A stretch of 57,194 nucleotides of DNA from a virus: positions 1 to 57,194 of IMG/VR virus record IMGVR_UViG_3300011116_000623; one strand, 5' to 3'. Under the pieces are notes generated by a model. It did not search any database and had not been told where the DNA came from. It saw nothing but the letters and a program-made list of their open reading frames with translations. The translations under genes were made by a program, and so were the position numbers. This document shows, in pieces, positions 1-57,194 of the stretch (the first letter of the stretch is position 1; the number at the start of each line of letters is the position of its first letter).

Positions 1-290
1 CCACATAGATAGAGCTCTAACTCCTATATCCCCCCGCTTTTAAACATCTCTCTAATAGCCATTTAAAGCCTTTTAAAGCATATTCTAGAGTATATCTATA
101 GATAGATTGACTATTAATTTATCTCTGAATACTATCAATATACTTAAATGAATATACTCATGTAATTGGGCGACCTATTTAAACTCTCCATAATCCTCCA
201 CTTTGCCCCACATATCCCCATATGTACCATATTTGACCCATATTGTCAATAGATTTGCATATAAAAGGCTTATATACATACTATAAATAG

Positions 291-323
291 TTCAGGGATT
301 CTAGAATATAGCTCGTAAACGAG
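291..323 (-). repeat. Bipartite intergenic element, copy 1
   Basis: Read on the minus strand: CTCGTTTACG, 16 nt, then CCCTGAA. This is one of nine copies in the left arm, all in the same orientation and nearly all in intergenic gaps. Copies 1 and 2 lie about 120 bp apart in the gene-free left end. Function unknown; an asymmetric repressor or activator site, or part of a promoter, would fit. Confidence 0.6.
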
Positions 324-412
324 CAGATTTGCCCACAATTCCTGGAGATTTTCCTAGATAATATATGAATATACTTAGATAAGTATCCTATTTTATTAAA
401 TTCTTCTAAATC

Positions 413-446
413 TTTCAGGGATTTTAAACATATGGTCGTAAAGGAG
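413..446 (-). repeat. Bipartite intergenic element, copy 2
   Basis: Minus strand: CTCCTTTACG, 16 nt, CCCTGAAA. It lies just downstream of the end of the small basic gene at 539-724 and is followed further left by copy 1. The CCCTGAA half is identical in copies 1 and 2. Confidence 0.6.
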
Positions 447-538
447 AAATTCTGCCCCCAGAAAATATATACAAATGGGACATATACCACAATATGTACA
501 TATAGTACAAATTGGACATATGTCCCAGATGATTGATA

Positions 539-724
539 TTACTTAGATATATATGATATGGTTACTTCTCCACAAAGGGAGTTGTAGCGTTCTTGTTCTG
601 CCGCCTTCTTTGATTTTTCTATCTTCTTCCACTTACGGAAGGAGGCTAGGGCGTAATTCTTGTCCCGTCCCTGAGCTGTCTTCCATTTCTTTGGCTTGCG
701 CTGAGCTGCGCCTACTGGTTTCAT
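539..724 (-). CDS. Small basic hypothetical protein (61 aa)
   Basis: Unrecognised. The ATG at 724 shares its A with the TAA stop of the upstream gene (TAATG coupling), so I prefer it to a longer frame starting at 778. The product is strongly basic, with a Lys/Arg-rich middle (RKPKKWK, RKWKKIEKSKK), so a nucleic-acid-binding role is possible but only inferred. It is the last leftward gene before the gene-free left end. Confidence 0.6.
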   Translation of the reverse strand: MKPVGAAQRKPKKWKTAQGRDKNYALASFRKWKKIEKSKKAAEQERYNSLCGEVTISYISK

Positions 725-1122
725 TATAGAACCGCCTGGACCTGATTGAATGGGTCCCTGTACTCCTCGTGCAGCCATGAGTACTTGCCTGAATCTGGGG
801 CGGGTTCTGGTAGAGCCTTGATTATATCCTTAGTAGACTTAGGGAGATTAAGATTATTCCACTTATATTTTTTAGATAGGATACTTAGATTAGTATTGAG
901 TTCATTAGATAAGAACAAACCTTCTGATGTTACTCCTTGTTCAAAGTCTGCCTTATATCTTTTGCTATTAAACTTTAAGATATGAGCCAATACTTCGACT
1001 ATCCTATCAATTGTATAATGAGGTTGATTAGATAAGAGATGTGCTAGTATGGCTGGATTAAACCAATGGTCCTCCGCCACATTAGCAAGGTCATCTGCTA
1101 ACTTCTGTTCTCTAGATTTCAT
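724..1122 (-). CDS. Hypothetical early protein (132 aa)
   Basis: Unrecognised soluble, mostly helical protein. The start ATG is preceded by an AAAGGCGG Shine-Dalgarno-like stretch. It has no Cys clusters or membrane segment. It is followed directly by the basic 61-aa gene through a TAATG overlap, so the two are probably translated together. Confidence 0.7.
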   Translation of the reverse strand: MKSREQKLADDLANVAEDHWFNPAILAHLLSNQPHYTIDRIVEVLAHILKFNSKRYKADFEQGVTSEGLFLSNELNTNLSILSKKYKWNNLNLPKSTKDIIKALPEPAPDSGKYSWLHEEYRDPFNQVQAVL

Positions 1123-1201
1123 ATCCGCCTTTCTAAATCATTATACCAAACAGGGTGGGGAAGGTCAATACCGCTTGGCCCTTGACCCTCCCCAAGATTA
1201 G

Positions 1202-1348
1202 TTACTTAGACTTTACTGGAGTTTCTTTGGTAAACTGTACGCCATTCTTAACAGCTTCTGAGATAGCTTGATTTGCAGCTCCAGAGAAACGTCCACGACG
1301 GCCCACAGTAATGCCCTTGCTTTTTAGGTATTCACGTTTTGTAGTCAT
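1202..1348 (-). CDS. Miniature Lsr2-like DNA-binding protein (48 aa)
   Basis: The protein looks like an isolated C-terminal DNA-binding domain of Lsr2, the actinobacterial H-NS analogue. A helix (residues 4-12), then GITVGRRGRFSG with the RGR triad that inserts into the minor groove of AT-rich DNA, then a second helix (about 23-36). Full Lsr2 is about 110 aa with an N-terminal oligomerisation domain, which is absent here. It is a single-gene unit with its own consensus promoter (TTTACA, 17 nt, TAAAAT) and a good SD (GAAAGGATC). Family assignment rests on the motif and spacing. A role in countering or mimicking host xenogeneic silencing is inference. Confidence 0.65.
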   Translation of the reverse strand: MTTKREYLKSKGITVGRRGRFSGAANQAISEAVKNGVQFTKETPVKSK

Positions 1349-1358
1349 TTTGATCCTT

Positions 1359-1413
1359 TCATGATCATTTTCATTTTATCATATTTTCGGGGTTTTGTAA
1401 ATAGTTCCGTAAA
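1359..1413 (-). promoter_or_regulatory. Promoter of the Lsr2-like gene
   Basis: Minus strand reads TTTACA, 17 nt, TAAAAT upstream of the SD and ATG at 1348. The preceding TTTACG (1408-1413) belongs to bipartite element copy 3, so element and promoter overlap. Unlike the other leftward early promoters it lacks the WTGTCRG box. Confidence 0.55.
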
Positions 1414-1418
1414 CGAGC
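1385..1418 (-). repeat. Bipartite intergenic element, copy 3
   Basis: Minus strand: GCTCGTTTACGG, about 15 nt, CCCCGAAA. It lies between the gene ending at 1460 and the Lsr2-like gene. A GC-rich hairpin (CTGCCGC/GCGGCAG, about 1437-1453) precedes it in the direction of transcription and probably terminates the upstream operon. Confidence 0.6.
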
Positions 1419-1434
1419 TTTGTTGCCCCTATAA

Positions 1435-1455
1435 CCCTGCCGCAAAAAGCGGCAG
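1435..1455 (-). terminator. Hairpin terminator after the 1460-2607 operon
   Basis: An inverted repeat CTGCCGC-aaaaa-GCGGCAG lies immediately downstream of the stop codon at 1460. In leftward transcription the loop is T-rich but the trailing U-run is short, so efficiency is uncertain. Confidence 0.5.
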
Positions 1456-1459
1456 AATA

Positions 1460-1819
1460 TTATTCTTCTGTATCATCTAACCAAGTATCCTCATCTAAGG
1501 CTACTAGGAAGTTATTATCTATCATCCAATCACGAATAGTTTCTTCAATAATTTCTCCACCAAGATCCATATTCAATCCTAGTTTATCAGTATCTTCCCA
1601 AAACTTATCCCATACTTGTTTAAGGGTAATGCCTTCAGGAACAATCATATCTTCAAATTCACCAGGCTTCTGATAATTTGTGTATATGTCGACAATTATG
1701 TCATATGCCCATAACCACATTAATGAAGGAAATACTGGAAGAGCAGTTATCTTTAATCTAATATCCTCTAGATCTTTAAATACATCATCTCTACGAGTTG
1801 CTTCTTGTAAATCAACCAC
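1460..1819 (-). CDS. Hypothetical acidic early protein (119 aa)
   Basis: Unrecognised. The GTG start at 1819 overlaps the end of the preceding gene by eight bases. The product is acidic, with a Trp- and Asp/Glu-rich C-terminal half ending in DDTEE. It is the last gene of a five-gene overlapping operon (2607 down to 1460). Confidence 0.65.
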   Translation of the reverse strand: MVDLQEATRRDDVFKDLEDIRLKITALPVFPSLMWLWAYDIIVDIYTNYQKPGEFEDMIVPEGITLKQVWDKFWEDTDKLGLNMDLGGEIIEETIRDWMIDNNFLVALDEDTWLDDTEE

Positions 1820-2078
1820 GGGCTTTGCTCCTATCAGATATAGCGAATGATAAATTATACGTCATAGCATAGATTTCTGTCAAGGCGTCCATATAGCCTT
1901 GAATATACTGTTTTGTATCGCCTTCAGATATCCCCAATAGAACTTTTTCACATTCATACATTCTATTTTTTAAATGTCCATGCATGATGTCTGTGCCTGA
2001 TTCTCCCATGTCAACAAGTTTTTGAAGACGGGGGTCAAGTTTACTTAAAGATTCATAATCTAAATGCTCATAATTCAT
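1812..2078 (-). CDS. Hypothetical early protein (88 aa)
   Basis: Unrecognised helical protein. Its ATG lies inside the last codons of the preceding 53-aa gene, and its own stop overlaps the next GTG start. This overlapping organisation shows it belongs to the 2607-1460 operon. Confidence 0.65.
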   Translation of the reverse strand: MNYEHLDYESLSKLDPRLQKLVDMGESGTDIMHGHLKNRMYECEKVLLGISEGDTKQYIQGYMDALTEIYAMTYNLSFAISDRSKARG

Positions 2079-2229
2079 CTGCTACCTCCAATAGATGTTT
2101 AACTGCATATATCTGTCCTGGTATATCTACTACATTAATAGATTCAGGATTGTCTTGTAAGTCTTGATTAAGACTAATTAAGTATATCTTCATATATTCA
2201 ATTAGTTTATCCGTAGAATGTATTTTCAT
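2068..2229 (-). CDS. Hypothetical small protein (53 aa)
   Basis: Short gene beginning with ATG at 2229 (MKIHSTDKLIEYMK). It overlaps both neighbours: its start lies in the end of the 55-aa gene and its TGA overlaps the start region of the 88-aa gene. Chained overlaps on both sides are the main evidence. Function unknown. Confidence 0.55.
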   Translation of the reverse strand: MKIHSTDKLIEYMKIYLISLNQDLQDNPESINVVDIPGQIYAVKHLLEVADEL

Positions 2230-2374
2230 CTATATACCCTTCTGCTAGTAGGCCTTCGAAGAAATCCCATATGGTTAATAGACCTTGCTTAACGCTAGGG
2301 TCGGTGGCGGAATCAATAGCAACAGTTAAAGCATTACCAAAGTTCTGTATATCTTTATATGTATATCCTAACAT
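2207..2374 (-). CDS. Hypothetical small protein (55 aa)
   Basis: ATG at 2374, ending at TAA 2207. Starts MLGYTYKDIQNFGNAL, amphipathic and acidic. Overlaps the end of the 79-aa gene by seven bases and the start of the next by 23. Function unknown; the call rests on tight operon packing and continuous reading frame. Confidence 0.55.
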   Translation of the reverse strand: MLGYTYKDIQNFGNALTVAIDSATDPSVKQGLLTIWDFFEGLLAEGYIDENTFYG

Positions 2375-2607
2375 TCTATGTAGTATTCCTCTCCTGGCTC
2401 AACCTTCCAATATTCATTAAACCTTTGTTTGACGGAATCATCAGAGCACATATTAGCCATTTCATAATCGGCAATAAACATACCCTCATCTAAATGTCCT
2501 GTTATCCAAGAATCAAATAAATCCTCAGATATCTCTTGAACAACTGCGTCTGTAATATGCTTAGGCATATCATCAAACATGCTAGGTTGATCATTTGAAT
2601 AACCCAT
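2368..2607 (-). CDS. Hypothetical acidic protein (79 aa), operon lead gene
   Basis: First gene of the 2607-1460 operon. It is preceded by GCGAAAGGA, the SD block shared by most leftward lead genes, and by the WTGTCRG-N10-TATAAT promoter at 2632-2660. The product is acidic, with many Asp/Glu and Met residues. No motif recognised. Confidence 0.7.
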   Translation of the reverse strand: MGYSNDQPSMFDDMPKHITDAVVQEISEDLFDSWITGHLDEGMFIADYEMANMCSDDSVKQRFNEYWKVEPGEEYYIEC

Positions 2608-2631
2608 ATATATCCTTTCGCTAGGACCTTA

Positions 2632-2660
2632 ATTATATAACATGCCACTGACATTGTATA
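2632..2660 (-). promoter_or_regulatory. Early promoter with WTGTCRG box (for 2607)
   Basis: Minus strand: TATACA (-35 position), ATGTCAG, 10 nt, TATAAT. It belongs to the set of ten leftward promoters in which the 7-bp box is always exactly 10 nt upstream of the -10 hexamer. Confidence 0.65.
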
Positions 2661-2703
2661 TAGGATATAGGTGTGTTTCACACCACATGTCCAAGCTGTG
2701 AGA

Positions 2704-2738
2704 TTTCCAGGAAATATATTTGACATCCGTAAAAGAGA
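2704..2738 (-). repeat. Bipartite intergenic element, copy 4
   Basis: Minus strand: CTCTTTTACGG, 16 nt, CCTGGAAA. It lies about 45 bp upstream of the promoter at 2632-2660, the typical arrangement for this element. Confidence 0.6.
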
Positions 2739-2764
2739 TATGCTACCCTCAGCTTTTGTGGGCA

Positions 2765-2793
2765 AAAAGAAACCCCCGTATTAGCTACGGGGG
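2765..2793 (-). terminator. Rho-independent terminator for leftward transcription
   Basis: A perfect 8-bp stem CCCCCGTA/TACGGGGG with a 5-nt loop. On the minus strand it is followed by TTTCTTTTT. It ends the operon that begins around 5113-4353 and stops at 2915. Confidence 0.8.
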
Positions 2794-2914
2794 ATGGGGA
2801 AGGAAGGGCTGCTAGGACCTCAACGAAAGGAAAAGCCTGCGTTACTTAGCAACTGGACTAGTTGCACCCTTCATAAAATAGGCACCCTGGGCCTGGTAAT
2901 ATTATATCACAATC

Positions 2915-3319
2915 CTAGGTGAGCAGTTTTTCAAACGCATACTTCTCACAGAATGCTGTCAGGTCCATAGTAAATATTGCTTCGTTTCTCATACCTAGAA
3001 CTTTATTTTCTAAATTACGGTGGTCGTCTTGCTCATGCAATGAGAAGGTCTGCTGTTGCCAATTAATAACAGCAATCTTGTGCTCGTTATCTCCAATTGA
3101 ATTTACTTGAAGACCCCAGCCTGTTTCCATATTCCACTGGTCGCCAATCAAATGACTGATAGCAATACGTGTGGCATATGATTCATCATTCCAACGTGGA
3201 CGGGCAGCAATCACAGCATCTGCTAATCTTCCTAGCATATTGTGTCCAGCCCAATGTCCGTATAAACAAATTGTATCGCCTGCTCCATCTACGAATACAA
3301 AGTTTGCTCTGTCTCCCAT
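2915..3319 (-). CDS. Hypothetical phage protein starting MGDRANFVF (134 aa)
   Basis: The sequence pattern (MGDRANFVFVDG, LYGHWAGH, SYATRI) matches a family I recall as common in actinobacteriophages and some plasmids, with no assigned function. The product is compact and soluble, with several Trp and His residues. Its start follows the 65-aa zinc-ribbon gene by three bases, so they are co-transcribed. The terminator at 2765-2793 lies downstream. Confidence 0.75.
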   Translation of the reverse strand: MGDRANFVFVDGAGDTICLYGHWAGHNMLGRLADAVIAARPRWNDESYATRIAISHLIGDQWNMETGWGLQVNSIGDNEHKIAVINWQQQTFSLHEQDDHRNLENKVLGMRNEAIFTMDLTAFCEKYAFEKLLT

Positions 3320-3322
3320 ATT

Positions 3323-3520
3323 TTATTCCGCCTTTTCTAGTTGAGGTAGTGCTTCTTCCTTTTTGTCTAATTCTATCATTTCATAGGCCCATTTGTCTAG
3401 GATCTCTGAATTCTTATTTCTGTGATGTCCACAGAATGCTAACTCGCCAGATGTGCTACGAGCCAACCATTTAGCCTGAGCTGAACATTGATCACATTTA
3501 ATCCAGGGTAGGTCTGTCAT
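3323..3520 (-). CDS. Small zinc-ribbon protein (65 aa)
   Basis: Contains CDQC at residues 9-12 and CGHH at about 30-33, separated by a SGEL turn. This gives one four-ligand zinc site like that of the DUF7455 family of actinobacteria and their phages. The C-terminal half is a charged helix. Its ATG overlaps the TGA of the 48-aa gene upstream (ATGA). Function unknown; regulatory or protein-binding roles are possible. Confidence 0.75.
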   Translation of the reverse strand: MTDLPWIKCDQCSAQAKWLARSTSGELAFCGHHRNKNSEILDKWAYEMIELDKKEEALPQLEKAE

Positions 3521-3663
3521 ATCTTATTGCTCTCAATCATGTCAGCCAGCCTATCAAGAAGCCAGTTATCGATATCGTTAATATCAATCTCCCGTAACTT
3601 CTCCATCATTTCCTCACGGGCAAACTTATACCCATCTTGGAATCCATCCTTATACTCAGACAT
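3517..3663 (-). CDS. Hypothetical small helical protein (48 aa)
   Basis: ATG at 3663, TGA overlapping the next start. Begins MSEYKDGFQDGYKFAREEM, reminiscent of short phage proteins with a DGYxxGxxFAR-type helix. Acidic and helical. It sits in a chain of ATGA/TAATG overlaps from 5113 to 2915. Confidence 0.6.
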   Translation of the reverse strand: MSEYKDGFQDGYKFAREEMMEKLREIDINDIDNWLLDRLADMIESNKI

Positions 3664-3895
3664 TCAACATCCTATCATATCTGTATGCCAATTCATTATC
3701 AGCATAACTGGTCTCAATTAGAACTTTAAGTTGGTGCTTAGATATTAATCTGCTCACCTTCTCAATGTTACCTGTTCCAATCTCGAAAGTCAAGGCACTG
3801 TAGTCATAATTACTTGGGTCAAGTCCTCCAACCTCAGCGTCCCATACAGAAAACTGGAACGCCTTGGTTGAATTTGCTTTTAACTTATAATACAT
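3656..3895 (-). CDS. Hypothetical protein (79 aa)
   Basis: Unrecognised. I start it at ATG 3895, which shares its A with the TAA of the upstream gene, rather than at a TTG three codons earlier. The product alternates predicted strands and helices (MYYKLKANSTKAFQFSVWD). Its end overlaps the 48-aa gene by eight bases. Confidence 0.6.
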   Translation of the reverse strand: MYYKLKANSTKAFQFSVWDAEVGGLDPSNYDYSALTFEIGTGNIEKVSRLISKHQLKVLIETSYADNELAYRYDRMLNV

Positions 3896-4353
3896 TAGTT
3901 CCAATCCACATCTGTATCTTCAATTAACCATGAGTTAATATCAACTGCGGATGTATTGCTATCTAATGATAGTTCATCACCTAGATAATAATGAGCGTCA
4001 AAGTCTTCAACCTCATCAAGTGGAACATCTATTGTTACTTCAAATGAAATAGTTCCAGTTACAGTAACTTGCTTAGATGGATTAATACCAAAGTATTCGC
4101 ATAGTAAGCGAATTACATCATCTTTGTCATAGTTAGGATTTACCCATTCTATAATTTGCTCTTCAAGACCATCTACCTTATTACGCAGGCTATAGTATTC
4201 AGAGGTACGTTGTCTAGCATTTTCTAGTACCCATTCTAAATCTGTTACTTTTGTAATTGGGAATGTAACAGTGTCTCCATCAATAACCTTGTATTGTACA
4301 AGGGCATTAGGATTATAGGTATCAGGTGTTACGGTTGCTCCATATGTTTCCAT
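3895..4353 (-). CDS. Hypothetical acidic protein (152 aa)
   Basis: Preceded by AACGAAAGGAAA, the shared SD block. The N-terminal part contains a short coiled-coil-like stretch (LEWVLENARQRTSEYYSLRNKVDGLEEQI). The C-terminal part is beta-rich with a TGTISFEVTIDV strand and an acidic DEVEDFD end. It resembles unnamed actinophage proteins with an N-terminal coiled coil and C-terminal beta domain. Function unknown. Confidence 0.7.
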   Translation of the reverse strand: METYGATVTPDTYNPNALVQYKVIDGDTVTFPITKVTDLEWVLENARQRTSEYYSLRNKVDGLEEQIIEWVNPNYDKDDVIRLLCEYFGINPSKQVTVTGTISFEVTIDVPLDEVEDFDAHYYLGDELSLDSNTSAVDINSWLIEDTDVDWN

Positions 4354-4354
4354 G

Positions 4355-5113
4355 TTAGTTTCCTTTCGTTGTGGTAGTGGCTAATTGTACACCATGGGTC
4401 TGACATTGCTTCATTGCTTCCTCATCCTGCCAAGAACCTTGATTACATTCTGAGCAGAATTCACCGCAACCATTATCACAATACTCAATACAATCATAAG
4501 ATTGGCAAGCATAGCAACGATTTTCATATTCTAAGTTTTCTTTAACCTCACCACGGACAATCTCATATTCTCCGCCCCAACCTTGCTCCTCTTCAAATTC
4601 AAGGGTAAGCAAGCAGTTAGGAACAAGATTACTTAGTTTAGTTAATATAGTTACGGCAGGCGACCATGCAGTATTATATTTATATACAAGCCAGTTGTCA
4701 TCACCTTCTGATTCATATTCAAGTAGTTCAGTATCAGGATACTTATCACCGTCTGATACAGCAACATCCCATTTGGTTCCCCAATTAGAATTATTCCATG
4801 AATACCAATCTTTTTGGGTTTTGGCATGTTCAACTGATTTAGCAAACCAGTCAGGATCATTTGTATTTATTTTACTATGATCAGGTTGCTGAACATATTC
4901 CTCCATTGTAATACCATCCTCTAATGGAGAATGTATATTCCAAAATGCAAAGACAGGATTAGAATAAATGGATTCAGTTACTTCCATTTTATTAGTTTCC
5001 ATATTCCAACTGTCATGCCATACAGTAAATGGCTCATTTAGTTTATCTTTAATAAAGTCTATCTCAGACTTAGGACCTTGAATTGTCAAGGTGTTGTATA
5101 CCCAGTTAGGCAT
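4355..5113 (-). CDS. Api92-like ferredoxin-fold protein with C-terminal Cys-rich extension (252 aa)
   Basis: Start chosen at ATG 5113, right after AACGAAAGGA. The N-terminus MPNWVYNTLTIQG, a central NWGTKWD, and a later TAW-P segment followed by a GWGGEYE turn match the Api92-like/YubB ferredoxin-like family found in phages and plasmids. Its biochemical role is unknown. Residues from about 200 add a region with eight Cys (CYAC, CIEYC, CGEFCSEC) that could bind zinc; I do not know this extension from the family. Lead gene of its operon. Confidence 0.75.
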   Translation of the reverse strand: MPNWVYNTLTIQGPKSEIDFIKDKLNEPFTVWHDSWNMETNKMEVTESIYSNPVFAFWNIHSPLEDGITMEEYVQQPDHSKINTNDPDWFAKSVEHAKTQKDWYSWNNSNWGTKWDVAVSDGDKYPDTELLEYESEGDDNWLVYKYNTAWSPAVTILTKLSNLVPNCLLTLEFEEEQGWGGEYEIVRGEVKENLEYENRCYACQSYDCIEYCDNGCGEFCSECNQGSWQDEEAMKQCQTHGVQLATTTTKGN

Positions 5114-5138
5114 TTCATTCCTTTCGTTGAATGTCGCA

Positions 5139-5167
5139 ATTGTAGCAGAGTCGAATGACATTATCAA
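5139..5167 (-). promoter_or_regulatory. Early promoter with WTGTCRG box (for 5113)
   Basis: Minus strand: TTGATA, ATGTCAT, 10 nt, TACAAT. This copy has a good -35 hexamer immediately before the box, giving a conventional 17-nt spacer. Confidence 0.7.
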
Positions 5168-5170
5168 GGA

Positions 5171-5206
5171 TTCTTGGGGTTTTATTTATAGATGCCGTAA
5201 GAGAGC
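5171..5206 (-). repeat. Bipartite intergenic element, copy 5
   Basis: Minus strand: CTCTCTTACGG, 16 nt, CCCCAAGAA. It directly abuts the promoter at 5139-5167. Confidence 0.55.
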
Positions 5207-5245
5207 TAGGCTGCCTTCAGCCCTGGGGGCAGCTGGGCCCTATGT

Positions 5246-5263
5246 GGGGCCCTTTCGGGCCCC
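5246..5263. terminator. GGGGCCC/GGGCCCC hairpin
   Basis: A perfect 7-bp GC stem with a TTTC loop directly downstream of the DUF932-like gene. There is no U-run, so it may be a weak or factor-dependent terminator, or an mRNA 3' stabiliser. Further GGGCCC segments lie just beyond it. Confidence 0.6.
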
Positions 5264-5271
5264 GTTAAGGA

Positions 5272-6279
5272 TTAGGCTAGAGCCTTAACCATCTTGAGAA
5301 TTTTATTTTTCTCAGCGGTAATTACAGGATCAAATCCTGAAGCAGCAGCCATTAGCGAATTAGTATTACCAGTTTTAGATGAACGGTAATAATCTAAACG
5401 CTCAGTTAATGCATTAAACGCACCCCAAGCGGTACCCTTAATCATTGAGTTAGTTGGTGAGTTATGATAAAGATCATCAATAACCACAACTTTGTTTTCC
5501 CATACAGTTAAAGCAGCCTTAGTTGCTTGTTCTGGCTTAGGATAAATTGTGCGAATCAAATCTGAAAATTGCTTATCAGTAATTGATTGCTGGAATAATT
5601 CGTTAGCCTGCTTTTGAAATTCATCTGCATATGCAAATGTTAATCCCAATGCTTGACGGGCTTGCACAATTCTGCCTTCGGCAGTTTGTGTGTGGCGAAT
5701 TTTAAATGATTGCTTAGCGGTACGCATTGCAACATTTAGAGTGTTTTGACATACTACACGAACAGGCGTGATCGCTGCCTGAACAGCAACAGAGCCATCA
5801 TGTGATGTCCATACAATTAAATACAACTTAGTTTTATCGTTAACCCCTTGTGGGTCTAATACGATCTCTTTAGGAATATCTAATGAGCCGAATACAATCT
5901 TGCCCTTCTTTAAAGAGCCAGCAGACTCCCATTTAGCAGAATTAGAATCTAGTACATTATCAGCAAATGCAAATAACTCTTCATTCTGAACGGTTTTGTA
6001 TCGCTTGCCAACTACTGACAAAACATCAGTGCCTTGGTCAAATGGATTATCACGAATCACAAAGAAATTATCTGATGTATTTCTCCATGTAGTAGGGATA
6101 TGATCTGCAACATCCGATAAGCGAACATTCCAGTTATTTAACTTTGCTTCTTCAAGCATTGTTTGAGTTGACACATTCTCATCTTGTGAGAATATGCGAT
6201 TAGCAAGATTATGCCAAGCAGGAGCACCACGCAATGCGAATGCCACTTGACCATCTTGCTCTTCTAGATTATGAGCCAT
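5272..6279 (-). CDS. DUF932-like phage/plasmid protein (335 aa)
   Basis: Start placed at ATG 6279, preceded by AAACGAAAGGATAAA, giving MAHNLEEQDGQVAFALRG. The signature GAPAWHNLA, the VVGKRYKTVQNEE segment, TPVRVVCQNTLN and WGAFNALTERLDYYR identify the DUF932 family (phage/plasmid-like protein of the TIGR03299 type). Members are usually 300-400 aa and occur with early DNA metabolism genes. The biochemical role is not established. It is a single-gene unit with its own promoter and a GC hairpin after the stop. Confidence 0.85.
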   Translation of the reverse strand: MAHNLEEQDGQVAFALRGAPAWHNLANRIFSQDENVSTQTMLEEAKLNNWNVRLSDVADHIPTTWRNTSDNFFVIRDNPFDQGTDVLSVVGKRYKTVQNEELFAFADNVLDSNSAKWESAGSLKKGKIVFGSLDIPKEIVLDPQGVNDKTKLYLIVWTSHDGSVAVQAAITPVRVVCQNTLNVAMRTAKQSFKIRHTQTAEGRIVQARQALGLTFAYADEFQKQANELFQQSITDKQFSDLIRTIYPKPEQATKAALTVWENKVVVIDDLYHNSPTNSMIKGTAWGAFNALTERLDYYRSSKTGNTNSLMAAASGFDPVITAEKNKILKMVKALA

Positions 6280-6304
6280 TTTATCCTTTCGTTTAAGTTG
6301 CCTT

Positions 6305-6334
6305 ATTCTAGCATACTTGACTGACATTTGACAA
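6305..6334 (-). promoter_or_regulatory. Early promoter with WTGTCRG box (for 6279)
   Basis: Minus strand: TTGTCA, one extra base, ATGTCAG, 10 nt, TAGAAT. It lies 26 bp upstream of the DUF932-like start codon and drives that gene. Confidence 0.7.
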
Positions 6335-6348
6335 GATTAGCGTCATTC

Positions 6349-6384
6349 TTTTCAGGAGTTTTCCACAGCTAGCCGTAAGGCTGT
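6349..6384 (-). repeat. Bipartite intergenic element, copy 6
   Basis: Minus strand: CCTTACGG, 15 nt, CTCCTGAAAA. In this copy the element is overlaid by two inverted DnaA-box-like 9-mers. Confidence 0.55.
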
Positions 6385-6390
6385 GGATAA
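6359..6390. promoter_or_regulatory. Inverted pair of DnaA-box-like 9-mers
   Basis: TTTTCCACA at 6359-6367 and TGTGGATAA (reverse complement of TTATCCACA) at 6382-6390 face each other. TTATCCACA is the consensus bacterial DnaA box. The pair also forms a CCACAGC/GCTGTGG inverted repeat. Either host DnaA regulation or simple hairpin formation is possible. Confidence 0.5.
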
Positions 6391-6391
6391 C

Positions 6392-6408
6392 CCCCCACCG
6401 TTGGGGGC
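6392..6408 (-). terminator. Hairpin after the 73-aa gene
   Basis: CCCCCAacggtGGGGG-type inverted repeat just downstream of the stop at 6414. It is followed leftward by the inverted DnaA-like boxes. No U-run. Confidence 0.45.
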
Positions 6409-6413
6409 GGCGG

Positions 6414-6635
6414 TTACTTAATTAGTCTCCTGGAATCCATTGGATAAAATGCTGCAGCGGTTTTCTTTTTCTTTATTTGATCATATACATATGCTTTAAC
6501 GTTGCCTTTAAATTTTGGCAAGTAAGAGAATAATATTTTAGAAAGAGCTTCTCTCTCTACATTCTCATCTGAATAAATAGTTAAATCGTTTGACTTTATT
6601 TCGTCATACATTTCGATACGGTATCTACTCCGCAT
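6414..6635 (-). CDS. Hypothetical basic protein (73 aa)
   Basis: Unrecognised. ATG at 6635 preceded by AAAGGAAC. Starts MRSRYRIEMYDEI with alternating beta-strand pattern and a basic KKKKT segment near the C-terminus. Single-gene unit between two hairpins. Confidence 0.6.
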   Translation of the reverse strand: MRSRYRIEMYDEIKSNDLTIYSDENVEREALSKILFSYLPKFKGNVKAYVYDQIKKKKTAAAFYPMDSRRLIK

Positions 6636-6673
6636 TTTGTTCCTTTGTTAGTAGGGATAACTATTTTAACATA

Positions 6674-6698
6674 GGGGGCTAGATTTTGTCTAGCCCCC
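6674..6698 (-). terminator. Perfect 10-bp hairpin terminator
   Basis: GGGGGCTAGA-TTTTG-TCTAGCCCCC lies six bases after the stop of the 140-aa gene. It is followed leftward by TATGTTAAAAT, which may serve as the -10 of the next gene, so terminator and promoter are nearly fused. Confidence 0.75.
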
Positions 6699-6704
6699 AG
6701 TTAA

Positions 6705-7127
6705 TTACAAGTATCTTGCGATAGCGTTGTAAGTTGAGGTAGAAACTACTTCCTCATCTGTCATCTTGAGGATACGAATAGCATTTTCCAATTCCTCTTT
6801 CATCTCACGATAAGTATGAGTATGGATTACCTCATAATCACGCTCAGGCTCTTTTGGAAAATCTGTTCCATCTGTTGATAGGTCAAAATCAACATTAAGA
6901 GAGTTAGACCATTGACGATAATTAGTGCGTAGGTTTTCTGCTTTGGAAAAGCGGTCAATAGCCCACTTACCAAGTTCCTTCTGCCACTTTTCATGTGCCT
7001 TCTTGTATTTGGCTTCTTTTTCGTCTTGCTTAATATAGTCAGCCTCTACTTGTGCTAACTTTGTTTCTAAGGCTTTAATAACCTTAGCAGTAGCGATTTT
7101 TACGCTGATGGGTTTGCTTCTTGCCAT
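6705..7127 (-). CDS. Hypothetical coiled-coil protein (140 aa)
   Basis: Lead ATG at 7127 preceded by TAACGAAAGGAAAC. The first 60 residues are highly charged with heptad-like spacing (VIKALETKLAQVEADYIKQDEKEAKYKKAHEKW region), suggesting a coiled coil. A second helix spans about 105-125. No catalytic motif seen. It resembles unnamed early proteins of actinophages. Confidence 0.7.
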   Translation of the reverse strand: MARSKPISVKIATAKVIKALETKLAQVEADYIKQDEKEAKYKKAHEKWQKELGKWAIDRFSKAENLRTNYRQWSNSLNVDFDLSTDGTDFPKEPERDYEVIHTHTYREMKEELENAIRILKMTDEEVVSTSTYNAIARYL

Positions 7128-7197
7128 TTGTTTCCTTTCGTTAGGTTTATTGGTTGAGCAGTTTTAGTTGTCATGCTCAGGACATTTAGCGTGGTGG

Positions 7198-7356
7198 CTA
7201 ATTCTTTGTAGATACGCTTGTCCAGCGTTCTTTACCATCTACATCTAGCAAAACTCTAGCAGTTCCGCTAGGGTGATTATCTATTGCTTTGATAATCCCT
7301 GTAATACCGCTTTGGGTAGTTGTGTAGGCTTTGCCTACTTCTAGTGTTGTTGTCAT
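7198..7356 (-). CDS. Hypothetical small beta-rich protein (52 aa)
   Basis: ATG at 7356 follows AAACGAAAGGAAAC. The protein MTTTLEVGKAYTTTQSG... ending with ERWTSVSTKN alternates strands and glycines like small SH3- or KOW-type barrels. The product of 10237-10431 has a similar look (LLVGKHYRS, EGEIVSAEKD). Function unknown. It has its own promoter at 7381-7409. Confidence 0.65.
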   Translation of the reverse strand: MTTTLEVGKAYTTTQSGITGIIKAIDNHPSGTARVLLDVDGKERWTSVSTKN

Positions 7357-7380
7357 TTGTTTCCTTTCGTTTAGGGTTGT

Positions 7381-7409
7381 ATTATAGCACCTGCTACTGA
7401 CAATTAGTA
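7381..7409 (-). promoter_or_regulatory. Early promoter with WTGTCRG box (for 7356)
   Basis: Minus strand: TTGTCAG, 10 nt, TATAAT, about 25 nt upstream of the start codon. The box overlaps the last codon of the upstream gene (stop at 7404), so there is no room for a bipartite element here. Confidence 0.7.
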
Positions 7410-7673
7410 GTCGGTTTCAGGTAGCCACGCTTCTAGGTGATGCGCTTCTATAAGGGCGGATGCGGGTGCTTGATCTCTGCCCTTCCATAGTACGCCTTCA
7501 GGTAGCACGATCATCTTATCGTAGTCCTCCTCATAGTAGGCATCAATAGCCTCTATACAAGGTTGCACCATTGAGGCGGGAACGGGTGGGTAATGATTAC
7601 TTTGTAGGTGTATTAGGATTGCTTGATCTAAGTCAAAACTCTCAGCCAAGTCTAGTGCTGTGTTATATCCCAT
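7404..7673 (-). CDS. Hypothetical acidic protein (89 aa)
   Basis: Unrecognised. The ATG follows the TAA of the upstream gene without a gap (TAAATG). Acidic, Tyr- and Leu-rich, with YYEEDYD and a C-terminal WLPETDY. Third gene of the 8155-7404 operon. Confidence 0.65.
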   Translation of the reverse strand: MGYNTALDLAESFDLDQAILIHLQSNHYPPVPASMVQPCIEAIDAYYEEDYDKMIVLPEGVLWKGRDQAPASALIEAHHLEAWLPETDY

Positions 7674-7949
7674 TTATTCTAACTCCTCTAGTATAGTTTC
7701 TGTTAAGTTATCCATTTCGTTAATTGTATCAATAAGGTCTGACATCTGCGCCTCTGTCAATAAGACTTTGGTAGTTAGGTCTGCCACCTTACTTGCTAAT
7801 GCTACCGAATACATATAGATATATTTAGGGAATTGGCTATCTGTAAGTTCATTTCTACGGGTGTGTAGTTCCCCCGCTAAGCCCATAATTTCCTCATCAA
7901 ATATAGCTTTTTTAGTAGCGTCTGCTACTGCCACCGCTGTTGATAACAT
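7674..7949 (-). CDS. Hypothetical helical protein (91 aa)
   Basis: Unrecognised, mostly helical, with an N-terminal Ala/Val-rich helix and an acidic C-terminal helix (MDNLTETILEELE). Start overlaps the upstream stop (TAATG). Middle gene of the 8155-7404 operon. Confidence 0.6.
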   Translation of the reverse strand: MLSTAVAVADATKKAIFDEEIMGLAGELHTRRNELTDSQFPKYIYMYSVALASKVADLTTKVLLTEAQMSDLIDTINEMDNLTETILEELE

Positions 7950-8155
7950 TATTCCACCACTTTTAATAGAGCGAAAGAATTGTTAGCATTTACCTCATCT
8001 AAAATTGGTTTTAATTTAGGTGCGATTATTGTTTTTAGCATGCCTTCTAGCATAGCAATTTGGCTTTCTTTAGACAAGGCAAGTAGTCGCTTTGCTGTTG
8101 GATCGTTCTCGTCCAGTTCTGTAATAAACTTTAGAGAGTGTTCGATTTGTTTCAT
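7949..8155 (-). CDS. Hypothetical protein (68 aa), operon lead gene
   Basis: Start at ATG 8155 chosen because AAACGAAAGGAAAA ends just before it; a longer frame to 8221 would run through the promoter. Product MKQIEHSLKFITELDEND... is helical. Drives a three-gene operon with 7674-7949 and 7404-7673. Confidence 0.65.
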   Translation of the reverse strand: MKQIEHSLKFITELDENDPTAKRLLALSKESQIAMLEGMLKTIIAPKLKPILDEVNANNSFALLKVVE

Positions 8156-8180
8156 TTTTTCCTTTCGTTTGATTAGTGGA

Positions 8181-8209
8181 ATTATATCAGGGCTAACTGA
8201 CATTATTTG
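8181..8209 (-). promoter_or_regulatory. Early promoter with WTGTCRG box (for 8155)
   Basis: Minus strand: ATGTCAG, 10 nt, TATAAT. The conventional -35 position (CAAATA) is poor, so the box probably substitutes for a -35 contact. A GGGCGTGTTG motif lies just upstream. Confidence 0.7.
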
Positions 8210-8222
8210 CAACACGCCCATA

Positions 8223-8258
8223 TTTTCTAGGGTGATTTATATCACACCCGTAAGGACA
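8223..8258 (-). repeat. Bipartite intergenic element, copy 7
   Basis: Minus strand: TCCTTACGG, 16 nt, CCCTAGAAAA. It lies directly upstream of the promoter at 8181-8209 and is followed on the other side by a GTGGGCGC hairpin region (about 8262-8295). Confidence 0.55.
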
Positions 8259-8295
8259 CGCCCGACCCCGCACACATGTGGGCGCAGCTTCGGCG

Positions 8296-8388
8296 CTATT
8301 TAAATATAAAATAAAAAAATAATATAAAGGGGGCCGCAATTATCCCAGACAATAGGGCCCCAGTTATTTCACCTAACGTAGTTGCCAT
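8296..8388 (-). CDS. 30-aa membrane microprotein
   Basis: ATG at 8388 abuts the TAA of the GP88-like gene (TAAATG), so it can be translated by reinitiation. The product begins MATTLGEITGALLSG, and from about residue 9 it is a single uninterrupted hydrophobic segment ending in FYFIFK. The frame lies in otherwise AT-rich intergenic DNA. A small inner-membrane peptide is inferred; its role is unknown. Confidence 0.5.
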   Translation of the reverse strand: MATTLGEITGALLSGIIAAPFILFFYFIFK

Positions 8389-9138
8389 TTATTTTTTAGT
8401 AGCAGAAAATCTAATATCTGCTTTTCCATAAACACACAATCCGCAAGATACGCAAGCAGAACCATTAGTAGAAATTAATGGAATGCTTTTATTATTTTCG
8501 GGACATTTAGCGCCAGGCTTACCAATTAATTCTTTCATAGTATTTTCGGTAACGGCAAAAGTCTTTCCTAAATATGCTAATCTAATTTTAGTACCAGTCT
8601 TACGCAGATCATGCGCTATATCCTTATTCTCATCATCCGTAGAATAATAAAGAGATAGATTAGCAATGTTGTCTAGAATAAGCGCAGCAGACTTAACTCG
8701 TGTGTATACCCAAAATTGGATATCTGAATTTTGCAAGATTACATACTGCCATGCACGTGCATAGGTATCATTAAAAAAATCTCCGTCCCAGTGGATACGG
8801 AATAATAATTTAGCATTTTTCTTTTCACAATCTTTTCTAAAATCATTAATCATATTTTCTAATAGGTCTACCATAGTGGGCTCATCAGCGTCTTTTAATA
8901 AATTCCAATTGTGCATGAGCACGTCTCTTACACCTTTATAAACTTTTTCTAATTTGCCAGCATAACACACGCTTTCGCATATACTAGTAGCGCCAGGACA
9001 TGAGAATGCCTTGCCTGCAGGCAGGCCGAATGTATTAGCAATAGCAGGCGTCTTGCCATTTTTAGACACAAGATTAGTAACCTTGCGATCATTAGATCTT
9101 TTTAACATGGGGATAATTATAGCAGGCGAGGGTGACAT
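8389..9138 (-). CDS. GP88-like Cys-rich phage protein (249 aa)
   Basis: Residues 35-60 contain NTFGLPAGKAFSCPG, then CESVCYAG, the signature I associate with the phage 'gene product 88' family. The middle (LLFRIHWDGDFFN, QFWVYTRV) fits the same family. The C-terminus adds CPENN and CVSCGLCVYG, so eight or nine Cys could bind a metal or iron-sulfur cluster. The function of the family is not established. The ATG at 9138 overlaps the upstream TAA; an in-frame ATG ten codons later is possible. Confidence 0.8.
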   Translation of the reverse strand: MSPSPAIIIPMLKRSNDRKVTNLVSKNGKTPAIANTFGLPAGKAFSCPGATSICESVCYAGKLEKVYKGVRDVLMHNWNLLKDADEPTMVDLLENMINDFRKDCEKKNAKLLFRIHWDGDFFNDTYARAWQYVILQNSDIQFWVYTRVKSAALILDNIANLSLYYSTDDENKDIAHDLRKTGTKIRLAYLGKTFAVTENTMKELIGKPGAKCPENNKSIPLISTNGSACVSCGLCVYGKADIRFSATKK

Positions 9139-9293
9139 TATAAGTCACCCATCTCAGCATCCGCCATGCGTGTCATAGCCCAATCTTGAGCTAAATCACG
9201 ATCATATACGGCCATGCCTTCCGTAGTATAGCCACGGGCACAAATTGTGCAAATAGAGTGATTAGTACAGTAGCATGAATTGATATCGTTCAT
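9138..9293 (-). CDS. Small Cys-rich protein (51 aa)
   Basis: ATG at 9293 follows TAACGAAAGGTCAAC. Residues 7-18 carry CYC and CTIC (CYCTNHSICTIC), a possible zinc knuckle, followed by an acidic helix. Coupled by TAATG to the GP88-like gene, so the two may work together. Confidence 0.65.
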   Translation of the reverse strand: MNDINSCYCTNHSICTICARGYTTEGMAVYDRDLAQDWAMTRMADAEMGDL

Positions 9294-9319
9294 TAGTTGA
9301 CCTTTCGTTAAGTAATGGA

Positions 9320-9348
9320 ATACTAACAGATCACACTGACATTTACAA
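9320..9348 (-). promoter_or_regulatory. Early promoter with WTGTCRG box (for 9293)
   Basis: Minus strand: TTGTAA, ATGTCAG, 10 nt, TAGTAT. A GGCGTGTCG motif precedes it. Confidence 0.65.
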
Positions 9349-9364
9349 ATCGACACGCCGCAGA

Positions 9365-9398
9365 TTTCGGGGGATTTTTTTAATGTGGCGTAAATCAC
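9365..9398 (-). repeat. Bipartite intergenic element, copy 8
   Basis: Minus strand: GATTTACG, 15 nt, CCCCCGAAA. It lies about 20 bp upstream of the promoter at 9320-9348. Confidence 0.6.
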
Positions 9399-9404
9399 AA
9401 AATG

Positions 9405-9425
9405 CCCCCACAGCATATGTGGGCG
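9405..9425. terminator. CCCACA/TGTGGG hairpin
   Basis: Inverted repeat CCCACA-gcata-TGTGGG within GCCCCCACA...TGTGGGCGCC, downstream of the leftward gene ending at 9446. Similar GTGGGCGCC hairpin arms occur at about 8278 and 10633, always just upstream of a bipartite element. Confidence 0.5.
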
Positions 9426-9445
9426 CCGAACATTTGTTCTAATAA

Positions 9446-9571
9446 TTAATTAGAAGCTTTTTTATGTTTTATTTTTCTAGTATATTTTTTTTTATTGCGA
9501 ATAGGTTGCGCCGCATTTGATCGGCGCAATTCCTGAATACGTTTTACTTTATTTAGAAGAGAAGTTTGGAA
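9446..9571 (-). CDS. Small strongly basic protein (41 aa)
   Basis: The frame starts with ATG 9571, inside the end of the preceding gene. The product has RIQELRRSNAAQP followed by a Lys/Arg-rich tail (KKKYTRKIKHKK). Short proteins with an ELRRSNAA motif and basic tail are familiar from actinophages. RNA or DNA binding is inferred from charge only. Confidence 0.55.
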   Translation of the reverse strand, partial: FQTSLLNKVKRIQELRRSNAAQPIRNKKKYTRKIKHKKASN

Positions 9572-9740
9572 CATAATAACCGCTTGCATCATAGAATTTT
9601 TTAGCATCAAACCTCGGATTATCTTTAGCAAACATCATTGCAAAATCTACAACTGTTTTAGAAAATAAAGATGGATGAATTTTATCGCTAAGATTTTTCA
9701 TAATCTCAGCGGTAGCAATATAATCTTTGCGACTTTTCAT
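9549..9740 (-). CDS. Hypothetical protein (63 aa)
   Basis: ATG overlaps the TGA of the upstream gene. The pattern IHPSLFSKTVVDFA, NPRFDAKKFYDASG is one I recognise from unnamed actinophage proteins of about 60-80 aa. Helical. Function unknown. Confidence 0.7.
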   Translation of the reverse strand: MKSRKDYIATAEIMKNLSDKIHPSLFSKTVVDFAMMFAKDNPRFDAKKFYDASGYYVPNFSSK

Positions 9741-9937
9741 TTAGCAGACACCAATCCAATCTGATTAAAGTTTTTAGTATACATTTTGCCATTAGGCATT
9801 TCTAAATTGTAGGTTGCGTATTCATTAGCAAACCCGTGATCTTTACATCTAGCAAAAGCCTCAAACGCCAATAAAGCGTCAGAGAATTGGTGTGTGAATT
9901 CCAATTTTCCGTCATAGTAAGTAAATAATTTATACAT
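9737..9937 (-). CDS. Hypothetical protein (66 aa)
   Basis: ATG at 9937 (MYKLFTYYDGK) preferred: it overlaps the TAA of the 41-aa zinc-knuckle gene and has GTAGGTG upstream. Alternating aromatic-rich strands and a helix (ALLAFEAFARCKDHG). Function unknown. Confidence 0.65.
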   Translation of the reverse strand: MYKLFTYYDGKLEFTHQFSDALLAFEAFARCKDHGFANEYATYNLEMPNGKMYTKNFNQIGLVSAK

Positions 9938-10062
9938 TAAGCACCTACGCAATCGCAAGTTTTTACATCAAATTCAGGTTTTAATCCCCAATAGATATAT
10001 CCACGCCCACCACAATCAGCACAATCTAAAATTACGCTGTCCCGCATTTTTTGTTTATTCAT
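9937..10062 (-). CDS. DnaJ-type zinc-finger-like peptide (41 aa)
   Basis: ATG at 10062 follows AAACGAAAGGTAAA. Contains CADCGGRGYIYWG and a C-terminal CDC, reminiscent of half of a DnaJ CxxCxGxG zinc finger plus a second Cys pair. Probably binds one zinc. No J-domain present. Role unknown. Confidence 0.6.
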   Translation of the reverse strand: MNKQKMRDSVILDCADCGGRGYIYWGLKPEFDVKTCDCVGA

Positions 10063-10088
10063 TTTTTACCTTTCGTTTTGTTAATGGA

Positions 10089-10117
10089 ATTGTAGCATAG
10101 GGGTCTGACAATTAGTC
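10089..10117 (-). promoter_or_regulatory. Early promoter with WTGTCRG box (for 10062)
   Basis: Minus strand: TTGTCAG, 10 nt, TACAAT, in the 49-bp gap between two genes. It drives the 10062-9446 gene cluster. Confidence 0.7.
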
Positions 10118-10237
10118 AAACGCCCCTTCATTAAATAATCCTAACTCTAATTCTAATAAAGTTTCTGCGGGAATATCTGAGAGATCTAGCCAGCCAGCAC
10201 CCTCAGAGTCCATATGAAAAACCTCAATATATCCCAC
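10112..10237 (-). CDS. Hypothetical acidic peptide (41 aa)
   Basis: Frame from a GTG at 10237 that shares its first base with the upstream TAG (TAGTG). An internal ATG nine codons later is an alternative. Acidic, ending LELGLFNEGAFD. Function unknown. Its stop lies within the next promoter. Confidence 0.5.
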   Translation of the reverse strand: MGYIEVFHMDSEGAGWLDLSDIPAETLLELELGLFNEGAFD

Positions 10238-10431
10238 TAATCACCAACTTTCACGCCAATAGTTCGCACCTTGCGGTCTGAACCAATTTCCACTAAATAA
10301 CTTTCGATATTCATTCCGTAGAATGTAGCACGAGGATCTTTTTCGGCAGAAACAATTTCGCCTTCCAAAGTATTTGAGCGATAGTGCTTACCCACTAGCA
10401 GGTTTTCTATTGTGTATATATTTGCAGACAT
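10237..10431 (-). CDS. Hypothetical small beta-barrel-like protein (64 aa)
   Basis: Starts MSANIYTIENLLVGKHYRS; an AGAAGG SD precedes the ATG. The run of short strands (GEIVSAEKD, YLVEIGSDRKVRTIGV) suggests an SH3-like barrel, similar in style to the 52-aa product at 7198-7356. Function unknown. Confidence 0.65.
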   Translation of the reverse strand: MSANIYTIENLLVGKHYRSNTLEGEIVSAEKDPRATFYGMNIESYLVEIGSDRKVRTIGVKVGD

Positions 10432-10462
10432 TGCAACCTTCTTTCTTTTTGGTTATGCCGTT

Positions 10463-10491
10463 ATTATACTAGACCCCACCGACAATTTGCA
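10463..10491 (-). promoter_or_regulatory. Early promoter with WTGTCRG box (for 10431)
   Basis: Minus strand: TTGTCGG, 10 nt, TATAAT. This copy has G instead of A at the sixth box position, as does the one at 11225-11253. Confidence 0.65.
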
Positions 10492-10553
10492 TATTACTTG
10501 TGAGTAATTCCAGATATTGAGACGCTCAATCTATGTGTGCTTAATCACATTAG

Positions 10554-10627
10554 TTATCCACGACACGCCCGAAGTTTTCCACAGCTTTCCAGGGTTTATC
10601 CACATCTGTGCGTAAACCTGTGGATAA
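10554..10627. promoter_or_regulatory. Cluster of four DnaA-box-like 9-mers
   Basis: TTATCCACG (10554-10562), TTTTCCACA (10575-10583), TTATCCACA (10596-10604) and, inverted, TGTGGATAA (10619-10627). TTATCCACA is the consensus DnaA box and the others differ by one base. This density in 74 bp is typical of an origin or a DnaA-titration/regulatory site. The cluster overlaps bipartite element copy 9 in the 248-bp gap between genes ending at 10680 and starting at 10431. Origin function is inferred. Confidence 0.6.
10586..10620 (-). repeat. Bipartite intergenic element, copy 9
   Basis: Minus strand: GGTTTACG, 16 nt, CCCTGGAAA, interleaved with DnaA-like boxes. It lies about 95 bp upstream of the promoter at 10463-10491, the longest spacing in the set. 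Confidence 0.6.
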
Positions 10628-10679
10628 CCGCCCTCACCAGCTTGTGGGCGCCGCCGCCTTTGTCAAGGCGACACGCCGT

Positions 10680-10778
10680 CTATTCTTTGTGAGGTTGCTC
10701 ACATACGCATTTGGTATATGCGCCTGCGTTTAACCTGCCACATTTAGGGCAGGTATAAAATCCGCTAGGGTTAGCCAT
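10680..10778 (-). CDS. Small zinc-ribbon peptide (32 aa)
   Basis: ATG at 10778. Contains CPKCG at residues 10-14 and CVC near residue 25, a minimal zinc ribbon. Last gene of the 11191-10680 operon, followed by a short GCCTT/AAGGC hairpin. Confidence 0.55.
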   Translation of the reverse strand: MANPSGFYTCPKCGRLNAGAYTKCVCEQPHKE

Positions 10779-10781
10779 TGT

Positions 10782-10922
10782 TTATTTTCTCCATTGTCTT
10801 ATTGACCATGCTAAAGAAATACCGCCAAATAATAACCATGTAGGTATCTCTATCGCAATACCACTAGGATATAAGTTGCTAATATATAGCGCAAAATATT
10901 CTAAGTCTATAGTTAATTCCAT
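10782..10922 (-). CDS. Small single-pass membrane protein (46 aa)
   Basis: ATG at 10922 overlaps the start of the upstream gene's stop context. N-terminal acidic amphipathic stretch, then a hydrophobic segment around residues 22-40 (IPTWLLFGGISLAW), then a basic end (IRQWRK), consistent with one membrane helix. Function unknown. Confidence 0.6.
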   Translation of the reverse strand: MELTIDLEYFALYISNLYPSGIAIEIPTWLLFGGISLAWSIRQWRK

Positions 10923-11096
10923 TTACTCTGCCCCTTCCCAATCTAGTGTTAATTCATTTTCGATTAACTCATCAAGGCTAACGATATCCTCGTCAAACTC
11001 TGCTTCGGCATTTACTTTGTCTAACGCTTCTAATTCGTCTAAGTGGCGATAAGCGTCTGCCACATCTAGTTGAATAGTGTCCCATTTAGTCATCAT
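10923..11096 (-). CDS. Hypothetical acidic protein (57 aa)
   Basis: ATG at 11096 (a second ATG follows). Extremely acidic and Leu-rich (HLDELEALD, FDEDIVSLDELIENELTLDWEG). Such small acidic phage proteins can be DNA mimics, but this is speculation. Coupled on both sides in the 11191-10680 operon. Confidence 0.6.
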   Translation of the reverse strand: MMTKWDTIQLDVADAYRHLDELEALDKVNAEAEFDEDIVSLDELIENELTLDWEGAE

Positions 11097-11191
11097 TAGT
11101 TGTTGTCCTCGCTTTCATCAATTCCGAACATGTCGCCTAATAATTGGTTAGCCAATTTTAGAGCGTCTATTGCGCTTTGTGTGTTATCCAT
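11096..11191 (-). CDS. Hypothetical peptide (31 aa), operon lead
   Basis: ATG at 11191 preceded by GAAAGAAGG. One helix followed by an acidic tail (DESEDNN). First gene after the promoter at 11225-11253. Coding nature rests on promoter, SD and TAATG coupling to the next gene. Confidence 0.5.
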   Translation of the reverse strand: MDNTQSAIDALKLANQLLGDMFGIDESEDNN

Positions 11192-11224
11192 TTTCTTACC
11201 TTCTTTCGTTTTTGTTATGGTGAA

Positions 11225-11253
11225 ACCTTATCACACCTAACCGACAATCGGCA
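11225..11253 (-). promoter_or_regulatory. Early promoter with WTGTCRG box (for 11191)
   Basis: Minus strand: TTGTCGG, 10 nt, TAAGGT. The -10 is weak, but box and spacing are kept. A GTGTGTCG motif lies upstream. Confidence 0.6.
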
Positions 11254-11267
11254 AGGCGACACACCCT

Positions 11268-11456
11268 TTAGAGGGTGTGAGATACCTCACATGCGGTATC
11301 GCATCTAGGCACATCTGCCATGATTAAGTTTAGCAGACCTACACGCTCAGACTTAGTAAGTCTAAGGCGGGCAACAGTATCAGGCTTGATACCTCCATGA
11401 TTATATTCGAACAATAGTTCGTTATAGATTAAGTCTAGGTTAGACATGTTAGACAT
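11268..11456 (-). CDS. Hypothetical protein (62 aa), first leftward gene
   Basis: ATG at 11456 (or 11447), SD AGAAGGG. Starts MSNMSNLDLIYNELLFEYNHGG; helical, with a TKSERVGLLNLI stretch. Rightmost gene of the left arm. Its promoter is at 11566-11594, leaving a leader of about 100 nt containing a 19-bp direct repeat. Confidence 0.65.
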   Translation of the reverse strand: MSNMSNLDLIYNELLFEYNHGGIKPDTVARLRLTKSERVGLLNLIMADVPRCDTACEVSHTL

Positions 11457-11491
11457 TTATTTATCCCTTCTAAGATAATTTTGTTAAGAGC

Positions 11492-11536
11492 GATTATTTG
11501 CTAGGCTCACCTTATCGGATTATTTGCTAGGCTCAC
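11492..11536. repeat. 19-bp direct repeat pair
   Basis: GATTATTTGCTAGGCTCAC occurs identically at 11492-11510 and 11518-11536, 26 bp apart (start to start), between promoter and start codon of the 62-aa gene. Could be tandem protein-binding sites or a simple duplication. Confidence 0.7.
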
Positions 11537-11565
11537 GCTCTAATTCTTTATTTTGTTATACCTTA

Positions 11566-11594
11566 ATCATATAAGGGGGGACTGACATTTTGCC
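11566..11594 (-). promoter_or_regulatory. Early promoter with WTGTCRG box (for 11456)
   Basis: Minus strand: ATGTCAG, 10 nt, TATGAT. Rightmost member of the set of ten. GGACAT repeats (TCGGACATGTCGGACAT, then TCGGACATTTTT) lie upstream at about 11605-11696. Confidence 0.6.
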
Positions 11595-11713
11595 ACTCAC
11601 AAATCGGACATGTCGGACATTTTGAAAATTAATTGTGTGAGTTAAGACACATTAGCCCCATATATGGTCGCTCTATTAGGACAAATCGGACATTTTTAAA
11701 TGCTGCATCATAC

Positions 11714-11770
11714 AAAATAAAATCCTATTAACATTTTCATAGATCTAAAATACTAGTCGACTAAAATATT
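11714..11770 (+). repeat. Promoter/operator repeat, copy 1 (tRNA promoter)
   Basis: About 57 bp repeated with few changes at 12133-12191. Contains TTAACA (11728-11733), 17 nt, TACTAG (11751-11756). The perfect palindrome TAGTCGACTA (11754-11763) overlaps the -10 and predicted start site. It lies 30 bp upstream of tRNA-Asn. The palindrome position suggests an operator. Confidence 0.6.
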
Positions 11771-11791
11771 AAATGATATACTAGATTAAAT

Positions 11792-11864
11792 TGGGGATTA
11801 GCTCAGCAGGCAGAGCGGGAAGCTGTTAACTTCTAGGTCGTAAGTTCGAATCTTACATCTCCAG
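11792..11864 (+). tRNA. tRNA-Asn (GTT)
   Basis: Complete cloverleaf. The acceptor stem is TGGGGAT/ATCTCCA with one G-U pair. The D arm is GCTC/GAGC. The anticodon stem GGAAG/CTTCT holds loop CTGTTAA with anticodon GTT. The T arm is GTAAG-TTCGAAT-CTTAC. The discriminator is G and CCA is not encoded. A phage tRNA for AAC/AAU codons suits the Asn-rich fibre proteins. It sits at the strand switch, rightward, from the repeat promoter at 11714-11770. Confidence 0.93.
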
Positions 11865-11874
11865 CAATCATCTC

Positions 11875-11904
11875 TTGACCTAACAATTTTTCATATGCTA
11901 CAAT
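11875..11904 (+). promoter_or_regulatory. Promoter of candidate structured RNA
   Basis: TTGACC, 18 nt, TACAAT immediately after the tRNA. No start codon with a useful frame follows for about 300 bp, so the transcript start near 11911 appears to begin a non-coding RNA or a long leader of the HNH gene. Confidence 0.55.
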
Positions 11905-11910
11905 TCTAGT

Positions 11911-12055
11911 CTTGGACAGTTTTCGGAGATGATATCAAGGGTTTAAACTCCAAGTTCGACAATGACGGAAGTGTTGTCTTTGGCTTATATATCCAATATA
12001 AGTTCAACCGATGAACGGCAGCCTTATAAGCTGGACTGTTTCGGGGTCTCTTAAA
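11911..12055 (+). ncRNA. Candidate structured RNA
   Basis: Between the tRNA and the HNH gene there is no ORF, but several inverted repeats occur in series. GGAG/CTCC pairs around 11924-11955. GACAA/TTGTC, CTTATA/TATAAG, GTTC/GAAC and CAGC/GCTG follow. A possible closing stem joins ACAGT (11916-11920) to ACTGT (12035-12039). With a promoter just upstream, this fits a folded RNA of about 140 nt. I do not recognise the family. Alternatives are a riboregulatory leader or a degenerate tRNA/intron remnant. Confidence 0.4.
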
Positions 12056-12132
12056 TTAAATTTTAAGGGTATAGGGTTTGTATTCTCTAAATCTGGAAGT
12101 ATCCACTAATATAATAAATAATATATATACTC

Positions 12133-12191
12133 AAAAATAAAAATTCTATTAACATTTTGTTAAATCTAATATTCTAGTCAACTAAGATATT
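12133..12191 (+). repeat. Promoter/operator repeat, copy 2
   Basis: Second copy of the repeat at 11714-11770: TTAACA (12149-12154), 17 nt, TTCTAG, and TAGTCAACTA (12175-12184) in the operator position. It lies 36 bp upstream of the HNH start. Confidence 0.6.
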
Positions 12192-12226
12192 TATCATCAT
12201 AATAACTTTAATTATATACTTGGTCT

Positions 12227-12511
12227 ATGAAGTCAGAGAAGTCTGAAGTCCGAAGGACCAAGGCATATCTGTCTCGATATATTCAAGATTTAAAAAGCAG
12301 GACTCCATGTATGGATTGTAAGGAATCATATCCATACTACGTTATGGATTTCGATCATGTGCGGGGGCGGAAACATAAAAACGTAATGGAACTAATTCCT
12401 ACCTTGTCCAAAAAGAAAATCGATGAAGAGATAGCTAAATGTGAAATCGTTTGCTCAAATTGTCATCGAGTTCGGACACATAGTAGAAAGAGTCGGAAGA
12501 ATGAAAAGTAG
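12227..12511 (+). CDS. Small HNH endonuclease (94 aa)
   Basis: CMDC at residues 28-31, DFDHVRGRKHKNV at about 42-54 and CSNCHRVRT at about 76-84 form a zinc-stapled HNH nuclease domain, with the DH as catalytic pair and the final His in CHR. Free-standing small HNH proteins occur in phages either near the packaging site or as mobile endonucleases. Terminase is not adjacent here. TATACT ends six bases before the ATG and no SD is visible, so the mRNA may be leaderless. Confidence 0.85.
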   Translation: MKSEKSEVRRTKAYLSRYIQDLKSRTPCMDCKESYPYYVMDFDHVRGRKHKNVMELIPTLSKKKIDEEIAKCEIVCSNCHRVRTHSRKSRKNEK

Positions 12512-12567
12512 GTTATTTCTCTCTTGCCTAATCATATGCATAGCTTATGTATTCTTTGCATATATTC

Positions 12568-12577
12568 TAGTTGACTA
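12568..12577. promoter_or_regulatory. Palindromic box TAGTTGACTA (copy 3)
   Basis: Third TAGTYRACTA box, overlapping the stop of the leftward membrane protein gene. It shares the TTCTAG...CTAAGAT flanks with copy 2 but lacks the upstream TTAACA part. Confidence 0.45.
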
Positions 12578-12895
12578 AGATTTATTTACTATAAATGAAT
12601 ATGGGTTTAACTCAGGTAGGCGTAGCTTTTTAGCTAACTTGTTATATCTATAAACTAGATCTTCAATATTTGTATTAGCTTTATTTAAATCATATTCGTG
12701 GGCGGATCTAGAATGTGTTAACTCCGTAGATCCTTTAATCATAATATCAGATGTATACTTAATACAATATTGGGCGGAGGCTAGGGAACTTTTCCTTGCA
12801 TATTGCAATTCATCATTAATCATAACCAATCCTAATCCCATTATTATGATTATTGCAACTAATACTATATTAATCTTATTATGCTTATCTTTCAT
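12575..12895 (-). CDS. Membrane-anchored small protein (106 aa)
   Basis: Residues 1-8 are basic, 9-26 form a hydrophobic helix (INIVLVAIIIIMGLGLVMI), and the rest is soluble and helical. This is an N-terminal anchor with an external or periplasmic-side domain. Leftward gene with promoter TTGACT, 17 nt, TATACT (12905-12933). TATACT ends nine bases before the ATG and there is no SD, suggesting a leaderless message. Function unknown; its position near the lysozyme hints at lysis. Confidence 0.65.
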   Translation of the reverse strand: MKDKHNKINIVLVAIIIIMGLGLVMINDELQYARKSSLASAQYCIKYTSDIMIKGSTELTHSRSAHEYDLNKANTNIEDLVYRYNKLAKKLRLPELNPYSFIVNKS

Positions 12896-12904
12896 ATTAT
12901 ATAC

Positions 12905-12933
12905 AGTATATTATTTATATTGGATAAAGTCAA
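12905..12933 (-). promoter_or_regulatory. Promoter of the 106-aa membrane protein
   Basis: Minus strand TTGACT, 17 nt, TATACT. The start codon begins only nine bases after the -10. Confidence 0.65.
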
Positions 12934-13116
12934 TCCTATTTTCACCCCACCCGTCTTTTTTAAAATACCCCAAATTGGCCTTCTAAGGCCTATATGAGAG
13001 ATTTGTAGGGTTATATGGTGGGTAGATGTGAAATATGGTTAAAGGGGGTCTCTATCTCGCCGAGCACTTTTTTCGCACTTTATTTTTCGAAGCACTATAA
13101 TAACTATTAAGTTCGG

Positions 13117-13401
13117 CTAATTTCTTTCTATAACCATAACAGCAATTGTTACCGCAGTATTAGGATCTTCAGATATACCGTATAGTCTATCTTTAAAATT
13201 CATATTTTCTAATATAATTGGGGGGCCATCATGTTCAACCCGAATGCCATAATTTGTAGTAGATACATTTATATCTCCAACTAAGACATGTTTATTAGAG
13301 CTGGTATTTGTTAATATTATAGTGTAGTGAGAGTCTACCTCATCAGAAAATGTTAATTCTATTGGTGTGTTTTGCAAGCTTAAATTTTTAGTTCTAAACA
13401 T
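13117..13401 (-). CDS. Hypothetical beta-rich protein (94 aa)
   Basis: Unrecognised. The product consists of short beta strands (PIELTFSDEVDSHYTIILTN, HVLVGDINVSTTNYGIRVEHDG) typical of small Ig- or galectin-like virion decoration proteins. Virion role is inferred only. Promoter TTGGGT, 17 nt, TATAAT (13408-13436) ends six bases before the ATG, so the transcript is probably leaderless. Confidence 0.65.
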   Translation of the reverse strand: MFRTKNLSLQNTPIELTFSDEVDSHYTIILTNTSSNKHVLVGDINVSTTNYGIRVEHDGPPIILENMNFKDRLYGISEDPNTAVTIAVMVIERN

Positions 13402-13407
13402 AGTCCT

Positions 13408-13436
13408 ATTATACCCTTAATAAACACAAAACCCAA
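13408..13436 (-). promoter_or_regulatory. Leaderless promoter for 13401
   Basis: Minus strand TTGGGT (13431-13436), 17 nt, TATAAT (13408-13413), then six bases to ATG. The -35 hexamer is also the 3' arm of the terminator stem at 13432-13457. Confidence 0.6.
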
Positions 13437-13457
13437 TCAGAGGCGGATCCGATTGGG
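13432..13457 (-). terminator. Terminator overlapping the next promoter
   Basis: CCCAATC/GATTGGG stem. On the minus strand it is followed by TTTTGTGTTTATT. It ends transcription of the 13991-13535 genes and overlaps the -35 of the following gene. Confidence 0.65.
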
Positions 13458-13482
13458 CAGTGTTTACATCTTGCGACGTAAT

Positions 13483-13516
13483 GTACGGGGAACATGTGGG
13501 ATGCTACGACCCGTAC
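13483..13516. other. GTACGGG/CCCGTAC inverted repeat
   Basis: A 7-bp perfect stem with a 20-nt spacer just after the stop at 13535. With the hairpin at 13432-13457 it makes a two-hairpin 3' region. Confidence 0.5.
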
Positions 13517-13534
13517 TTAATTATTATAAAATAA

Positions 13535-13780
13535 TTATTTTTCTAAGTCAAGGACATCCTGCGAAAATTCTGTATCATTTTCTTCAGGTTGTGGGGTAAA
13601 GGATGGGGCAGGTCCTAGGAGGAATCCATCATTATGATATTCAACCATCTTAAAGACCTCATCAGCGCCTACCGATTTCTTTGCTATTAGGGTAAGCATG
13701 TCATATATTCTATGAAGCATAATGTAGGTAACCATTGGTAGGTTATCTTCTAAACTTTGAGATTTCTGTTCTTCAGCCAT
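13535..13780 (-). CDS. Hypothetical protein (81 aa)
   Basis: Unrecognised. N-terminal helix (SLEDNLPMVTYIMLHRIYDMLTLIAKK), Pro-rich middle and acidic end (DTEFSQDVLDLEK). Overlaps the zinc-ribbon gene by eight bases, so it is translated with it. Confidence 0.65.
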   Translation of the reverse strand: MAEEQKSQSLEDNLPMVTYIMLHRIYDMLTLIAKKSVGADEVFKMVEYHNDGFLLGPAPSFTPQPEENDTEFSQDVLDLEK

Positions 13781-13991
13781 TTTCTGCTACCTTTATTTTC
13801 TCTAGTATTTCATCATAGAACTTATTTCCTATGAAATTCTTATAATTACAAGACAAACAATACAAATACTCTTTATCGTCTAAAGTAAGGTTAGGCATCA
13901 GAAGGCCCTGATCCATCGGACATTCAAGTCGTGGAACAAGGCCTTCTTCTGACAAAGCTATATATTTAGATACGGTCTGTATCTTTCTCAA
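13773..13991 (-). CDS. Zinc-ribbon-like protein (72 aa)
   Basis: Starts at TTG 13991 with a good SD (AAGGAG, six bases upstream). Contains LECPMD at about residue 23 and LYCLSCNYKN at about 47, a pattern of phage zinc ribbons where one ligand may be Asp or missing. Ends with a charged helix. Lies nine bases downstream of the lysozyme gene. Confidence 0.65.
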   Translation of the reverse strand: MRKIQTVSKYIALSEEGLVPRLECPMDQGLLMPNLTLDDKEYLYCLSCNYKNFIGNKFYDEILEKIKVAENG

Positions 13992-14000
13992 TATTGCTCC

Positions 14001-14567
14001 TTATGATTTAGGAAACTCTGGGATGAGCTCCTTGGCTTTACCTATTGAGTTAGGCCATGATGACCAATCTTTTCCGCCCTTGGTCATATAATACGTTATC
14101 TCTGCGTTCGTTACTGGATCAAATAATTCCTTATTTGAAACTAAATTGAATTTTTCTTTTCTTGTTATGCCAAGTTCCCCTAGCATATTAATTTGAAAAA
14201 TTCCGTAAGATTTATCACCAGTTGATTTATTGTCATTTAAAGCCATCGGTCTCCCATTGGATTCTACACGAGCAATTGACCAAGCTGTTTTTAAAGCAGT
14301 TCCTTCAAATCCTACAGCCCAAAGTAAATCTTTTAAATCCTCTGGTGTAAGCATTTCTGAACTACTATAAGTATCATTGCTGAACTTATTTATTATTTCT
14401 CTTTTTAGTTGTTTTTCGGTTTTCTGTATCTTTTCAGGTACAGTTGTTAAAGCTTGAGTAATAGTTGGCCCAGGCTGGACGGAAAATAAGAATAATGTTA
14501 TCATTCCTATATAAGCCCAGTTATGAGCAACATCGCTCAAACGCAGTTTGATTCTCTCCATTGGCAT
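14001..14567 (-). CDS. Membrane-anchored lysozyme/transglycosylase-like protein (188 aa)
   Basis: A hydrophobic segment at about residues 15-35 (NWAYIGMITLFLFSV) could be a signal or anchor. Residues about 85-180 show the SLT/lysozyme pattern: IARVESNGRPMAL with the catalytic Glu, then SYGIFQINMLGELG, then LFDPVTNAEITYYM and WSSWP. It should cleave peptidoglycan, as a lysin or a cell-wall-penetration enzyme. Promoter TTGACA, 18 nt, TACTAT lies upstream in the divergent gap with the glycosyltransferase gene, and an AAAGGAGG SD is present. Confidence 0.85.
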   Translation of the reverse strand: MPMERIKLRLSDVAHNWAYIGMITLFLFSVQPGPTITQALTTVPEKIQKTEKQLKREIINKFSNDTYSSSEMLTPEDLKDLLWAVGFEGTALKTAWSIARVESNGRPMALNDNKSTGDKSYGIFQINMLGELGITRKEKFNLVSNKELFDPVTNAEITYYMTKGGKDWSSWPNSIGKAKELIPEFPKS

Positions 14568-14590
14568 TTCCTCCTTTAGAGATAACGAAC

Positions 14591-14637
14591 TATAATAGTA
14601 GCATTAATTAGCAAAGCGTGTCAACCTGGTTGACCAG
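14591..14637. promoter_or_regulatory. Divergent promoter region with CTGGTTGACCAG
   Basis: Minus strand: TTGACA (14619-14624), 18 nt, TACTAT for the lysozyme. Plus strand: TATAAT (14591-14596) may serve the glycosyltransferase. The inverted repeat CTGGT-TG-ACCAG (14626-14637) abuts the leftward -35 and shares the GTTGAC core with the TAGTYRACTA boxes, so it may bind the same regulator. Confidence 0.5.
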
Positions 14638-14646
14638 AAAGATTTA

Positions 14647-15633
14647 ATGAATATTTCATTTTCTACACCAGTTGTAAACATACGAGGCGAAACTGGATAT
14701 GGATATGCGGGTAGAAGCATAGTTAATTCATTAAACTCTCTAGGACATTTTGTTCCATTTCAAGATCCTAAATCTCCAGTACAATTAAATTTTTCACAAC
14801 CAGACTTATTTAAGTTGCATAGAGGACAATACCAAATTGGTTATACTCCATGGGAATCAACAATTGTTCCTAAGCGATGGCACGACATGATAAATCATTG
14901 TGATGAATTCTGGACAACATCTGATTGGTGTGCAAATGTATTTGAAGATAATGGATTTAAGAATGTTAAAGTTTTTCCTCATGGAATTGACCCTATGTGG
15001 ACTAGTAGAAAAAGACAAAGAAAAGAAACTTTAAAGTTTTTGCATATTGGAGAACCAGCGCCTAGAAAAGGCGGACAAATGGTGGTAGATGCATTTTCAT
15101 ATTTATTTGGAAATAAGCCAGAATACTCTTTAACCATTAAATGTTTTAATCAAAATAGCACTAGAATATATAATAACTATATAGATAAAAATATAATTGG
15201 TCTACCAAATGAGCTATATAACAATATATATATAAACACTAAAGTTTTAAAAGATGAAGAATTAGTAAAGTTATATCATGACCATGATGTTTTAGTCTAT
15301 CCGACCTATGGAGAAGGCTTTGGATTTATTCCTCTACAAGCCTTGGCGACTGGAATGCCAACAATAACAACATATGATTGGGCACAATATCAAAATTATA
15401 TTGGTCCACTAAAATTAAAGTCGGAAATTGTAGACTCACCTTGGGATTATATGCATGAAGGTAAAGTATTTGAGCCAAACTATAAACATCTACTTGAACT
15501 TATGAGAGATATAGATTTAAATTTTAAGGCTTATTCTGCATATTACTATACTCAGTCAACTAAGATACATCAAGAATATAATTGGTTACAGTTGACCAAT
15601 AATGCATTTGATCATATTTTTAAAAAGTTTTAA
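14647..15633 (+). CDS. GT4-family glycosyltransferase (328 aa)
   Basis: GT-B fold. N-terminal GETGYGYAGRSIVNSL is the glycine-rich acceptor-side loop. IGEPAPRKGGQMVVDAF starts the C-terminal Rossmann domain. YPTYGEGFGFIPLQALATGMPTI is the sugar-nucleotide site. The usual EX7E motif reads E...Q here, so the second acidic residue is changed. It would transfer a sugar to an unknown acceptor, perhaps fibre proteins or host surface glycans. Weak SD (AGAAAG). Confidence 0.85.
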   Translation: MNISFSTPVVNIRGETGYGYAGRSIVNSLNSLGHFVPFQDPKSPVQLNFSQPDLFKLHRGQYQIGYTPWESTIVPKRWHDMINHCDEFWTTSDWCANVFEDNGFKNVKVFPHGIDPMWTSRKRQRKETLKFLHIGEPAPRKGGQMVVDAFSYLFGNKPEYSLTIKCFNQNSTRIYNNYIDKNIIGLPNELYNNIYINTKVLKDEELVKLYHDHDVLVYPTYGEGFGFIPLQALATGMPTITTYDWAQYQNYIGPLKLKSEIVDSPWDYMHEGKVFEPNYKHLLELMRDIDLNFKAYSAYYYTQSTKIHQEYNWLQLTNNAFDHIFKKF

Positions 15634-15640
15634 TAACCCC

Positions 15641-15669
15641 TTCCCTCTATAAAAAAAGTTTGATACACT
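15641..15669 (+). promoter_or_regulatory. Promoter of the reductase gene
   Basis: TTCCCT, 17 nt, TACACT with TGA before the -10 (extended -10). Similar in form to the fibre promoter at 34800-34828. Confidence 0.55.
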
Positions 15670-15720
15670 TAGATCTCACCCAAATTTAAATTAAACCGCA
15701 AGGCGGAGAAAAAGGTCTAT

Positions 15721-17655
15721 ATGTCATCAGTTATTGAAAACCCATACGAAAACTTTATTGCATTGTCAAGATATGCAAGATGGATTCCAGAAGAGAATAG
15801 AAGAGAAACTTGGCAAGAGACTGTAGACAGATATTTTGTTTTTATGTTAGATCATTTATTTCGTGAGCATTCATACGAGCCATCTGAAAAATTAATCAAG
15901 GAATTAAAAGACGCAGTTCTTAAAAGAAATGTTATGCCCTCAATGAGATCGGTAATGACAGCAGGCGCAGCATTAGAGAGAGACCATGTTGCAGGATATA
16001 ATTGCTCATTTGTTCCAGTAGATAATCCACGCTCATTTGATGAAACCATGTATATTCTTATGTGTGGAACTGGAGTAGGATTTTCTGTAGAATATAAATA
16101 TATTAATAAACTTCCAGCAATCCCAGAATCATTTGAAAAATCTACAACAACAATTGTAGTTGAGGATTCTAAGCAAGGTTGGGCAAAAGCATATCGTGAA
16201 TTGCTTGCGCTACTTTGGACAGGACAAATTCCTTCAATTGATGTAAGCAAACTTCGTCCAGCAGGAGCAAGATTAAAAACTATGGGGGGACGCTCATCTG
16301 GACCACAACCATTAATTAATCTTTTTGATTTTACAATTGCTAAATTTAAAAATGCAGCAGGTCGTCAGTTTAAACCAATTGAAGCACATGACATTATGTG
16401 TAAGATTGGTGAGATTGTTGTAGTAGGTGGAGTTCGTAGATCGGCAATGATTTCTCTATCTAATATTAATGACATTGAAATGGCTGCCGCTAAATCAGGT
16501 AATTGGTGGGAAAATAATTCACAAAGAGCATTGTCAAATAACTCTGTTGCGTATTCTCGCAAACCAGAAATGGCTCAATTTATAGCAGAATGGAAAAACC
16601 TATATGACTCAAAGTCAGGAGAACGTGGAATCTATAATGTTGCAGCAGCACAATCACAAGCTGCTAAATATGGACGAAGGGATCCTGAAATACACTATGG
16701 AACCAACCCTTGTTCGGAAATTATTTTACGTCCTTATCAGTTTTGTAATCTTTCAGAAGTCGTATTACGTGAAAAAGATACAGTTGAGGATGTACAAAAT
16801 AAAGTACGCCTTGCTACAATTCTTGGCACCTGGCAATCAACATTAACTGACTTTAAGTATCTTCGTAAAATTTGGAAAGATAATACTGAAGAAGAACGTC
16901 TACTTGGAGTATCTTTAACAGGTCAATTTGGCCACAAATTCTTTTCTGGAAAAGAAGGTTTAGATAAGCTAGAAAAGACTTTAATTGATTTGCGTGAACA
17001 TGCAAGATCTGTAAACAAAGAAGAGGCAGGTAAAATAGGCATATCAGAGTCTGCCGCAATTACTTGTGTTAAGCCTTCGGGAACAGTATCTCAATTGGTT
17101 GGCGTATCTTCAGGAATGCATCCATGGCATTCATCATATTATATTCGTACAGTTCGTGGTTCAAAGGGAGACCCAATTTCTACATTTTTGAAAGAAGTTG
17201 GAATTCCCGTAGAAGATGATGTAATGAAACCAAACGATACATATGTATTTTCATTTCCAGTAAAAGCACCAGAGGGTGCAATTGTTAGAAATGATTTAAC
17301 AGCACTAGATCATTTAAATATTTGGCTGGTATATCAACGTGCTTGGTGTGAGCATAAGCCGTCTATCACAGTTTCTGTAAAAGAAGATGAGTGGATGGAA
17401 GTTGGTGCTTGGGTGTACAAGCATTTTGATGAAGTATCAGGAATCTCGTTCTTGCCACATTCAGATCACTCATATAAGCAAGCTCCATATCAAGAAGTTT
17501 CTGAAATTGAGTATTTGCAATTAGTTGCAAAAATGCCATCCAGTATTAGATGGGAAGATTTATCATTTTATGAAACAGAAGACGGAACATCTGGAACTCA
17601 AACACTTGCCTGTACATCAGATGGCAATTGCGAGATTGTGGATATTTCAGCTTAG
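15721..17655 (+). CDS. nrdJ: Adenosylcobalamin-dependent ribonucleotide reductase, class II
   Basis: Reduces ribonucleotides to deoxyribonucleotides for phage DNA synthesis using coenzyme B12 radical chemistry. Seen: NCSFVPVD with the first redox Cys (about residue 98), GTGVGFSVE, GGVRRSAMISLS, then NPCSEIILRP with the radical Cys and Glu, CVKPSGTVSQLVGVSSG, and a C-terminal CTSDGNC pair. At 644 aa it is close to the monomeric RTPR type, slightly short. It starts with ATG; the SD is likely GGCGGAGAAAAAGG. No thioredoxin or small subunit is adjacent, as expected for class II. Confidence 0.95.
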   Translation: MSSVIENPYENFIALSRYARWIPEENRRETWQETVDRYFVFMLDHLFREHSYEPSEKLIKELKDAVLKRNVMPSMRSVMTAGAALERDHVAGYNCSFVPVDNPRSFDETMYILMCGTGVGFSVEYKYINKLPAIPESFEKSTTTIVVEDSKQGWAKAYRELLALLWTGQIPSIDVSKLRPAGARLKTMGGRSSGPQPLINLFDFTIAKFKNAAGRQFKPIEAHDIMCKIGEIVVVGGVRRSAMISLSNINDIEMAAAKSGNWWENNSQRALSNNSVAYSRKPEMAQFIAEWKNLYDSKSGERGIYNVAAAQSQAAKYGRRDPEIHYGTNPCSEIILRPYQFCNLSEVVLREKDTVEDVQNKVRLATILGTWQSTLTDFKYLRKIWKDNTEEERLLGVSLTGQFGHKFFSGKEGLDKLEKTLIDLREHARSVNKEEAGKIGISESAAITCVKPSGTVSQLVGVSSGMHPWHSSYYIRTVRGSKGDPISTFLKEVGIPVEDDVMKPNDTYVFSFPVKAPEGAIVRNDLTALDHLNIWLVYQRAWCEHKPSITVSVKEDEWMEVGAWVYKHFDEVSGISFLPHSDHSYKQAPYQEVSEIEYLQLVAKMPSSIRWEDLSFYETEDGTSGTQTLACTSDGNCEIVDISA

Positions 17656-17664
17656 TAGTATAAT
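17636..17664 (+). promoter_or_regulatory. Promoter of the holin gene
   Basis: TTGTGG, 17 nt, TATAAT, with the -35 inside the last codons of nrdJ. Confidence 0.55.
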
Positions 17665-17671
17665 ATAGGTA

Positions 17672-17709
17672 TTGGGGTAACACCCAAAATTCCTGGGCAC
17701 CGTGCCCAG
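17672..17709 (+). promoter_or_regulatory. Two tandem hairpins in the holin leader
   Basis: TTGGG/CCCAA (17672-17687) and CTGGGC/GCCCAG (17693-17709) lie between the -10 and the AGGAGGT SD. Without U-runs they look more like leader structure or attenuation than termination. Confidence 0.5.
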
Positions 17710-17723
17710 AATTAGGAGGTCTT

Positions 17724-17951
17724 ATGTCAAAACAAGATCTTAACAATGATGGAAAGGTAACAATGCAAGAGAAAATTCTAGCAGCGTTGGCAAGCTATGG
17801 TCGTCACTTTTTAGGTGCAGCCATTGCTCTTTACATGACTGGAAACACTGACCCAGGAGATTTAGTCAAGGGTGGTATCGCCGCATGTCTACCAGTTATC
17901 CTAAAGGCTCTCAATCCAAATGAGACGGCTTTCGGATTTACTAAAAAGTAA
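17724..17951 (+). CDS. Probable holin (75 aa)
   Basis: Short protein with a hydrophobic helix at about 26-44 (GRHFLGAAIALYMTG) and a second at about 50-62 (GGIAACLPVILKAL), a basic C-terminus, and good SD (AGGAGGT). This fits actinophage holins with two membrane segments and a DLVKGG loop. The N-terminus is unusual: DLNNDGKVTMQE matches a DxNxDGxVxxxE calcium-binding EF-hand/dockerin loop. It is followed by a terminator. The enzyme partner may be the leftward lysozyme. Confidence 0.7.
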   Translation: MSKQDLNNDGKVTMQEKILAALASYGRHFLGAAIALYMTGNTDPGDLVKGGIAACLPVILKALNPNETAFGFTKK

Positions 17952-17974
17952 TATAAGTTAAACAGATTAGGATC

Positions 17975-18006
17975 ACTCCTGTGCTAAAATAAGCATAGGA
18001 GTTTTC
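17975..18006 (+). terminator. Rho-independent terminator after the holin
   Basis: 11-bp stem ACTCCTGTGCT/AGCATAGGAGT with one mismatch-tolerant pair, followed by TTTTCCTATT. The tail gene SD (AAGGAG) comes 12 bases later, so partial read-through would be needed unless a further promoter exists. Confidence 0.75.
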
Positions 18007-18027
18007 CTATTCAAGGAGTACTAGCAA

Positions 18028-18375
18028 ATGGCAGGACAAAAAAATTTCGAAGTGGATCAAAATGCCACTTTTACCTTTATTGTTGAATATAAAGACAATA
18101 ATGGTTTGCCCATCAACTTAACTGGAGCAACAGCTAAGATGCAAGTTCGTGACACCAAAGGTGGAACAAAATTAGCATTTTCTTTGACGTCTCCAAGTGG
18201 CGGAATTGTAATTGACCCTGTTAACGGCAAACTTACAATAAAGATAACCCCTACACAAACAAATAAGCTTTTCTATCCAAAATCATCTTACGATATTATG
18301 ATAACAGATAGTAATGCTAATAAGATTAAATTACTAGAAGGGTTTATGACCTTAAGCAGGTCGGTAACAATCTAA
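18028..18375 (+). CDS. Baseplate/fibre Ig-like protein (115 aa)
   Basis: Starts MAGQKNFEVDQNATFTF and reads as a single beta-sandwich (NGLPINLTGATAKMQVRD, SGGIVIDPVNGKLTIKITPTQT, YDIMITDS). This resembles the N-terminal domain of BppU-type baseplate upper proteins. It would attach fibres to the baseplate. First gene of the fibre block. Its TAA overlaps the next ATG. Confidence 0.7.
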   Translation: MAGQKNFEVDQNATFTFIVEYKDNNGLPINLTGATAKMQVRDTKGGTKLAFSLTSPSGGIVIDPVNGKLTIKITPTQTNKLFYPKSSYDIMITDSNANKIKLLEGFMTLSRSVTI

Positions 18376-18812
18376 TGACAGAAACAGTAATAGTAACTGA
18401 AACCGTAAACGATGTAATAATATCCTCACCAGGACCACAAGGACCTAGAGGAAAAAGTATATTAAATGGTACAGGTGCCCCAGCAGCAAATTTAGGCATG
18501 GAGGGCGATTTTTATTATGATAAAGACACTACAAGATTTTATGGCCCAAAGCCAACAGAAACCTCTTGGAGCGGTGCCATCAGTTATTTGCTAAACATGA
18601 CATTTGAATATACTTGGGAATTAACACAGGTTACTGGGCCATCTCAAGGGGTATATTCGGTACAAATTAATCATAATTTAGGAATGAAGCCAAATGTTAC
18701 TGTTAAATCAAGCGCTGGCGACATATTAGAAACTGGAATAGACTATAATAGTAATAATACAATTACACTGACAATGGCTCAACCATTCTCAGGGACAGCG
18801 TACCTGTCTTAA
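18375..18812 (+). CDS. Short collagen-containing tail protein (145 aa)
   Basis: Residues about 15-24 hold a short Gly-Pro-Gln-Gly-Pro-Arg-Gly collagen-like stretch, followed by a GDFYYDKDTTRFYGPK trimer motif. The beta-rich C-terminus (QINHNLGMKPNVTVKS, ILETGIDYN) also occurs, in related form, at the end of the next protein. Probably a trimeric adaptor or short fibre. Confidence 0.7.
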   Translation: MTETVIVTETVNDVIISSPGPQGPRGKSILNGTGAPAANLGMEGDFYYDKDTTRFYGPKPTETSWSGAISYLLNMTFEYTWELTQVTGPSQGVYSVQINHNLGMKPNVTVKSSAGDILETGIDYNSNNTITLTMAQPFSGTAYLS

Positions 18813-18824
18813 GGGAGTTAGAAA

Positions 18825-20255
18825 ATGGCAAGAAAATTTTTAGTTAGCGTTGATCTCAATAAAAATGAGCTTTTAAATGCTAGAATTCAAAACTTAGGAT
18901 CAGCACCTTCCAGTCCCGTAACTGGACAGGTTTATTATGACACATCAAATAACACGATGTACTACTACAACGGATTATCTTCGCCAGATGGTCCATGGAT
19001 GCCGATGTCTGGATCAACAGAGGTTATTCAAGATGTAATCGGCTCATCAGTATTAGCTGGGACAGCTTTAACATCAACATATAATGATGTTGCTGGAACA
19101 ACAACACTTAAGCTTAACGACACAGCAGTAACACCAGGATCATATGGATCTCAAACAGCAATTCCTACATTTACAGTAGACCAACAAGGTAGATTAACAG
19201 CAGCAAGTACCGTAACAGTAGCAACTACTCTTTCAATTGCAGGAGAAACTGGAACAGATACAGTAAATCTACTTACAGATACATTAACTGTAACTGGAGA
19301 TTCAGCTATTGATACAGCTGTAACAAATAATACAATTACAGTAACAGCAAAAGATGCAACTTCATCTCAAAAAGGTGTCGCCTCATTTGATTCTACAGAT
19401 TTTACAGTAACATCTGCAGCAGTAACATTAAATGCTGAAAGAATTCAAGATATTGTTGGAGCAATGGTTACTCCCCCAAATACAGAGTCTGGAATTGCTG
19501 TTACATATGACGATACAAATGGAAAACTTGATTTTGATACAAATGATTTTAGCATTACTCTTACAGGAGATGTAACAGGTTCTGGAACAGTAACAAATCT
19601 TGGAAACGTAAGCTTTGCAGCCACAATTCAACCAAACTCAGTAGCACTTGGAACAGATACAACTGGAGCATATATTGCAACAGTAGCTGGAACAACAAAC
19701 GAAATTGAAGTTTCAGGTTCAGGTGGAGAGACAGCAGCAATTACAATTGGTTTGCCAGATGATGTAACAATTACTAATAACTTAACAGTTGGCGGTAATT
19801 TAAACGTAACTGGAACAATTAACTCAGTAAATACCACTCAGGTAAATATTGTTGATAACAAGATCAATCTTAACACTGATTTTACTGGATCCCCAACAGT
19901 AGATGCTGGTATTCGTGTAGAGCGTGGAACATCATCAGATGTTGAAATTCTATGGAGAGAATCTGCAGGATCAAGTCAGTCTGCAACAACCTGGGGATTA
20001 ACAAATGATGGCACTAACTACCATTCAATTGCACGTAAATGGTCATCAGATATCACAACAACTGTTGTTTCTCCTTACACATTTACAGCAACACATAATT
20101 TAGGAACAAGGGATGTGGTAGTTTCAGTTTATTCAAATTCTTCACCATATGGAGAAGTTGAAGTAGACGTAGACCATACATCAACAAACGTAGTAACATT
20201 AACATTTGCAGCAGCACCAACAGCTGGAGCGTATAGAGTCGTAATCACAGGTTAA
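18825..20255 (+). CDS. Tail fibre protein (476 aa)
   Basis: N-terminus MARKFLVSVDLNKNELLNARIQNL with GQVYYDTSNNTMYYYNG is a common fibre start that links to the baseplate. Residues 60-330 are Thr/Val/Asn-rich repeats of short strands. A GNLNVTGTINSVNTTQVNIVDNKINLN segment is found in many fibres and recurs in the protein at 25060. The C-terminus (TATHNLGTRDVVVSVY) resembles that of the preceding protein. Confidence 0.8.
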   Translation: MARKFLVSVDLNKNELLNARIQNLGSAPSSPVTGQVYYDTSNNTMYYYNGLSSPDGPWMPMSGSTEVIQDVIGSSVLAGTALTSTYNDVAGTTTLKLNDTAVTPGSYGSQTAIPTFTVDQQGRLTAASTVTVATTLSIAGETGTDTVNLLTDTLTVTGDSAIDTAVTNNTITVTAKDATSSQKGVASFDSTDFTVTSAAVTLNAERIQDIVGAMVTPPNTESGIAVTYDDTNGKLDFDTNDFSITLTGDVTGSGTVTNLGNVSFAATIQPNSVALGTDTTGAYIATVAGTTNEIEVSGSGGETAAITIGLPDDVTITNNLTVGGNLNVTGTINSVNTTQVNIVDNKINLNTDFTGSPTVDAGIRVERGTSSDVEILWRESAGSSQSATTWGLTNDGTNYHSIARKWSSDITTTVVSPYTFTATHNLGTRDVVVSVYSNSSPYGEVEVDVDHTSTNVVTLTFAAAPTAGAYRVVITG

Positions 20256-20265
20256 GGAGGGCTAG

Positions 20266-20514
20266 ATGTCTATAAAAAGATTAGTCCCTCTTAATGCATT
20301 AGAATTAACTACGAATCCAACAAATGCACGACGTGGTGATATTTATTATAATACTGTTGTCGATGAACTTCGTGTATACGACGGTACAACTTGGACGCCA
20401 GTAGCAGTAGCAGGAGAACTAGCAGATCATCTACATACATATGATGGTGCAATTTATTCTGTAGGAAACATTACATATCCAATGGATCCCGTTATTGATG
20501 GAGGTACTCCATAA
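20266..20514 (+). CDS. Small fibre-linked protein (82 aa)
   Basis: Starts MSIKRLVPLNAL with GDIYYNTVVDELRVYDGTTW, the same fold start as the 476-aa fibre but cut short. Its TAA overlaps the next ATG. It may be an N-terminal adaptor for the giant fibre that follows. Confidence 0.65.
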   Translation: MSIKRLVPLNALELTTNPTNARRGDIYYNTVVDELRVYDGTTWTPVAVAGELADHLHTYDGAIYSVGNITYPMDPVIDGGTP

Positions 20515-23500
20515 TGGCTACTAGTTATCCTGGTTCTTTAGATAATTTTACAAATCCAACCTCTACCAGCCCAATAAATAGCCCGTCCCATGCAGACCAG
20601 CATTCAAATGCTAATGATGCAATTGAGGCTATTGAAGGTGAATTAGGAACTAATCCAAAAGGCGCTAAAGCAACGGTCAAGGCTCGTTTAGATGATGTTG
20701 ATACTGCAATTGCACTTAAAGCACCTATTGCATCTCCAACATTTACAGGCACTGTAACAATCCCAGCAGGCTCAGCAATCACTGGTGTGCCATATCTTGC
20801 TACTGCTAATACTTTTACTGGTGGCGTTCAGCAAATTACAACCGCAAGTGATGCAACTGTTGGTTTAATTCTTAAACGTGGAACTTCAGGACAAACTGCA
20901 AATATTTTTGAAATAAAAAGACAAGATAACAATAACTATGTCTTTGTTGATGCAGCGGGATTTTTACAGGCACAATCCAGAGGGTTAGTAACAAATACGC
21001 AAGTAGGTGGAGGAACTTCCTTTACGGTTCAAACTGGATTTGCAAGTTCAATTCCTCTACTTGTAAAAGCAGCAGCCTCCCAAACTGCAGACCTGCAACA
21101 GTGGCAGGATAGTGCTGGGAATGTGTTGGCAAGTTTATCTCCTGTAATTTCTTCTAACGTAAGTCTTAAATTTACAGATGCATATTCTTGGAGTATAAAC
21201 TGGGGAAGTAGACCAATACTGTCAACTGCCTCTGGATACCTTACTATAACTCCTTATGACGATTCACGAATTGCATTAACAGTCAAGGGCTATGCCTCTC
21301 AAACCGCCAATCTCCAGGAATGGCAGGGCTCTGGTGGAAATGCATTAACCGTTATAGATGCTTATGGAGCGTTGTATTTAAAAGATACTGCAATGATTGC
21401 ACCAGCCGCAAATTGGGCAGCGGATAGGTTTGCACCTGGTGGATTAACCATTATAAATAGAGGAACTGCTTCACAATTACCATTTGGTGTTCGTGGCGCT
21501 GCCTCTCAAACTGCTAATTTACAAGAGTGGCAGAACTCTGCTGGGACTGTGGTGGCAAATATTAAATCAGATGGGGCATTTAAAACTGGAATATTACAGA
21601 CAGGTCAATTTTATACACTTACAGATACTGGCCCATATCTACTTTCAGACCAATATGGTTGGAGTTTAATAAATAGAAACATAGTTGAAACCAATATTTT
21701 TACAATTAAAGGTATGTCTGGTCAAACTGGAAACCTCCAGGAATGGCGAAACAGTGCTAATACAGTGTTGGTTAAAATTGCTGCAGATGGAAGTACTACC
21801 TTTGCTTCACCAATCGTAGGCTTTGTTGGAAATTCTGGCTCATATTCTTCTACCGCCGTATCTGGCTATAATATAATCCATTTAAGCCAAGGAATGATTC
21901 TTATAAATAGCCAAACTGGCGGAGATTATAATCTGGCTACAAATGCCTATTATAACTCAGGATGGAAATATTTTGAAAGTACTGGCTCAACTCTTATAAA
22001 TTTTGGTAACGGAAGATTTGATTTTAATACTGCTTCATCTGGAACCGCTGGAAACGCAATAACTTATACAAGTAAAATGATTATTGCAAACAGTGGAACT
22101 GTTACTATTAATGGATTTGGTGCAGGTTCTCAAGGTTTAATCGTCAAAGGCGCCGCATCACAAACTGCCAACTTGCAAGAATGGCAGAATAGTGCTGGGA
22201 CAGTTATAGCAAACATTACACCTGCTGGAAAAATAGCAATGAAACATATTAACGGCATAAGCGGAGATATGTTAAGTTTGGGCTCTAATGGTGCATCTGA
22301 TATATTGGTCGTAGGATATGACAACATATCAGCCGCAACATATATTAATGGTGGAAGTTATGGTCCAATTCAGGTTCAACTAAACTCTGCAGCCAATGGA
22401 AAATTTGTAATCAAAGGCGCAGCCTCACAAACTGCAGACCTACAACAATGGCAGAACTCAAGCGGTACTGTGTTGGTAAAAATAAATTCAACAGGTCAAA
22501 TAACCTCTTTGGGTAGTGACCATTATTTTAGTTCTAGTGCTGCATATCGTCCAAATATACATATTACAAATACTACTGCTGATTCAAATGGTTCATATAT
22601 TTTATTTGAAAAATCTAGGGCTGGTTCAGTAGTTGTTGCAAATGATGTTCTCGGAGTTCTTAATTTTACAGGATTTGATACTGCTACGTATGCTGGTTCA
22701 GCAATAATTTATGGTGTTGCTGAAGGAACATTTTCTCCAACATCTCGTCCTGGTAAATTAGTATTTGCAACAGTTCCAAGTGGCAGTACAACTATGACAG
22801 ATAGAATGACTATTGCAAACAGTGGAACTGTTACTATTAATGGATTCGGTGCAGCAGCACAAGGTCTCATCATTAAATCCGCTGCCTCTCAATCTGTCAA
22901 TATTTTTGAAGTTCAAAATTCTGGCGGATATCCGATGGTATATGTTGATGCTTACGGAGCATTAGTAGCACGAGCATCGGGAATGTATGTAGATTCTGGT
23001 TATTCAAGTGGGATTGGTTTGCAAGTTCGTGGCGTAGCCTCACAAACTGCTGACCTACAACAATGGCAGAATAATGCTGTAACGGTGCTAGCTAAAGTAA
23101 ATAATTATGGTGGCGCTGAGTTTATTGACTTAAAAGTTGGAACAACATCTTCTTTAGGTGTATTAAGCGTTACTCCAGGCTTATCTTCACAACTTGGCAT
23201 TATAGTTCGTGGTAGAGCCTCTCAAACTGCAGATTTGCAGCAATGGCAAGATAGTGCTGGTAATGTAGCAGCAAGTATAAATTCAGGTGGAAGTTTAAGT
23301 CTTTCTAGAAGTTTATACACAAGCGCATCACTAGGAGTTTGGGCTTCAGTAAATGCCGACCCTCAAGGCGGTTCTACTGGAAATGCACTAACTGTTCAAA
23401 CATATAACACAACAAGTAAAGGTATTGTAATCGTAGGACAAGCCTCTCAGACCGCTAATCTGCAAGAATGGCAGAATAGTTCTGGAACTGTGTTGGCTTC

Positions 23501-25025
23501 CATATCTTCAGCAGGTAAATTAACCTCTGCAGTTGATGCAAGTATTAATGGTCTCACATTTGGTTTAGGTGCAAGTGCAGTTTCAAGCAATGTTGCAGCA
23601 GGTTCAAATGCGTTGGCAACAAATAGCACTGGTTTAAACAATTCCGCACTTGGCTATCAGGCTCTTTATCTTAATACAACAGGCGCTGGGAATTCTGCAT
23701 TTGGTTACATCTCGTTAACAACAAATACTTCAGGGTATAACAATTCTGCTTTTGGAACGCAGTCACTTACTGGTAATACTACAGGAATAAATAACACCGC
23801 TATTGGAGCGTTTGTTCTTAAGAGTAACACAACAGGTAGCGATAATTCGTCTTTTGGTATTAATTCGCTCTATACAAATACAACTGGGGCTGAAAATACT
23901 GCAATTGGGGCCAATAGTCTTTATTTAAATACAATAGGCATAGGCAACTCGGCGTTTGGAAAAAACTCTTTATATTCCAATACAACAGGCTCATCCAATG
24001 TTGGAATTGGTTATAGCAGCATCTACGCAAATACAACTGGAAGCAATCACGTTGCAGTTGGGTATCAGGCACTGTATAGCAACACCAGCGGAATAGAAAA
24101 CTCTGTTCTTGGTTATCAAGCGCTATACGCCAACACAACGGGTTCTGGAAATACAGGATTTGGAACTGCTGCTTTATATTCTAACACGGGTGGCTATAAC
24201 AATACTGCTGTTGCTTCAAAAGCGTTGTACTCGAATACTAATGGCATTCAGAATGTTGCAATTGGTCAGAGGGCGCTCTATACAAATACAACTGGCGGAA
24301 ATAACACAGCAATTGGTATGCAATCTGGATATCTAAATGTAACTGGTTCATCATCTGTGTTTATAGGCTATCAAGCAGGTTACAATGAAACAGGCTCAAA
24401 CAAACTTTATATTGCAAACACTGATACCGCCACCCCACTTATCGGTGGAGACTTCTCTGCTAAGACTTTAACAGTTGCTGGTAATGCAGCTGTAGTTTCA
24501 CAGGCTACTGGAACTCCTGTTCTTATTGTTAAAGGAACTTCTGGACAACAACAATATTTTTCAATTCAAGATTCAAGCGGATCGGCAGGTATATATGTAG
24601 ATCAATATATGCAAATGATTCACGCTACAAATACTTATTTTAATGGAATATATAATAATTCTGGAAATTGGTCTATTAATAATTCTGGAAGTTTAAGTAT
24701 TAAACAAATAGCTTCTAATATATCATCTACTGTTTCTATAAATACCGCCTCAACAATAGATACAGTTGCTCTTTCATCATTTACAAGTATGGAATATACA
24801 CTTTCAATTAAGCAGGGATCCAAGATTAGAAGCTCTAAGGTTCTTGTTCATACCGACGGAACTTCTGTGGACTCTACAGAATACGGAATTATGGAAATGG
24901 GAGGGGGAATCACAGGAATCCTAGTAACAGCCTCAGTATCTAGCACAAATGCTATTTTACAAGTAACAATTACAGATGCAGCTACTACAAATGCCACAGT
25001 TAAGTTAATTAAAACAATGTTATAA
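20514..25025 (+). CDS. Giant modular tail fibre 1 (1503 aa)
   Basis: N-terminus (ATSYPGSLDNFTNPTSTSPINSP, then HADQHSNANDAIEAIEGELG) is a known phage fibre/baseplate anchor type. Residues 80-1010 hold about 12 modules of 60-100 aa, each ending in a version of GAASQTANLQEWQNSAGTVLA. From about 1015 to 1280, 15 units of NTTGxxNTAxGxxALxS-type repeats match a YadA-head-like left-handed beta roll, capped by the VFIGYQAGYNETGSNKLYIAN motif. The tail is a small beta domain, perhaps a trimerisation or receptor tip. Confidence 0.85.
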   Translation: MATSYPGSLDNFTNPTSTSPINSPSHADQHSNANDAIEAIEGELGTNPKGAKATVKARLDDVDTAIALKAPIASPTFTGTVTIPAGSAITGVPYLATANTFTGGVQQITTASDATVGLILKRGTSGQTANIFEIKRQDNNNYVFVDAAGFLQAQSRGLVTNTQVGGGTSFTVQTGFASSIPLLVKAAASQTADLQQWQDSAGNVLASLSPVISSNVSLKFTDAYSWSINWGSRPILSTASGYLTITPYDDSRIALTVKGYASQTANLQEWQGSGGNALTVIDAYGALYLKDTAMIAPAANWAADRFAPGGLTIINRGTASQLPFGVRGAASQTANLQEWQNSAGTVVANIKSDGAFKTGILQTGQFYTLTDTGPYLLSDQYGWSLINRNIVETNIFTIKGMSGQTGNLQEWRNSANTVLVKIAADGSTTFASPIVGFVGNSGSYSSTAVSGYNIIHLSQGMILINSQTGGDYNLATNAYYNSGWKYFESTGSTLINFGNGRFDFNTASSGTAGNAITYTSKMIIANSGTVTINGFGAGSQGLIVKGAASQTANLQEWQNSAGTVIANITPAGKIAMKHINGISGDMLSLGSNGASDILVVGYDNISAATYINGGSYGPIQVQLNSAANGKFVIKGAASQTADLQQWQNSSGTVLVKINSTGQITSLGSDHYFSSSAAYRPNIHITNTTADSNGSYILFEKSRAGSVVVANDVLGVLNFTGFDTATYAGSAIIYGVAEGTFSPTSRPGKLVFATVPSGSTTMTDRMTIANSGTVTINGFGAAAQGLIIKSAASQSVNIFEVQNSGGYPMVYVDAYGALVARASGMYVDSGYSSGIGLQVRGVASQTADLQQWQNNAVTVLAKVNNYGGAEFIDLKVGTTSSLGVLSVTPGLSSQLGIIVRGRASQTADLQQWQDSAGNVAASINSGGSLSLSRSLYTSASLGVWASVNADPQGGSTGNALTVQTYNTTSKGIVIVGQASQTANLQEWQNSSGTVLASISSAGKLTSAVDASINGLTFGLGASAVSSNVAAGSNALATNSTGLNNSALGYQALYLNTTGAGNSAFGYISLTTNTSGYNNSAFGTQSLTGNTTGINNTAIGAFVLKSNTTGSDNSSFGINSLYTNTTGAENTAIGANSLYLNTIGIGNSAFGKNSLYSNTTGSSNVGIGYSSIYANTTGSNHVAVGYQALYSNTSGIENSVLGYQALYANTTGSGNTGFGTAALYSNTGGYNNTAVASKALYSNTNGIQNVAIGQRALYTNTTGGNNTAIGMQSGYLNVTGSSSVFIGYQAGYNETGSNKLYIANTDTATPLIGGDFSAKTLTVAGNAAVVSQATGTPVLIVKGTSGQQQYFSIQDSSGSAGIYVDQYMQMIHATNTYFNGIYNNSGNWSINNSGSLSIKQIASNISSTVSINTASTIDTVALSSFTSMEYTLSIKQGSKIRSSKVLVHTDGTSVDSTEYGIMEMGGGITGILVTASVSSTNAILQVTITDAATTNATVKLIKTML

Positions 25026-25059
25026 TTAAACTATATATTATGGGGAAATGTGAACCAAT

Positions 25060-28000
25060 ATGAGCGATAAAAACTTTAAAGTTAAAAACGGTATAGACTC
25101 AACAGGTCCCGTTACAATTACCACTCCCAATACATCAACAACTGGATTGGTTATAAATGTTCCAGTTGGAGGAAAAGCTGTTGAATTTTTAAGAAATGGT
25201 TCTTATGTTGGAGCGATTGACGATTGGGGTGGACTTAATACTACTCAAGGAATTAATGCTGCTGGATTTTGGTTTACAAGATCTCCAGGAATAGAAGCAC
25301 AATCATTTTTTTGGGCGGGATCATCTATAAGATCAGCAGCAGGTTTTGGTGGAACAAGTACTGGAACAAACCCAGTAATATATATATCTTCTCATAGTAC
25401 AGGTACAAATGATTTAACTCAATGGCTTAAACCAGACAATACAATTGTTGCAAAAGTAGACTATCTTGGAAATATAACAGCAAATGATTTAACGTTAGCT
25501 GGTAATTTAACTGTAAATGGAACAACTACAAATCTTAATTCTACTAACCTTATTATAGAAGATAAAAATATTATTATTGCAGATGTTGCAACACCAAGTG
25601 ATACTACCGCCGATGGAGCGGGAATTACAGTAAAGGGAGCCACGGATAAAACATTTAATTGGGTACAATCAACAAAGTCATTTACAACATCTGATCCATT
25701 AATTATAAATAATACATCAACAACAACAGTCCCATTGATAGCAAAAGGCTATGCCTCTCAAACTGCTAATCATTTTGAAGTTCAAGATTCTGCAGGAAAT
25801 AAAATGTTTGTTGTTAATCCGCCTGCTGGTACATTACAACCCTTAGAATATTTTTTTGTTAGACCAGGAGGCACTGGCGGAACTGCAACTATTGGAACAA
25901 ATTCATATTCATTTAGAGTAGTTGCTGCGAACGGTAATTCTGTAAGCTTTGGAACCCCAGGTGGTGGAACTTCATTGCAAGTTTTTACAAGTGATACATT
26001 TAATAGATATAAAATTATTGGATCTGGTACAGGAATAGCTCCTACATTTACAACTGATGGTAATGATGCAAATGTAAATATGTATGTTACTGCAAAAGGT
26101 GCAGGTAAAATTGGAATTAATACAACATCTCCAACTGGATATGTTCATGCTGTAAGTTCTAGTTCTTCAACCGTAGGTTTAATTGTTGAAGGCGCTTCTG
26201 GACAAACATCTACAAATATATTTGAAGTACAAAGGGCAGGTGGTGGAGACCCATCATTTACCGTTTCTCATAATTACATTGACTTAAATAGAAATACCAC
26301 CGCAGCAGCATCTATGACAGTTTATGGTGCTAATTCTAATCAAACTCCATTACAGATAAAAGGTCGTGCTTCTCAAACTGCTGATTTAGTATCAATTCAA
26401 CAATCATCAGGCTTTGCTCTAGCTAGATTTGATGCAAACGCAAATATTGTTTTAGGTAATACAAATGTTGATTCAAATAACTATTTATCATTTATAAAAG
26501 CAGGCGGTGCTGTTGGAGGAAATGCTGGAATTAGATTCGGTAATGATGCTGATGGAACAAATCAACATACATTAACAGTTAATACATCAAATGCTGATTT
26601 AACGTTAGAACATAAAAATGTTAATTCTAGATTTATAGTTAAAGGCGCCACTTCCCAAACTGCCAACCTGCAAGAGTGGCAAGATAGTGCTGGTAACCTG
26701 CTGTCAGCAATTAGAAGCGATGGCGTATTAAGAGTTTCACAAATTATTTCAAAGGAAAATTACAGTTCTTATTTTAGTTTTTCAAGTGGTAGTCCGATTC
26801 AAGTAAATCCGCTTACCAGCGGAACTGTTGGTTTAGTTGTAAAAGCAGTAACCTCCCAAACTGCCAACCTGCAGGAGTGGCAGAATAGTAGCGGCGGTGT
26901 AGACACTGCCGTAACTTCAACAGGAAGACTATCTGTTCGTACTACACTTGCAAATGCTGGATTAAATGTTGGAGCACCATCTGCGGCAACTGTCGCTGCA
27001 ATCATTCGTGGTGTAGCCTCACAAACTGCTGACTTATTACAATTACAAAATAGCGCTGGAACTGCAATTGCTTTAATTAATGCATCAGGAGATTTTGTAG
27101 CAAGAAATATTTATGCTAGCGCAAGTGCGAATTACTATACAGCACAAGTTAATATTCTTCCTGATTCTGCAGCAAAAGCAGGAATAGTTATTCGTGGTGT
27201 AGCCTCCCAAACTGCTAATCTTCAGGAGTGGCAGAACAGTTCTGGTACAGTGTTGGCGAAGGTTGATAGTTCTGGAAGCATTACATCAAATATATCTTTT
27301 GCAGTAAACAACACAAGCGGCAACGCAATATTTTCGGTAAGCCCGTATTCAGAAGTTTCTATACCAGGTGTAATATATGCTGGCCTATATGCAACTGCAA
27401 AATTAAATCTTTTAACAAATAATACTTCTATGATTGGTGCAATCATTCGTGGGCAAACCTCTCAAACCGCAGACCTTCAGCAATGGCAGGATGGTGCTGG
27501 AACCGTTGGAGCATATGTAGCCTCGGATGGAAGTTTTATTACTCGTGGTTCACTTATTGGTGGTTCATATTCTGGAAGTGCTTTATTTGGAGTTCAAAAC
27601 TATTCAACAACTCAAGTTGTAGCAGTAGTCAAAGGCGCCGCCTCACAAACTGCCAATCTTCAAGAATGGCAAAATTCCGCAGGTGGAGTACTTAGTTACA
27701 TAACCGCATCTGGAGCATTGCGTGTAAACAGTTCATTCGGTGGAACTCAAGCAGCAATTACTGCGGGCTCTGCAGCAACTGTAGGCGTAATAGTACGTGG
27801 TGCAGCCTCCCAAACTGCCGACTTGCAACAGTGGCAGGATAGTGCTGGAACTGTACTTGCTAGAGTGTACAATAATGGTGTTCTTTCTGTTGGCTCTCTT
27901 TATGCCGCAACTGGCGACTTGTCTGTTGCGTATGGTGGCTATTTTGGTGGCGGTACTGCTGGTGGATATATTGGCGCTGCTGTTTCCGTAATTCCTTGGA

Positions 28001-28419
28001 CAACTGCTGTTGTTGGCGTCATTGTTCGTGGTCGTGCCTCCCAAACTGCCAATCTTCAAGAGTGGCAAAATTCTAGCGGCACTATGCTTTCTAAAATTGA
28101 TAAAGATGGAATAATTACTGTACCTGCTATTAATGTAGTAGGACAATCAATATCTTCTAATACCACTATGATTGCAGGCTATAGATATTTTGTTGATACC
28201 TCTGCTTCTAGAACTTTAACACTCCCATCTTCTGCAACAATTGGTGACGAAATTCAAATATTTGATTCAACAAATACAGCTGGAACAAATAATATAACAA
28301 TAAATTCAAATAATGGTAAAATAGAGGGAGTAGTAGAATCTTATATAATTGATGTAAATGGGGCAGCAATAGTAATGACTTATACTGGATCAACATATGG
28401 CTGGAAGGTGAGAATGTGA
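25060..28419 (+). CDS. Giant modular tail fibre 2 (1119 aa)
   Basis: Starts MSDKNFKVKNGIDSTGPVT. Around residues 145-180 it has LTLAGNLTVNGTTTNLNSTNLIIEDKNI, a common baseplate-proximal fibre segment. About 12 ASQTANLQEWQ-type modules follow. The C-terminal 80 residues (SISSNTTMIAGYRYFVDTSASRTLTLP) form a typical fibre tip domain. Stop overlaps the GTG start of the next gene. Confidence 0.85.
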   Translation: MSDKNFKVKNGIDSTGPVTITTPNTSTTGLVINVPVGGKAVEFLRNGSYVGAIDDWGGLNTTQGINAAGFWFTRSPGIEAQSFFWAGSSIRSAAGFGGTSTGTNPVIYISSHSTGTNDLTQWLKPDNTIVAKVDYLGNITANDLTLAGNLTVNGTTTNLNSTNLIIEDKNIIIADVATPSDTTADGAGITVKGATDKTFNWVQSTKSFTTSDPLIINNTSTTTVPLIAKGYASQTANHFEVQDSAGNKMFVVNPPAGTLQPLEYFFVRPGGTGGTATIGTNSYSFRVVAANGNSVSFGTPGGGTSLQVFTSDTFNRYKIIGSGTGIAPTFTTDGNDANVNMYVTAKGAGKIGINTTSPTGYVHAVSSSSSTVGLIVEGASGQTSTNIFEVQRAGGGDPSFTVSHNYIDLNRNTTAAASMTVYGANSNQTPLQIKGRASQTADLVSIQQSSGFALARFDANANIVLGNTNVDSNNYLSFIKAGGAVGGNAGIRFGNDADGTNQHTLTVNTSNADLTLEHKNVNSRFIVKGATSQTANLQEWQDSAGNLLSAIRSDGVLRVSQIISKENYSSYFSFSSGSPIQVNPLTSGTVGLVVKAVTSQTANLQEWQNSSGGVDTAVTSTGRLSVRTTLANAGLNVGAPSAATVAAIIRGVASQTADLLQLQNSAGTAIALINASGDFVARNIYASASANYYTAQVNILPDSAAKAGIVIRGVASQTANLQEWQNSSGTVLAKVDSSGSITSNISFAVNNTSGNAIFSVSPYSEVSIPGVIYAGLYATAKLNLLTNNTSMIGAIIRGQTSQTADLQQWQDGAGTVGAYVASDGSFITRGSLIGGSYSGSALFGVQNYSTTQVVAVVKGAASQTANLQEWQNSAGGVLSYITASGALRVNSSFGGTQAAITAGSAATVGVIVRGAASQTADLQQWQDSAGTVLARVYNNGVLSVGSLYAATGDLSVAYGGYFGGGTAGGYIGAAVSVIPWTTAVVGVIVRGRASQTANLQEWQNSSGTMLSKIDKDGIITVPAINVVGQSISSNTTMIAGYRYFVDTSASRTLTLPSSATIGDEIQIFDSTNTAGTNNITINSNNGKIEGVVESYIIDVNGAAIVMTYTGSTYGWKVRM

Positions 28420-30557
28420 GAAAATATTCTGATAGTTTTTTAAATAATACAACTGTCGTATCTCAAAATGTTTCAAATTTAATGGATGATATTAGAGCAG
28501 AAGATATCTTAAAATCAGCTCCGTATTACATAGATGCAAAAAACAGTTTGTCTTCAACTACTTATGCTGAAAATTTGGGAACTGCAAAAGAAATATTTCC
28601 AACATCATTTTATAATAATCCTAAATATTTAGATTGGTCTGGAACAAATTATATTTATTTCCCAGGCGTAGCATCAAATTATTTGTCTGGTCCACCTACT
28701 GATACAGCATTGGTTCCAACTACAGATATTGATTATAGAATAAAAATTGCTTCAACATCATATACCCCTTCGTCAAATCAAGTGCTAATGTACACCTATT
28801 TTGAAAGATTTGCACTTGCTGGAGGCAACGCAACACCATATTTTCAATGGGATAATGGAACAAGTTTTTTTACATCTAATTCTACAGTATCCTTATCTTC
28901 GCTTTTTTCTGCAGGACAAACTATCTGGGTTAGAATGACGTTTGTTGCAAATAATGGCGCAGGCGGAAATGATACAAAGTTTTATTATTCTTTAGATGAT
29001 GCAGCAACTTGGACACAATTAGGTTCAACTGTAACAAAAAGTGGAACCTCCTCATTTAATTCATATCCATCAAGAGGCCTAACTCTTGGAACACAAGATT
29101 TAACTGCTTATATGTATGATGGAAAAATATATAAATCTAAAGCATATGTTAATGGATCATTGATATATGACATTGATACATCCGTAATAAAGTCAGGATC
29201 TGATACAACATTTAAAGCTTTAACTGGTCAAACTATGACAATAAATAGATCTTCAACTCCAGAATTTAGAACTGTTGCAGTAACCCAACCATGTTGGTTA
29301 ACTAATGTTTCAGCATATTCAAGAGTTGCTAATTTATTTATGGAACATACTGGAGTAAATTATTTATATCTTCCAGGATCTAATGGTAATTATGCATCTT
29401 CTCCAGATTCTAATGCATTAGATATTACGGGAGATTTAGATGTAAGAGTTAAGGTTGCTTTAGATGATTGGACTCCAGGTTCTGCAAATTTATTATTAGC
29501 AAAATGGTCTGGTTCTGGAAACTATTCATATTATTTATATATTAATAGTGGCGGAGCCCCTTCTATTCAGTGGTCTCCAAATGGTACTGATGCATCAAAA
29601 AGTGCAACTGGAGCTGCATTAAACTTAAAAGATGGATCAATAAAATGGATACGTTGGGTATTAGATGTAGATAACGCCGCTGGAGGGAATGATAATAAAT
29701 TTTATACTTCTGATGATGGAATAAATTGGACTCAATTAGGATCAACAATTACTCAATCAGGAACAACAAGTATCTATGCTGGAACAGCCCCACTTGAACT
29801 TGGAAGTTATAATGGTGGAAATACAACAATGACTGGAAAACTATATCGTGCACAAGTATTTAATGGGATAGGTGGAACCCTAGCATTTGATGCTAATTTT
29901 GAATCAGGAATAACCAGCGGATTACAAACAACATTTGTAGAATCTTCTTCAAATGCAGCAACTGTTACTATTAATAGAGCTAATACATGGTTTAGATCTT
30001 ATGGAGTAACAAGTCCTGGGTACCTTTACACTGGAGCAACTAATGGATTTATATCTAGTTCAAAAAGTTTTTTTGATGTTCAAAAAGATGAAGGATTTAC
30101 CGCAGTCGTTGTTTGTAGATTATGGTTTCCTCAACCTACATATTCTGGCTCTTTAGGAAAATATGGACCACAATGGGCAGCAGCAGGAAGCGGTTTTATT
30201 ATAAGCAATTGGGCTGTCGATGGCCAAGTTGCATTTACGATATCAGATGGTACTAATTCATATTCAACCTCATCTGTTCAAACATCTACATATTCATCTG
30301 GAGAACTTTCAGTTTTTGGTGGTATTAAAGATAGAAAAAATAATAATATTTACATGACAATAAATGGATTAAATTCTTCTAGTTTAGTATCTACTCCGTT
30401 GCTTGGAGATGTTATAAATGACTCATTATTAGGAATAAATTCATGGAATGGCGGGCATGTACCGATGGAACTATATGCTGCTGCAATATTTAATAGAACT
30501 CTTTCTAATTTAGAATTGAAATCAATATATGATTATTTTACAAGGAGATCATTATAA
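28416..30557 (+). CDS. Tail protein with three concanavalin/LamG-like domains (713 aa)
   Basis: GTG start in the overlap with fibre 2. Two homologous units at about 80-270 and 310-510, each with YLYLPG, DVRVKVALDDWTP, YFQWDNG/IQWSPNG, WVRMTFVAN-type and GNDNKFYTS segments, have the jelly-roll pattern of LamG/concanavalin lectins. A third, different unit follows at about 540-700. Likely binds carbohydrates on the host surface. Confidence 0.8.
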   Translation: MRKYSDSFLNNTTVVSQNVSNLMDDIRAEDILKSAPYYIDAKNSLSSTTYAENLGTAKEIFPTSFYNNPKYLDWSGTNYIYFPGVASNYLSGPPTDTALVPTTDIDYRIKIASTSYTPSSNQVLMYTYFERFALAGGNATPYFQWDNGTSFFTSNSTVSLSSLFSAGQTIWVRMTFVANNGAGGNDTKFYYSLDDAATWTQLGSTVTKSGTSSFNSYPSRGLTLGTQDLTAYMYDGKIYKSKAYVNGSLIYDIDTSVIKSGSDTTFKALTGQTMTINRSSTPEFRTVAVTQPCWLTNVSAYSRVANLFMEHTGVNYLYLPGSNGNYASSPDSNALDITGDLDVRVKVALDDWTPGSANLLLAKWSGSGNYSYYLYINSGGAPSIQWSPNGTDASKSATGAALNLKDGSIKWIRWVLDVDNAAGGNDNKFYTSDDGINWTQLGSTITQSGTTSIYAGTAPLELGSYNGGNTTMTGKLYRAQVFNGIGGTLAFDANFESGITSGLQTTFVESSSNAATVTINRANTWFRSYGVTSPGYLYTGATNGFISSSKSFFDVQKDEGFTAVVVCRLWFPQPTYSGSLGKYGPQWAAAGSGFIISNWAVDGQVAFTISDGTNSYSTSSVQTSTYSSGELSVFGGIKDRKNNNIYMTINGLNSSSLVSTPLLGDVINDSLLGINSWNGGHVPMELYAAAIFNRTLSNLELKSIYDYFTRRSL

Positions 30558-30730
30558 TGGAAAGATTAATTTTAACACATAATATTCCTTCAAATACAAT
30601 AATTAATGATGTGGAAATAGGCAATCCAGTAAAATTAATAAAAGGAGTATTTATTTGGCATAAAGATAATTTTCCAAATGCTTTTATTAATGAAGATTTA
30701 ACTCTTGAATATGAGGAGGTTCAACAATAA
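30557..30730 (+). CDS. Small protein between fibre genes (57 aa)
   Basis: ATG at 30557 overlaps the stop of the lectin-like gene (TAATG), and its TAA overlaps the next ATG. Starts MERLILTHNIPSNTI, beta-rich, ends in an acidic LEYEEVQQ. Possibly a fibre accessory or chaperone. Function unknown. Confidence 0.6.
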   Translation: MERLILTHNIPSNTIINDVEIGNPVKLIKGVFIWHKDNFPNAFINEDLTLEYEEVQQ

Positions 30731-33700
30731 TGGCACTATCAGTATCTACCTCACCAGAATTATCAACATTAAAATTTTCTGATCAAGGAACTTTGATTCT
30801 TTCATCTTCTGAAACAAAAAAAGGTAATTCTGCAATAAATAGTTCTGATGTTTTTCAAATTTTTGCAACATATGCATTGAGCACTGTTAGAGTTTCGGTA
30901 GACCCATATGGAGGATTTTGGTCAAGAACATATATTAATGCTTCTCCTGATTGGAGTGGTGGAACTCCATTATATGTGAGTGCAATAAGTGGTCAAACAG
31001 GAGATTTAACAAAATGGCAAAATTCTGCTGGTACAGTGCTTGCAAACGTTGACGCTAATGGAAAAATAGCAGCACCAATATTTCAATCAACCGTTGCGGG
31101 AACCGCTTATATTGTAACTGGTTCTAACAACAACGCTATTAGAGTTCAAACTAATGGAACTACAAATGTTGGTTTAATTATTCGTGGTGAAGCCTCTCAA
31201 ACTGCAAACCTACAGGAGTGGCAGAATAGTGATGGTACGGTACTTTCTAAGATTGATGCTAATGGATTAATTTCTCTGCCTGGAGGTTCTTGGCATTTAA
31301 TGAATGGCCAACAAACTTGGTATAAAAATAGTACTTCTTTTTATCAAAAAGGACCAAGCCATACATTTAGACGACAAAGTGATGATACTGATTTGTTTAC
31401 AATTGGTGGTAATGGAAATACTTCTGTTTTACTTCAATCAGCATCTGCAGTTGGTTTAATAGTAAAATCTGCAGCATCACAAACTGCAGATTTGCAGCAA
31501 TGGCAAAACAGCGCTGGGTCAGTCACAGCAAAAGTTTCATCTTCTGGAGCAATTTCTTCTAGTGCAGGAGGATTTTTTGGCTCAACAGATGCTGCAGCAA
31601 GTGGCGTAAATTATCTTGCAGTAAGAGGGTGGGCCGCAGACCATGTTCCATTCGCTGTAAAAGGATTCACTGCACAAACAGGAGACTTAACAAGATGGAT
31701 AAATGATGCTGGGACGGTGCTTACATCCATATCTTCAGCAGGTAAATTAACCTCTGCCGTTGATGCAAGTATTAATGGAATTACTTTAGGACGAGGCGCA
31801 GGTAATATTTCAACCAACATAGCAAGTGGTGGTGGCGCCCTACTTTCTAACACCACAGGTATTTACAACTCAGCATTTGGTGAGAACGCCCTAGGTCTCA
31901 ACACCACAGGTAGTAACAACACAGCAAGTGGTGTGGCCCTACGCTCTAACACCACAGGTAGTAACAACACAGCAAGTGGTGGTGGCGCCCTATATTCCAA
32001 CACCACAGGTAATGACAACACAGCATTTGGTGTGGACGCCCTACTTTCCAACAACATAGGTAATTACAACACAGCAAGTGGTGAGAGCGCCCTACGCTCT
32101 AACACCACAGGTAGTTACAACACAGCAAGTGGTTTGAGCGCCCTACGCTTGAACACCACAGGTAATAACAACACAGCACTTGGTTTCGGTGCAGGTTACA
32201 GCAATACAACTAGCGGCGCCTCTGTGTTTATAGGCTATCAAGCGGGTTACAATGAAACAGGCTCAAACAAACTTTATATTGCAAACACTGATACCGCCAC
32301 CCCACTTATCGGTGGAGACTTCTCTGCCAAGACTCTAACCTTTGCTGGTAATGCAACTGTAGTTTCGCAGGCGGCAGCAACACAAGGTTTAATCGTCAAA
32401 GGAGCCGCCTCACAAACTGCTGACCTGCAGCAATGGCAAGATGTCTCAGGTTCTACTAGGGTGGCAGTAAGTTCTTATGGAACATTATTTTCATACACAG
32501 AAGCCGTATTCAGTAATCAACTTAATGGAAATGGAACTGCACTTCTTGCTAAAACAAATAATGCTGGTGGAAAGCCTCTAATCGTTAAAGGTGCTGCATC
32601 ACAAACCGCTAATCTAACAGAATGGCAGGATAGTGCTGGTACTGTACTTGTTAAAGTTGCTGCAGATGGTGTAGTTACGGCTGGAAATTTAATTACAAAC
32701 ATTTTTAGCACACAATCATTTGGCACTGGTTCTTTATCTTTTTATGGAATTGCTTACAATGGATTTTCAAACCCTTCTGGTGTGACAACTTTACCTACAT
32801 TAGTAATTAAAGGTATTGCCTCTCAAACAGCCAACCTGCAGGAATGGCAGGATAGTGCTGGTACGGTACTTGCATCCATCTCTTCAGCAGGCAAACTAAC
32901 CTCTGCTGTTGATGCAAGTATTAATGGAGTTACTGTTGGTATGGGGGCTGGTTCAGCCTCAACCAATACAGTTACTGGGCTTAATGCACTTATTTCAAAT
33001 ACTACAGGCACTTATAACACAGCATTTGGAAATCAATCTCTTCAACTTAATACATCTGGAACTCAAAACACTGCTTTTGGACAGGGGGCTTTATATAATA
33101 ACAGAACTGGTTGGTATAATACTGCTTTTGGACAAGGGGCTTTATATAATAATAATACTGCATATAGCAATACCGCAATAGGTGCAAATGCGCTAGTTAA
33201 CAATTCTAGTGGCAGTAATAATATTGCAGTTGGAATTCAAAGTTTATTAGGCAATAATTCTGGAGGTAATAATATAGGATTAGGGTCCGATGCTGGATAT
33301 TCAAATGTAACTGGTTCGTCAAATATATTTATTGGCCATCAAGCAGGATACTACGAAACAGGCTCAAACAAACTTTATATTGCAAATTCTAATACCACCA
33401 CCCCACTTATCGGTGGAGACTTCTCTGCCAAGACTCTAACCTTTGCTGGTAATGCAACTGTAGTTTCGCAGGCGGCAGCAACACAAGGTCTCATCATCAA
33501 AGGTGCCGCCTCCCAAACTGCAGACTTACAGCAATGGCAGGACAGTGCAGGTACGGTATTAGCAAAAATTATGAGCAATGGTTCACTATTTGTTAATTCT
33601 ACTGGAACAGCCAATGACCCAATAACAATCCAGAGAGCATCAGCAACTAGATTTAAAGTTGACCCATATGGTAACGTATTTGCAGTTGCGCTAACTGCTG

Positions 33701-34263
33701 GAAATGTGGTTAATTCAATTGCAGGAACAGCTGCTGGAATATACGCAACTTCAGCATCTACTATTGGCGCAGTTATTCGTGGTGCCGCTTCCCAATCTGC
33801 CAACCTACAAGAATGGCAGAATAGCAGTGGTACTGTTTTATCATCTATTACTAATAATGGATTTTTAAATACTCCAGCAATATTAGAAAATCCAACAATT
33901 TCAGCAACAGCAGCAACTGGAACAATTAATTATGACTTGCTAACAAATAAATCAGTTACATATTATACATCTAATGCTTCCGCTAACTGGACATTAAATA
34001 TTCGTGGAAATTCATCAACCACACTTGATTCATTAATGGCGGTTGGACAATCTTTAACAATAGCATTTTTAGTAACTCAAGGATCTACTGCATATTATCA
34101 ATCTGGATTACAAATTGATGGAACATCTGTTACTCCAAAATGGCAGGGAGGCGTTGCTCCAACATTTGGAAATGCTTCTGGAGTAGATTCTTATTCTATT
34201 ACAATTATGAAAACTGCCAGCGCAACATTTACAGTATTTGAATCTCAAACGAGGTTTGCATAA
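30730..34263 (+). CDS. Giant modular tail fibre 3 with two YadA-like heads (1177 aa)
   Basis: About nine ASQTANLQEWQ modules alternate with two beta-roll stretches: 7 units at 31849-32208 and 8 at about 33000-33310. Each ends in the FIGYQAGY/FIGHQAGY...NKLYIAN cap. The first stretch has nearly identical 51-bp units, so it is recently expanded; one unit lacks a codon. The C-terminal domain (about 1050-1177) is a fibre tip. The SD is GAGGAGG. Confidence 0.85.
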   Translation: MALSVSTSPELSTLKFSDQGTLILSSSETKKGNSAINSSDVFQIFATYALSTVRVSVDPYGGFWSRTYINASPDWSGGTPLYVSAISGQTGDLTKWQNSAGTVLANVDANGKIAAPIFQSTVAGTAYIVTGSNNNAIRVQTNGTTNVGLIIRGEASQTANLQEWQNSDGTVLSKIDANGLISLPGGSWHLMNGQQTWYKNSTSFYQKGPSHTFRRQSDDTDLFTIGGNGNTSVLLQSASAVGLIVKSAASQTADLQQWQNSAGSVTAKVSSSGAISSSAGGFFGSTDAAASGVNYLAVRGWAADHVPFAVKGFTAQTGDLTRWINDAGTVLTSISSAGKLTSAVDASINGITLGRGAGNISTNIASGGGALLSNTTGIYNSAFGENALGLNTTGSNNTASGVALRSNTTGSNNTASGGGALYSNTTGNDNTAFGVDALLSNNIGNYNTASGESALRSNTTGSYNTASGLSALRLNTTGNNNTALGFGAGYSNTTSGASVFIGYQAGYNETGSNKLYIANTDTATPLIGGDFSAKTLTFAGNATVVSQAAATQGLIVKGAASQTADLQQWQDVSGSTRVAVSSYGTLFSYTEAVFSNQLNGNGTALLAKTNNAGGKPLIVKGAASQTANLTEWQDSAGTVLVKVAADGVVTAGNLITNIFSTQSFGTGSLSFYGIAYNGFSNPSGVTTLPTLVIKGIASQTANLQEWQDSAGTVLASISSAGKLTSAVDASINGVTVGMGAGSASTNTVTGLNALISNTTGTYNTAFGNQSLQLNTSGTQNTAFGQGALYNNRTGWYNTAFGQGALYNNNTAYSNTAIGANALVNNSSGSNNIAVGIQSLLGNNSGGNNIGLGSDAGYSNVTGSSNIFIGHQAGYYETGSNKLYIANSNTTTPLIGGDFSAKTLTFAGNATVVSQAAATQGLIIKGAASQTADLQQWQDSAGTVLAKIMSNGSLFVNSTGTANDPITIQRASATRFKVDPYGNVFAVALTAGNVVNSIAGTAAGIYATSASTIGAVIRGAASQSANLQEWQNSSGTVLSSITNNGFLNTPAILENPTISATAATGTINYDLLTNKSVTYYTSNASANWTLNIRGNSSTTLDSLMAVGQSLTIAFLVTQGSTAYYQSGLQIDGTSVTPKWQGGVAPTFGNASGVDSYSITIMKTASATFTVFESQTRFA
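31849..32208 (+). repeat. Tandem 51-bp repeat encoding beta-roll units
   Basis: Seven units of 17 codons (NTTGxxNTAxGxxALxS). DNA identity between units is high, with blocks such as AACACCACAGGTA and ACACAGCAAGTGGT. The second unit is 48 bp, missing one codon. The segment is visibly richer in GC than the neighbouring fibre DNA. Confidence 0.8.
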
Positions 34264-34264
34264 A

Positions 34265-34795
34265 ATGCCAGCACTGGCATCATTTGCGGCAGGTTCGGCA
34301 AAAAGTTACGGTCAATTTAAATTTAGACCACTTCCAGCAAGATATTTTATATTACAAGTATTAGATATTAGAAGTCCATCTACTCAAAATATAGTTCAGA
34401 TATCTGAATTTAACTTAATGAATGTTTCTACAAGATTAACGGCATCTACTTATTATAACTGGAATTTATCTTTTACATCTGCCGCTAACTTATCAGATGC
34501 CTCAAATTCTCCAACAAATGAAGAGCCATACAGAGCAAACGATGCAGATGTTAATACAAAATGGTTAGATTTTAGAGGAACGGGCGGAGGATTATGGATT
34601 GATTTAGGTTCTAATCAAGAATCTACTGGTTATCAATGGTATACTGCAAATGATGCCGATTGGAGAGATCCAAAGACATGGAGAGTTTGGGCGAGTCAAG
34701 ATGATAAAACTTGGTTTTTATTAAGTGATATATCTGGATTTACAGCACCATCTGCTAGATATACTTATGCAGGATCCTGGGATTGGATAAAATAA
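34265..34795 (+). CDS. F5/8-type-C (discoidin-like) carbohydrate-binding protein (176 aa)
   Basis: Start taken at ATG 34265 just after the fibre 3 stop; a longer frame would overlap it. Sequence shows LQVLDIRSPSTQNIVQISEFNLMN, an NEEPYRANDADVNTKWLD motif, LWIDLGSNQESTGYQWYTANDADWRDPKTWRVWAS and DDKTWFLLSDISG: the discoidin fold with the typical ND..TKW. Likely binds a sugar at the host surface. Confidence 0.85.
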   Translation: MPALASFAAGSAKSYGQFKFRPLPARYFILQVLDIRSPSTQNIVQISEFNLMNVSTRLTASTYYNWNLSFTSAANLSDASNSPTNEEPYRANDADVNTKWLDFRGTGGGLWIDLGSNQESTGYQWYTANDADWRDPKTWRVWASQDDKTWFLLSDISGFTAPSARYTYAGSWDWIK

Positions 34796-34799
34796 TTTA

Positions 34800-34828
34800 T
34801 TGCCTCAGAACAGTTATTTTGATATACT
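34800..34828 (+). promoter_or_regulatory. Promoter of giant fibre 4
   Basis: TTGCCT, 17 nt, TATACT with extended -10 TGA. The SD AGGATAGGG follows. Confidence 0.6.
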
Positions 34829-34859
34829 ACAAGTAAATAAATTATAGGATAGGGTAAAT

Positions 34860-37800
34860 ATGACAAGTAGAATCTTATTAAGAAGAGGAACGGCAGCTCA
34901 ATGGGCTTCCGCCAACCCCATTCTTGGATCAGGCGAACTTGGCGTAGAAACAGATACCCTTAAATTTAAAATAGGTAATGGAACTAGTACTTGGACTCAA
35001 CTTACTAGTTATGCAAATATAACACCATCTGATTTAACTTCAGCTATTAATGGTTTAATTAATGCCGCCCCCTCTGCTTTAGACACATTAAATGAATTAG
35101 CGGCGGCAATCAATAATGATTCATCTTTTTCAACTACAGTAAATAATCTTTTAACAGGTAAGGTATCTAAATCTGGTGGAGATACAATTACACCAGCAAC
35201 TACATCAACAACTGGATTGACTCTTGCATCTCCCGTAGGTCAAACAGCACATTTGCTTTATGCAAGTGGTGGTACAAGAATACCTGCTGGTGGCAACTAT
35301 CTTGTTACCCCAGGATTAACAGTTAGTTACACTTCTGATTTTAATGCAGGGGCTGCAAATATAACCCCTATCTATGTAAAAGGTGCCGCCTCCCAAACCG
35401 CTAACCTTCAGGAGTGGCAGAACAGTGCAGGTACTTTAGTTGCAAGTATGGATGTTAGTGGAAAGTTAATAGTACCAACACTTCGTGGACCAGCTGGTAA
35501 TGTAATTACATTAGGTGTTGATGGCAACCCTTACTCACTATCTATTTCTGCTACACAGTTTGATTCTTATGGACCAGTACCCTGGCGCCCATATAACGCA
35601 AGTATGGTTGGGTTTATTGTTAAAGGACAAGCCTCCCAAACTGCAGACCTGCAACAGTGGCAGAACTCTGCTGGCGATACTTTGGGATTTGTAGATTCAG
35701 ATGGAAAGGCGTACTTCTCACATTCTAGCACAAATACTAACTTATTTGGAGTACACGGAAATTTAAGATTAAGAAATAGAAACAATACAACTAATAATTA
35801 CTCTTCAATAGACGCACAGTCGGCTAGTGGAATTATATCTTCAGGTATTTTATTTATAAATTCTGACCATACTAACTCATACGGAAGAATAGTTTTTGGA
35901 ACTCGCTCTGCCGCTGGATTTAATTCCAATGCATTTGCAATAAATTCTAGCGGAGGAATTTCAACTACTTTAATGTCGGCTTCTAGTGTTGGTTTAATTG
36001 TCAAGGCCGCTGCCTCCCAAACTGCCAACCTGCAGGAGTGGCAGAACTCAAGCGGGACAGTATTGGCAAATGTTGATAGTGCTGGAAACTTTAAAGCGGC
36101 AAGTATTGCAACAGCAAGATACATTGCAGATTTAACTAGTACAACTCCATATTTAGACTTTAGTTCTAACAAACTATTAGTCAATTCACGCAATGCTTCT
36201 TATGTGGGCTTTATAGTTCAAGGTTCTGCTTCGCAAACTGCAGACCTTCAAGAGTGGCAAGATAGTGCTGGTACTGCACTAACAAAAATAGATAATAATG
36301 CTGGTTTCTATGCTCAATATATTGAAGCAAAAAATACTGCTGGAGTTTTAGTTAGCGGAGAATCTCAAATTAAAATAGCAAGTCCAGATGGACTAAAAGA
36401 TATTCGTTTTTGGAATAGAAATGATGCTGGTGGTCTATATTATTATAATTCTAGCGGTGGTTCTAAAAATATATTAAGAATTGCTCATTCTACCGATCCT
36501 AGAATTGTCACACAAACCTGGCAAGATTTTACATCTGGTAGTTCAGCAAATTATGGTGGAAGAGTAAATATTGATACATCAATAACTACTGCAATTGGTA
36601 TGGTCATTCGTGGCGTAGCCTCCCAAACCGCAAATTTGCAAGAATGGCAAGACAGTTCAGGAACAATACTTTCTAAAATTGACGTTTCTGGAAACATAAC
36701 AGCTCCTTCATATAATTTATCTGACTCAAAATATTTATTAAGAAAAACAATCAAGAAAACTGTAGATCCAGCTCAAAATGCTGTAGCAAATAATACATAC
36801 GATTTATTTGATATGAACTTTTCTTCATCATTGCAAGGAACATTTTATATTCAAGCAAGTATTAGAGGTGGCGGCTATGGACAAAATTTAACTTATTCTT
36901 TACCTGCAACATATGTAATGGACTGGATAAATCTATATCCAATTACAAATCCATTTACAAACAGCACCACTTGGGTAGATTTAACTCCATTAACATTTTC
37001 TCCAAGACATTTGATGACAAATGATTATTTTAAATTACAGGCGAAAGTTAATGCAAATCAAATATCATTTAGAATTAAATTAACAGGCACATTAACTGGA
37101 GCCCCAGTATTTGATATTTATATTCAACATAGCGAAGAATTTGCTAATTCTACAATTACAGAATTAAATACAACTGGAACAGATTCTACTACATCCAATG
37201 TAATGCCTAACTTTTTATCATCAAAAGCGGGATTATCTGCAATATTTAATCCAATAACTTTATATTCAAATTCTGCATCTAATATACCGTTAACTATAAA
37301 AGGATTTGCTTCTCAATCTGCTAACCTTCAAGAATGGCAAAACAGTAGCGGTACTGTGTTGGCTAAGGTAAATCCTAATGGTGTATTTCATACCTTTGGG
37401 TCTGTTTATACTCCTTATATTCAACCAGCATCACCAACTGGCGTTAATGCATTTATTGCATTAGACAATACAACGGTTCTCGTAGATGGTTGGTCTGCAT
37501 CTACTGTAAAACTCACCGTTAAAGGTTACGCCTCACAAACTGCTAACCTGCAAGAATGGCAGAATAGTGCTGGCACTATATTAGGTGCTATCGTAGCAAA
37601 TGGAGATGTTTTATTTCCTAGTAAACTATTTAACTCAAGATATGGAAGATTCGGTACTGATGGCGCATATACTGACGACACAGTACTAAGAATTACCAAT
37701 ACATCTGCTTCTTTTGTACCATTAATTGTTAAAGGTATTACAAGCCAAACAGCAAATCTTCAACAGTGGCAAGATAGTACTGGGACGGTATTGGCTAAGG

Positions 37801-39350
37801 TTGATGCTAGTGGAAACTTAACAGCACCTACAGCAACACTTACAATTCCAGCATCAGGCACAACACCTGCAATAGTTGCCAAAGGTGAATCAACTTATGC
37901 AACAAACATTGCAGAGTTTAGAGATACTGGCAACAATCTTGTAACCAGAGTCACGGGATATGGTTCATTGATTACAAGTTCGTTTGCAGTTGGTCCTAGC
38001 CCTTCGTCCTTCACTGGGTTTGCTTCGACTACGGCAAGTATTAAAACTCTAAGTGCCAGTTTTCCAGGACTCATTATCCAAGGAGCATCTTCACAATCTG
38101 CCAACTTGCAAGAATGGCAAAGAAGCGATGGTTTTGTTTTATTAAATGTTTCTAAAGATGGAGATGTAACTGCTGGTAGTGGTTCATCAACTGCAATTCG
38201 TTTTAGATATTTTGACGGAATCAATATTACTGGAACATATTGGGATACTGTAGAAACAAATTCTGCAACATTTATTGGTCGTTCCACAACTGCTACTACT
38301 ATGGTTGTTCGAGCCGCAGCCTCTCAAACTGCTAATCTTCAGGAATGGCAAGTATCATCAGGTGCGATTGTGGCACAGGTAACAACATCTGTAGTTCAGA
38401 TTGGACCAAATGATGCTTATCCAGCACGTTTAATGCTTGGTGGAGCCGATACCTCTGCTTTACTAAGCATTTCTACACATAGCACAACAGAAGTTGGCGC
38501 TGTTATACGTGGTAAAGCCTCCCAAACCGCTGACCTACAACAATGGCAGAATAGTGCTGGTAGCGTAGTTGCTAGTATTGCTAATACTGGTTCGTTAACA
38601 ACTGGCAATCTAACTTTAGGAACAAATGGCTTAATTATTGACGCTTCTTCAGCGAGCCCTTATATTGCCTTTGGGTCAAACACGATAACTATTAATACTC
38701 GGAACGCTGCATACAAAGGTTTAATTGTAAAAGGCGCAGCCTCTCAAACTGCCAACCTTCAGGAGTGGCAATCTTCTTCTGGTGAAGTAGGCATGTTGTT
38801 TAATATGGGAAATGCAGGAGACCCAAGTACTTTAGGATTTTCAGTTTCAAGGGCTTGGGGAATTAAATGGGGTGCTGAAAAAATTCTTAGCACCGACGGT
38901 GGCAGTCTAATAGTTACTCCATACACAACAGATAGAAAAGTATTAATTGTCAAGGGCGTAGCATCCCAAACCGCTAATCTTCAAGAATGGCAAAATTCAA
39001 GCGGTACTGTCCTTACTAAAATAAACTCTGCTGGAGAATTAACAACCCCAAATATTGCTTTAGCAGCCCTTGGTGGTATCTATGGTGCTGGCGGGCCTTA
39101 CATAACATTAAATTATACGGATGTTAGAATTGTAACAGCAGGTCTTTCAGTAGGTGCTACATCAGTTACCCCATCTGCTCAATTGCAAGTTACCAACAAT
39201 GTTGCAGGTACAACCGCAATGATTGTCAAAGCCGCCGCCTCCCAAACAGCAAACCTGCAAGAATGGCAAGATAGTAGCGGTTTAGTAATCTCCGCTATGG
39301 GTCCTTATCAAAATCTTGGACTTGGTGGCGCTCCTAACAACCTTTCATAG
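34860..39350 (+). CDS. Giant modular tail fibre 4, 5' part to in-frame TAG (1496 aa)
   Basis: N-terminus MTSRILLRRGTAAQWASANPILGSGELGVETDTLKFKIGNG is the common 'RRGTxxxW...GELG' fibre anchor. About 14 ASQTANLQEWQ modules follow. A distinct jelly-roll-like domain lies at about 630-800. The frame stops with TAG at 39348-39350, in the spacer between two modules, and continues open and in frame for another 268 codons with the same repeat type. See the separate entry for the downstream part. Confidence 0.85.
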   Translation: MTSRILLRRGTAAQWASANPILGSGELGVETDTLKFKIGNGTSTWTQLTSYANITPSDLTSAINGLINAAPSALDTLNELAAAINNDSSFSTTVNNLLTGKVSKSGGDTITPATTSTTGLTLASPVGQTAHLLYASGGTRIPAGGNYLVTPGLTVSYTSDFNAGAANITPIYVKGAASQTANLQEWQNSAGTLVASMDVSGKLIVPTLRGPAGNVITLGVDGNPYSLSISATQFDSYGPVPWRPYNASMVGFIVKGQASQTADLQQWQNSAGDTLGFVDSDGKAYFSHSSTNTNLFGVHGNLRLRNRNNTTNNYSSIDAQSASGIISSGILFINSDHTNSYGRIVFGTRSAAGFNSNAFAINSSGGISTTLMSASSVGLIVKAAASQTANLQEWQNSSGTVLANVDSAGNFKAASIATARYIADLTSTTPYLDFSSNKLLVNSRNASYVGFIVQGSASQTADLQEWQDSAGTALTKIDNNAGFYAQYIEAKNTAGVLVSGESQIKIASPDGLKDIRFWNRNDAGGLYYYNSSGGSKNILRIAHSTDPRIVTQTWQDFTSGSSANYGGRVNIDTSITTAIGMVIRGVASQTANLQEWQDSSGTILSKIDVSGNITAPSYNLSDSKYLLRKTIKKTVDPAQNAVANNTYDLFDMNFSSSLQGTFYIQASIRGGGYGQNLTYSLPATYVMDWINLYPITNPFTNSTTWVDLTPLTFSPRHLMTNDYFKLQAKVNANQISFRIKLTGTLTGAPVFDIYIQHSEEFANSTITELNTTGTDSTTSNVMPNFLSSKAGLSAIFNPITLYSNSASNIPLTIKGFASQSANLQEWQNSSGTVLAKVNPNGVFHTFGSVYTPYIQPASPTGVNAFIALDNTTVLVDGWSASTVKLTVKGYASQTANLQEWQNSAGTILGAIVANGDVLFPSKLFNSRYGRFGTDGAYTDDTVLRITNTSASFVPLIVKGITSQTANLQQWQDSTGTVLAKVDASGNLTAPTATLTIPASGTTPAIVAKGESTYATNIAEFRDTGNNLVTRVTGYGSLITSSFAVGPSPSSFTGFASTTASIKTLSASFPGLIIQGASSQSANLQEWQRSDGFVLLNVSKDGDVTAGSGSSTAIRFRYFDGINITGTYWDTVETNSATFIGRSTTATTMVVRAAASQTANLQEWQVSSGAIVAQVTTSVVQIGPNDAYPARLMLGGADTSALLSISTHSTTEVGAVIRGKASQTADLQQWQNSAGSVVASIANTGSLTTGNLTLGTNGLIIDASSASPYIAFGSNTITINTRNAAYKGLIVKGAASQTANLQEWQSSSGEVGMLFNMGNAGDPSTLGFSVSRAWGIKWGAEKILSTDGGSLIVTPYTTDRKVLIVKGVASQTANLQEWQNSSGTVLTKINSAGELTTPNIALAALGGIYGAGGPYITLNYTDVRIVTAGLSVGATSVTPSAQLQVTNNVAGTTAMIVKAAASQTANLQEWQDSSGLVISAMGPYQNLGLGGAPNNLS

Positions 39351-40157
39351 TTGGCAGTTTCAAATAGAAGTGCTACCAATATTGGCGCAGTAATTAAAGG
39401 CGCCCCAAGCCAGACTGCCAACTTAACTGAATGGCAGGATAGTAGCGGTACTATATTAACAAGAGTAACAAGTAGTGGAGTTTTGGGCACTTCTGCTGGA
39501 GTCTATTCCCCGTATTATCAAGGTCATAATGGTGTAGGCGGAGCCATTGCATTTGCAAACGCAACTGCAATAACAATTACCCCTCAGTCCGCATCCGTTG
39601 CATCTTTGATTGTCAAAGGTGCTGCTTCACAAACCGCTAACCTTCAGGAATGGCAAAATAGTAGTGGTACGGTACTGGCATTTGTAGATAGTTCAGGAAA
39701 TATAAATACAACAAGCAAACTTATTGCTGGTAATATCTTAGATGTAACACAGAGTTCTGCTACAGCAACTGGTTATGGGACAAGCGTTGTTGGAGATAAA
39801 ATTGCTTTATTTGGTTCAACTTCTCTTCCATATTACTATGGTTTTGGTGTTCAAAATTCAAGACTTGTTGCATATGTTGATTCTGGCCAAGCGTTTGCTG
39901 TTAGAGTTGCTTCCTCATCTGGAGCAAAATCATCAGGTTCTGATTCTGTAATTTTATATGGTACAGGTGCAGGTTCATTCCTACTTAACTCAGCATCTAC
40001 CGTCGGCCTCATCGTCAAGGCTGCCGCCTCCCAAACTGCAGACCTACAACAGTGGCAAAACTCAAGCGGAACAGTGCTTGCAGAAATTACAGCATCTGGA
40101 TCATTAGAATTAAACGGAAAAGATATAGAATTAATGAATATTATGGGAGCATTTTAA
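39351..40157 (+). pseudogene. In-frame continuation of fibre 4 after TAG (268 codons)
   Basis: Directly follows the TAG in the same frame and holds three further ASQTANLQEWQ modules and a fibre tip ending MNIMGAF. The first codon is TTG but no SD precedes it and no other start codon lies near, so independent translation is unlikely. Either the TAG is read through to give a 1765-codon fibre, or it is a nonsense mutation or assembly error that removes the tip. Confidence 0.7.
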
Positions 40158-40190
40158 TATGCTATACTATAAAGATAGGAGGGTTAAATA

Positions 40191-40496
40191 ATGGCAACAA
40201 CAGTTAAAGCACTATATAGAGGTGCAGCAACAACTAATACTGCAACTACACTTTATACAGTTCCCGCCGCAACAACGGCGGTAATTACAAACATTGTAAT
40301 TACAAATACTTCTGGTTCTCTTCAAACTTATTCTTTGTCACTTGATGGAGTAAGCATTGCTACAACAGTAGCTATCTCAGCAACAGACTCAGTTGTAATT
40401 GATATGAAGCAGGTACTAGGAGCAACTAAAATTATTGCAGGCGGAGCCTCAGCAACATCTGTTAATATTCATATTTCAGGAGTTGAAATAGCATAA
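40191..40496 (+). CDS. Small beta-sandwich tail protein (101 aa)
   Basis: Starts MATTVKALYRGAATT with a strong SD (TAGGAGG). The LYTVPAATTAVITNIVITNTSG pattern is widespread in phage tail genomes for a small beta-sandwich near the baseplate. Overlaps the next start by one base. Function unknown. Confidence 0.7.
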   Translation: MATTVKALYRGAATTNTATTLYTVPAATTAVITNIVITNTSGSLQTYSLSLDGVSIATTVAISATDSVVIDMKQVLGATKIIAGGASATSVNIHISGVEIA

Positions 40497-41605
40497 TGTT
40501 TATAAAAAGACTTAAAACTATAGGCGGCCTATCGTCTTTAACTAGATATGTAAATATGCTATCTGGTCTTGCGCCGTATATTCCTACAACTGACTCTACT
40601 GCTGTATTCCTTCCAGTTAACGCAAGCCCTTATATGCAAGTTCAAAATTGGTTTAATGGAAGTACTACTGGTTTTAACAGCAAATATGCAAATCCAGCAG
40701 TAATGATAGATTATTTTGCAAGAGACTCTTCATGGAGTAGATCCAAAGGATATCTGTCCGTAGTATGGTCCTTTTCACCTTATCTTAGAACATATACATT
40801 TAATGATTCAACAGGATTTGGAACCGCATTTTCAAGCCCAGGAACAATTCCCGCTGGCAGTGGTAATTCTGTTGATTTGCAACTTGATGATTCTCTTATT
40901 TTTATAGCACATGATACAACTCCTTATATGTCAGGATATCCTTTTAGCACAGCTTCGGGATACGGAACTAAGTTTGCAGACCCAGCAACAACAATTGGAA
41001 GCAATGGAAAAGGAATTAAATTTTTTAATGAAACATTACTTGTTGCTTCAAATTCAACTCCATTTTTACATGCTTATCAATTTTCACTGAGTCAACAAGC
41101 GTACGGAACAAAGTATGCAGACCCAGCAACACTTCCAACATATGGAGGATATCTTGCAACAGTTCACCCGTCAGGTGACGCAGTATCAACAGGCGGTATA
41201 TCTGGTGCTTACACATACGCATGGTCAAAAACAAATGGTTTTGGAACAAAATATGCACAACCATCAGGTAATCCATATGCATATTCTTTAGATTTTTCTT
41301 CAACAGGCAATACAGTATTAATGTCGGCGGATAGCACCCCATTTATAAATGCCTATACATTTACAGTTGCAGGAGGATATGGTTCAAAATTTAGTAATCC
41401 TGCAACGTTACCAGTAGGCAGTGTTCCATATTACAATGCTTCAGCATTCAGCTATGGTGCACAGGCAGCAGCAGTTCTTTCAACATCTTCCCCATATGTT
41501 TACGCCTATGCTTTTTCAGAAGCTACAGGATTTGGATCAAAGTATAGTAATCCTGTAGGGTTGCTAGCTACTGGATCTTTTACTGGTGGAATTAATTTTA
41601 ATTAA
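40496..41605 (+). CDS. Seven-repeat beta-propeller-like tail protein (369 aa)
   Basis: Seven copies, roughly 45-50 aa apart, of a unit with STPFxxAYxFS...GYGTKYxxPATLP (for example at about residues 40, 90, 140, 190, 235, 285 and 330). Seven units suggest a closed seven-bladed propeller. Probably a virion receptor-binding or lectin-like protein; the propeller fold is inferred from repeat number and beta pattern. Confidence 0.75.
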   Translation: MFIKRLKTIGGLSSLTRYVNMLSGLAPYIPTTDSTAVFLPVNASPYMQVQNWFNGSTTGFNSKYANPAVMIDYFARDSSWSRSKGYLSVVWSFSPYLRTYTFNDSTGFGTAFSSPGTIPAGSGNSVDLQLDDSLIFIAHDTTPYMSGYPFSTASGYGTKFADPATTIGSNGKGIKFFNETLLVASNSTPFLHAYQFSLSQQAYGTKYADPATLPTYGGYLATVHPSGDAVSTGGISGAYTYAWSKTNGFGTKYAQPSGNPYAYSLDFSSTGNTVLMSADSTPFINAYTFTVAGGYGSKFSNPATLPVGSVPYYNASAFSYGAQAAAVLSTSSPYVYAYAFSEATGFGSKYSNPVGLLATGSFTGGINFN

Positions 41606-41627
41606 AAAATAGAAAAGGAGAAATAAA

Positions 41628-41930
41628 ATGACAGATACACCAATGACACCACTACAGGCAAGACAAGCCGAGGTGGCACAATACGAAGCAAACATTGCTA
41701 TGTACACAGCAATTATTGCAACACTGCCTACAGAGTGGCCAACACGTCTACTTGATTATCGTAATTCAGCAGATAAGCATGCAGCAATTGCATCAGTTGC
41801 TGATATGGCAGATGTAGAGCTTTTGTCAAATCTATGGTATGCAGATCAATGCTATGCGGCAATTCGTTCTGAAACTGTAGAAATGAGCAAGGCTAAGGCC
41901 ATCCTTGCAGTTCTTCAGTCTATGGCTTAA
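41628..41930 (+). CDS. Helical tail-associated protein (100 aa)
   Basis: Predicted all-alpha, with coiled-coil-like N-terminus (ARQAEVAQYEANIAMYTAIIATLP) and a WPTRLLDYRNSADKHAAI segment. Good SD (AAGGAG). Such helical proteins near fibre genes may be fibre chaperones, but this is inferred from context only. Confidence 0.65.
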   Translation: MTDTPMTPLQARQAEVAQYEANIAMYTAIIATLPTEWPTRLLDYRNSADKHAAIASVADMADVELLSNLWYADQCYAAIRSETVEMSKAKAILAVLQSMA

Positions 41931-41935
41931 GCCGA

Positions 41936-41964
41936 TTGCCCAATATATATATATTTGGTATAAT
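41936..41964 (+). promoter_or_regulatory. Promoter upstream of 42025
   Basis: TTGCCC, 17 nt, TATAAT with extended -10 (TGG). A hairpin follows about ten bases further on. Confidence 0.6.
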
Positions 41965-41973
41965 AATGATATT

Positions 41974-41995
41974 CCATGATAAATATCATGGTTTT
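41974..41995 (+). terminator. Hairpin with U-run in the 42025 leader (possible attenuator)
   Basis: CCATGAT-AAAT-ATCATGG followed by TTTT, about 10-30 nt after the predicted start site of the 42025 gene. Its position between promoter and gene suggests attenuation, or termination of the upstream fibre operon. Confidence 0.55.
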
Positions 41996-42024
41996 ACGTA
42001 AAATACATGAAGGAGAAAAAAAAT

Positions 42025-42264
42025 ATGGCAATTGACTATTCAGGTCTATTAACCGATGAGCAGAAACGATCAATTCTGTCACAGCGACTAACACAGTTCG
42101 CCGCAGAAGCTTATCAACATGAAATCAACAAGCAGGTAGCGGACGCTGCAGATAATGAAGAGGGAACAAAGGCAGCAACAGACGCCCTTGCAATTCTTGA
42201 TTCTGCAATTACAGTACATCAAGCCGAGCTTGCAAAACTTCCAGCAGCACCTGCTGCAGAGTAA
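42025..42264 (+). CDS. Small helical protein (79 aa)
   Basis: ATG at 42025 chosen because GAAGGAGA ends about ten bases upstream; an in-frame ATG at 42007 lies before that SD. Helical, Ala-rich (LAILDSAITVHQAELAKLPAAPAAE). Last gene before the strong terminator. Function unknown; perhaps tail assembly. Confidence 0.65.
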   Translation: MAIDYSGLLTDEQKRSILSQRLTQFAAEAYQHEINKQVADAADNEEGTKAATDALAILDSAITVHQAELAKLPAAPAAE

Positions 42265-42267
42265 ATA

Positions 42268-42314
42268 AATAATAAAGGTATGAGTAAATATTTTTACTCA
42301 TACCTTTATTTATT
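42268..42314. terminator. Strong bidirectional terminator ending the fibre block
   Basis: An inverted repeat of about 18 bp (AATAAAGGTATGAGTAAA and its complement) with a 4-nt loop. It is flanked by A-rich DNA on one side and T-rich DNA on the other. It separates the fibre block from the LamG gene and head module. Confidence 0.85.
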
Positions 42315-42354
42315 TAATTAGATATAGAAAATAAATGATATTTCATATGGTAAG

Positions 42355-42383
42355 TTTACCGCATACTCAAATTAAGGTATAAT
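42355..42383 (+). promoter_or_regulatory. Leaderless-type promoter of 42390
   Basis: TTTACC, 17 nt, TATAAT; the ATG at 42390 begins six bases after the -10 and no SD is present. Confidence 0.6.
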
Positions 42384-42389
42384 CTAAAT

Positions 42390-44162
42390 ATGTCATATAA
42401 ACTAAAAGTAATAAAAGACTCACCAGTAGGGTTTTGGATGTTGGATGAAACATCTGGCACTACCGCTAATGATATATCTGGATGCGGTAATAATGGAGTA
42501 TATCAAGGAGACCTAGTAGATGTTTTTCTTCCCCTAACATCTGGTGGTAGCCATGCTGCCAATATAACAAATACAAATTATATGACTGTTCCAGTAACAT
42601 ATGATTACTATGGCTCCACCGCCTCTGGCGGATTAGGAACAAAGTATACCTCAGACAATGATTTTACTTTAGAGGCCTGGATATATACTAGAATATCTAC
42701 AACCAATATAGCAACTATATTTGCAGATCCTACAAATAACGTAGGGCTATTCTGGCAACGTGGAAATTTAATATTTAAATTAAACGCTGAAGTCTTAAAC
42801 TATACAGTTCCAAATTTTAAAAAGTCTTTACATATAGTAGCAGTATATTCAGTTACGGCTATGTCTATATATGTGGATGGTCAAATAGTAGCAACTAAAT
42901 ATTTATCAGATTTTGAGTTTACCAATACATCTTTAAATCTACAAATTGGTACTACAGGACATGCCTCTGATTCTTTTATTGTAGATGATCCAGCGGTATA
43001 TAGATATGCCCTCAGTTCATCTCAAATATTAAATCATTATAATGATAACGGATTTGTAAATCCTATTCAAATTGCTTATCCAGATGGCGGACAACTATTT
43101 GAATTTTATGACAATGGTATAAACAGACAATATAGATATAGTTATCCAGCAAATAAATCCTGGGATTATTTTTTAACAAGTGACTTATATTATGATGGAA
43201 TAGAAAATTCTATAGCCATCGCATATTCAGCATCTGCAGTATCTAAAACGGTATACTTAACAGATCTAGTGTCCATTCCATTGGGTATAACTATGGACTC
43301 TTCTAAAATTGAATGGGAGGGTGATAATGGAATAATGGTAGAAACAAGTATAGATAATTCTACTTGGGTTCAATGCATGAATGGAGAATCTATACCTCAA
43401 TATAAATTAGGAAGTTTCAATTCATCAGGCCTTGTCTATATTAAAGTAACTATGTCTACAACTGACAATAGTAAATATCTACCTAAGCTTTATAATTTAA
43501 CCCTTTCTTTTTATAATGATCAGGTAGTATATGCTCAAAATGCTGGAAGCTATATGTCGACATTTGATGGATTAGCTGGGGTAAGTAATCCAGCAATTAG
43601 TCTAGGCCAAGATAAGTATCCTATACTTTCTAGAAATTTTAAAAATGGGCTTAGGGTGTCTACGGATGCTGGTTTTTATATTAATGCTAATATTCCAGTT
43701 AAGACTATAGAATTTTTTTATACCCCAGATGACCTAACAAATAGCGGACTAGTAAATTCAACTGCTACCAACGGGTATGCTGCTTCAAACTATTCTTGGA
43801 ATAATGCGGGAGCAATTAGTAAAACTAATATAAATTCAATATATGTTAATGGTGTCAATAAAACATCTGCTACAAGCGTCTCAGACGTCTTTACAGCCGA
43901 CGATCTCCATCATGTAGTCATAACATATACCTCAGCCATTTCAGGGGCTATAAGGTTCAGTTACTCCTTAATTGGAACGGTAGGATCATTAATACAGAAT
44001 TTAGGACTATACGAAACTCAGTTTACTGGTAGCCAAATATTAAACCACTATGATCTATATATTAGCAAAGCTTCTGCTATAGCCGAAGATTCTACAATTA
44101 CCTTGACAGAAAATTCAGTTGAGGCCTATAATAATGAATGGTTGGTAATTCAAAACGTATAA
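42390..44162 (+). CDS. LamG-like tail/virion protein (590 aa)
   Basis: N-terminal VIKDSPVGFWMLDETSGTTANDISGCGNNGVYQG is the start of a concanavalin/LamG jelly roll, continued by DFTLEAWIYT, LHIVAVYSVTAMSIYVDGQIVAT and IDDPAVYRYALSSSQILNHY (about residues 8-215). A second, divergent LamG unit covers about 390-560, again ending in a SQILNHY motif. Likely a carbohydrate-binding virion protein. It stands alone, after the terminator and before the head operon. Confidence 0.8.
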   Translation: MSYKLKVIKDSPVGFWMLDETSGTTANDISGCGNNGVYQGDLVDVFLPLTSGGSHAANITNTNYMTVPVTYDYYGSTASGGLGTKYTSDNDFTLEAWIYTRISTTNIATIFADPTNNVGLFWQRGNLIFKLNAEVLNYTVPNFKKSLHIVAVYSVTAMSIYVDGQIVATKYLSDFEFTNTSLNLQIGTTGHASDSFIVDDPAVYRYALSSSQILNHYNDNGFVNPIQIAYPDGGQLFEFYDNGINRQYRYSYPANKSWDYFLTSDLYYDGIENSIAIAYSASAVSKTVYLTDLVSIPLGITMDSSKIEWEGDNGIMVETSIDNSTWVQCMNGESIPQYKLGSFNSSGLVYIKVTMSTTDNSKYLPKLYNLTLSFYNDQVVYAQNAGSYMSTFDGLAGVSNPAISLGQDKYPILSRNFKNGLRVSTDAGFYINANIPVKTIEFFYTPDDLTNSGLVNSTATNGYAASNYSWNNAGAISKTNINSIYVNGVNKTSATSVSDVFTADDLHHVVITYTSAISGAIRFSYSLIGTVGSLIQNLGLYETQFTGSQILNHYDLYISKASAIAEDSTITLTENSVEAYNNEWLVIQNV

Positions 44163-44175
44163 TTTGTCACAGAGC

Positions 44176-44204
44176 TTGACAAAATCTGGACTTTAACTTA
44201 AAAG
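44176..44204 (+). promoter_or_regulatory. Promoter of the head operon
   Basis: TTGACA, 17 nt, TAAAAG. A second -10-like TAAAAT lies 9 nt before the 44225 ATG and could give a nearly leaderless transcript. No clear SD precedes 44225. Confidence 0.5.
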
Positions 44205-44224
44205 AATGGTAAAATGAATACCTG

Positions 44225-44560
44225 ATGGATATTAAAAGAGTAAAGCAAAGTGTTGTAGAAGAGACTACCCTAGGAATTTATGTGTGGGAAATTGATGGTA
44301 AATGGGTGGGAGATGATGAAGGCAACTATTTATCCGTCACCTCTAAAAAGGGCAATAGAGAAAGAATTGAGCAATTAAGAAAAGCCGTTGCTCATTATGG
44401 TATTAATAGAGGCGAACCAAAGTTTTTAGCAGGACGTAGAAAAATTGATGACGAGGAATATCAGTATCAGCAACAAAGATTAAAGTGGGGTTTAACACCA
44501 GATCCTCTGGATATAGGTGAATACAAAGATCAAATGAGAGCAGCAAAAGGGGCTAAGTAA
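44225..44560 (+). CDS. Hypothetical protein before portal (111 aa)
   Basis: Unrecognised. Starts MDIKRVKQSVVEETTLGIYVWEIDGKWVGDDEGNYLSV and ends in a basic helix (KDQMRAAKGAK). Ends directly before the portal ATG. Small proteins at this place are sometimes small terminase subunits or portal partners, but no diagnostic motif is visible. Confidence 0.65.
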   Translation: MDIKRVKQSVVEETTLGIYVWEIDGKWVGDDEGNYLSVTSKKGNRERIEQLRKAVAHYGINRGEPKFLAGRRKIDDEEYQYQQQRLKWGLTPDPLDIGEYKDQMRAAKGAK

Positions 44561-46144
44561 ATGGAATTCATTGAAGACAACGAAGAAGTATCCAATCAAA
44601 TAAATATTTCAGATCAATCTGATTGGATTAAATTTAACAATAAGCCAGTCGTTGTAACTGACCCATTTAAAATTGAAGGCGAAGAATTAAAAAAGGTTAA
44701 TGGATTAAGTCCATCATTTCGTCGTAAAGTGTCAAGAGATTTACAAAAACGATTTGTAGGTCAAGAAGGAACCGCTACTCAACAAAATTTAATGGCACAA
44801 GCCGTAACTGGCTATGCAATGTTCGATCTTATCGAGCCACCATATAATCTAGAATACCTTTCACGTATTTATGAATTTTCACCATACAACTATGCAGCAA
44901 TTAATGCCAAGGTAGCAAATATCGTTGGCCTAGGATTTTCTTTTGTTGAAACACGTAAAGCAAATGAAGCACTAGATAATATTACAGATGAAAGACAATT
45001 AGAAAGAGCTCGTCGTAAACTAAATAAACTTCGTCAGGATCTTGAATCTTGGCTAGAAGAAACAAATGAGGAAGAAACATTTACAGAAACTTTAATTAAA
45101 GCATACGTAGACCTTGAAGCAACAGGTAATGGTTATATTGAAATTGGAAGAACAACAGCAGGTAATATAGGATATATCGGACATATCCCTTCAAAGACAA
45201 TGCGTGTTCGTCGTTTACGTGATGGATTTATTCAATTGCTTTATGGTAAGGCAGTATTCTTCCGCAATTTTGGAGATCAAGAAACACCTAATCCAATTTC
45301 AGACGGATCAGATAGACCAAATGAGATTATTCATCTAAAGAAATATACACCAATGAATAACTACTACGGTATTGCAGACATTGTAGCGGCTCAAAATGCT
45401 ATGGCTGGAAATGAGTTTGCTGGTAAATACAACCTTGATTACTTTGAGAACAAGGCGGTCCCAAGATATATTATTACAGTAAAAGGTGCAAAACTTTCTC
45501 CTGAGTCTGAGCGTAAATTATTAGAATTTTTCCAGGTGGGACTAAGAGGAAAAAATCATAGATCATTATATGTTCCCCTGCCAGCAGATAGTCCTGATTC
45601 AAAAGTAGAATTTAAGATGGAGCCAATAGAGGCAAACGCCCAAGAGTCTTCATTTAACGTATATCGTAAATCCAATAGAGATGAAATTCTTTTGGCACAC
45701 AGAGTACCTATTAGCAAAATTGGTTTACCTGAAGGAGTTAATTTAGCTTCAGCCAGAGATTCAGATAAAATGTTTAAAGAGCAGGTATGTCGTCCAGCCC
45801 AAGATATTTTAGAAAAGAAATTAAATAAAATTATTGAGGAAAAGACAGATGTTCTATTAATTAAATTTAATGAGTTAACTTTGACCGATGAGGATACTCA
45901 GTCTAAGATAGATGAGAGATATTTAAGGATGCAGGTAATTACTCCTAATGAGGTAAGAATTAGAAAAGGCATGGTTCCAATTGATGGTGGAGATTCAATA
46001 GTTCAATTAAAGCCACAACAGGCTGCCGAGCAAACCGCACAAGCTATGAACTCTCGTCAAAGAACTCAGGAACGGGATGCTAATTCTCCAGATATTTCTG
46101 GGGAGGCTAGAAATCCAAAAGGCGAAGGTAGAGTAACCGCTTAA
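44561..46144 (+). CDS. Portal protein (527 aa)
   Basis: Forms the dodecameric ring for DNA entry at one capsid vertex. Seen: FSPYNYAAINAKVANIVGLGFSF near residue 105, DLEATGNGYIEIGRTTAGNIGYIGHIPSKTMRVRR, IIHLKKYTPMNNYYGIADIVAAQNA, a central YNLDYFENKAVPRYII, and a C-terminal MPxxxIGxPE-like segment (HRVPISKIGLPEGVN). Typical of HK97/SPP1-like portals of about 500 aa. Followed by the prohead protease. Confidence 0.9.
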   Translation: MEFIEDNEEVSNQINISDQSDWIKFNNKPVVVTDPFKIEGEELKKVNGLSPSFRRKVSRDLQKRFVGQEGTATQQNLMAQAVTGYAMFDLIEPPYNLEYLSRIYEFSPYNYAAINAKVANIVGLGFSFVETRKANEALDNITDERQLERARRKLNKLRQDLESWLEETNEEETFTETLIKAYVDLEATGNGYIEIGRTTAGNIGYIGHIPSKTMRVRRLRDGFIQLLYGKAVFFRNFGDQETPNPISDGSDRPNEIIHLKKYTPMNNYYGIADIVAAQNAMAGNEFAGKYNLDYFENKAVPRYIITVKGAKLSPESERKLLEFFQVGLRGKNHRSLYVPLPADSPDSKVEFKMEPIEANAQESSFNVYRKSNRDEILLAHRVPISKIGLPEGVNLASARDSDKMFKEQVCRPAQDILEKKLNKIIEEKTDVLLIKFNELTLTDEDTQSKIDERYLRMQVITPNEVRIRKGMVPIDGGDSIVQLKPQQAAEQTAQAMNSRQRTQERDANSPDISGEARNPKGEGRVTA

Positions 46145-46199
46145 TTATTAGGCAACCAGTTATTTGCCTTTTGATGTATACAAAGATAAAATTAAGCAT

Positions 46200-47534
46200 A
46201 TGAATATTGAAAAATCCAATTGGTCGTCTAATGGCGATAACATTGTTTTATCTGTTCCATTCACAAAAGTTAATCGTGAAAAGAGAACGGTATCTGGATT
46301 TGCAACACTAGATAATCTAGATCAAACTGGCGATGTAGTAACAGCAGAAGCAAGCCTAAAAGCATTTGAAAGCTTTAGAGGTAATCTTCGTGAGATGCAT
46401 CAACCAATGGCGGTTGGTAAAGTTGTTTCATTTAAACCAGAAACATACTATGATCCAAAATCAAAAGAATTTTTTAACGGAGTATATGTAGATGCATATA
46501 TCTCAAAGGGTGCCCAGGATACTTGGGAAAAAGTTCTAGACGGAACTTTAGCAGGATTTTCAATTGGCGGAAAAATCAAAGAGTCTGATAATGAAGTAAA
46601 TAAAGCAACAGGACAGACCGTTAGATTTATTAAAGATTATGATCTTATGGAGTTATCAATTGTAGATTCTCCAGCGAATGAATTATGTAACATTCTTTCT
46701 ATTCAGAAAGTAAATGGACAATTAGTATTTAAAGGTATGGCCGCAGAGGTCGTAACCGAAAACATTTTTTATTGTGAAGAGAGTGATTCTGTATTTATCT
46801 CAACAGATAAAACATATGAATCACCAGTGTCTGGTAAGCCAGCAGAGTTAATTGGTTGGGTTGAAAGCTCAGACGTTAACAAATCAAAAGAGATCGATAG
46901 AATTCTTGCTTCATTTAAGAAGACAAGATTACCGTTGCCTGCAATACAAACAATTGCAAAACAGGCAAACGCAGAAGGAGGTAATGAAGTGTCAGAAAAC
47001 ACAGAAAACGTAGTTGTGGAAGATGCAGTTGCAGAAGCAGCAGCACCAGAAGCAGCCGTAGAAACTCCAGCAGTTGCAGAAGATGCAGCAGTTGAGAACG
47101 CACCTGTAGAGAATACAGATGCAGACGCTTCTGCCGAGACTCTGGAAAAGGCAGCCGACGTATCAGAAGTTGAGGTTGATGAACCTGATTTTGCAAAGAT
47201 GCTAGGTGACCTAAAAGGCTTTTTCTCAGAAACTTTAAATAAAGCTTCAGAGATTAACGCAGCTCAGGTTTCAACAATTAAAGAAACAGTAGAAACATTC
47301 AGCAAGAGCGTTGACAGCCGAATTTCAGAATTGGCAGAACAACACACGGCATTAAGCAATGCTGTAACAGAAATACGCAACACCATTAATGGTGTAGAAA
47401 AGCGTGTTGATGCAGTAGAAAATGAGACTGCAATTAAGAAGTCCTCAGACCTTGGCGGGTCTCAGGAAGTAACAATTAAAAAATCTAAATGGAACGGTTC
47501 TTTCCTCGGTTCCGTACAGGAAATTTTCAATTAA
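46200..47534 (+). CDS. Prohead protease with scaffold-like C-terminus (444 aa)
   Basis: XkdF-like serine protease domain (about residues 10-160): VNREKRTVSGFATLDNLDQTGDVV, LREMHQPMAVGKVVSF with the probable catalytic His, GTLAGFSIGGKI, then LMELSIVDSPANE with the probable Ser. Residues 260-320 are an Ala/Glu/Pro-rich linker and 330-425 a coiled coil, as expected for a fused scaffold. ATG 46200 is used; a TTG at 46164 in frame is an alternative. SD weak for both. Confidence 0.85.
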   Translation: MNIEKSNWSSNGDNIVLSVPFTKVNREKRTVSGFATLDNLDQTGDVVTAEASLKAFESFRGNLREMHQPMAVGKVVSFKPETYYDPKSKEFFNGVYVDAYISKGAQDTWEKVLDGTLAGFSIGGKIKESDNEVNKATGQTVRFIKDYDLMELSIVDSPANELCNILSIQKVNGQLVFKGMAAEVVTENIFYCEESDSVFISTDKTYESPVSGKPAELIGWVESSDVNKSKEIDRILASFKKTRLPLPAIQTIAKQANAEGGNEVSENTENVVVEDAVAEAAAPEAAVETPAVAEDAAVENAPVENTDADASAETLEKAADVSEVEVDEPDFAKMLGDLKGFFSETLNKASEINAAQVSTIKETVETFSKSVDSRISELAEQHTALSNAVTEIRNTINGVEKRVDAVENETAIKKSSDLGGSQEVTIKKSKWNGSFLGSVQEIFN

Positions 47535-47553
47535 AAAAAAGGTAGGTAAAATA

Positions 47554-48606
47554 ATGAGTAATGAAACATTAGAAAAGTCAGTAGCCGCTAATACTCACGT
47601 AACCGCTAATATGACTGGGTCTGCAGTAGCAAACACAGGCGTACACATCGGTTCCGAGGGTGAGGGTGGATTACTTAACCCAGAACAATCAGCTCGTTTT
47701 CTAGACTACATGTTCGATGCAACCGTAATTGGTAAAGTCGCACGTACAGTTAGAATGAAGTCTGATACAACTGAAATTGATCGTATGTCCGTAGGCGAGA
47801 AGCTTATGAAACTTGCGACAGAAGCAGATGACACTTCAGCAAACGCTGCAGTATCATTCTCAAAGATTTCTTTGACAACAAAGAAATTACGCCTAGATTG
47901 GGAACTATCAACAGAGTCTCTAGAAGACAACATTGAGGGTCCAGATCTAGAAGACCATATTGCACGTATGATGGCAACACAAGCAGGAAATGATATTGAA
48001 GATGTAGTTCTTAACGGAAATACAGCTCTAACATCAGATGCTTTGTATAAGTCATTTGACGGTGTAGTAAAGAAAGCAAAGGCAAACGGACGTGTTGTAG
48101 ATGCTGGTGGAGCTGGAGTAAGCCGTGCTGTATTTAACAGCGCCCTTAAAGCACTTCCACGTAAGTACAAGCAACGTCGTTCAGACCTTCGCTTCTTGGC
48201 AGGTTCAAACCTAATCCAAGACTTCCTATATGCTAATAGCATCGGAACAAACCAAACAATTCCACAAGATATTGCTTCAAGCATTATCCGTGGACAAGAG
48301 GTACAACCTCTAGGTGGTCCAGCAGGATATGTTGCACCATTTGCATTTGGTATTCCAATCGTTGAAGTTCCACTTCTTCCAGAAGCACAGAATGGCGATT
48401 ACTCAGGACAGACAGGAAACCACGGAGACATCCACTTGACATTCCCAAATAACGTAGTTATTGGAATCAAGCGTGATGTAACTGTTTACCGTTTCTTCTG
48501 GCCACGTAAGGACTCTATTGAGTACACAATGTATACTCGTGTTGGTGTTCAAATCGAGCAGGCAGATGCCTGGGTCGTAGTCAAGAATGTAAAAGTGGCC
48601 AGCTAA
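47554..48606 (+). CDS. Major capsid protein (350 aa)
   Basis: HK97-fold capsid protein. N-terminal region with LLNPEQSARFLDYMFDATVIGKVARTVRM (about 40-70), a central DNVVLNG-like segment (DIEDVVLNGNTAL), and C-terminal HLTFPNNVVIGIKRDVTVYRFFWPRKDSIEYTMYTRVGVQIEQ. The SD is AAGGTAGG. High use of GC-rich synonymous codons (CGT, ACC, GGT) relative to neighbours, as usual for a strongly expressed gene. Confidence 0.9.
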   Translation: MSNETLEKSVAANTHVTANMTGSAVANTGVHIGSEGEGGLLNPEQSARFLDYMFDATVIGKVARTVRMKSDTTEIDRMSVGEKLMKLATEADDTSANAAVSFSKISLTTKKLRLDWELSTESLEDNIEGPDLEDHIARMMATQAGNDIEDVVLNGNTALTSDALYKSFDGVVKKAKANGRVVDAGGAGVSRAVFNSALKALPRKYKQRRSDLRFLAGSNLIQDFLYANSIGTNQTIPQDIASSIIRGQEVQPLGGPAGYVAPFAFGIPIVEVPLLPEAQNGDYSGQTGNHGDIHLTFPNNVVIGIKRDVTVYRFFWPRKDSIEYTMYTRVGVQIEQADAWVVVKNVKVAS

Positions 48607-48623
48607 TACATAGCAATCCGCTT

Positions 48624-48658
48624 TATGATATAATGGGTCTAGGAAACTAGGCCCATTA
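48624..48658 (+). terminator. Capsid gene terminator with overlapping -10
   Basis: TAATGGGTCTAG-GAAA-CTAGGCCCATTA, a 12-bp stem (48631-48658) with a GNRA loop, ends capsid transcription. TATAAT (48629-48634, with TGA before it) overlaps its left arm and could start transcription of the endonuclease gene. Confidence 0.7.
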
Positions 48659-48675
48659 ATCATTTAGGAGTAAAC

Positions 48676-49275
48676 TTGGAAAAGTATAAATTAAGATCAC
48701 GTTGGGTAAAAATGTTGTCACGTTGTGAAGATCCAGATTATCCACAATATAAAGATTATGGCGGTAGAGGAATTAAAGTATGTAAAGATTGGCATGACTT
48801 TAATAAATTTTATATGTGGTGTATAAAAAATGGAGTTAAACCAGATTTATTTATTGACAGAATAAATAACGATGGAGACTATAGTCCATCTAATTGTAGA
48901 TTTGTTACTAGAAAAGAAAATAATAATAATAAATCAAATAATACATGGGTATTTGCATTTAATGAAAATAAAACTTTAAGTCAATGGATAGATGATAAAA
49001 GATGTTATGTTAAAAAAGGAACCCTTCAAAGAAGGCTCCGTCTTGGCTGGGACCCAGAAGAAGCAATATCAGCCAAGCCTCTTTCTAAACGCCATTATAA
49101 GCCTAAAAAAGGAATAAAAAAATACAAGGCATTTGGTGAAAGCAAAACCTTATTTCAATGGGCTCAGGATGAAAGATGTAAGCCTTCATATAAGATGTTA
49201 TGGCAAAGAGTAGAGATCCATGGGTGGGATATAAAAAAAGCTATTATTAAGGCCCCGAAAGAGCTTTCCAAATAA
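48676..49275 (+). CDS. HNH-type homing endonuclease-like protein (199 aa)
   Basis: Starts at TTG (SD AGGAG, five bases upstream). N-terminal CEDPDYPQYKDYGGRGIKVCKDWHDFNKFYMWC and LFIDRINNDGDYSPSNCRFVT are the signature of GIY/HNH-like mobile phage endonucleases with a YGGRGI motif. Two DNA-binding repeats of about 40 aa follow: KTLSQWIDDKRC...GWDPEEAI and KTLFQWAQDERC...GWDIKKAI. It sits between the capsid and connector genes with its own terminator and promoter, as an inserted cassette. Confidence 0.85.
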   Translation: MEKYKLRSRWVKMLSRCEDPDYPQYKDYGGRGIKVCKDWHDFNKFYMWCIKNGVKPDLFIDRINNDGDYSPSNCRFVTRKENNNNKSNNTWVFAFNENKTLSQWIDDKRCYVKKGTLQRRLRLGWDPEEAISAKPLSKRHYKPKKGIKKYKAFGESKTLFQWAQDERCKPSYKMLWQRVEIHGWDIKKAIIKAPKELSK

Positions 49276-49319
49276 TAGTCTTAATGCTATAATTAAATAA
49301 CTTAGACTAAGGAGAATGT

Positions 49320-49718
49320 ATGTCATTTGACACATTAAAGATATCAGAGTTAAAGAAGATCGCTGAAGATTTCGGCGTAAGCACAGATCAATTAAAAAAT
49401 AAGAATGATGTAATTGCCGCTCTAACAGAAGAAGGCGTGACATGGGCAGTATATCAAAAGACAGTTAAAGATATTGAAGATAATTTAGAAGAGGCCCCAG
49501 AGCCACAAGCTAAGTTTGATCCAAAGAAAGAAATTTCAGAGGATAGTGTTTTGGTAAGAATGACCAGAGCAAATTTCAGATACGATATTTTAGGTTTTAC
49601 TTTTACAAAAGAGCACCCATTTGTCGCAATGAAAAAAGATCAAGCGCAAGCAATTTTTGACAAGGAGGAAGGTTTTAGATTAGCTAACCCAAAGGAAGTA
49701 CAAGAGTTTTATAGCTAA
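49320..49718 (+). CDS. Head protein with SAP/HeH-like motif (132 aa)
   Basis: Residues 4-36 (LKISELKKIAEDFGVSTDQLKNKNDVIAALTEEG) resemble an SAP/HeH helix-extension-helix motif. The C-terminal half (SVLVRMTRANFRYDILGFTFTKEHPFVAM) is a small beta domain. Proteins like this often follow the capsid gene in actinophages. Strong SD (AAGGAG). Perhaps head decoration or stabilisation. Confidence 0.65.
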   Translation: MSFDTLKISELKKIAEDFGVSTDQLKNKNDVIAALTEEGVTWAVYQKTVKDIEDNLEEAPEPQAKFDPKKEISEDSVLVRMTRANFRYDILGFTFTKEHPFVAMKKDQAQAIFDKEEGFRLANPKEVQEFYS

Positions 49719-49731
49719 TTAAAATCTCATA

Positions 49732-50718
49732 ATGGCAGAGATTTATGTAAATAGTAATTCCCCAATTAAAACAAAGATTTATTGGGCTGGAGAGTTAACA
49801 GTACCAGACGGCAATGTAACAGCAACACTATATGATGTTACAGAAGACCCAGCTATTGATCCAGCCATAAATCCAGCAACACCTATAACAACACTTACAG
49901 CAAGTGCAGTTGAAACAGATATAGGAACTTATCAAATAGTCCTTCCATTTTCTTATTCAGTAAGAAATAGAAAATTTAAAATAGTTTGGTCTTATGTTGT
50001 TAGTGGATCTAATGGTACACACACCACTTATACAGAAGTAGTAACTCCTTATGCCAATATAATTGAGGCTATAGAAGATTTACAACTAGGCTCAGATCCA
50101 AGTGATCCTAATTATAAAACATATCATGAGTTACAAATGGCAGAAAAATATGCCAGAAAGATAATTGAAAATTATTGTAATCAATCATTTTATTTATATA
50201 ATGATGTACAAATAGCCTACGGCTCTGGATCAGATATACTTCCATTACCATTTAAGCTAAATACATTACATGAGTTATATGGAAATGATATATTATTAGT
50301 AGATAATATTAATGAAGTAAATAACTGGATGTTTGAGCCATTGATTTCAGAAACTGGATTCGGTTTAAGAGTAGACAGAACATCTTCAATAGATAATACA
50401 GTTTATGTGGCTAACGGAATAATTCCTCCAACTATTAATGATACAGGTGGATTCGGAGCTTTTGGAAAAGATGTTAGATATAGAGTACAAGGCGTATTTG
50501 GCTGGGACACAGTGCCAGATAATGTTGAGCAAGCATGTATTCAGCTAATGGGAGACTACTTTGCTAAAGATAAGGTTTGGTCAAATAAGTATGTAAAGAA
50601 TATTCAAACATTTGACTGGCAATTTGAGTATAGCTCAGACGCTTATCGTGGTACTGGTAATGCCTATGCGGATCAATTATTAAATGCATATGTCGTGAAC
50701 GGAATGGTTGTTATTTAA
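49732..50718 (+). CDS. Head-tail connector with N-terminal Ig-like domain (328 aa)
   Basis: Residues 1-110 form a beta domain (IKTKIYWAGELTVPDGNVTATLYDV). From about 120 a helical adaptor begins (YHELQMAEKYARKIIENYCNQSFYL), then VFGWDTVPDNVEQACIQLMGDYFAKDKVW, characteristic of gp6/gp15-like head completion proteins. Its stop overlaps the next ATG. Confidence 0.75.
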   Translation: MAEIYVNSNSPIKTKIYWAGELTVPDGNVTATLYDVTEDPAIDPAINPATPITTLTASAVETDIGTYQIVLPFSYSVRNRKFKIVWSYVVSGSNGTHTTYTEVVTPYANIIEAIEDLQLGSDPSDPNYKTYHELQMAEKYARKIIENYCNQSFYLYNDVQIAYGSGSDILPLPFKLNTLHELYGNDILLVDNINEVNNWMFEPLISETGFGLRVDRTSSIDNTVYVANGIIPPTINDTGGFGAFGKDVRYRVQGVFGWDTVPDNVEQACIQLMGDYFAKDKVWSNKYVKNIQTFDWQFEYSSDAYRGTGNAYADQLLNAYVVNGMVVI

Positions 50719-51146
50719 TGCTAGATCTAGTTCAGTCTGTCTTGTTGATGAAACTAGATGTTTACAAGCAAATAGATACACAGAATCCAGACACAGGGGC
50801 CATAATTAAAGAATGGCAATTCTATAAAACTTTAGATTGCCACGCAAAAGGCGTCATAAGTAATTCTGCCACAACAAGAAGTAGCGATAAACAAATATTT
50901 AATAATAAATATATTAATGATCAAATCATTCAAGTTAGAACTGAAGACAGACTAACAAGCAGAGAAAAAGTAACTAATATTAGAGATATGCAAGGAAACT
51001 ATATTTGGGTTGAATTAGATTTTCCAACCGATACCCCAACCGTATTTGAGGTTATGGGTACTACCCCAATAACAGATCCTTTTGGCAGGGTCATAGGATA
51101 TAACTCTTCAATGAAGAGATCGGAGAATCAACAAATTGGATTCTAG
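50718..51146 (+). CDS. Head closure/stopper-like protein (142 aa)
   Basis: Small beta-barrel-like protein (KEWQFYKTLDCHAKG, INDQIIQVRTEDRLTSREKVTNIRD, TPTVFEVMGTTPITDPFGRVIGYNSSMKRS). Content and place between connector and tail genes match the head-tail stopper (gp16-like) class. Call by context and fold style. Confidence 0.65.
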   Translation: MLDLVQSVLLMKLDVYKQIDTQNPDTGAIIKEWQFYKTLDCHAKGVISNSATTRSSDKQIFNNKYINDQIIQVRTEDRLTSREKVTNIRDMQGNYIWVELDFPTDTPTVFEVMGTTPITDPFGRVIGYNSSMKRSENQQIGF

Positions 51147-51924
51147 CGCTATGTTAATTACCACAGCCTCTGGCCTAGAAAGATTAATGGTCGGTGGACC
51201 TAAAGATGCTATTTTAAGAGATAGCAATGTAGCACAAATATCTGCTGCCTTATACTACCAATCTAATGTTGTAGCTAAATTAACTACAAGTACAGCATTT
51301 AAAAATAAATTTAAGAAGACACTGTATACTCAGATAAATAAAGACTTTGGAGAGTATATGGATGCTCAAGCTAGAATAAAACCAAGATCCTTGCACCATG
51401 TGTATGAGTGGAAAAAGGCTGGTAACGCCCAGTCTAGATTATTTAAATTAAATATGATTGATACTCCTGGAATTTCATTTAAGGTAGATTTTGAATTTAA
51501 GCCTTCTAAAAGTCCCGTTCCAGCTAAAAAAAGTAGACGTAGACATGTATTTATAAATAAAGCGTCTGTGATGGAGGCTGGAATGCCTCTAATAATTGCT
51601 CCAAGGGCCGCAGAGCGTCTAGTATTCGAAACTGATACTGGAACAGTCTTTATGCCAAAAGGGGCCTCAGTGACCGTTAAAAGGCCTGGAGGAAGCGGAG
51701 TTAAAAATCAATTTACATTATATTATAGTCGATGGTTTAGCGGAGACCTAGTAAATCAATCAATTAAGAGATCTGGATTTCAACAGATATTTAATCTAGC
51801 AATGTCTAAGTCCCTTAAATTGCCTTCAGTTATTAAAAGGGTACAATATTCTTTCTCGCCAAATTCAATTAAACAGATGGCTGATTCTTCCGTAGAAGCA
51901 GCATTTGGAGGGTCAATGATATGA
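51136..51924 (+). CDS. Tail completion/neck-like protein (262 aa)
   Basis: TTG start at 51136 with GGAG about ten bases before; ATG at 51151 is possible. Contains basic HVYEWKKAGNAQSRLFKLNM and KSRRRHVFINKASVMEAGMPLIIAPRAAERLVF. Resembles minor tail proteins with a 'VYEW' and 'PF-HVFI' pattern of the HK97 gp10-like family found before the tail terminator. Moderately sure of the role. Confidence 0.6.
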   Translation: MDSSAMLITTASGLERLMVGGPKDAILRDSNVAQISAALYYQSNVVAKLTTSTAFKNKFKKTLYTQINKDFGEYMDAQARIKPRSLHHVYEWKKAGNAQSRLFKLNMIDTPGISFKVDFEFKPSKSPVPAKKSRRRHVFINKASVMEAGMPLIIAPRAAERLVFETDTGTVFMPKGASVTVKRPGGSGVKNQFTLYYSRWFSGDLVNQSIKRSGFQQIFNLAMSKSLKLPSVIKRVQYSFSPNSIKQMADSSVEAAFGGSMI

Positions 51925-52433
51925 CAGCTAATTATAAATTAGACGCAATGCTAGAACTAAGAAAATTCCTATGGAATAAATTAGTAGCAGCAAGCATATT
52001 TGATGATACTGAATACTATAGTGATAATCTAGGAGAGTCTTTAGTTCCTATTATTCCAGTCCAGCAATCAGCAGAGATGAATCAATTTTTGAGCGGGAAG
52101 AAACATATAGTCTACGATAAGATAGGTTTATCCTATGAAGACAATTGGCTTATATGCTGTGAGCAAATCCTATTTACCATATATTCAACAGACGTCTCTG
52201 AGATTAATGAGATCAGAAACTTTATGACAGATGAGTTTAGACGCATGGACGACTCTGCCAAGGATGTAAATAAATTCCCTACCTTATCAAACAAATTTAA
52301 ATTTCATAGCATATTTGTAGCGGATATATCCCCAACAGCTCCATCAGAGGAATTACAGGGTTTTCTATCGGCAGACGTAATACTTGAGATCAAATATTCT
52401 AGAATAACAGACCTAGTAGGCCGCTTCTCATAA
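51921..52433 (+). CDS. Tail terminator-like protein (170 aa)
   Basis: ATGA overlap with the previous gene. Starts MTANYKLDAMLELRKFLWNKLVA, then IPVQQSAEMNQFLSGKKHIVYDKIGLSYEDNWLICCEQILFTIYSTD and SADVILEIKYSR. Size, fold pattern and place just before the tube protein suggest the tail terminator. No diagnostic catalytic motif. Confidence 0.6.
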   Translation: MTANYKLDAMLELRKFLWNKLVAASIFDDTEYYSDNLGESLVPIIPVQQSAEMNQFLSGKKHIVYDKIGLSYEDNWLICCEQILFTIYSTDVSEINEIRNFMTDEFRRMDDSAKDVNKFPTLSNKFKFHSIFVADISPTAPSEELQGFLSADVILEIKYSRITDLVGRFS

Positions 52434-52434
52434 T

Positions 52435-52463
52435 TTGCCTTATGGCTTAAAATGGCCTAAAAT
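52435..52463 (+). promoter_or_regulatory. Promoter of the tail tube gene
   Basis: TTGCCT, 17 nt, TAAAAT in the 110-bp gap before the tail tube gene. The same TTGCC(T/C) -35 is used at 34800 and 41936. An AT palindrome (TTAAATATATATATATATTTAA) sits further downstream, before the SD AGGAGG. Confidence 0.6.
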
Positions 52464-52543
52464 TGGTCTTGAGGAAAGAAAAGCCTAGCCAGCTTAGATT
52501 TTTTAAATATATATATATATTTAACACAGGAGGAAAATAAACT

Positions 52544-53251
52544 ATGGCACAATCCGTAGGTAATGCTAAAAACATTCTCGTTGGTGCATCTCCATTGTTT
52601 TTGTCAACTATTGACGTAAACGATGCAGATTACATCGCTAACGCAGAACCAGGTGTAGCAATTGCTGCAGGTTCAGGTACAGTTGGAGTTCCAGCTTTCG
52701 TATCACAAGAATCATACACAACTACACTTAATGGTGTAAACCAAACATCAGGATTATTTGGATATCGTAACGTTGGTTTTACTAACAATTGTCTTCAAAT
52801 TACATACAAACCAACATATGATTCAGTAACAGTCGATCAGTTGCTTGATACAGCTAAGCTGTTTAAGTCTGCGATGGAGGTTATGATTGCAACAGAAATG
52901 TCAGAAGGTACTCTCGAGAATAGCGTAGCAGTATTCGGACAAAATGCATCATCTCTATCAACCACAGGAACTGGACTAACTAAGAAAGACACTCTAGGTC
53001 TTGAGGCAGGTTCCCTAGGAGCCGCTCCAACAGAGCGTCAATTGATTGCAGTTGGACACGCTCCAACATCAGCAAACACAGCAACTGAGCGTGTATACTA
53101 TGCACGTCGAGTATTGTCTGTACAACAGTCACAATTCTCACTTGCTCGTACTACTCCAACCACATTCCCAGTAACCTTCCGTCTTCTACCAGATGCTAAC
53201 TATTCTGGCTCAGAATACGGCAAGATTATTGACCGTGTACTAGTAGCATAA
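52544..53251 (+). CDS. Major tail (tube) protein (235 aa)
   Basis: Starts MAQSVGNAKNILVGASPLFLS, with GFTNNCLQITYKPTYDSVTVDQLLDTAKLF and C-terminal VTFRLLPDANYSGSEYGKIIDRVLV, the beta-barrel-plus-helix pattern of tail tube proteins. Strong SD, own promoter and following terminator fit high expression. Gene order (tube, frameshifted chaperone, tape measure) supports the call. Confidence 0.85.
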   Translation: MAQSVGNAKNILVGASPLFLSTIDVNDADYIANAEPGVAIAAGSGTVGVPAFVSQESYTTTLNGVNQTSGLFGYRNVGFTNNCLQITYKPTYDSVTVDQLLDTAKLFKSAMEVMIATEMSEGTLENSVAVFGQNASSLSTTGTGLTKKDTLGLEAGSLGAAPTERQLIAVGHAPTSANTATERVYYARRVLSVQQSQFSLARTTPTTFPVTFRLLPDANYSGSEYGKIIDRVLVA

Positions 53252-53274
53252 TAAATTTAATTTATTAATAGATA

Positions 53275-53296
53275 CCCCCAAGAAATTGGGGGTTTT
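53275..53296 (+). terminator. Rho-independent terminator after the tail tube gene
   Basis: CCCCCAA-GAAA-TTGGGGG followed by TTTT. Confidence 0.85.
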
Positions 53297-53300
53297 CTAT

Positions 53301-53329
53301 TTGTGTTAGTAATATCAATTTGTTATAAT
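53301..53329 (+). promoter_or_regulatory. Promoter of the tail chaperone/tape measure operon
   Basis: TTGTGT, 17 nt, TATAAT, directly after the tube terminator. Confidence 0.6.
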
Positions 53330-53357
53330 AATTAAGACTATCCAAGGAGGATATAAA

Positions 53358-53690
53358 TTGGCTACAACCATATACAATGTAGAAGAGATCGAGCTCCAAA
53401 ATGGGGCTAAGGTTAAACTAAAACCATTAACAATCAAAGAGCTAAGAAAGTTTATGGAGGCTATCCAAAAAACTTCTGAGTCTAAAACAGAGAATGAAAC
53501 ATTAACTATATTAATTGATGCCTGTGCAGTGGCATTAGAAAAACAATTACCAGATTTGGTAAAAGATCGAGATGCATTAGAAGATGCGTTGGACGTTCCC
53601 ACAATCAATCGTATACTTGAAGTATGCGGTGGGATTAAGATGGACGACCCAAACCTTCTAGCGGCAGCGGTTCTGGCTGGTCAGAACTAG
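53358..53690 (+). CDS. Tail assembly chaperone, short form (110 aa)
   Basis: Starts at TTG with SD AAGGAGG seven bases upstream. ELQNGAKVKLKPLTIKELRKFMEAI is the typical start of the G-type chaperone of siphovirus tails. It binds the tape measure protein during assembly. The message carries a -1 slippery site CCCAAAC at 53648-53654 in the correct phase (C CCA AAC), so part of the ribosomes make a longer form. Confidence 0.85.
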   Translation: MATTIYNVEEIELQNGAKVKLKPLTIKELRKFMEAIQKTSESKTENETLTILIDACAVALEKQLPDLVKDRDALEDALDVPTINRILEVCGGIKMDDPNLLAAAVLAGQN

Positions 53691-53701
53691 ATTTAGCCGC
53701 T
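53648..53701 (+). promoter_or_regulatory. -1 ribosomal frameshift signal (CCCAAAC plus hairpin)
   Basis: Heptamer CCCAAAC at 53648-53654. Five bases later an AGCGGC/GCCGCT pair (53660-53665 with 53696-53701) encloses a GTTCTG-GCTGGT-CAGAAC hairpin (53670-53687). This is the canonical slippery site, spacer and stimulatory stem-loop design. Confidence 0.85.
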
Positions 53702-54013
53702 TTGCTAGGAGAGGTTTTTCTTTTAGGTAATTGGAAAAATTACGAAGAACTAGAAGATAGCCTTTCAATGCCAGAGTTAATACAAACTTTTAAGTCGATG
53801 CAGAAAACTGAAGAAGAGAAAAGAAAATTCTTAGCTATGCTTCAGGGCGTTAACTTAGATGAAGAAAAAACAGAAGGTCCAACCTTCGAAGATATCAGAA
53901 GAAAGGCTTTAGGTATAAATGCTAGTGGAGACGACGTACTTTCCCTACAAGGACCATTTGCCGCAGAGTCTGGATTTGGAATCAACGCAGGTTTAGGATA
54001 CTCTAAGGAGTAA
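53654..54013 (+). CDS. Tail assembly chaperone, -1 frame extension
   Basis: After a -1 slip on CCCAAAC the reading continues as PSSGSGSGWSELDLAALLGEVF to the stop at 54013, giving a fusion of about 218 aa. The added part contains FEDIRRKALGINASGDDVLS and matches the T-type half of GT chaperones. It has no start codon or SD of its own near the frame entry, which supports frameshift expression. The tape measure gene follows directly. Confidence 0.8.
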   Translation, partial: PSSGSGSGWSELDLAALLGEVFLLGNWKNYEELEDSLSMPELIQTFKSMQKTEEEKRKFLAMLQGVNLDEEKTEGPTFEDIRRKALGINASGDDVLSLQGPFAAESGFGINAGLGYSKE

Positions 54014-54024
54014 TATAAATATAA

Positions 54025-57000
54025 ATGGCTGATGAAAATATAGTCACCAATATAGTCGCTAAATCCGACTTTTCAAATCTTATTTCTGATTTAAATAAGG
54101 TCTCTTTTTCATTAACCAAATTACAAGATCAATTAGTAGCAACCAACAAAACATTAGCTGCCCAGGTTTCAGTAATGAACCGTTCATTTGCGGATACATT
54201 AAGAAGCACTGGGCAGTATTCAACACACTTTGTTAGCCTTACGTCAGACGTAGATAAATTTGGATCTCAACTAGATAAAGGCCAGTTAAAATTAAGTAAA
54301 TTTTTTCAGGTCTATTCACAACATGCTAAAACAAGTGGCGGAATAATAAGAGATTTAGCAAGACAACAAGTACAGCTTCAACAAGCAATCCTTCAACCAC
54401 TAGGCAAAAATGCTGAAGGATTAATGCAATATAATGTTCATATTCCAAGAGGTTTAGATTTAGTTAAACATAAAACAGCTATAGCAAAACAAGAATTAAT
54501 GATTATGAACAAAGTTGTTCAAGAAGGCGCTAATCAATTAATTAACTGGGGTAAAAATACTCAATGGGCAGGACGTCAATTAACAGTAGGATTAACTGTA
54601 CCCCTTGCAGCATTTGGAAAAGCATCGGCAGATGCATTTAGACAAGCTGATGAACAACTTGTTCGTTTAACCAAAGTTTATGGTGGAGTAGCACAAACAA
54701 GTGCTAAAGAATTAGGAAAAGTTAGAGAAGATGTTTCTAAAACTGCAGCAGATCTAGCTAAGTCATATGGATCTGCATTTAAAGATACTTTAGCGCTAGC
54801 CGCCGATATTGCCGCAACTGGAAAACAAGGAAACGATTTACTAGGAGCAATTAAAGAAACTACAAGATTATCAGTGCTTGGTGAAGTAGACAGACAAGAT
54901 GCTATGAAAGCCACCCTGGCAATTCAAACTGCATTTAAACAAAATACAGAAGAACTATCAGATTCTATTAACTTTTTAAACGCAGTTGAAAACCAAACAT
55001 CAACAACTCTTAATGATTTAGTAGAAGCAATTCCAAAAGCAGGACCTATTATTAAAGGTCTTGGCGGAAGCGTACAAGATTTAGCATTATATTTAACTGC
55101 AATGAGAGAAGGTGGAATTAATGCTACAGAGGGAGCAAACGCTTTAAAGTCAGCCCTTGCTTCTTTAATTAATCCAACAAATGTTGCAGTAGCTAAATTT
55201 CAAACATTTGGAATAGACCTTCTTGGAATAGTTAATAGTAATGCAGGAAATGTAACTGGAACATTATTAGAATTACAGTCAGCTTTAGACAAGCTAGATC
55301 CACTTCAAAAACAACAGGCTATTGAACAATTATTTGGTAAATTTCAATTTTCTAGATTAAATGCTTTATTTGAGAATTTAGGTAGACAAGGCAGCCAAAC
55401 ATTACAAGTTTTAGATTTAATGAAAACAAGCTCAAAAGATTTAGGGGCATTGGCAGATCGAGAATTAGCACAAGTAACAGAGTCAGCTTCTGGTAAATAT
55501 CGTAGAGCCGTAGAAGGATTAAAAGCAGATTTGGCTGGCATAGGAGATCAATTCTTAAGAATTAATACTAGTTTAATTAACTTTGTTGACGGAATAATTA
55601 AGTTTGTTCAAAAGCTTCCTGATCCTATTAAACAGGCATTAGGCTTTATGGGAATGTTAACAGCAGCAGCTGGTCCATTGATTATGTTAACTGGTGTACT
55701 TGGTAACTTCTTTGGATATATTATTAAAGGCGCATATCATTTTAAATCATTATTTAAAGGTGGAGAAGGCTGGAAGTTATTAACACCAGAAATTCTTGCA
55801 GCACAAAAAGCTGGTAATTTAGTAGAACAAACATTTTATAGTGATGCTAAAGCTGCAGCAGTACTAAAACAAGCAATTGCTGGATTAACAGCAGAATTTA
55901 CTTTATTACAACAAAGAGCAGCATCGGCTGCAATGACAGTAAATCCTGGAATATCTACGGTTGCAGGATCAAATATTCTTGCAGGAAGAGTTGTAAATCC
56001 TATGAGTCCATATGTAGGAAAAGAAGGAACAAGAGCAGCTGGACATCATATTCCAAGATCTACAATGACTGAACAACAAAGACTTGCACAAACAATTCAT
56101 TCATTTACACCAGTACCAATTCCATTAAATCAAAAAATAGGAGTTGCTCCACAAATATTTACTGAAGGTGATCTTCCAAGAATTCCTGGGTTAACAACTT
56201 CAGGCGGAGTATCGACTGGTATTGTTGCTGGAGAGGCAGCAAAATGGCATTCTCTCATGGGTACATTATCAATGATGACAAAACGAGAAATTTCAGATTT
56301 AAAGAAAGAAATTGCTAGAACTGGAACATTTAGTACAGAAATAAATAGTACGTTTGGACAACTGCTTCCAGCAATGACAAAGTTAACAAGTAATGCAGCT
56401 GCAGAATCGGCATTAATTGTTCAACAATTGCAAGCAGGAAAAATTACTGTAGAATCTGCTCGTGCAAAAATTATTGCAATAAATGCACAACTAGAAGCTA
56501 TGATGGCTCAAACTACTACACAAGTGGCTACTAGTTTAGGTAGAACTGCAGACTTAACACAGGTACCTCTAATTAGCCAGCCAATTGTTAGCCCAACTGG
56601 TAAAGCAAATATTAAAGAAATTTTTAGGCCTAATAGACCATCTGCAAAAATTATTGATAAGATTGCAAGAGCATTAGGAGTTAGAACTTGGGGTGGAGGA
56701 TATTCTACAGAAACCACTATGCCAAAAAGATTCGCTTCAGGAGGAAGAGTATTTGGTGGTCCTAGATCAGATACAACAGACACACAATTTCAATATTTAC
56801 CAGAAGGCGCATTTGTATTAAATAGAAAAGCTTCAGATGCTTTACTAGGATTTAATCGTGGCGGAATGGTTCCAGCAATGGTAACCCCTGGAGAAATTTT
56901 AATTGAAAATCCTACTCAACAAGAAACTGCAATGCTCGAAGCGTATAATAATCAATTTGCTGTAGGCGGAAAGGTTGTTGGATCAAAGAATAACTATGGA

Positions 57001-57194
57001 GTAGTAAATTTAGCACAACTTCAAAGAATGCTTCCTAGTTTTAGAGGAGCTCTGCCTTCCTATAAAATAAAGCCAACATCTGGAGTTTATATTGGAGATG
57101 TTGTGGATCCAAATATTGTTAATAAATATGGAAATAAAAAACAAATAGAGCAAGGAAAAATAAGTAGAGTTAGTATTAATAATTCAATGATACA
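54025..57194 (+). CDS. Tape measure protein, partial (at least 1056 aa)
   Basis: Starts MADENIVTNIVAKSDFSNLISDLNKV. It runs open to the window end without a stop. Coiled coil at about 15-60; the phage tail tape measure core lies at about 180-450 (LAADIAATGKQGNDLLGAIKETT, AMKATLAIQTAFKQNTEELSDSINFLNAVENQTSTTLNDLVEAIPKAGPIIKGLG). A hydrophobic segment lies at about 540-570 (GMLTAAAGPLIMLTGVLGNFF). From about 900, Gly-rich ASGGRVFGGPRSDTTD and FNRGGMVPAMVTPGEILI are seen. It sets tail length and helps DNA entry. Confidence 0.9.
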   Translation, partial: MADENIVTNIVAKSDFSNLISDLNKVSFSLTKLQDQLVATNKTLAAQVSVMNRSFADTLRSTGQYSTHFVSLTSDVDKFGSQLDKGQLKLSKFFQVYSQHAKTSGGIIRDLARQQVQLQQAILQPLGKNAEGLMQYNVHIPRGLDLVKHKTAIAKQELMIMNKVVQEGANQLINWGKNTQWAGRQLTVGLTVPLAAFGKASADAFRQADEQLVRLTKVYGGVAQTSAKELGKVREDVSKTAADLAKSYGSAFKDTLALAADIAATGKQGNDLLGAIKETTRLSVLGEVDRQDAMKATLAIQTAFKQNTEELSDSINFLNAVENQTSTTLNDLVEAIPKAGPIIKGLGGSVQDLALYLTAMREGGINATEGANALKSALASLINPTNVAVAKFQTFGIDLLGIVNSNAGNVTGTLLELQSALDKLDPLQKQQAIEQLFGKFQFSRLNALFENLGRQGSQTLQVLDLMKTSSKDLGALADRELAQVTESASGKYRRAVEGLKADLAGIGDQFLRINTSLINFVDGIIKFVQKLPDPIKQALGFMGMLTAAAGPLIMLTGVLGNFFGYIIKGAYHFKSLFKGGEGWKLLTPEILAAQKAGNLVEQTFYSDAKAAAVLKQAIAGLTAEFTLLQQRAASAAMTVNPGISTVAGSNILAGRVVNPMSPYVGKEGTRAAGHHIPRSTMTEQQRLAQTIHSFTPVPIPLNQKIGVAPQIFTEGDLPRIPGLTTSGGVSTGIVAGEAAKWHSLMGTLSMMTKREISDLKKEIARTGTFSTEINSTFGQLLPAMTKLTSNAAAESALIVQQLQAGKITVESARAKIIAINAQLEAMMAQTTTQVATSLGRTADLTQVPLISQPIVSPTGKANIKEIFRPNRPSAKIIDKIARALGVRTWGGGYSTETTMPKRFASGGRVFGGPRSDTTDTQFQYLPEGAFVLNRKASDALLGFNRGGMVPAMVTPGEILIENPTQQETAMLEAYNNQFAVGGKVVGSKNNYGVVNLAQLQRMLPSFRGALPSYKIKPTSGVYIGDVVDPNIVNKYGNKKQIEQGKISRVSINNSMI

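Follow-up and report, generated by a model that had tools for sequence, protein, structure and literature searches.

An asymmetric TGTCRG box locked to the -10 element marks a promoter class in a phage family

How do lytic phages of actinobacteria take over transcription in their hosts? To our knowledge, very little is known about this takeover, and most of the phages that infect freshwater actinobacteria, which are very abundant, have yet to be cultured. The stretch of viral DNA analyzed here (IMG/VR record IMGVR_UViG_3300011116_000623, 57,194 nucleotides; hereafter the window) raises the question in a concrete form: a single short DNA word, always equally far from the -10 hexamer, precedes at least a dozen small, putatively early genes, which suggests a dedicated switch protein. 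Because this box can be read in many IMG/VR contigs and, in part, in cultured Streptomyces phages, the takeover question becomes testable in the laboratory.

The first-pass annotation had described ten minus-strand promoters in which a box is followed at an invariant distance by a TAnnnT hexamer. All ten read as described at their coordinates (the low end of each site), exactly 10 nt separate WTGTCR(G/T) from TAnnnT in every one, and two sites absent from that list, at 4384–4406 and 7723–7745, bring the total in the window to 12. From the low-coordinate end, and all on the minus strand, 2632–2654 (ATGTCAG, then TATAAT) lies upstream of the ORF at 2368–2607 and has orthologous sites in the relatives G001, G002 and G003; 4384–4406 (ATGTCAG, TACAAT), with orthologues in the same three relatives, lies upstream of the ORF at 3895–4353 and overlaps the 3′ end of the ORF at 4355–5104; and 5139–5161 (TACAAT), whose box reads ATGTCAT as opposed to ATGTCAG, precedes an Api92-like ORF with its ATG at 5104. 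Further along are 6305–6327 (ATGTCAG, TAGAAT), upstream of a DUF932 gene; 7381–7403 (TTGTCAG, TATAAT), upstream of the ORF at 7198–7356; 7723–7745 (ATGTCAG, TACAAT), which sits within the ORF at 7674–7949 and upstream of the ORF at 7404–7673, with comparable intragenic sites in G001 and G003; and 8181–8203 (ATGTCAG, TATAAT), upstream of the ORF with an end at 7949. The series continues with 9320–9342 (ATGTCAG, TAGTAT), upstream of the ORF with an end at 9138; 10089–10111 (TTGTCAG, TACAAT), upstream of the ORF at 9937–10062; 10463–10485 (TTGTCGG, TATAAT), upstream of the ORF at 10237–10431; 11225–11247 (TTGTCGG, TAAGGT), upstream of the ORF at 11096–11191; and 11566–11588 (ATGTCAG, TATGAT), the first promoter of the arm.

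These sites form one genuine promoter class, exact in register, confined to one arm, conserved and nearly missing from bacterial genomes. All 12 matches with a 10-nt spacer fall within a 9-kb stretch of the minus strand, the plus strand has none, and spacers of other lengths give 0–3 matches each. Dinucleotide shuffles of the window average 1.72 matches (s.d. 1.16, maximum 5), and 0/100 reach 12. The relatives repeat the pattern, with 367 matches at 10 nt, three at 9 nt and none at 11 nt; in an independently selected set, the counts are 346 at 10 nt versus one (9 nt) and seven (11 nt). Full boxes have a -10 at the exact register in 219 of 224 cases among relatives chosen by protein and in 226 of 235 in the independent set, free-standing boxes without a -10 are almost absent, searches at 11 nt as an off-register control return nearly no matches, and a reversed-pattern control in near-complete relatives returns 0. 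An unbiased scan of words and gaps also ranks TGTC-N12-TAnRnT as the top signal in the window's arm (p = 4e-12), in several relatives and in the Streptomyces phage NootNoot (seven cases, p = 7e-10).

A logo built from 161 non-redundant sites (<60% mutual identity) shows the box AWTGTCRGTSS at -30 to -20, an extended -10 (TGnTATAAT) and a predicted start at YA. Because TG at -15/-14, additional -10 letters and YA at -1/+1 lie outside the letters that were searched for, the sites are genuine sigma-A-type promoters; G at -14 is present in 130/161, and YA stands at -1/+1 of starts predicted from sequence. Both the flanks and the bases that separate the box from TGn are free to vary. An excellent -10 is joined to a weak or absent -35, and the earlier description of the -35 as poor proved right on average, although not absolutely: of 323 non-redundant promoters, 72 have TTG at -35 or -36, compared with about 2.5% for a control position, and the sites at 5139 and 6305 have TTGATA (spacer 17) and TTGTCA (spacer 18). 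Where a -35 survives, it slides by one base (-35 in 35 cases, -36 in 37) while the box stays fixed, and the same sliding is seen in NootNoot. The TTG is rarer beside a complete box (36/211 versus 36/112 without one; Fisher p = 0.003, with promoters that are not phylogenetically independent), a modest trade-off that is partly non-monotonic over box scores. The box also coexists with TTGACA in phage contigs L083 and L136 and with -35 elements in Streptomyces phages. Since an extended -10 can drive transcription without a -35, a missing -35 does not by itself call for an activator. In their TGnTATAAT, predicted YA start about 7 nt downstream and weak -35, the sites resemble extended -10 promoters of the primary sigma factor, but those lack a nine-base asymmetric element at a fixed distance.

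The window phage belongs to a lineage of large freshwater phages with kinship to the Streptomyces BE phages (Stanwilliamsviridae): the core genes are homologous and keep one order in both, from the reverse arm through glycosyltransferase, RNR, portal and protease to capsid. Its arm of small genes (1–11594, minus strand), probably early judging from their position in the genome, is syntenic with Jay2Jay and is the counterpart of the direct terminal repeat of about 11 kb in Streptomyces BE1 phages (Samistivirus, Stanwilliamsviridae; PMC5764925); in G001, the arm joins both genome ends. Each near-complete relative has 7–16 strict sites. With few exceptions these share a strand, and in the genomes that were mapped they lie within a single arm of about 10–15 kb. 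The BE1 arm is homologous, with DUF932, GP88 and Lsr2-like genes in common and a TGTC/TGYC core at the same place (-28 to -25), but in the Streptomyces phages the -35s retain TTG, the -10s read TAGACT, and CTGYCC stands alone, without the longer box. In the Loccivirinae phage Comrade, which lacks the TGTC core, the unbiased scan did not return TGTC-N12-TAnRnT, and MindFlayer (Karimacvirus) has traces at most. When IMG/VR was scanned with the promoter alone, 116/120 stretches returned were this phage family, so the promoter serves as a DNA signature that by itself retrieves a phage family from millions of contigs. We found no published description of it among the open-access journal papers searched.

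We favor, at a probability of slightly more than one half, a composite phage early promoter read by a factor that is docked on RNA polymerase and probably encoded by the phage. Host sigma-A RNA polymerase would read the extended -10, and a second, probably phage-encoded protein docked on the polymerase would read the asymmetric box and do most of what a -35 element normally does. Some 10–20 small genes, usually behind a short leader of their own, would be co-activated from the terminal-repeat arm, which is probably the first DNA into the cell. We infer that a protein binds the box, that the box acts to activate transcription, that the phage makes the protein and that the genes are early. Several points run against this reading: the searches described below turned up no MotA, phage sigma region 2 or full sigma region 4, the extended -10s could work without a -35, the box coexists with -35 elements in some phages, the -35 trade-off is modest, and, if the arm is truly transcribed first, a phage activator would not yet be present unless it is injected. 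Promoters so near the -10 consensus may have basal activity, however, and the first wave could therefore start before the factor is made.

The likeness to T4 middle promoters proposed in the first-pass annotation stands in layout: a phage-specific box lies where a strong -35 would be, the sigma -10 is strict, TGn is frequent and the distance between box and -10 is fixed. Also in line with it are a box that holds its register when the -35 shifts, the scarcity of free boxes and the weaker -35s beside complete boxes. It does not extend to the box itself. In T4, the MotA box, (a/t)3TGCTTtA, is centered at -30 and lies 12 ± 1 bp from the -10, about half of the promoters have TGn, and MotA and AsiA act by sigma appropriation (PMC2988021); here TGTCRGTSS at -28 to -20 replaces TGCTT and does not qualify as a MotA box, its place is 4–5 bp nearer the -10 with invariant spacing, some -35 is left, and the sites lie in the terminal-repeat arm of an actinobacterial-type phage as opposed to middle genes. 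A bolder version, which we regard as doubtful, is that these phages have their own sigma-appropriation system for actinobacterial RNA polymerase, in which the WhiB-type protein, present in almost all near-complete genomes of the family, would engage sigma-A region 4 in the manner of AsiA and a second small phage protein would bind TGTCRGTSS in the manner of MotA; the T4 strategy would then have arisen independently in another phylum, here in the first-entering DNA.

The alternative that survives best, although we consider it fairly unlikely, is that the box is the operator of a phage repressor: the extended -10s, which can work unaided, would fire at once, and a repressor would later cover -30 to -20 and shut all of them. 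A site between -35 and -10 is the classical blocking position, and the arm genes, probably first-wave, would need a timed shut-off. Asymmetric sites oriented with transcription are also known from the operators and stoperators of cluster A mycobacteriophages (L5, TipsytheTRex; PMC9283540), which likewise occur in many copies in short intergenic spaces. Repressor sites, however, tolerate shifts and other positions, and those of cluster A also occur free of promoters and bind the immunity repressor of temperate phages, whereas here the full boxes keep to one register in one arm and almost none stands alone; the weaker -35s that accompany complete boxes also speak against repression. A tyrosine integrase (PF00589) was absent from 16 records in a search whose control worked, a result that applies to tyrosine and not serine integrases and includes some incomplete contigs. 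The stoperator option of the first-pass annotation is disfavored on these grounds.

Less probable still is recognition of the box by the host, through one of its factors or through RNA polymerase itself, with no need for a phage protein. This would solve the timing problem of the first wave, and the box does occur in contigs L083, L136 and L099, which have few or no proteins in common with the window. But the strict promoter gave 49 matches, about chance, in 84,980 bacterial and archaeal species (GTDB), scattered over phyla and with no freshwater actinobacterium among them; a host regulon of the same architecture should have shown, and an ordinary host promoter is rejected as the main reading. 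The TGTC core is moreover common to hosts as unlike as Streptomyces and freshwater bacteria; it occupies the same position in the Streptomyces relatives, but does not form a host promoter. That the regularity stems from chance, or from a promoter cassette duplicated recently, is very improbable: one arm does hold many small genes with similar upstream regions, but the 161 divergent sites keep the same letters while spacer and flanks vary, sites reappear in genomes with only about 50% identity between the proteins they share, and chance is ruled out by the shuffles and by the relatives.

For a polymerase-docked factor, there are three candidates: the WhiB protein that almost all long contigs of the family encode, the arm's Lsr2-type protein and an unannotated small arm protein. 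The second, a 48-aa product (1202–1348, minus strand), resembles one Lsr2-type DNA-binding repeat and shares homology with the N-terminal part of the Lsr2-like proteins that Streptomyces phage arms encode, although alone it scores weakly (E = 0.14); full Lsr2 (PF11774) was absent. In 16 records, the MotA C-terminal domain (PF09158) had no match, its control having none anywhere either, and neither phage sigma region 2 (PF04542) nor a full sigma region 4 was found. PF04545 gave only weak, below-cut-off matches to a 46–53-aa HTH protein in 5/16 records, so this protein is not a general answer, and a phage sigma factor is rejected. Preference for TGTCAG or TGTCGG varies by genome (χ2 = 298, 95 d.f.), as a co-evolving factor would produce, with a contribution from shared descent; a test of arm gene families for association with TGTCGG preference picked out lineage markers only, with no convincing binder. 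Downstream of the first box promoter lies a tandem structured leader RNA (11481–11548, minus strand).

The window carries 12 box promoters, all on the minus strand and spanning 2632 to 11588. The ten described in the first-pass annotation are present as written, with exactly ten nucleotides (N10) between the box WTGTCR(G/T) and the −10 hexamer TAnnnT; two more, at 4384–4406 and 7723–7745 (minus strand), had been overlooked. Shuffles preserving dinucleotides gave 1.72 ± 1.16 matches and never 12, and the claimed fixed spacing held up, with 12 matches at N10 versus 0–3 at other spacings. Downstream of most sites come a short leader, a GAAAGG-type ribosome-binding site and then the start codon; among promoters of relatives, the predicted start site lies a median of 24 nt from the ATG.

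Because relatives' loci were fetched by protein similarity, their selection was independent of the promoter. They hold 367 sites at N10, compared with 3 at N9 and 0 at N11. Strict matches number 7–16 per near-complete genome (22 in one shorter contig) and are clustered, nearly all on one strand; the reversed pattern, used there as a control, gave no matches. The full box, WTGTCRGTSS, occurs 224 times in loci L001–L032, with TAnnnT at the exact register in 219 cases; for loci fetched later by an unrelated RNA motif, the figure is 226 of 235. The logo from 161 sites of <60% mutual identity reads A(−30) W TGTC R G T S S(−20), T(−15) G(−14), TATAAT, Y at −1 and A at +1. Our search fixed only W, TGTC, R, the next G/T and TA...T, so conservation of the remaining letters independently supports real sigma-A-type promoters. 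The box promoter is real and family-wide, and it is of a kind already known, the phage-specific box promoter; no description of it was found in the literature searched. Its proposed likeness to T4 middle promoters and their MotA system (PMC2988021) holds for layout, not for descent. Especially regular arrays, nearly all AATGTCAGTGG, occur in a more distant lineage (L092, L086 and L103), where a single contig can hold as many as 22 sites.

The −35 element, which the first-pass annotation called poor at most sites, is present in weak form: among 323 sites, 35 have TTG at −35 and 37 have it at −36, versus 1–9 at neighboring positions. The −35 can therefore slide by one base while the box-to-−10 distance stays fixed, as is likewise seen in Streptomyces phage NootNoot. 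A TTG −35 is rarer with a complete box (36/211 versus 36/112, p=0.003), a relation that is modest, non-monotonic over all box scores and drawn from sites sharing descent.

From these sequence patterns, we favor an RNA polymerase-docked protein that would read the box and aid initiation: the register to the −10 is invariant, the box has a single orientation, free boxes are almost absent, and box and −35 partly trade off. A repressor acting at a box within each promoter is also possible, since extended −10 promoters can initiate without help and L5-type repressors likewise recognize asymmetric sites of set orientation (PMC9283540). Less likely is a host factor, as a GTDB scan with the promoter returned 49 scattered matches, about the chance number expected from base counts. 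Five Nocardia genomes (L186, L193, L206, L209 and L212) have one strict match each, possibly a single conserved locus.

As for candidate readers, WhiB was found in 14 of 16 and in 9 of 10 of the records examined, among them phages Comrade and MindFlayer, which are without the box or nearly so. The only top arm families common to Streptomyces arms are DUF932, GP88 and an Lsr2-type protein (about 48 residues in the freshwater phages). Sigma region 2 had no match in the phage records searched, nor did tyrosine integrase in 16 records; the MotA domain also had none in 16, where a control search was likewise without match. An HTH protein of 46–53 aa resembling sigma region 4 was seen in 5 of 16 records searched (L238–L241; best E 1.8e-5, below the cut-off).

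When four-letter words were scanned without bias at every distance from TAnRnT, TGTC-N12 ranked top in the window's arm (12 versus 0.62 expected), in records G001, G003 and L103, and in NootNoot (7 versus 0.17). In L086 and L092, the overlapping GTCA narrowly outranked TGTC; in Comrade (Loccivirinae), only classical −35 words emerged. Streptomyces phage Jay2Jay has six TGYC-N12-TAGAnT sites and none at N7–N11 or N13. The core's presence in NootNoot and Jay2Jay indicates that it is older than the freshwater lineage; the longer box with a weak −35 is the freshwater form. When IMG/VR was scanned by promoter alone (at least 120 stretches), 116 of the 120 listed belonged to the same phage family by protein matches. 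Contigs L083 and L136, which have few or no proteins in common with the window, carry the box together with a good TTGACA. A second, different phage box class is found in lake phage DSL-LC01 (OQ999401.1), where 30 promoters at about 22,600–44,000 read GATTCTAAAG-N4-TATAAT-nGAATC at fixed spacing, with no obvious −35 and with ends forming an inverted repeat that flanks the −10; this genome has WhiB genes.

The window (57,194 bases, viral, 37% G+C) encodes a DUF932 protein with 56–92% identity to relatives in 33 IMG/VR contigs, more distant ones in seven others, and about 52% identity to those of Streptomyces BE phages. Its gene order matches that of Jay2Jay, with a reverse-strand arm followed by genes for a glycosyltransferase, ribonucleotide reductase, portal, protease and capsid. 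We infer an actinobacterial host. Arm genes are present at both ends of Jay2Jay, and BE1 phages have direct terminal repeats of ~11 kb, within which lies an lsr2-like gene (PMC5764925). In G001, a 110,973-base relative, the arm links the two parts found at opposite Jay2Jay ends, as expected if the arm is a terminal repeat. A tRNA-Asn(gtt) lies at the arm boundary (11792–11865, plus strand).

Downstream of the first arm promoter, a leader (11481–11548, minus strand) contains two copies of UGAGC-(stem)-CAAAUAA, a motif with 24 distinct copies in relatives. It had no Rfam match at gathering score, and single-sequence folding energies were mostly no better than those of shuffles. Scanning with the motif led to the same phage family (101/107). 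In each of the 151 copies counted, many of them related, the two arms of the middle stem are perfectly complementary (CUAG/CUAG 137, CUAAG/CUUAG 7, CUUAG/CUAAG 4, CUAGG/CCUAG 2, CUGAG/CUCAG 1), and the outer stems vary in matched fashion. Ninety-three of the 151 copies lie 39–76 nt downstream of a box promoter.
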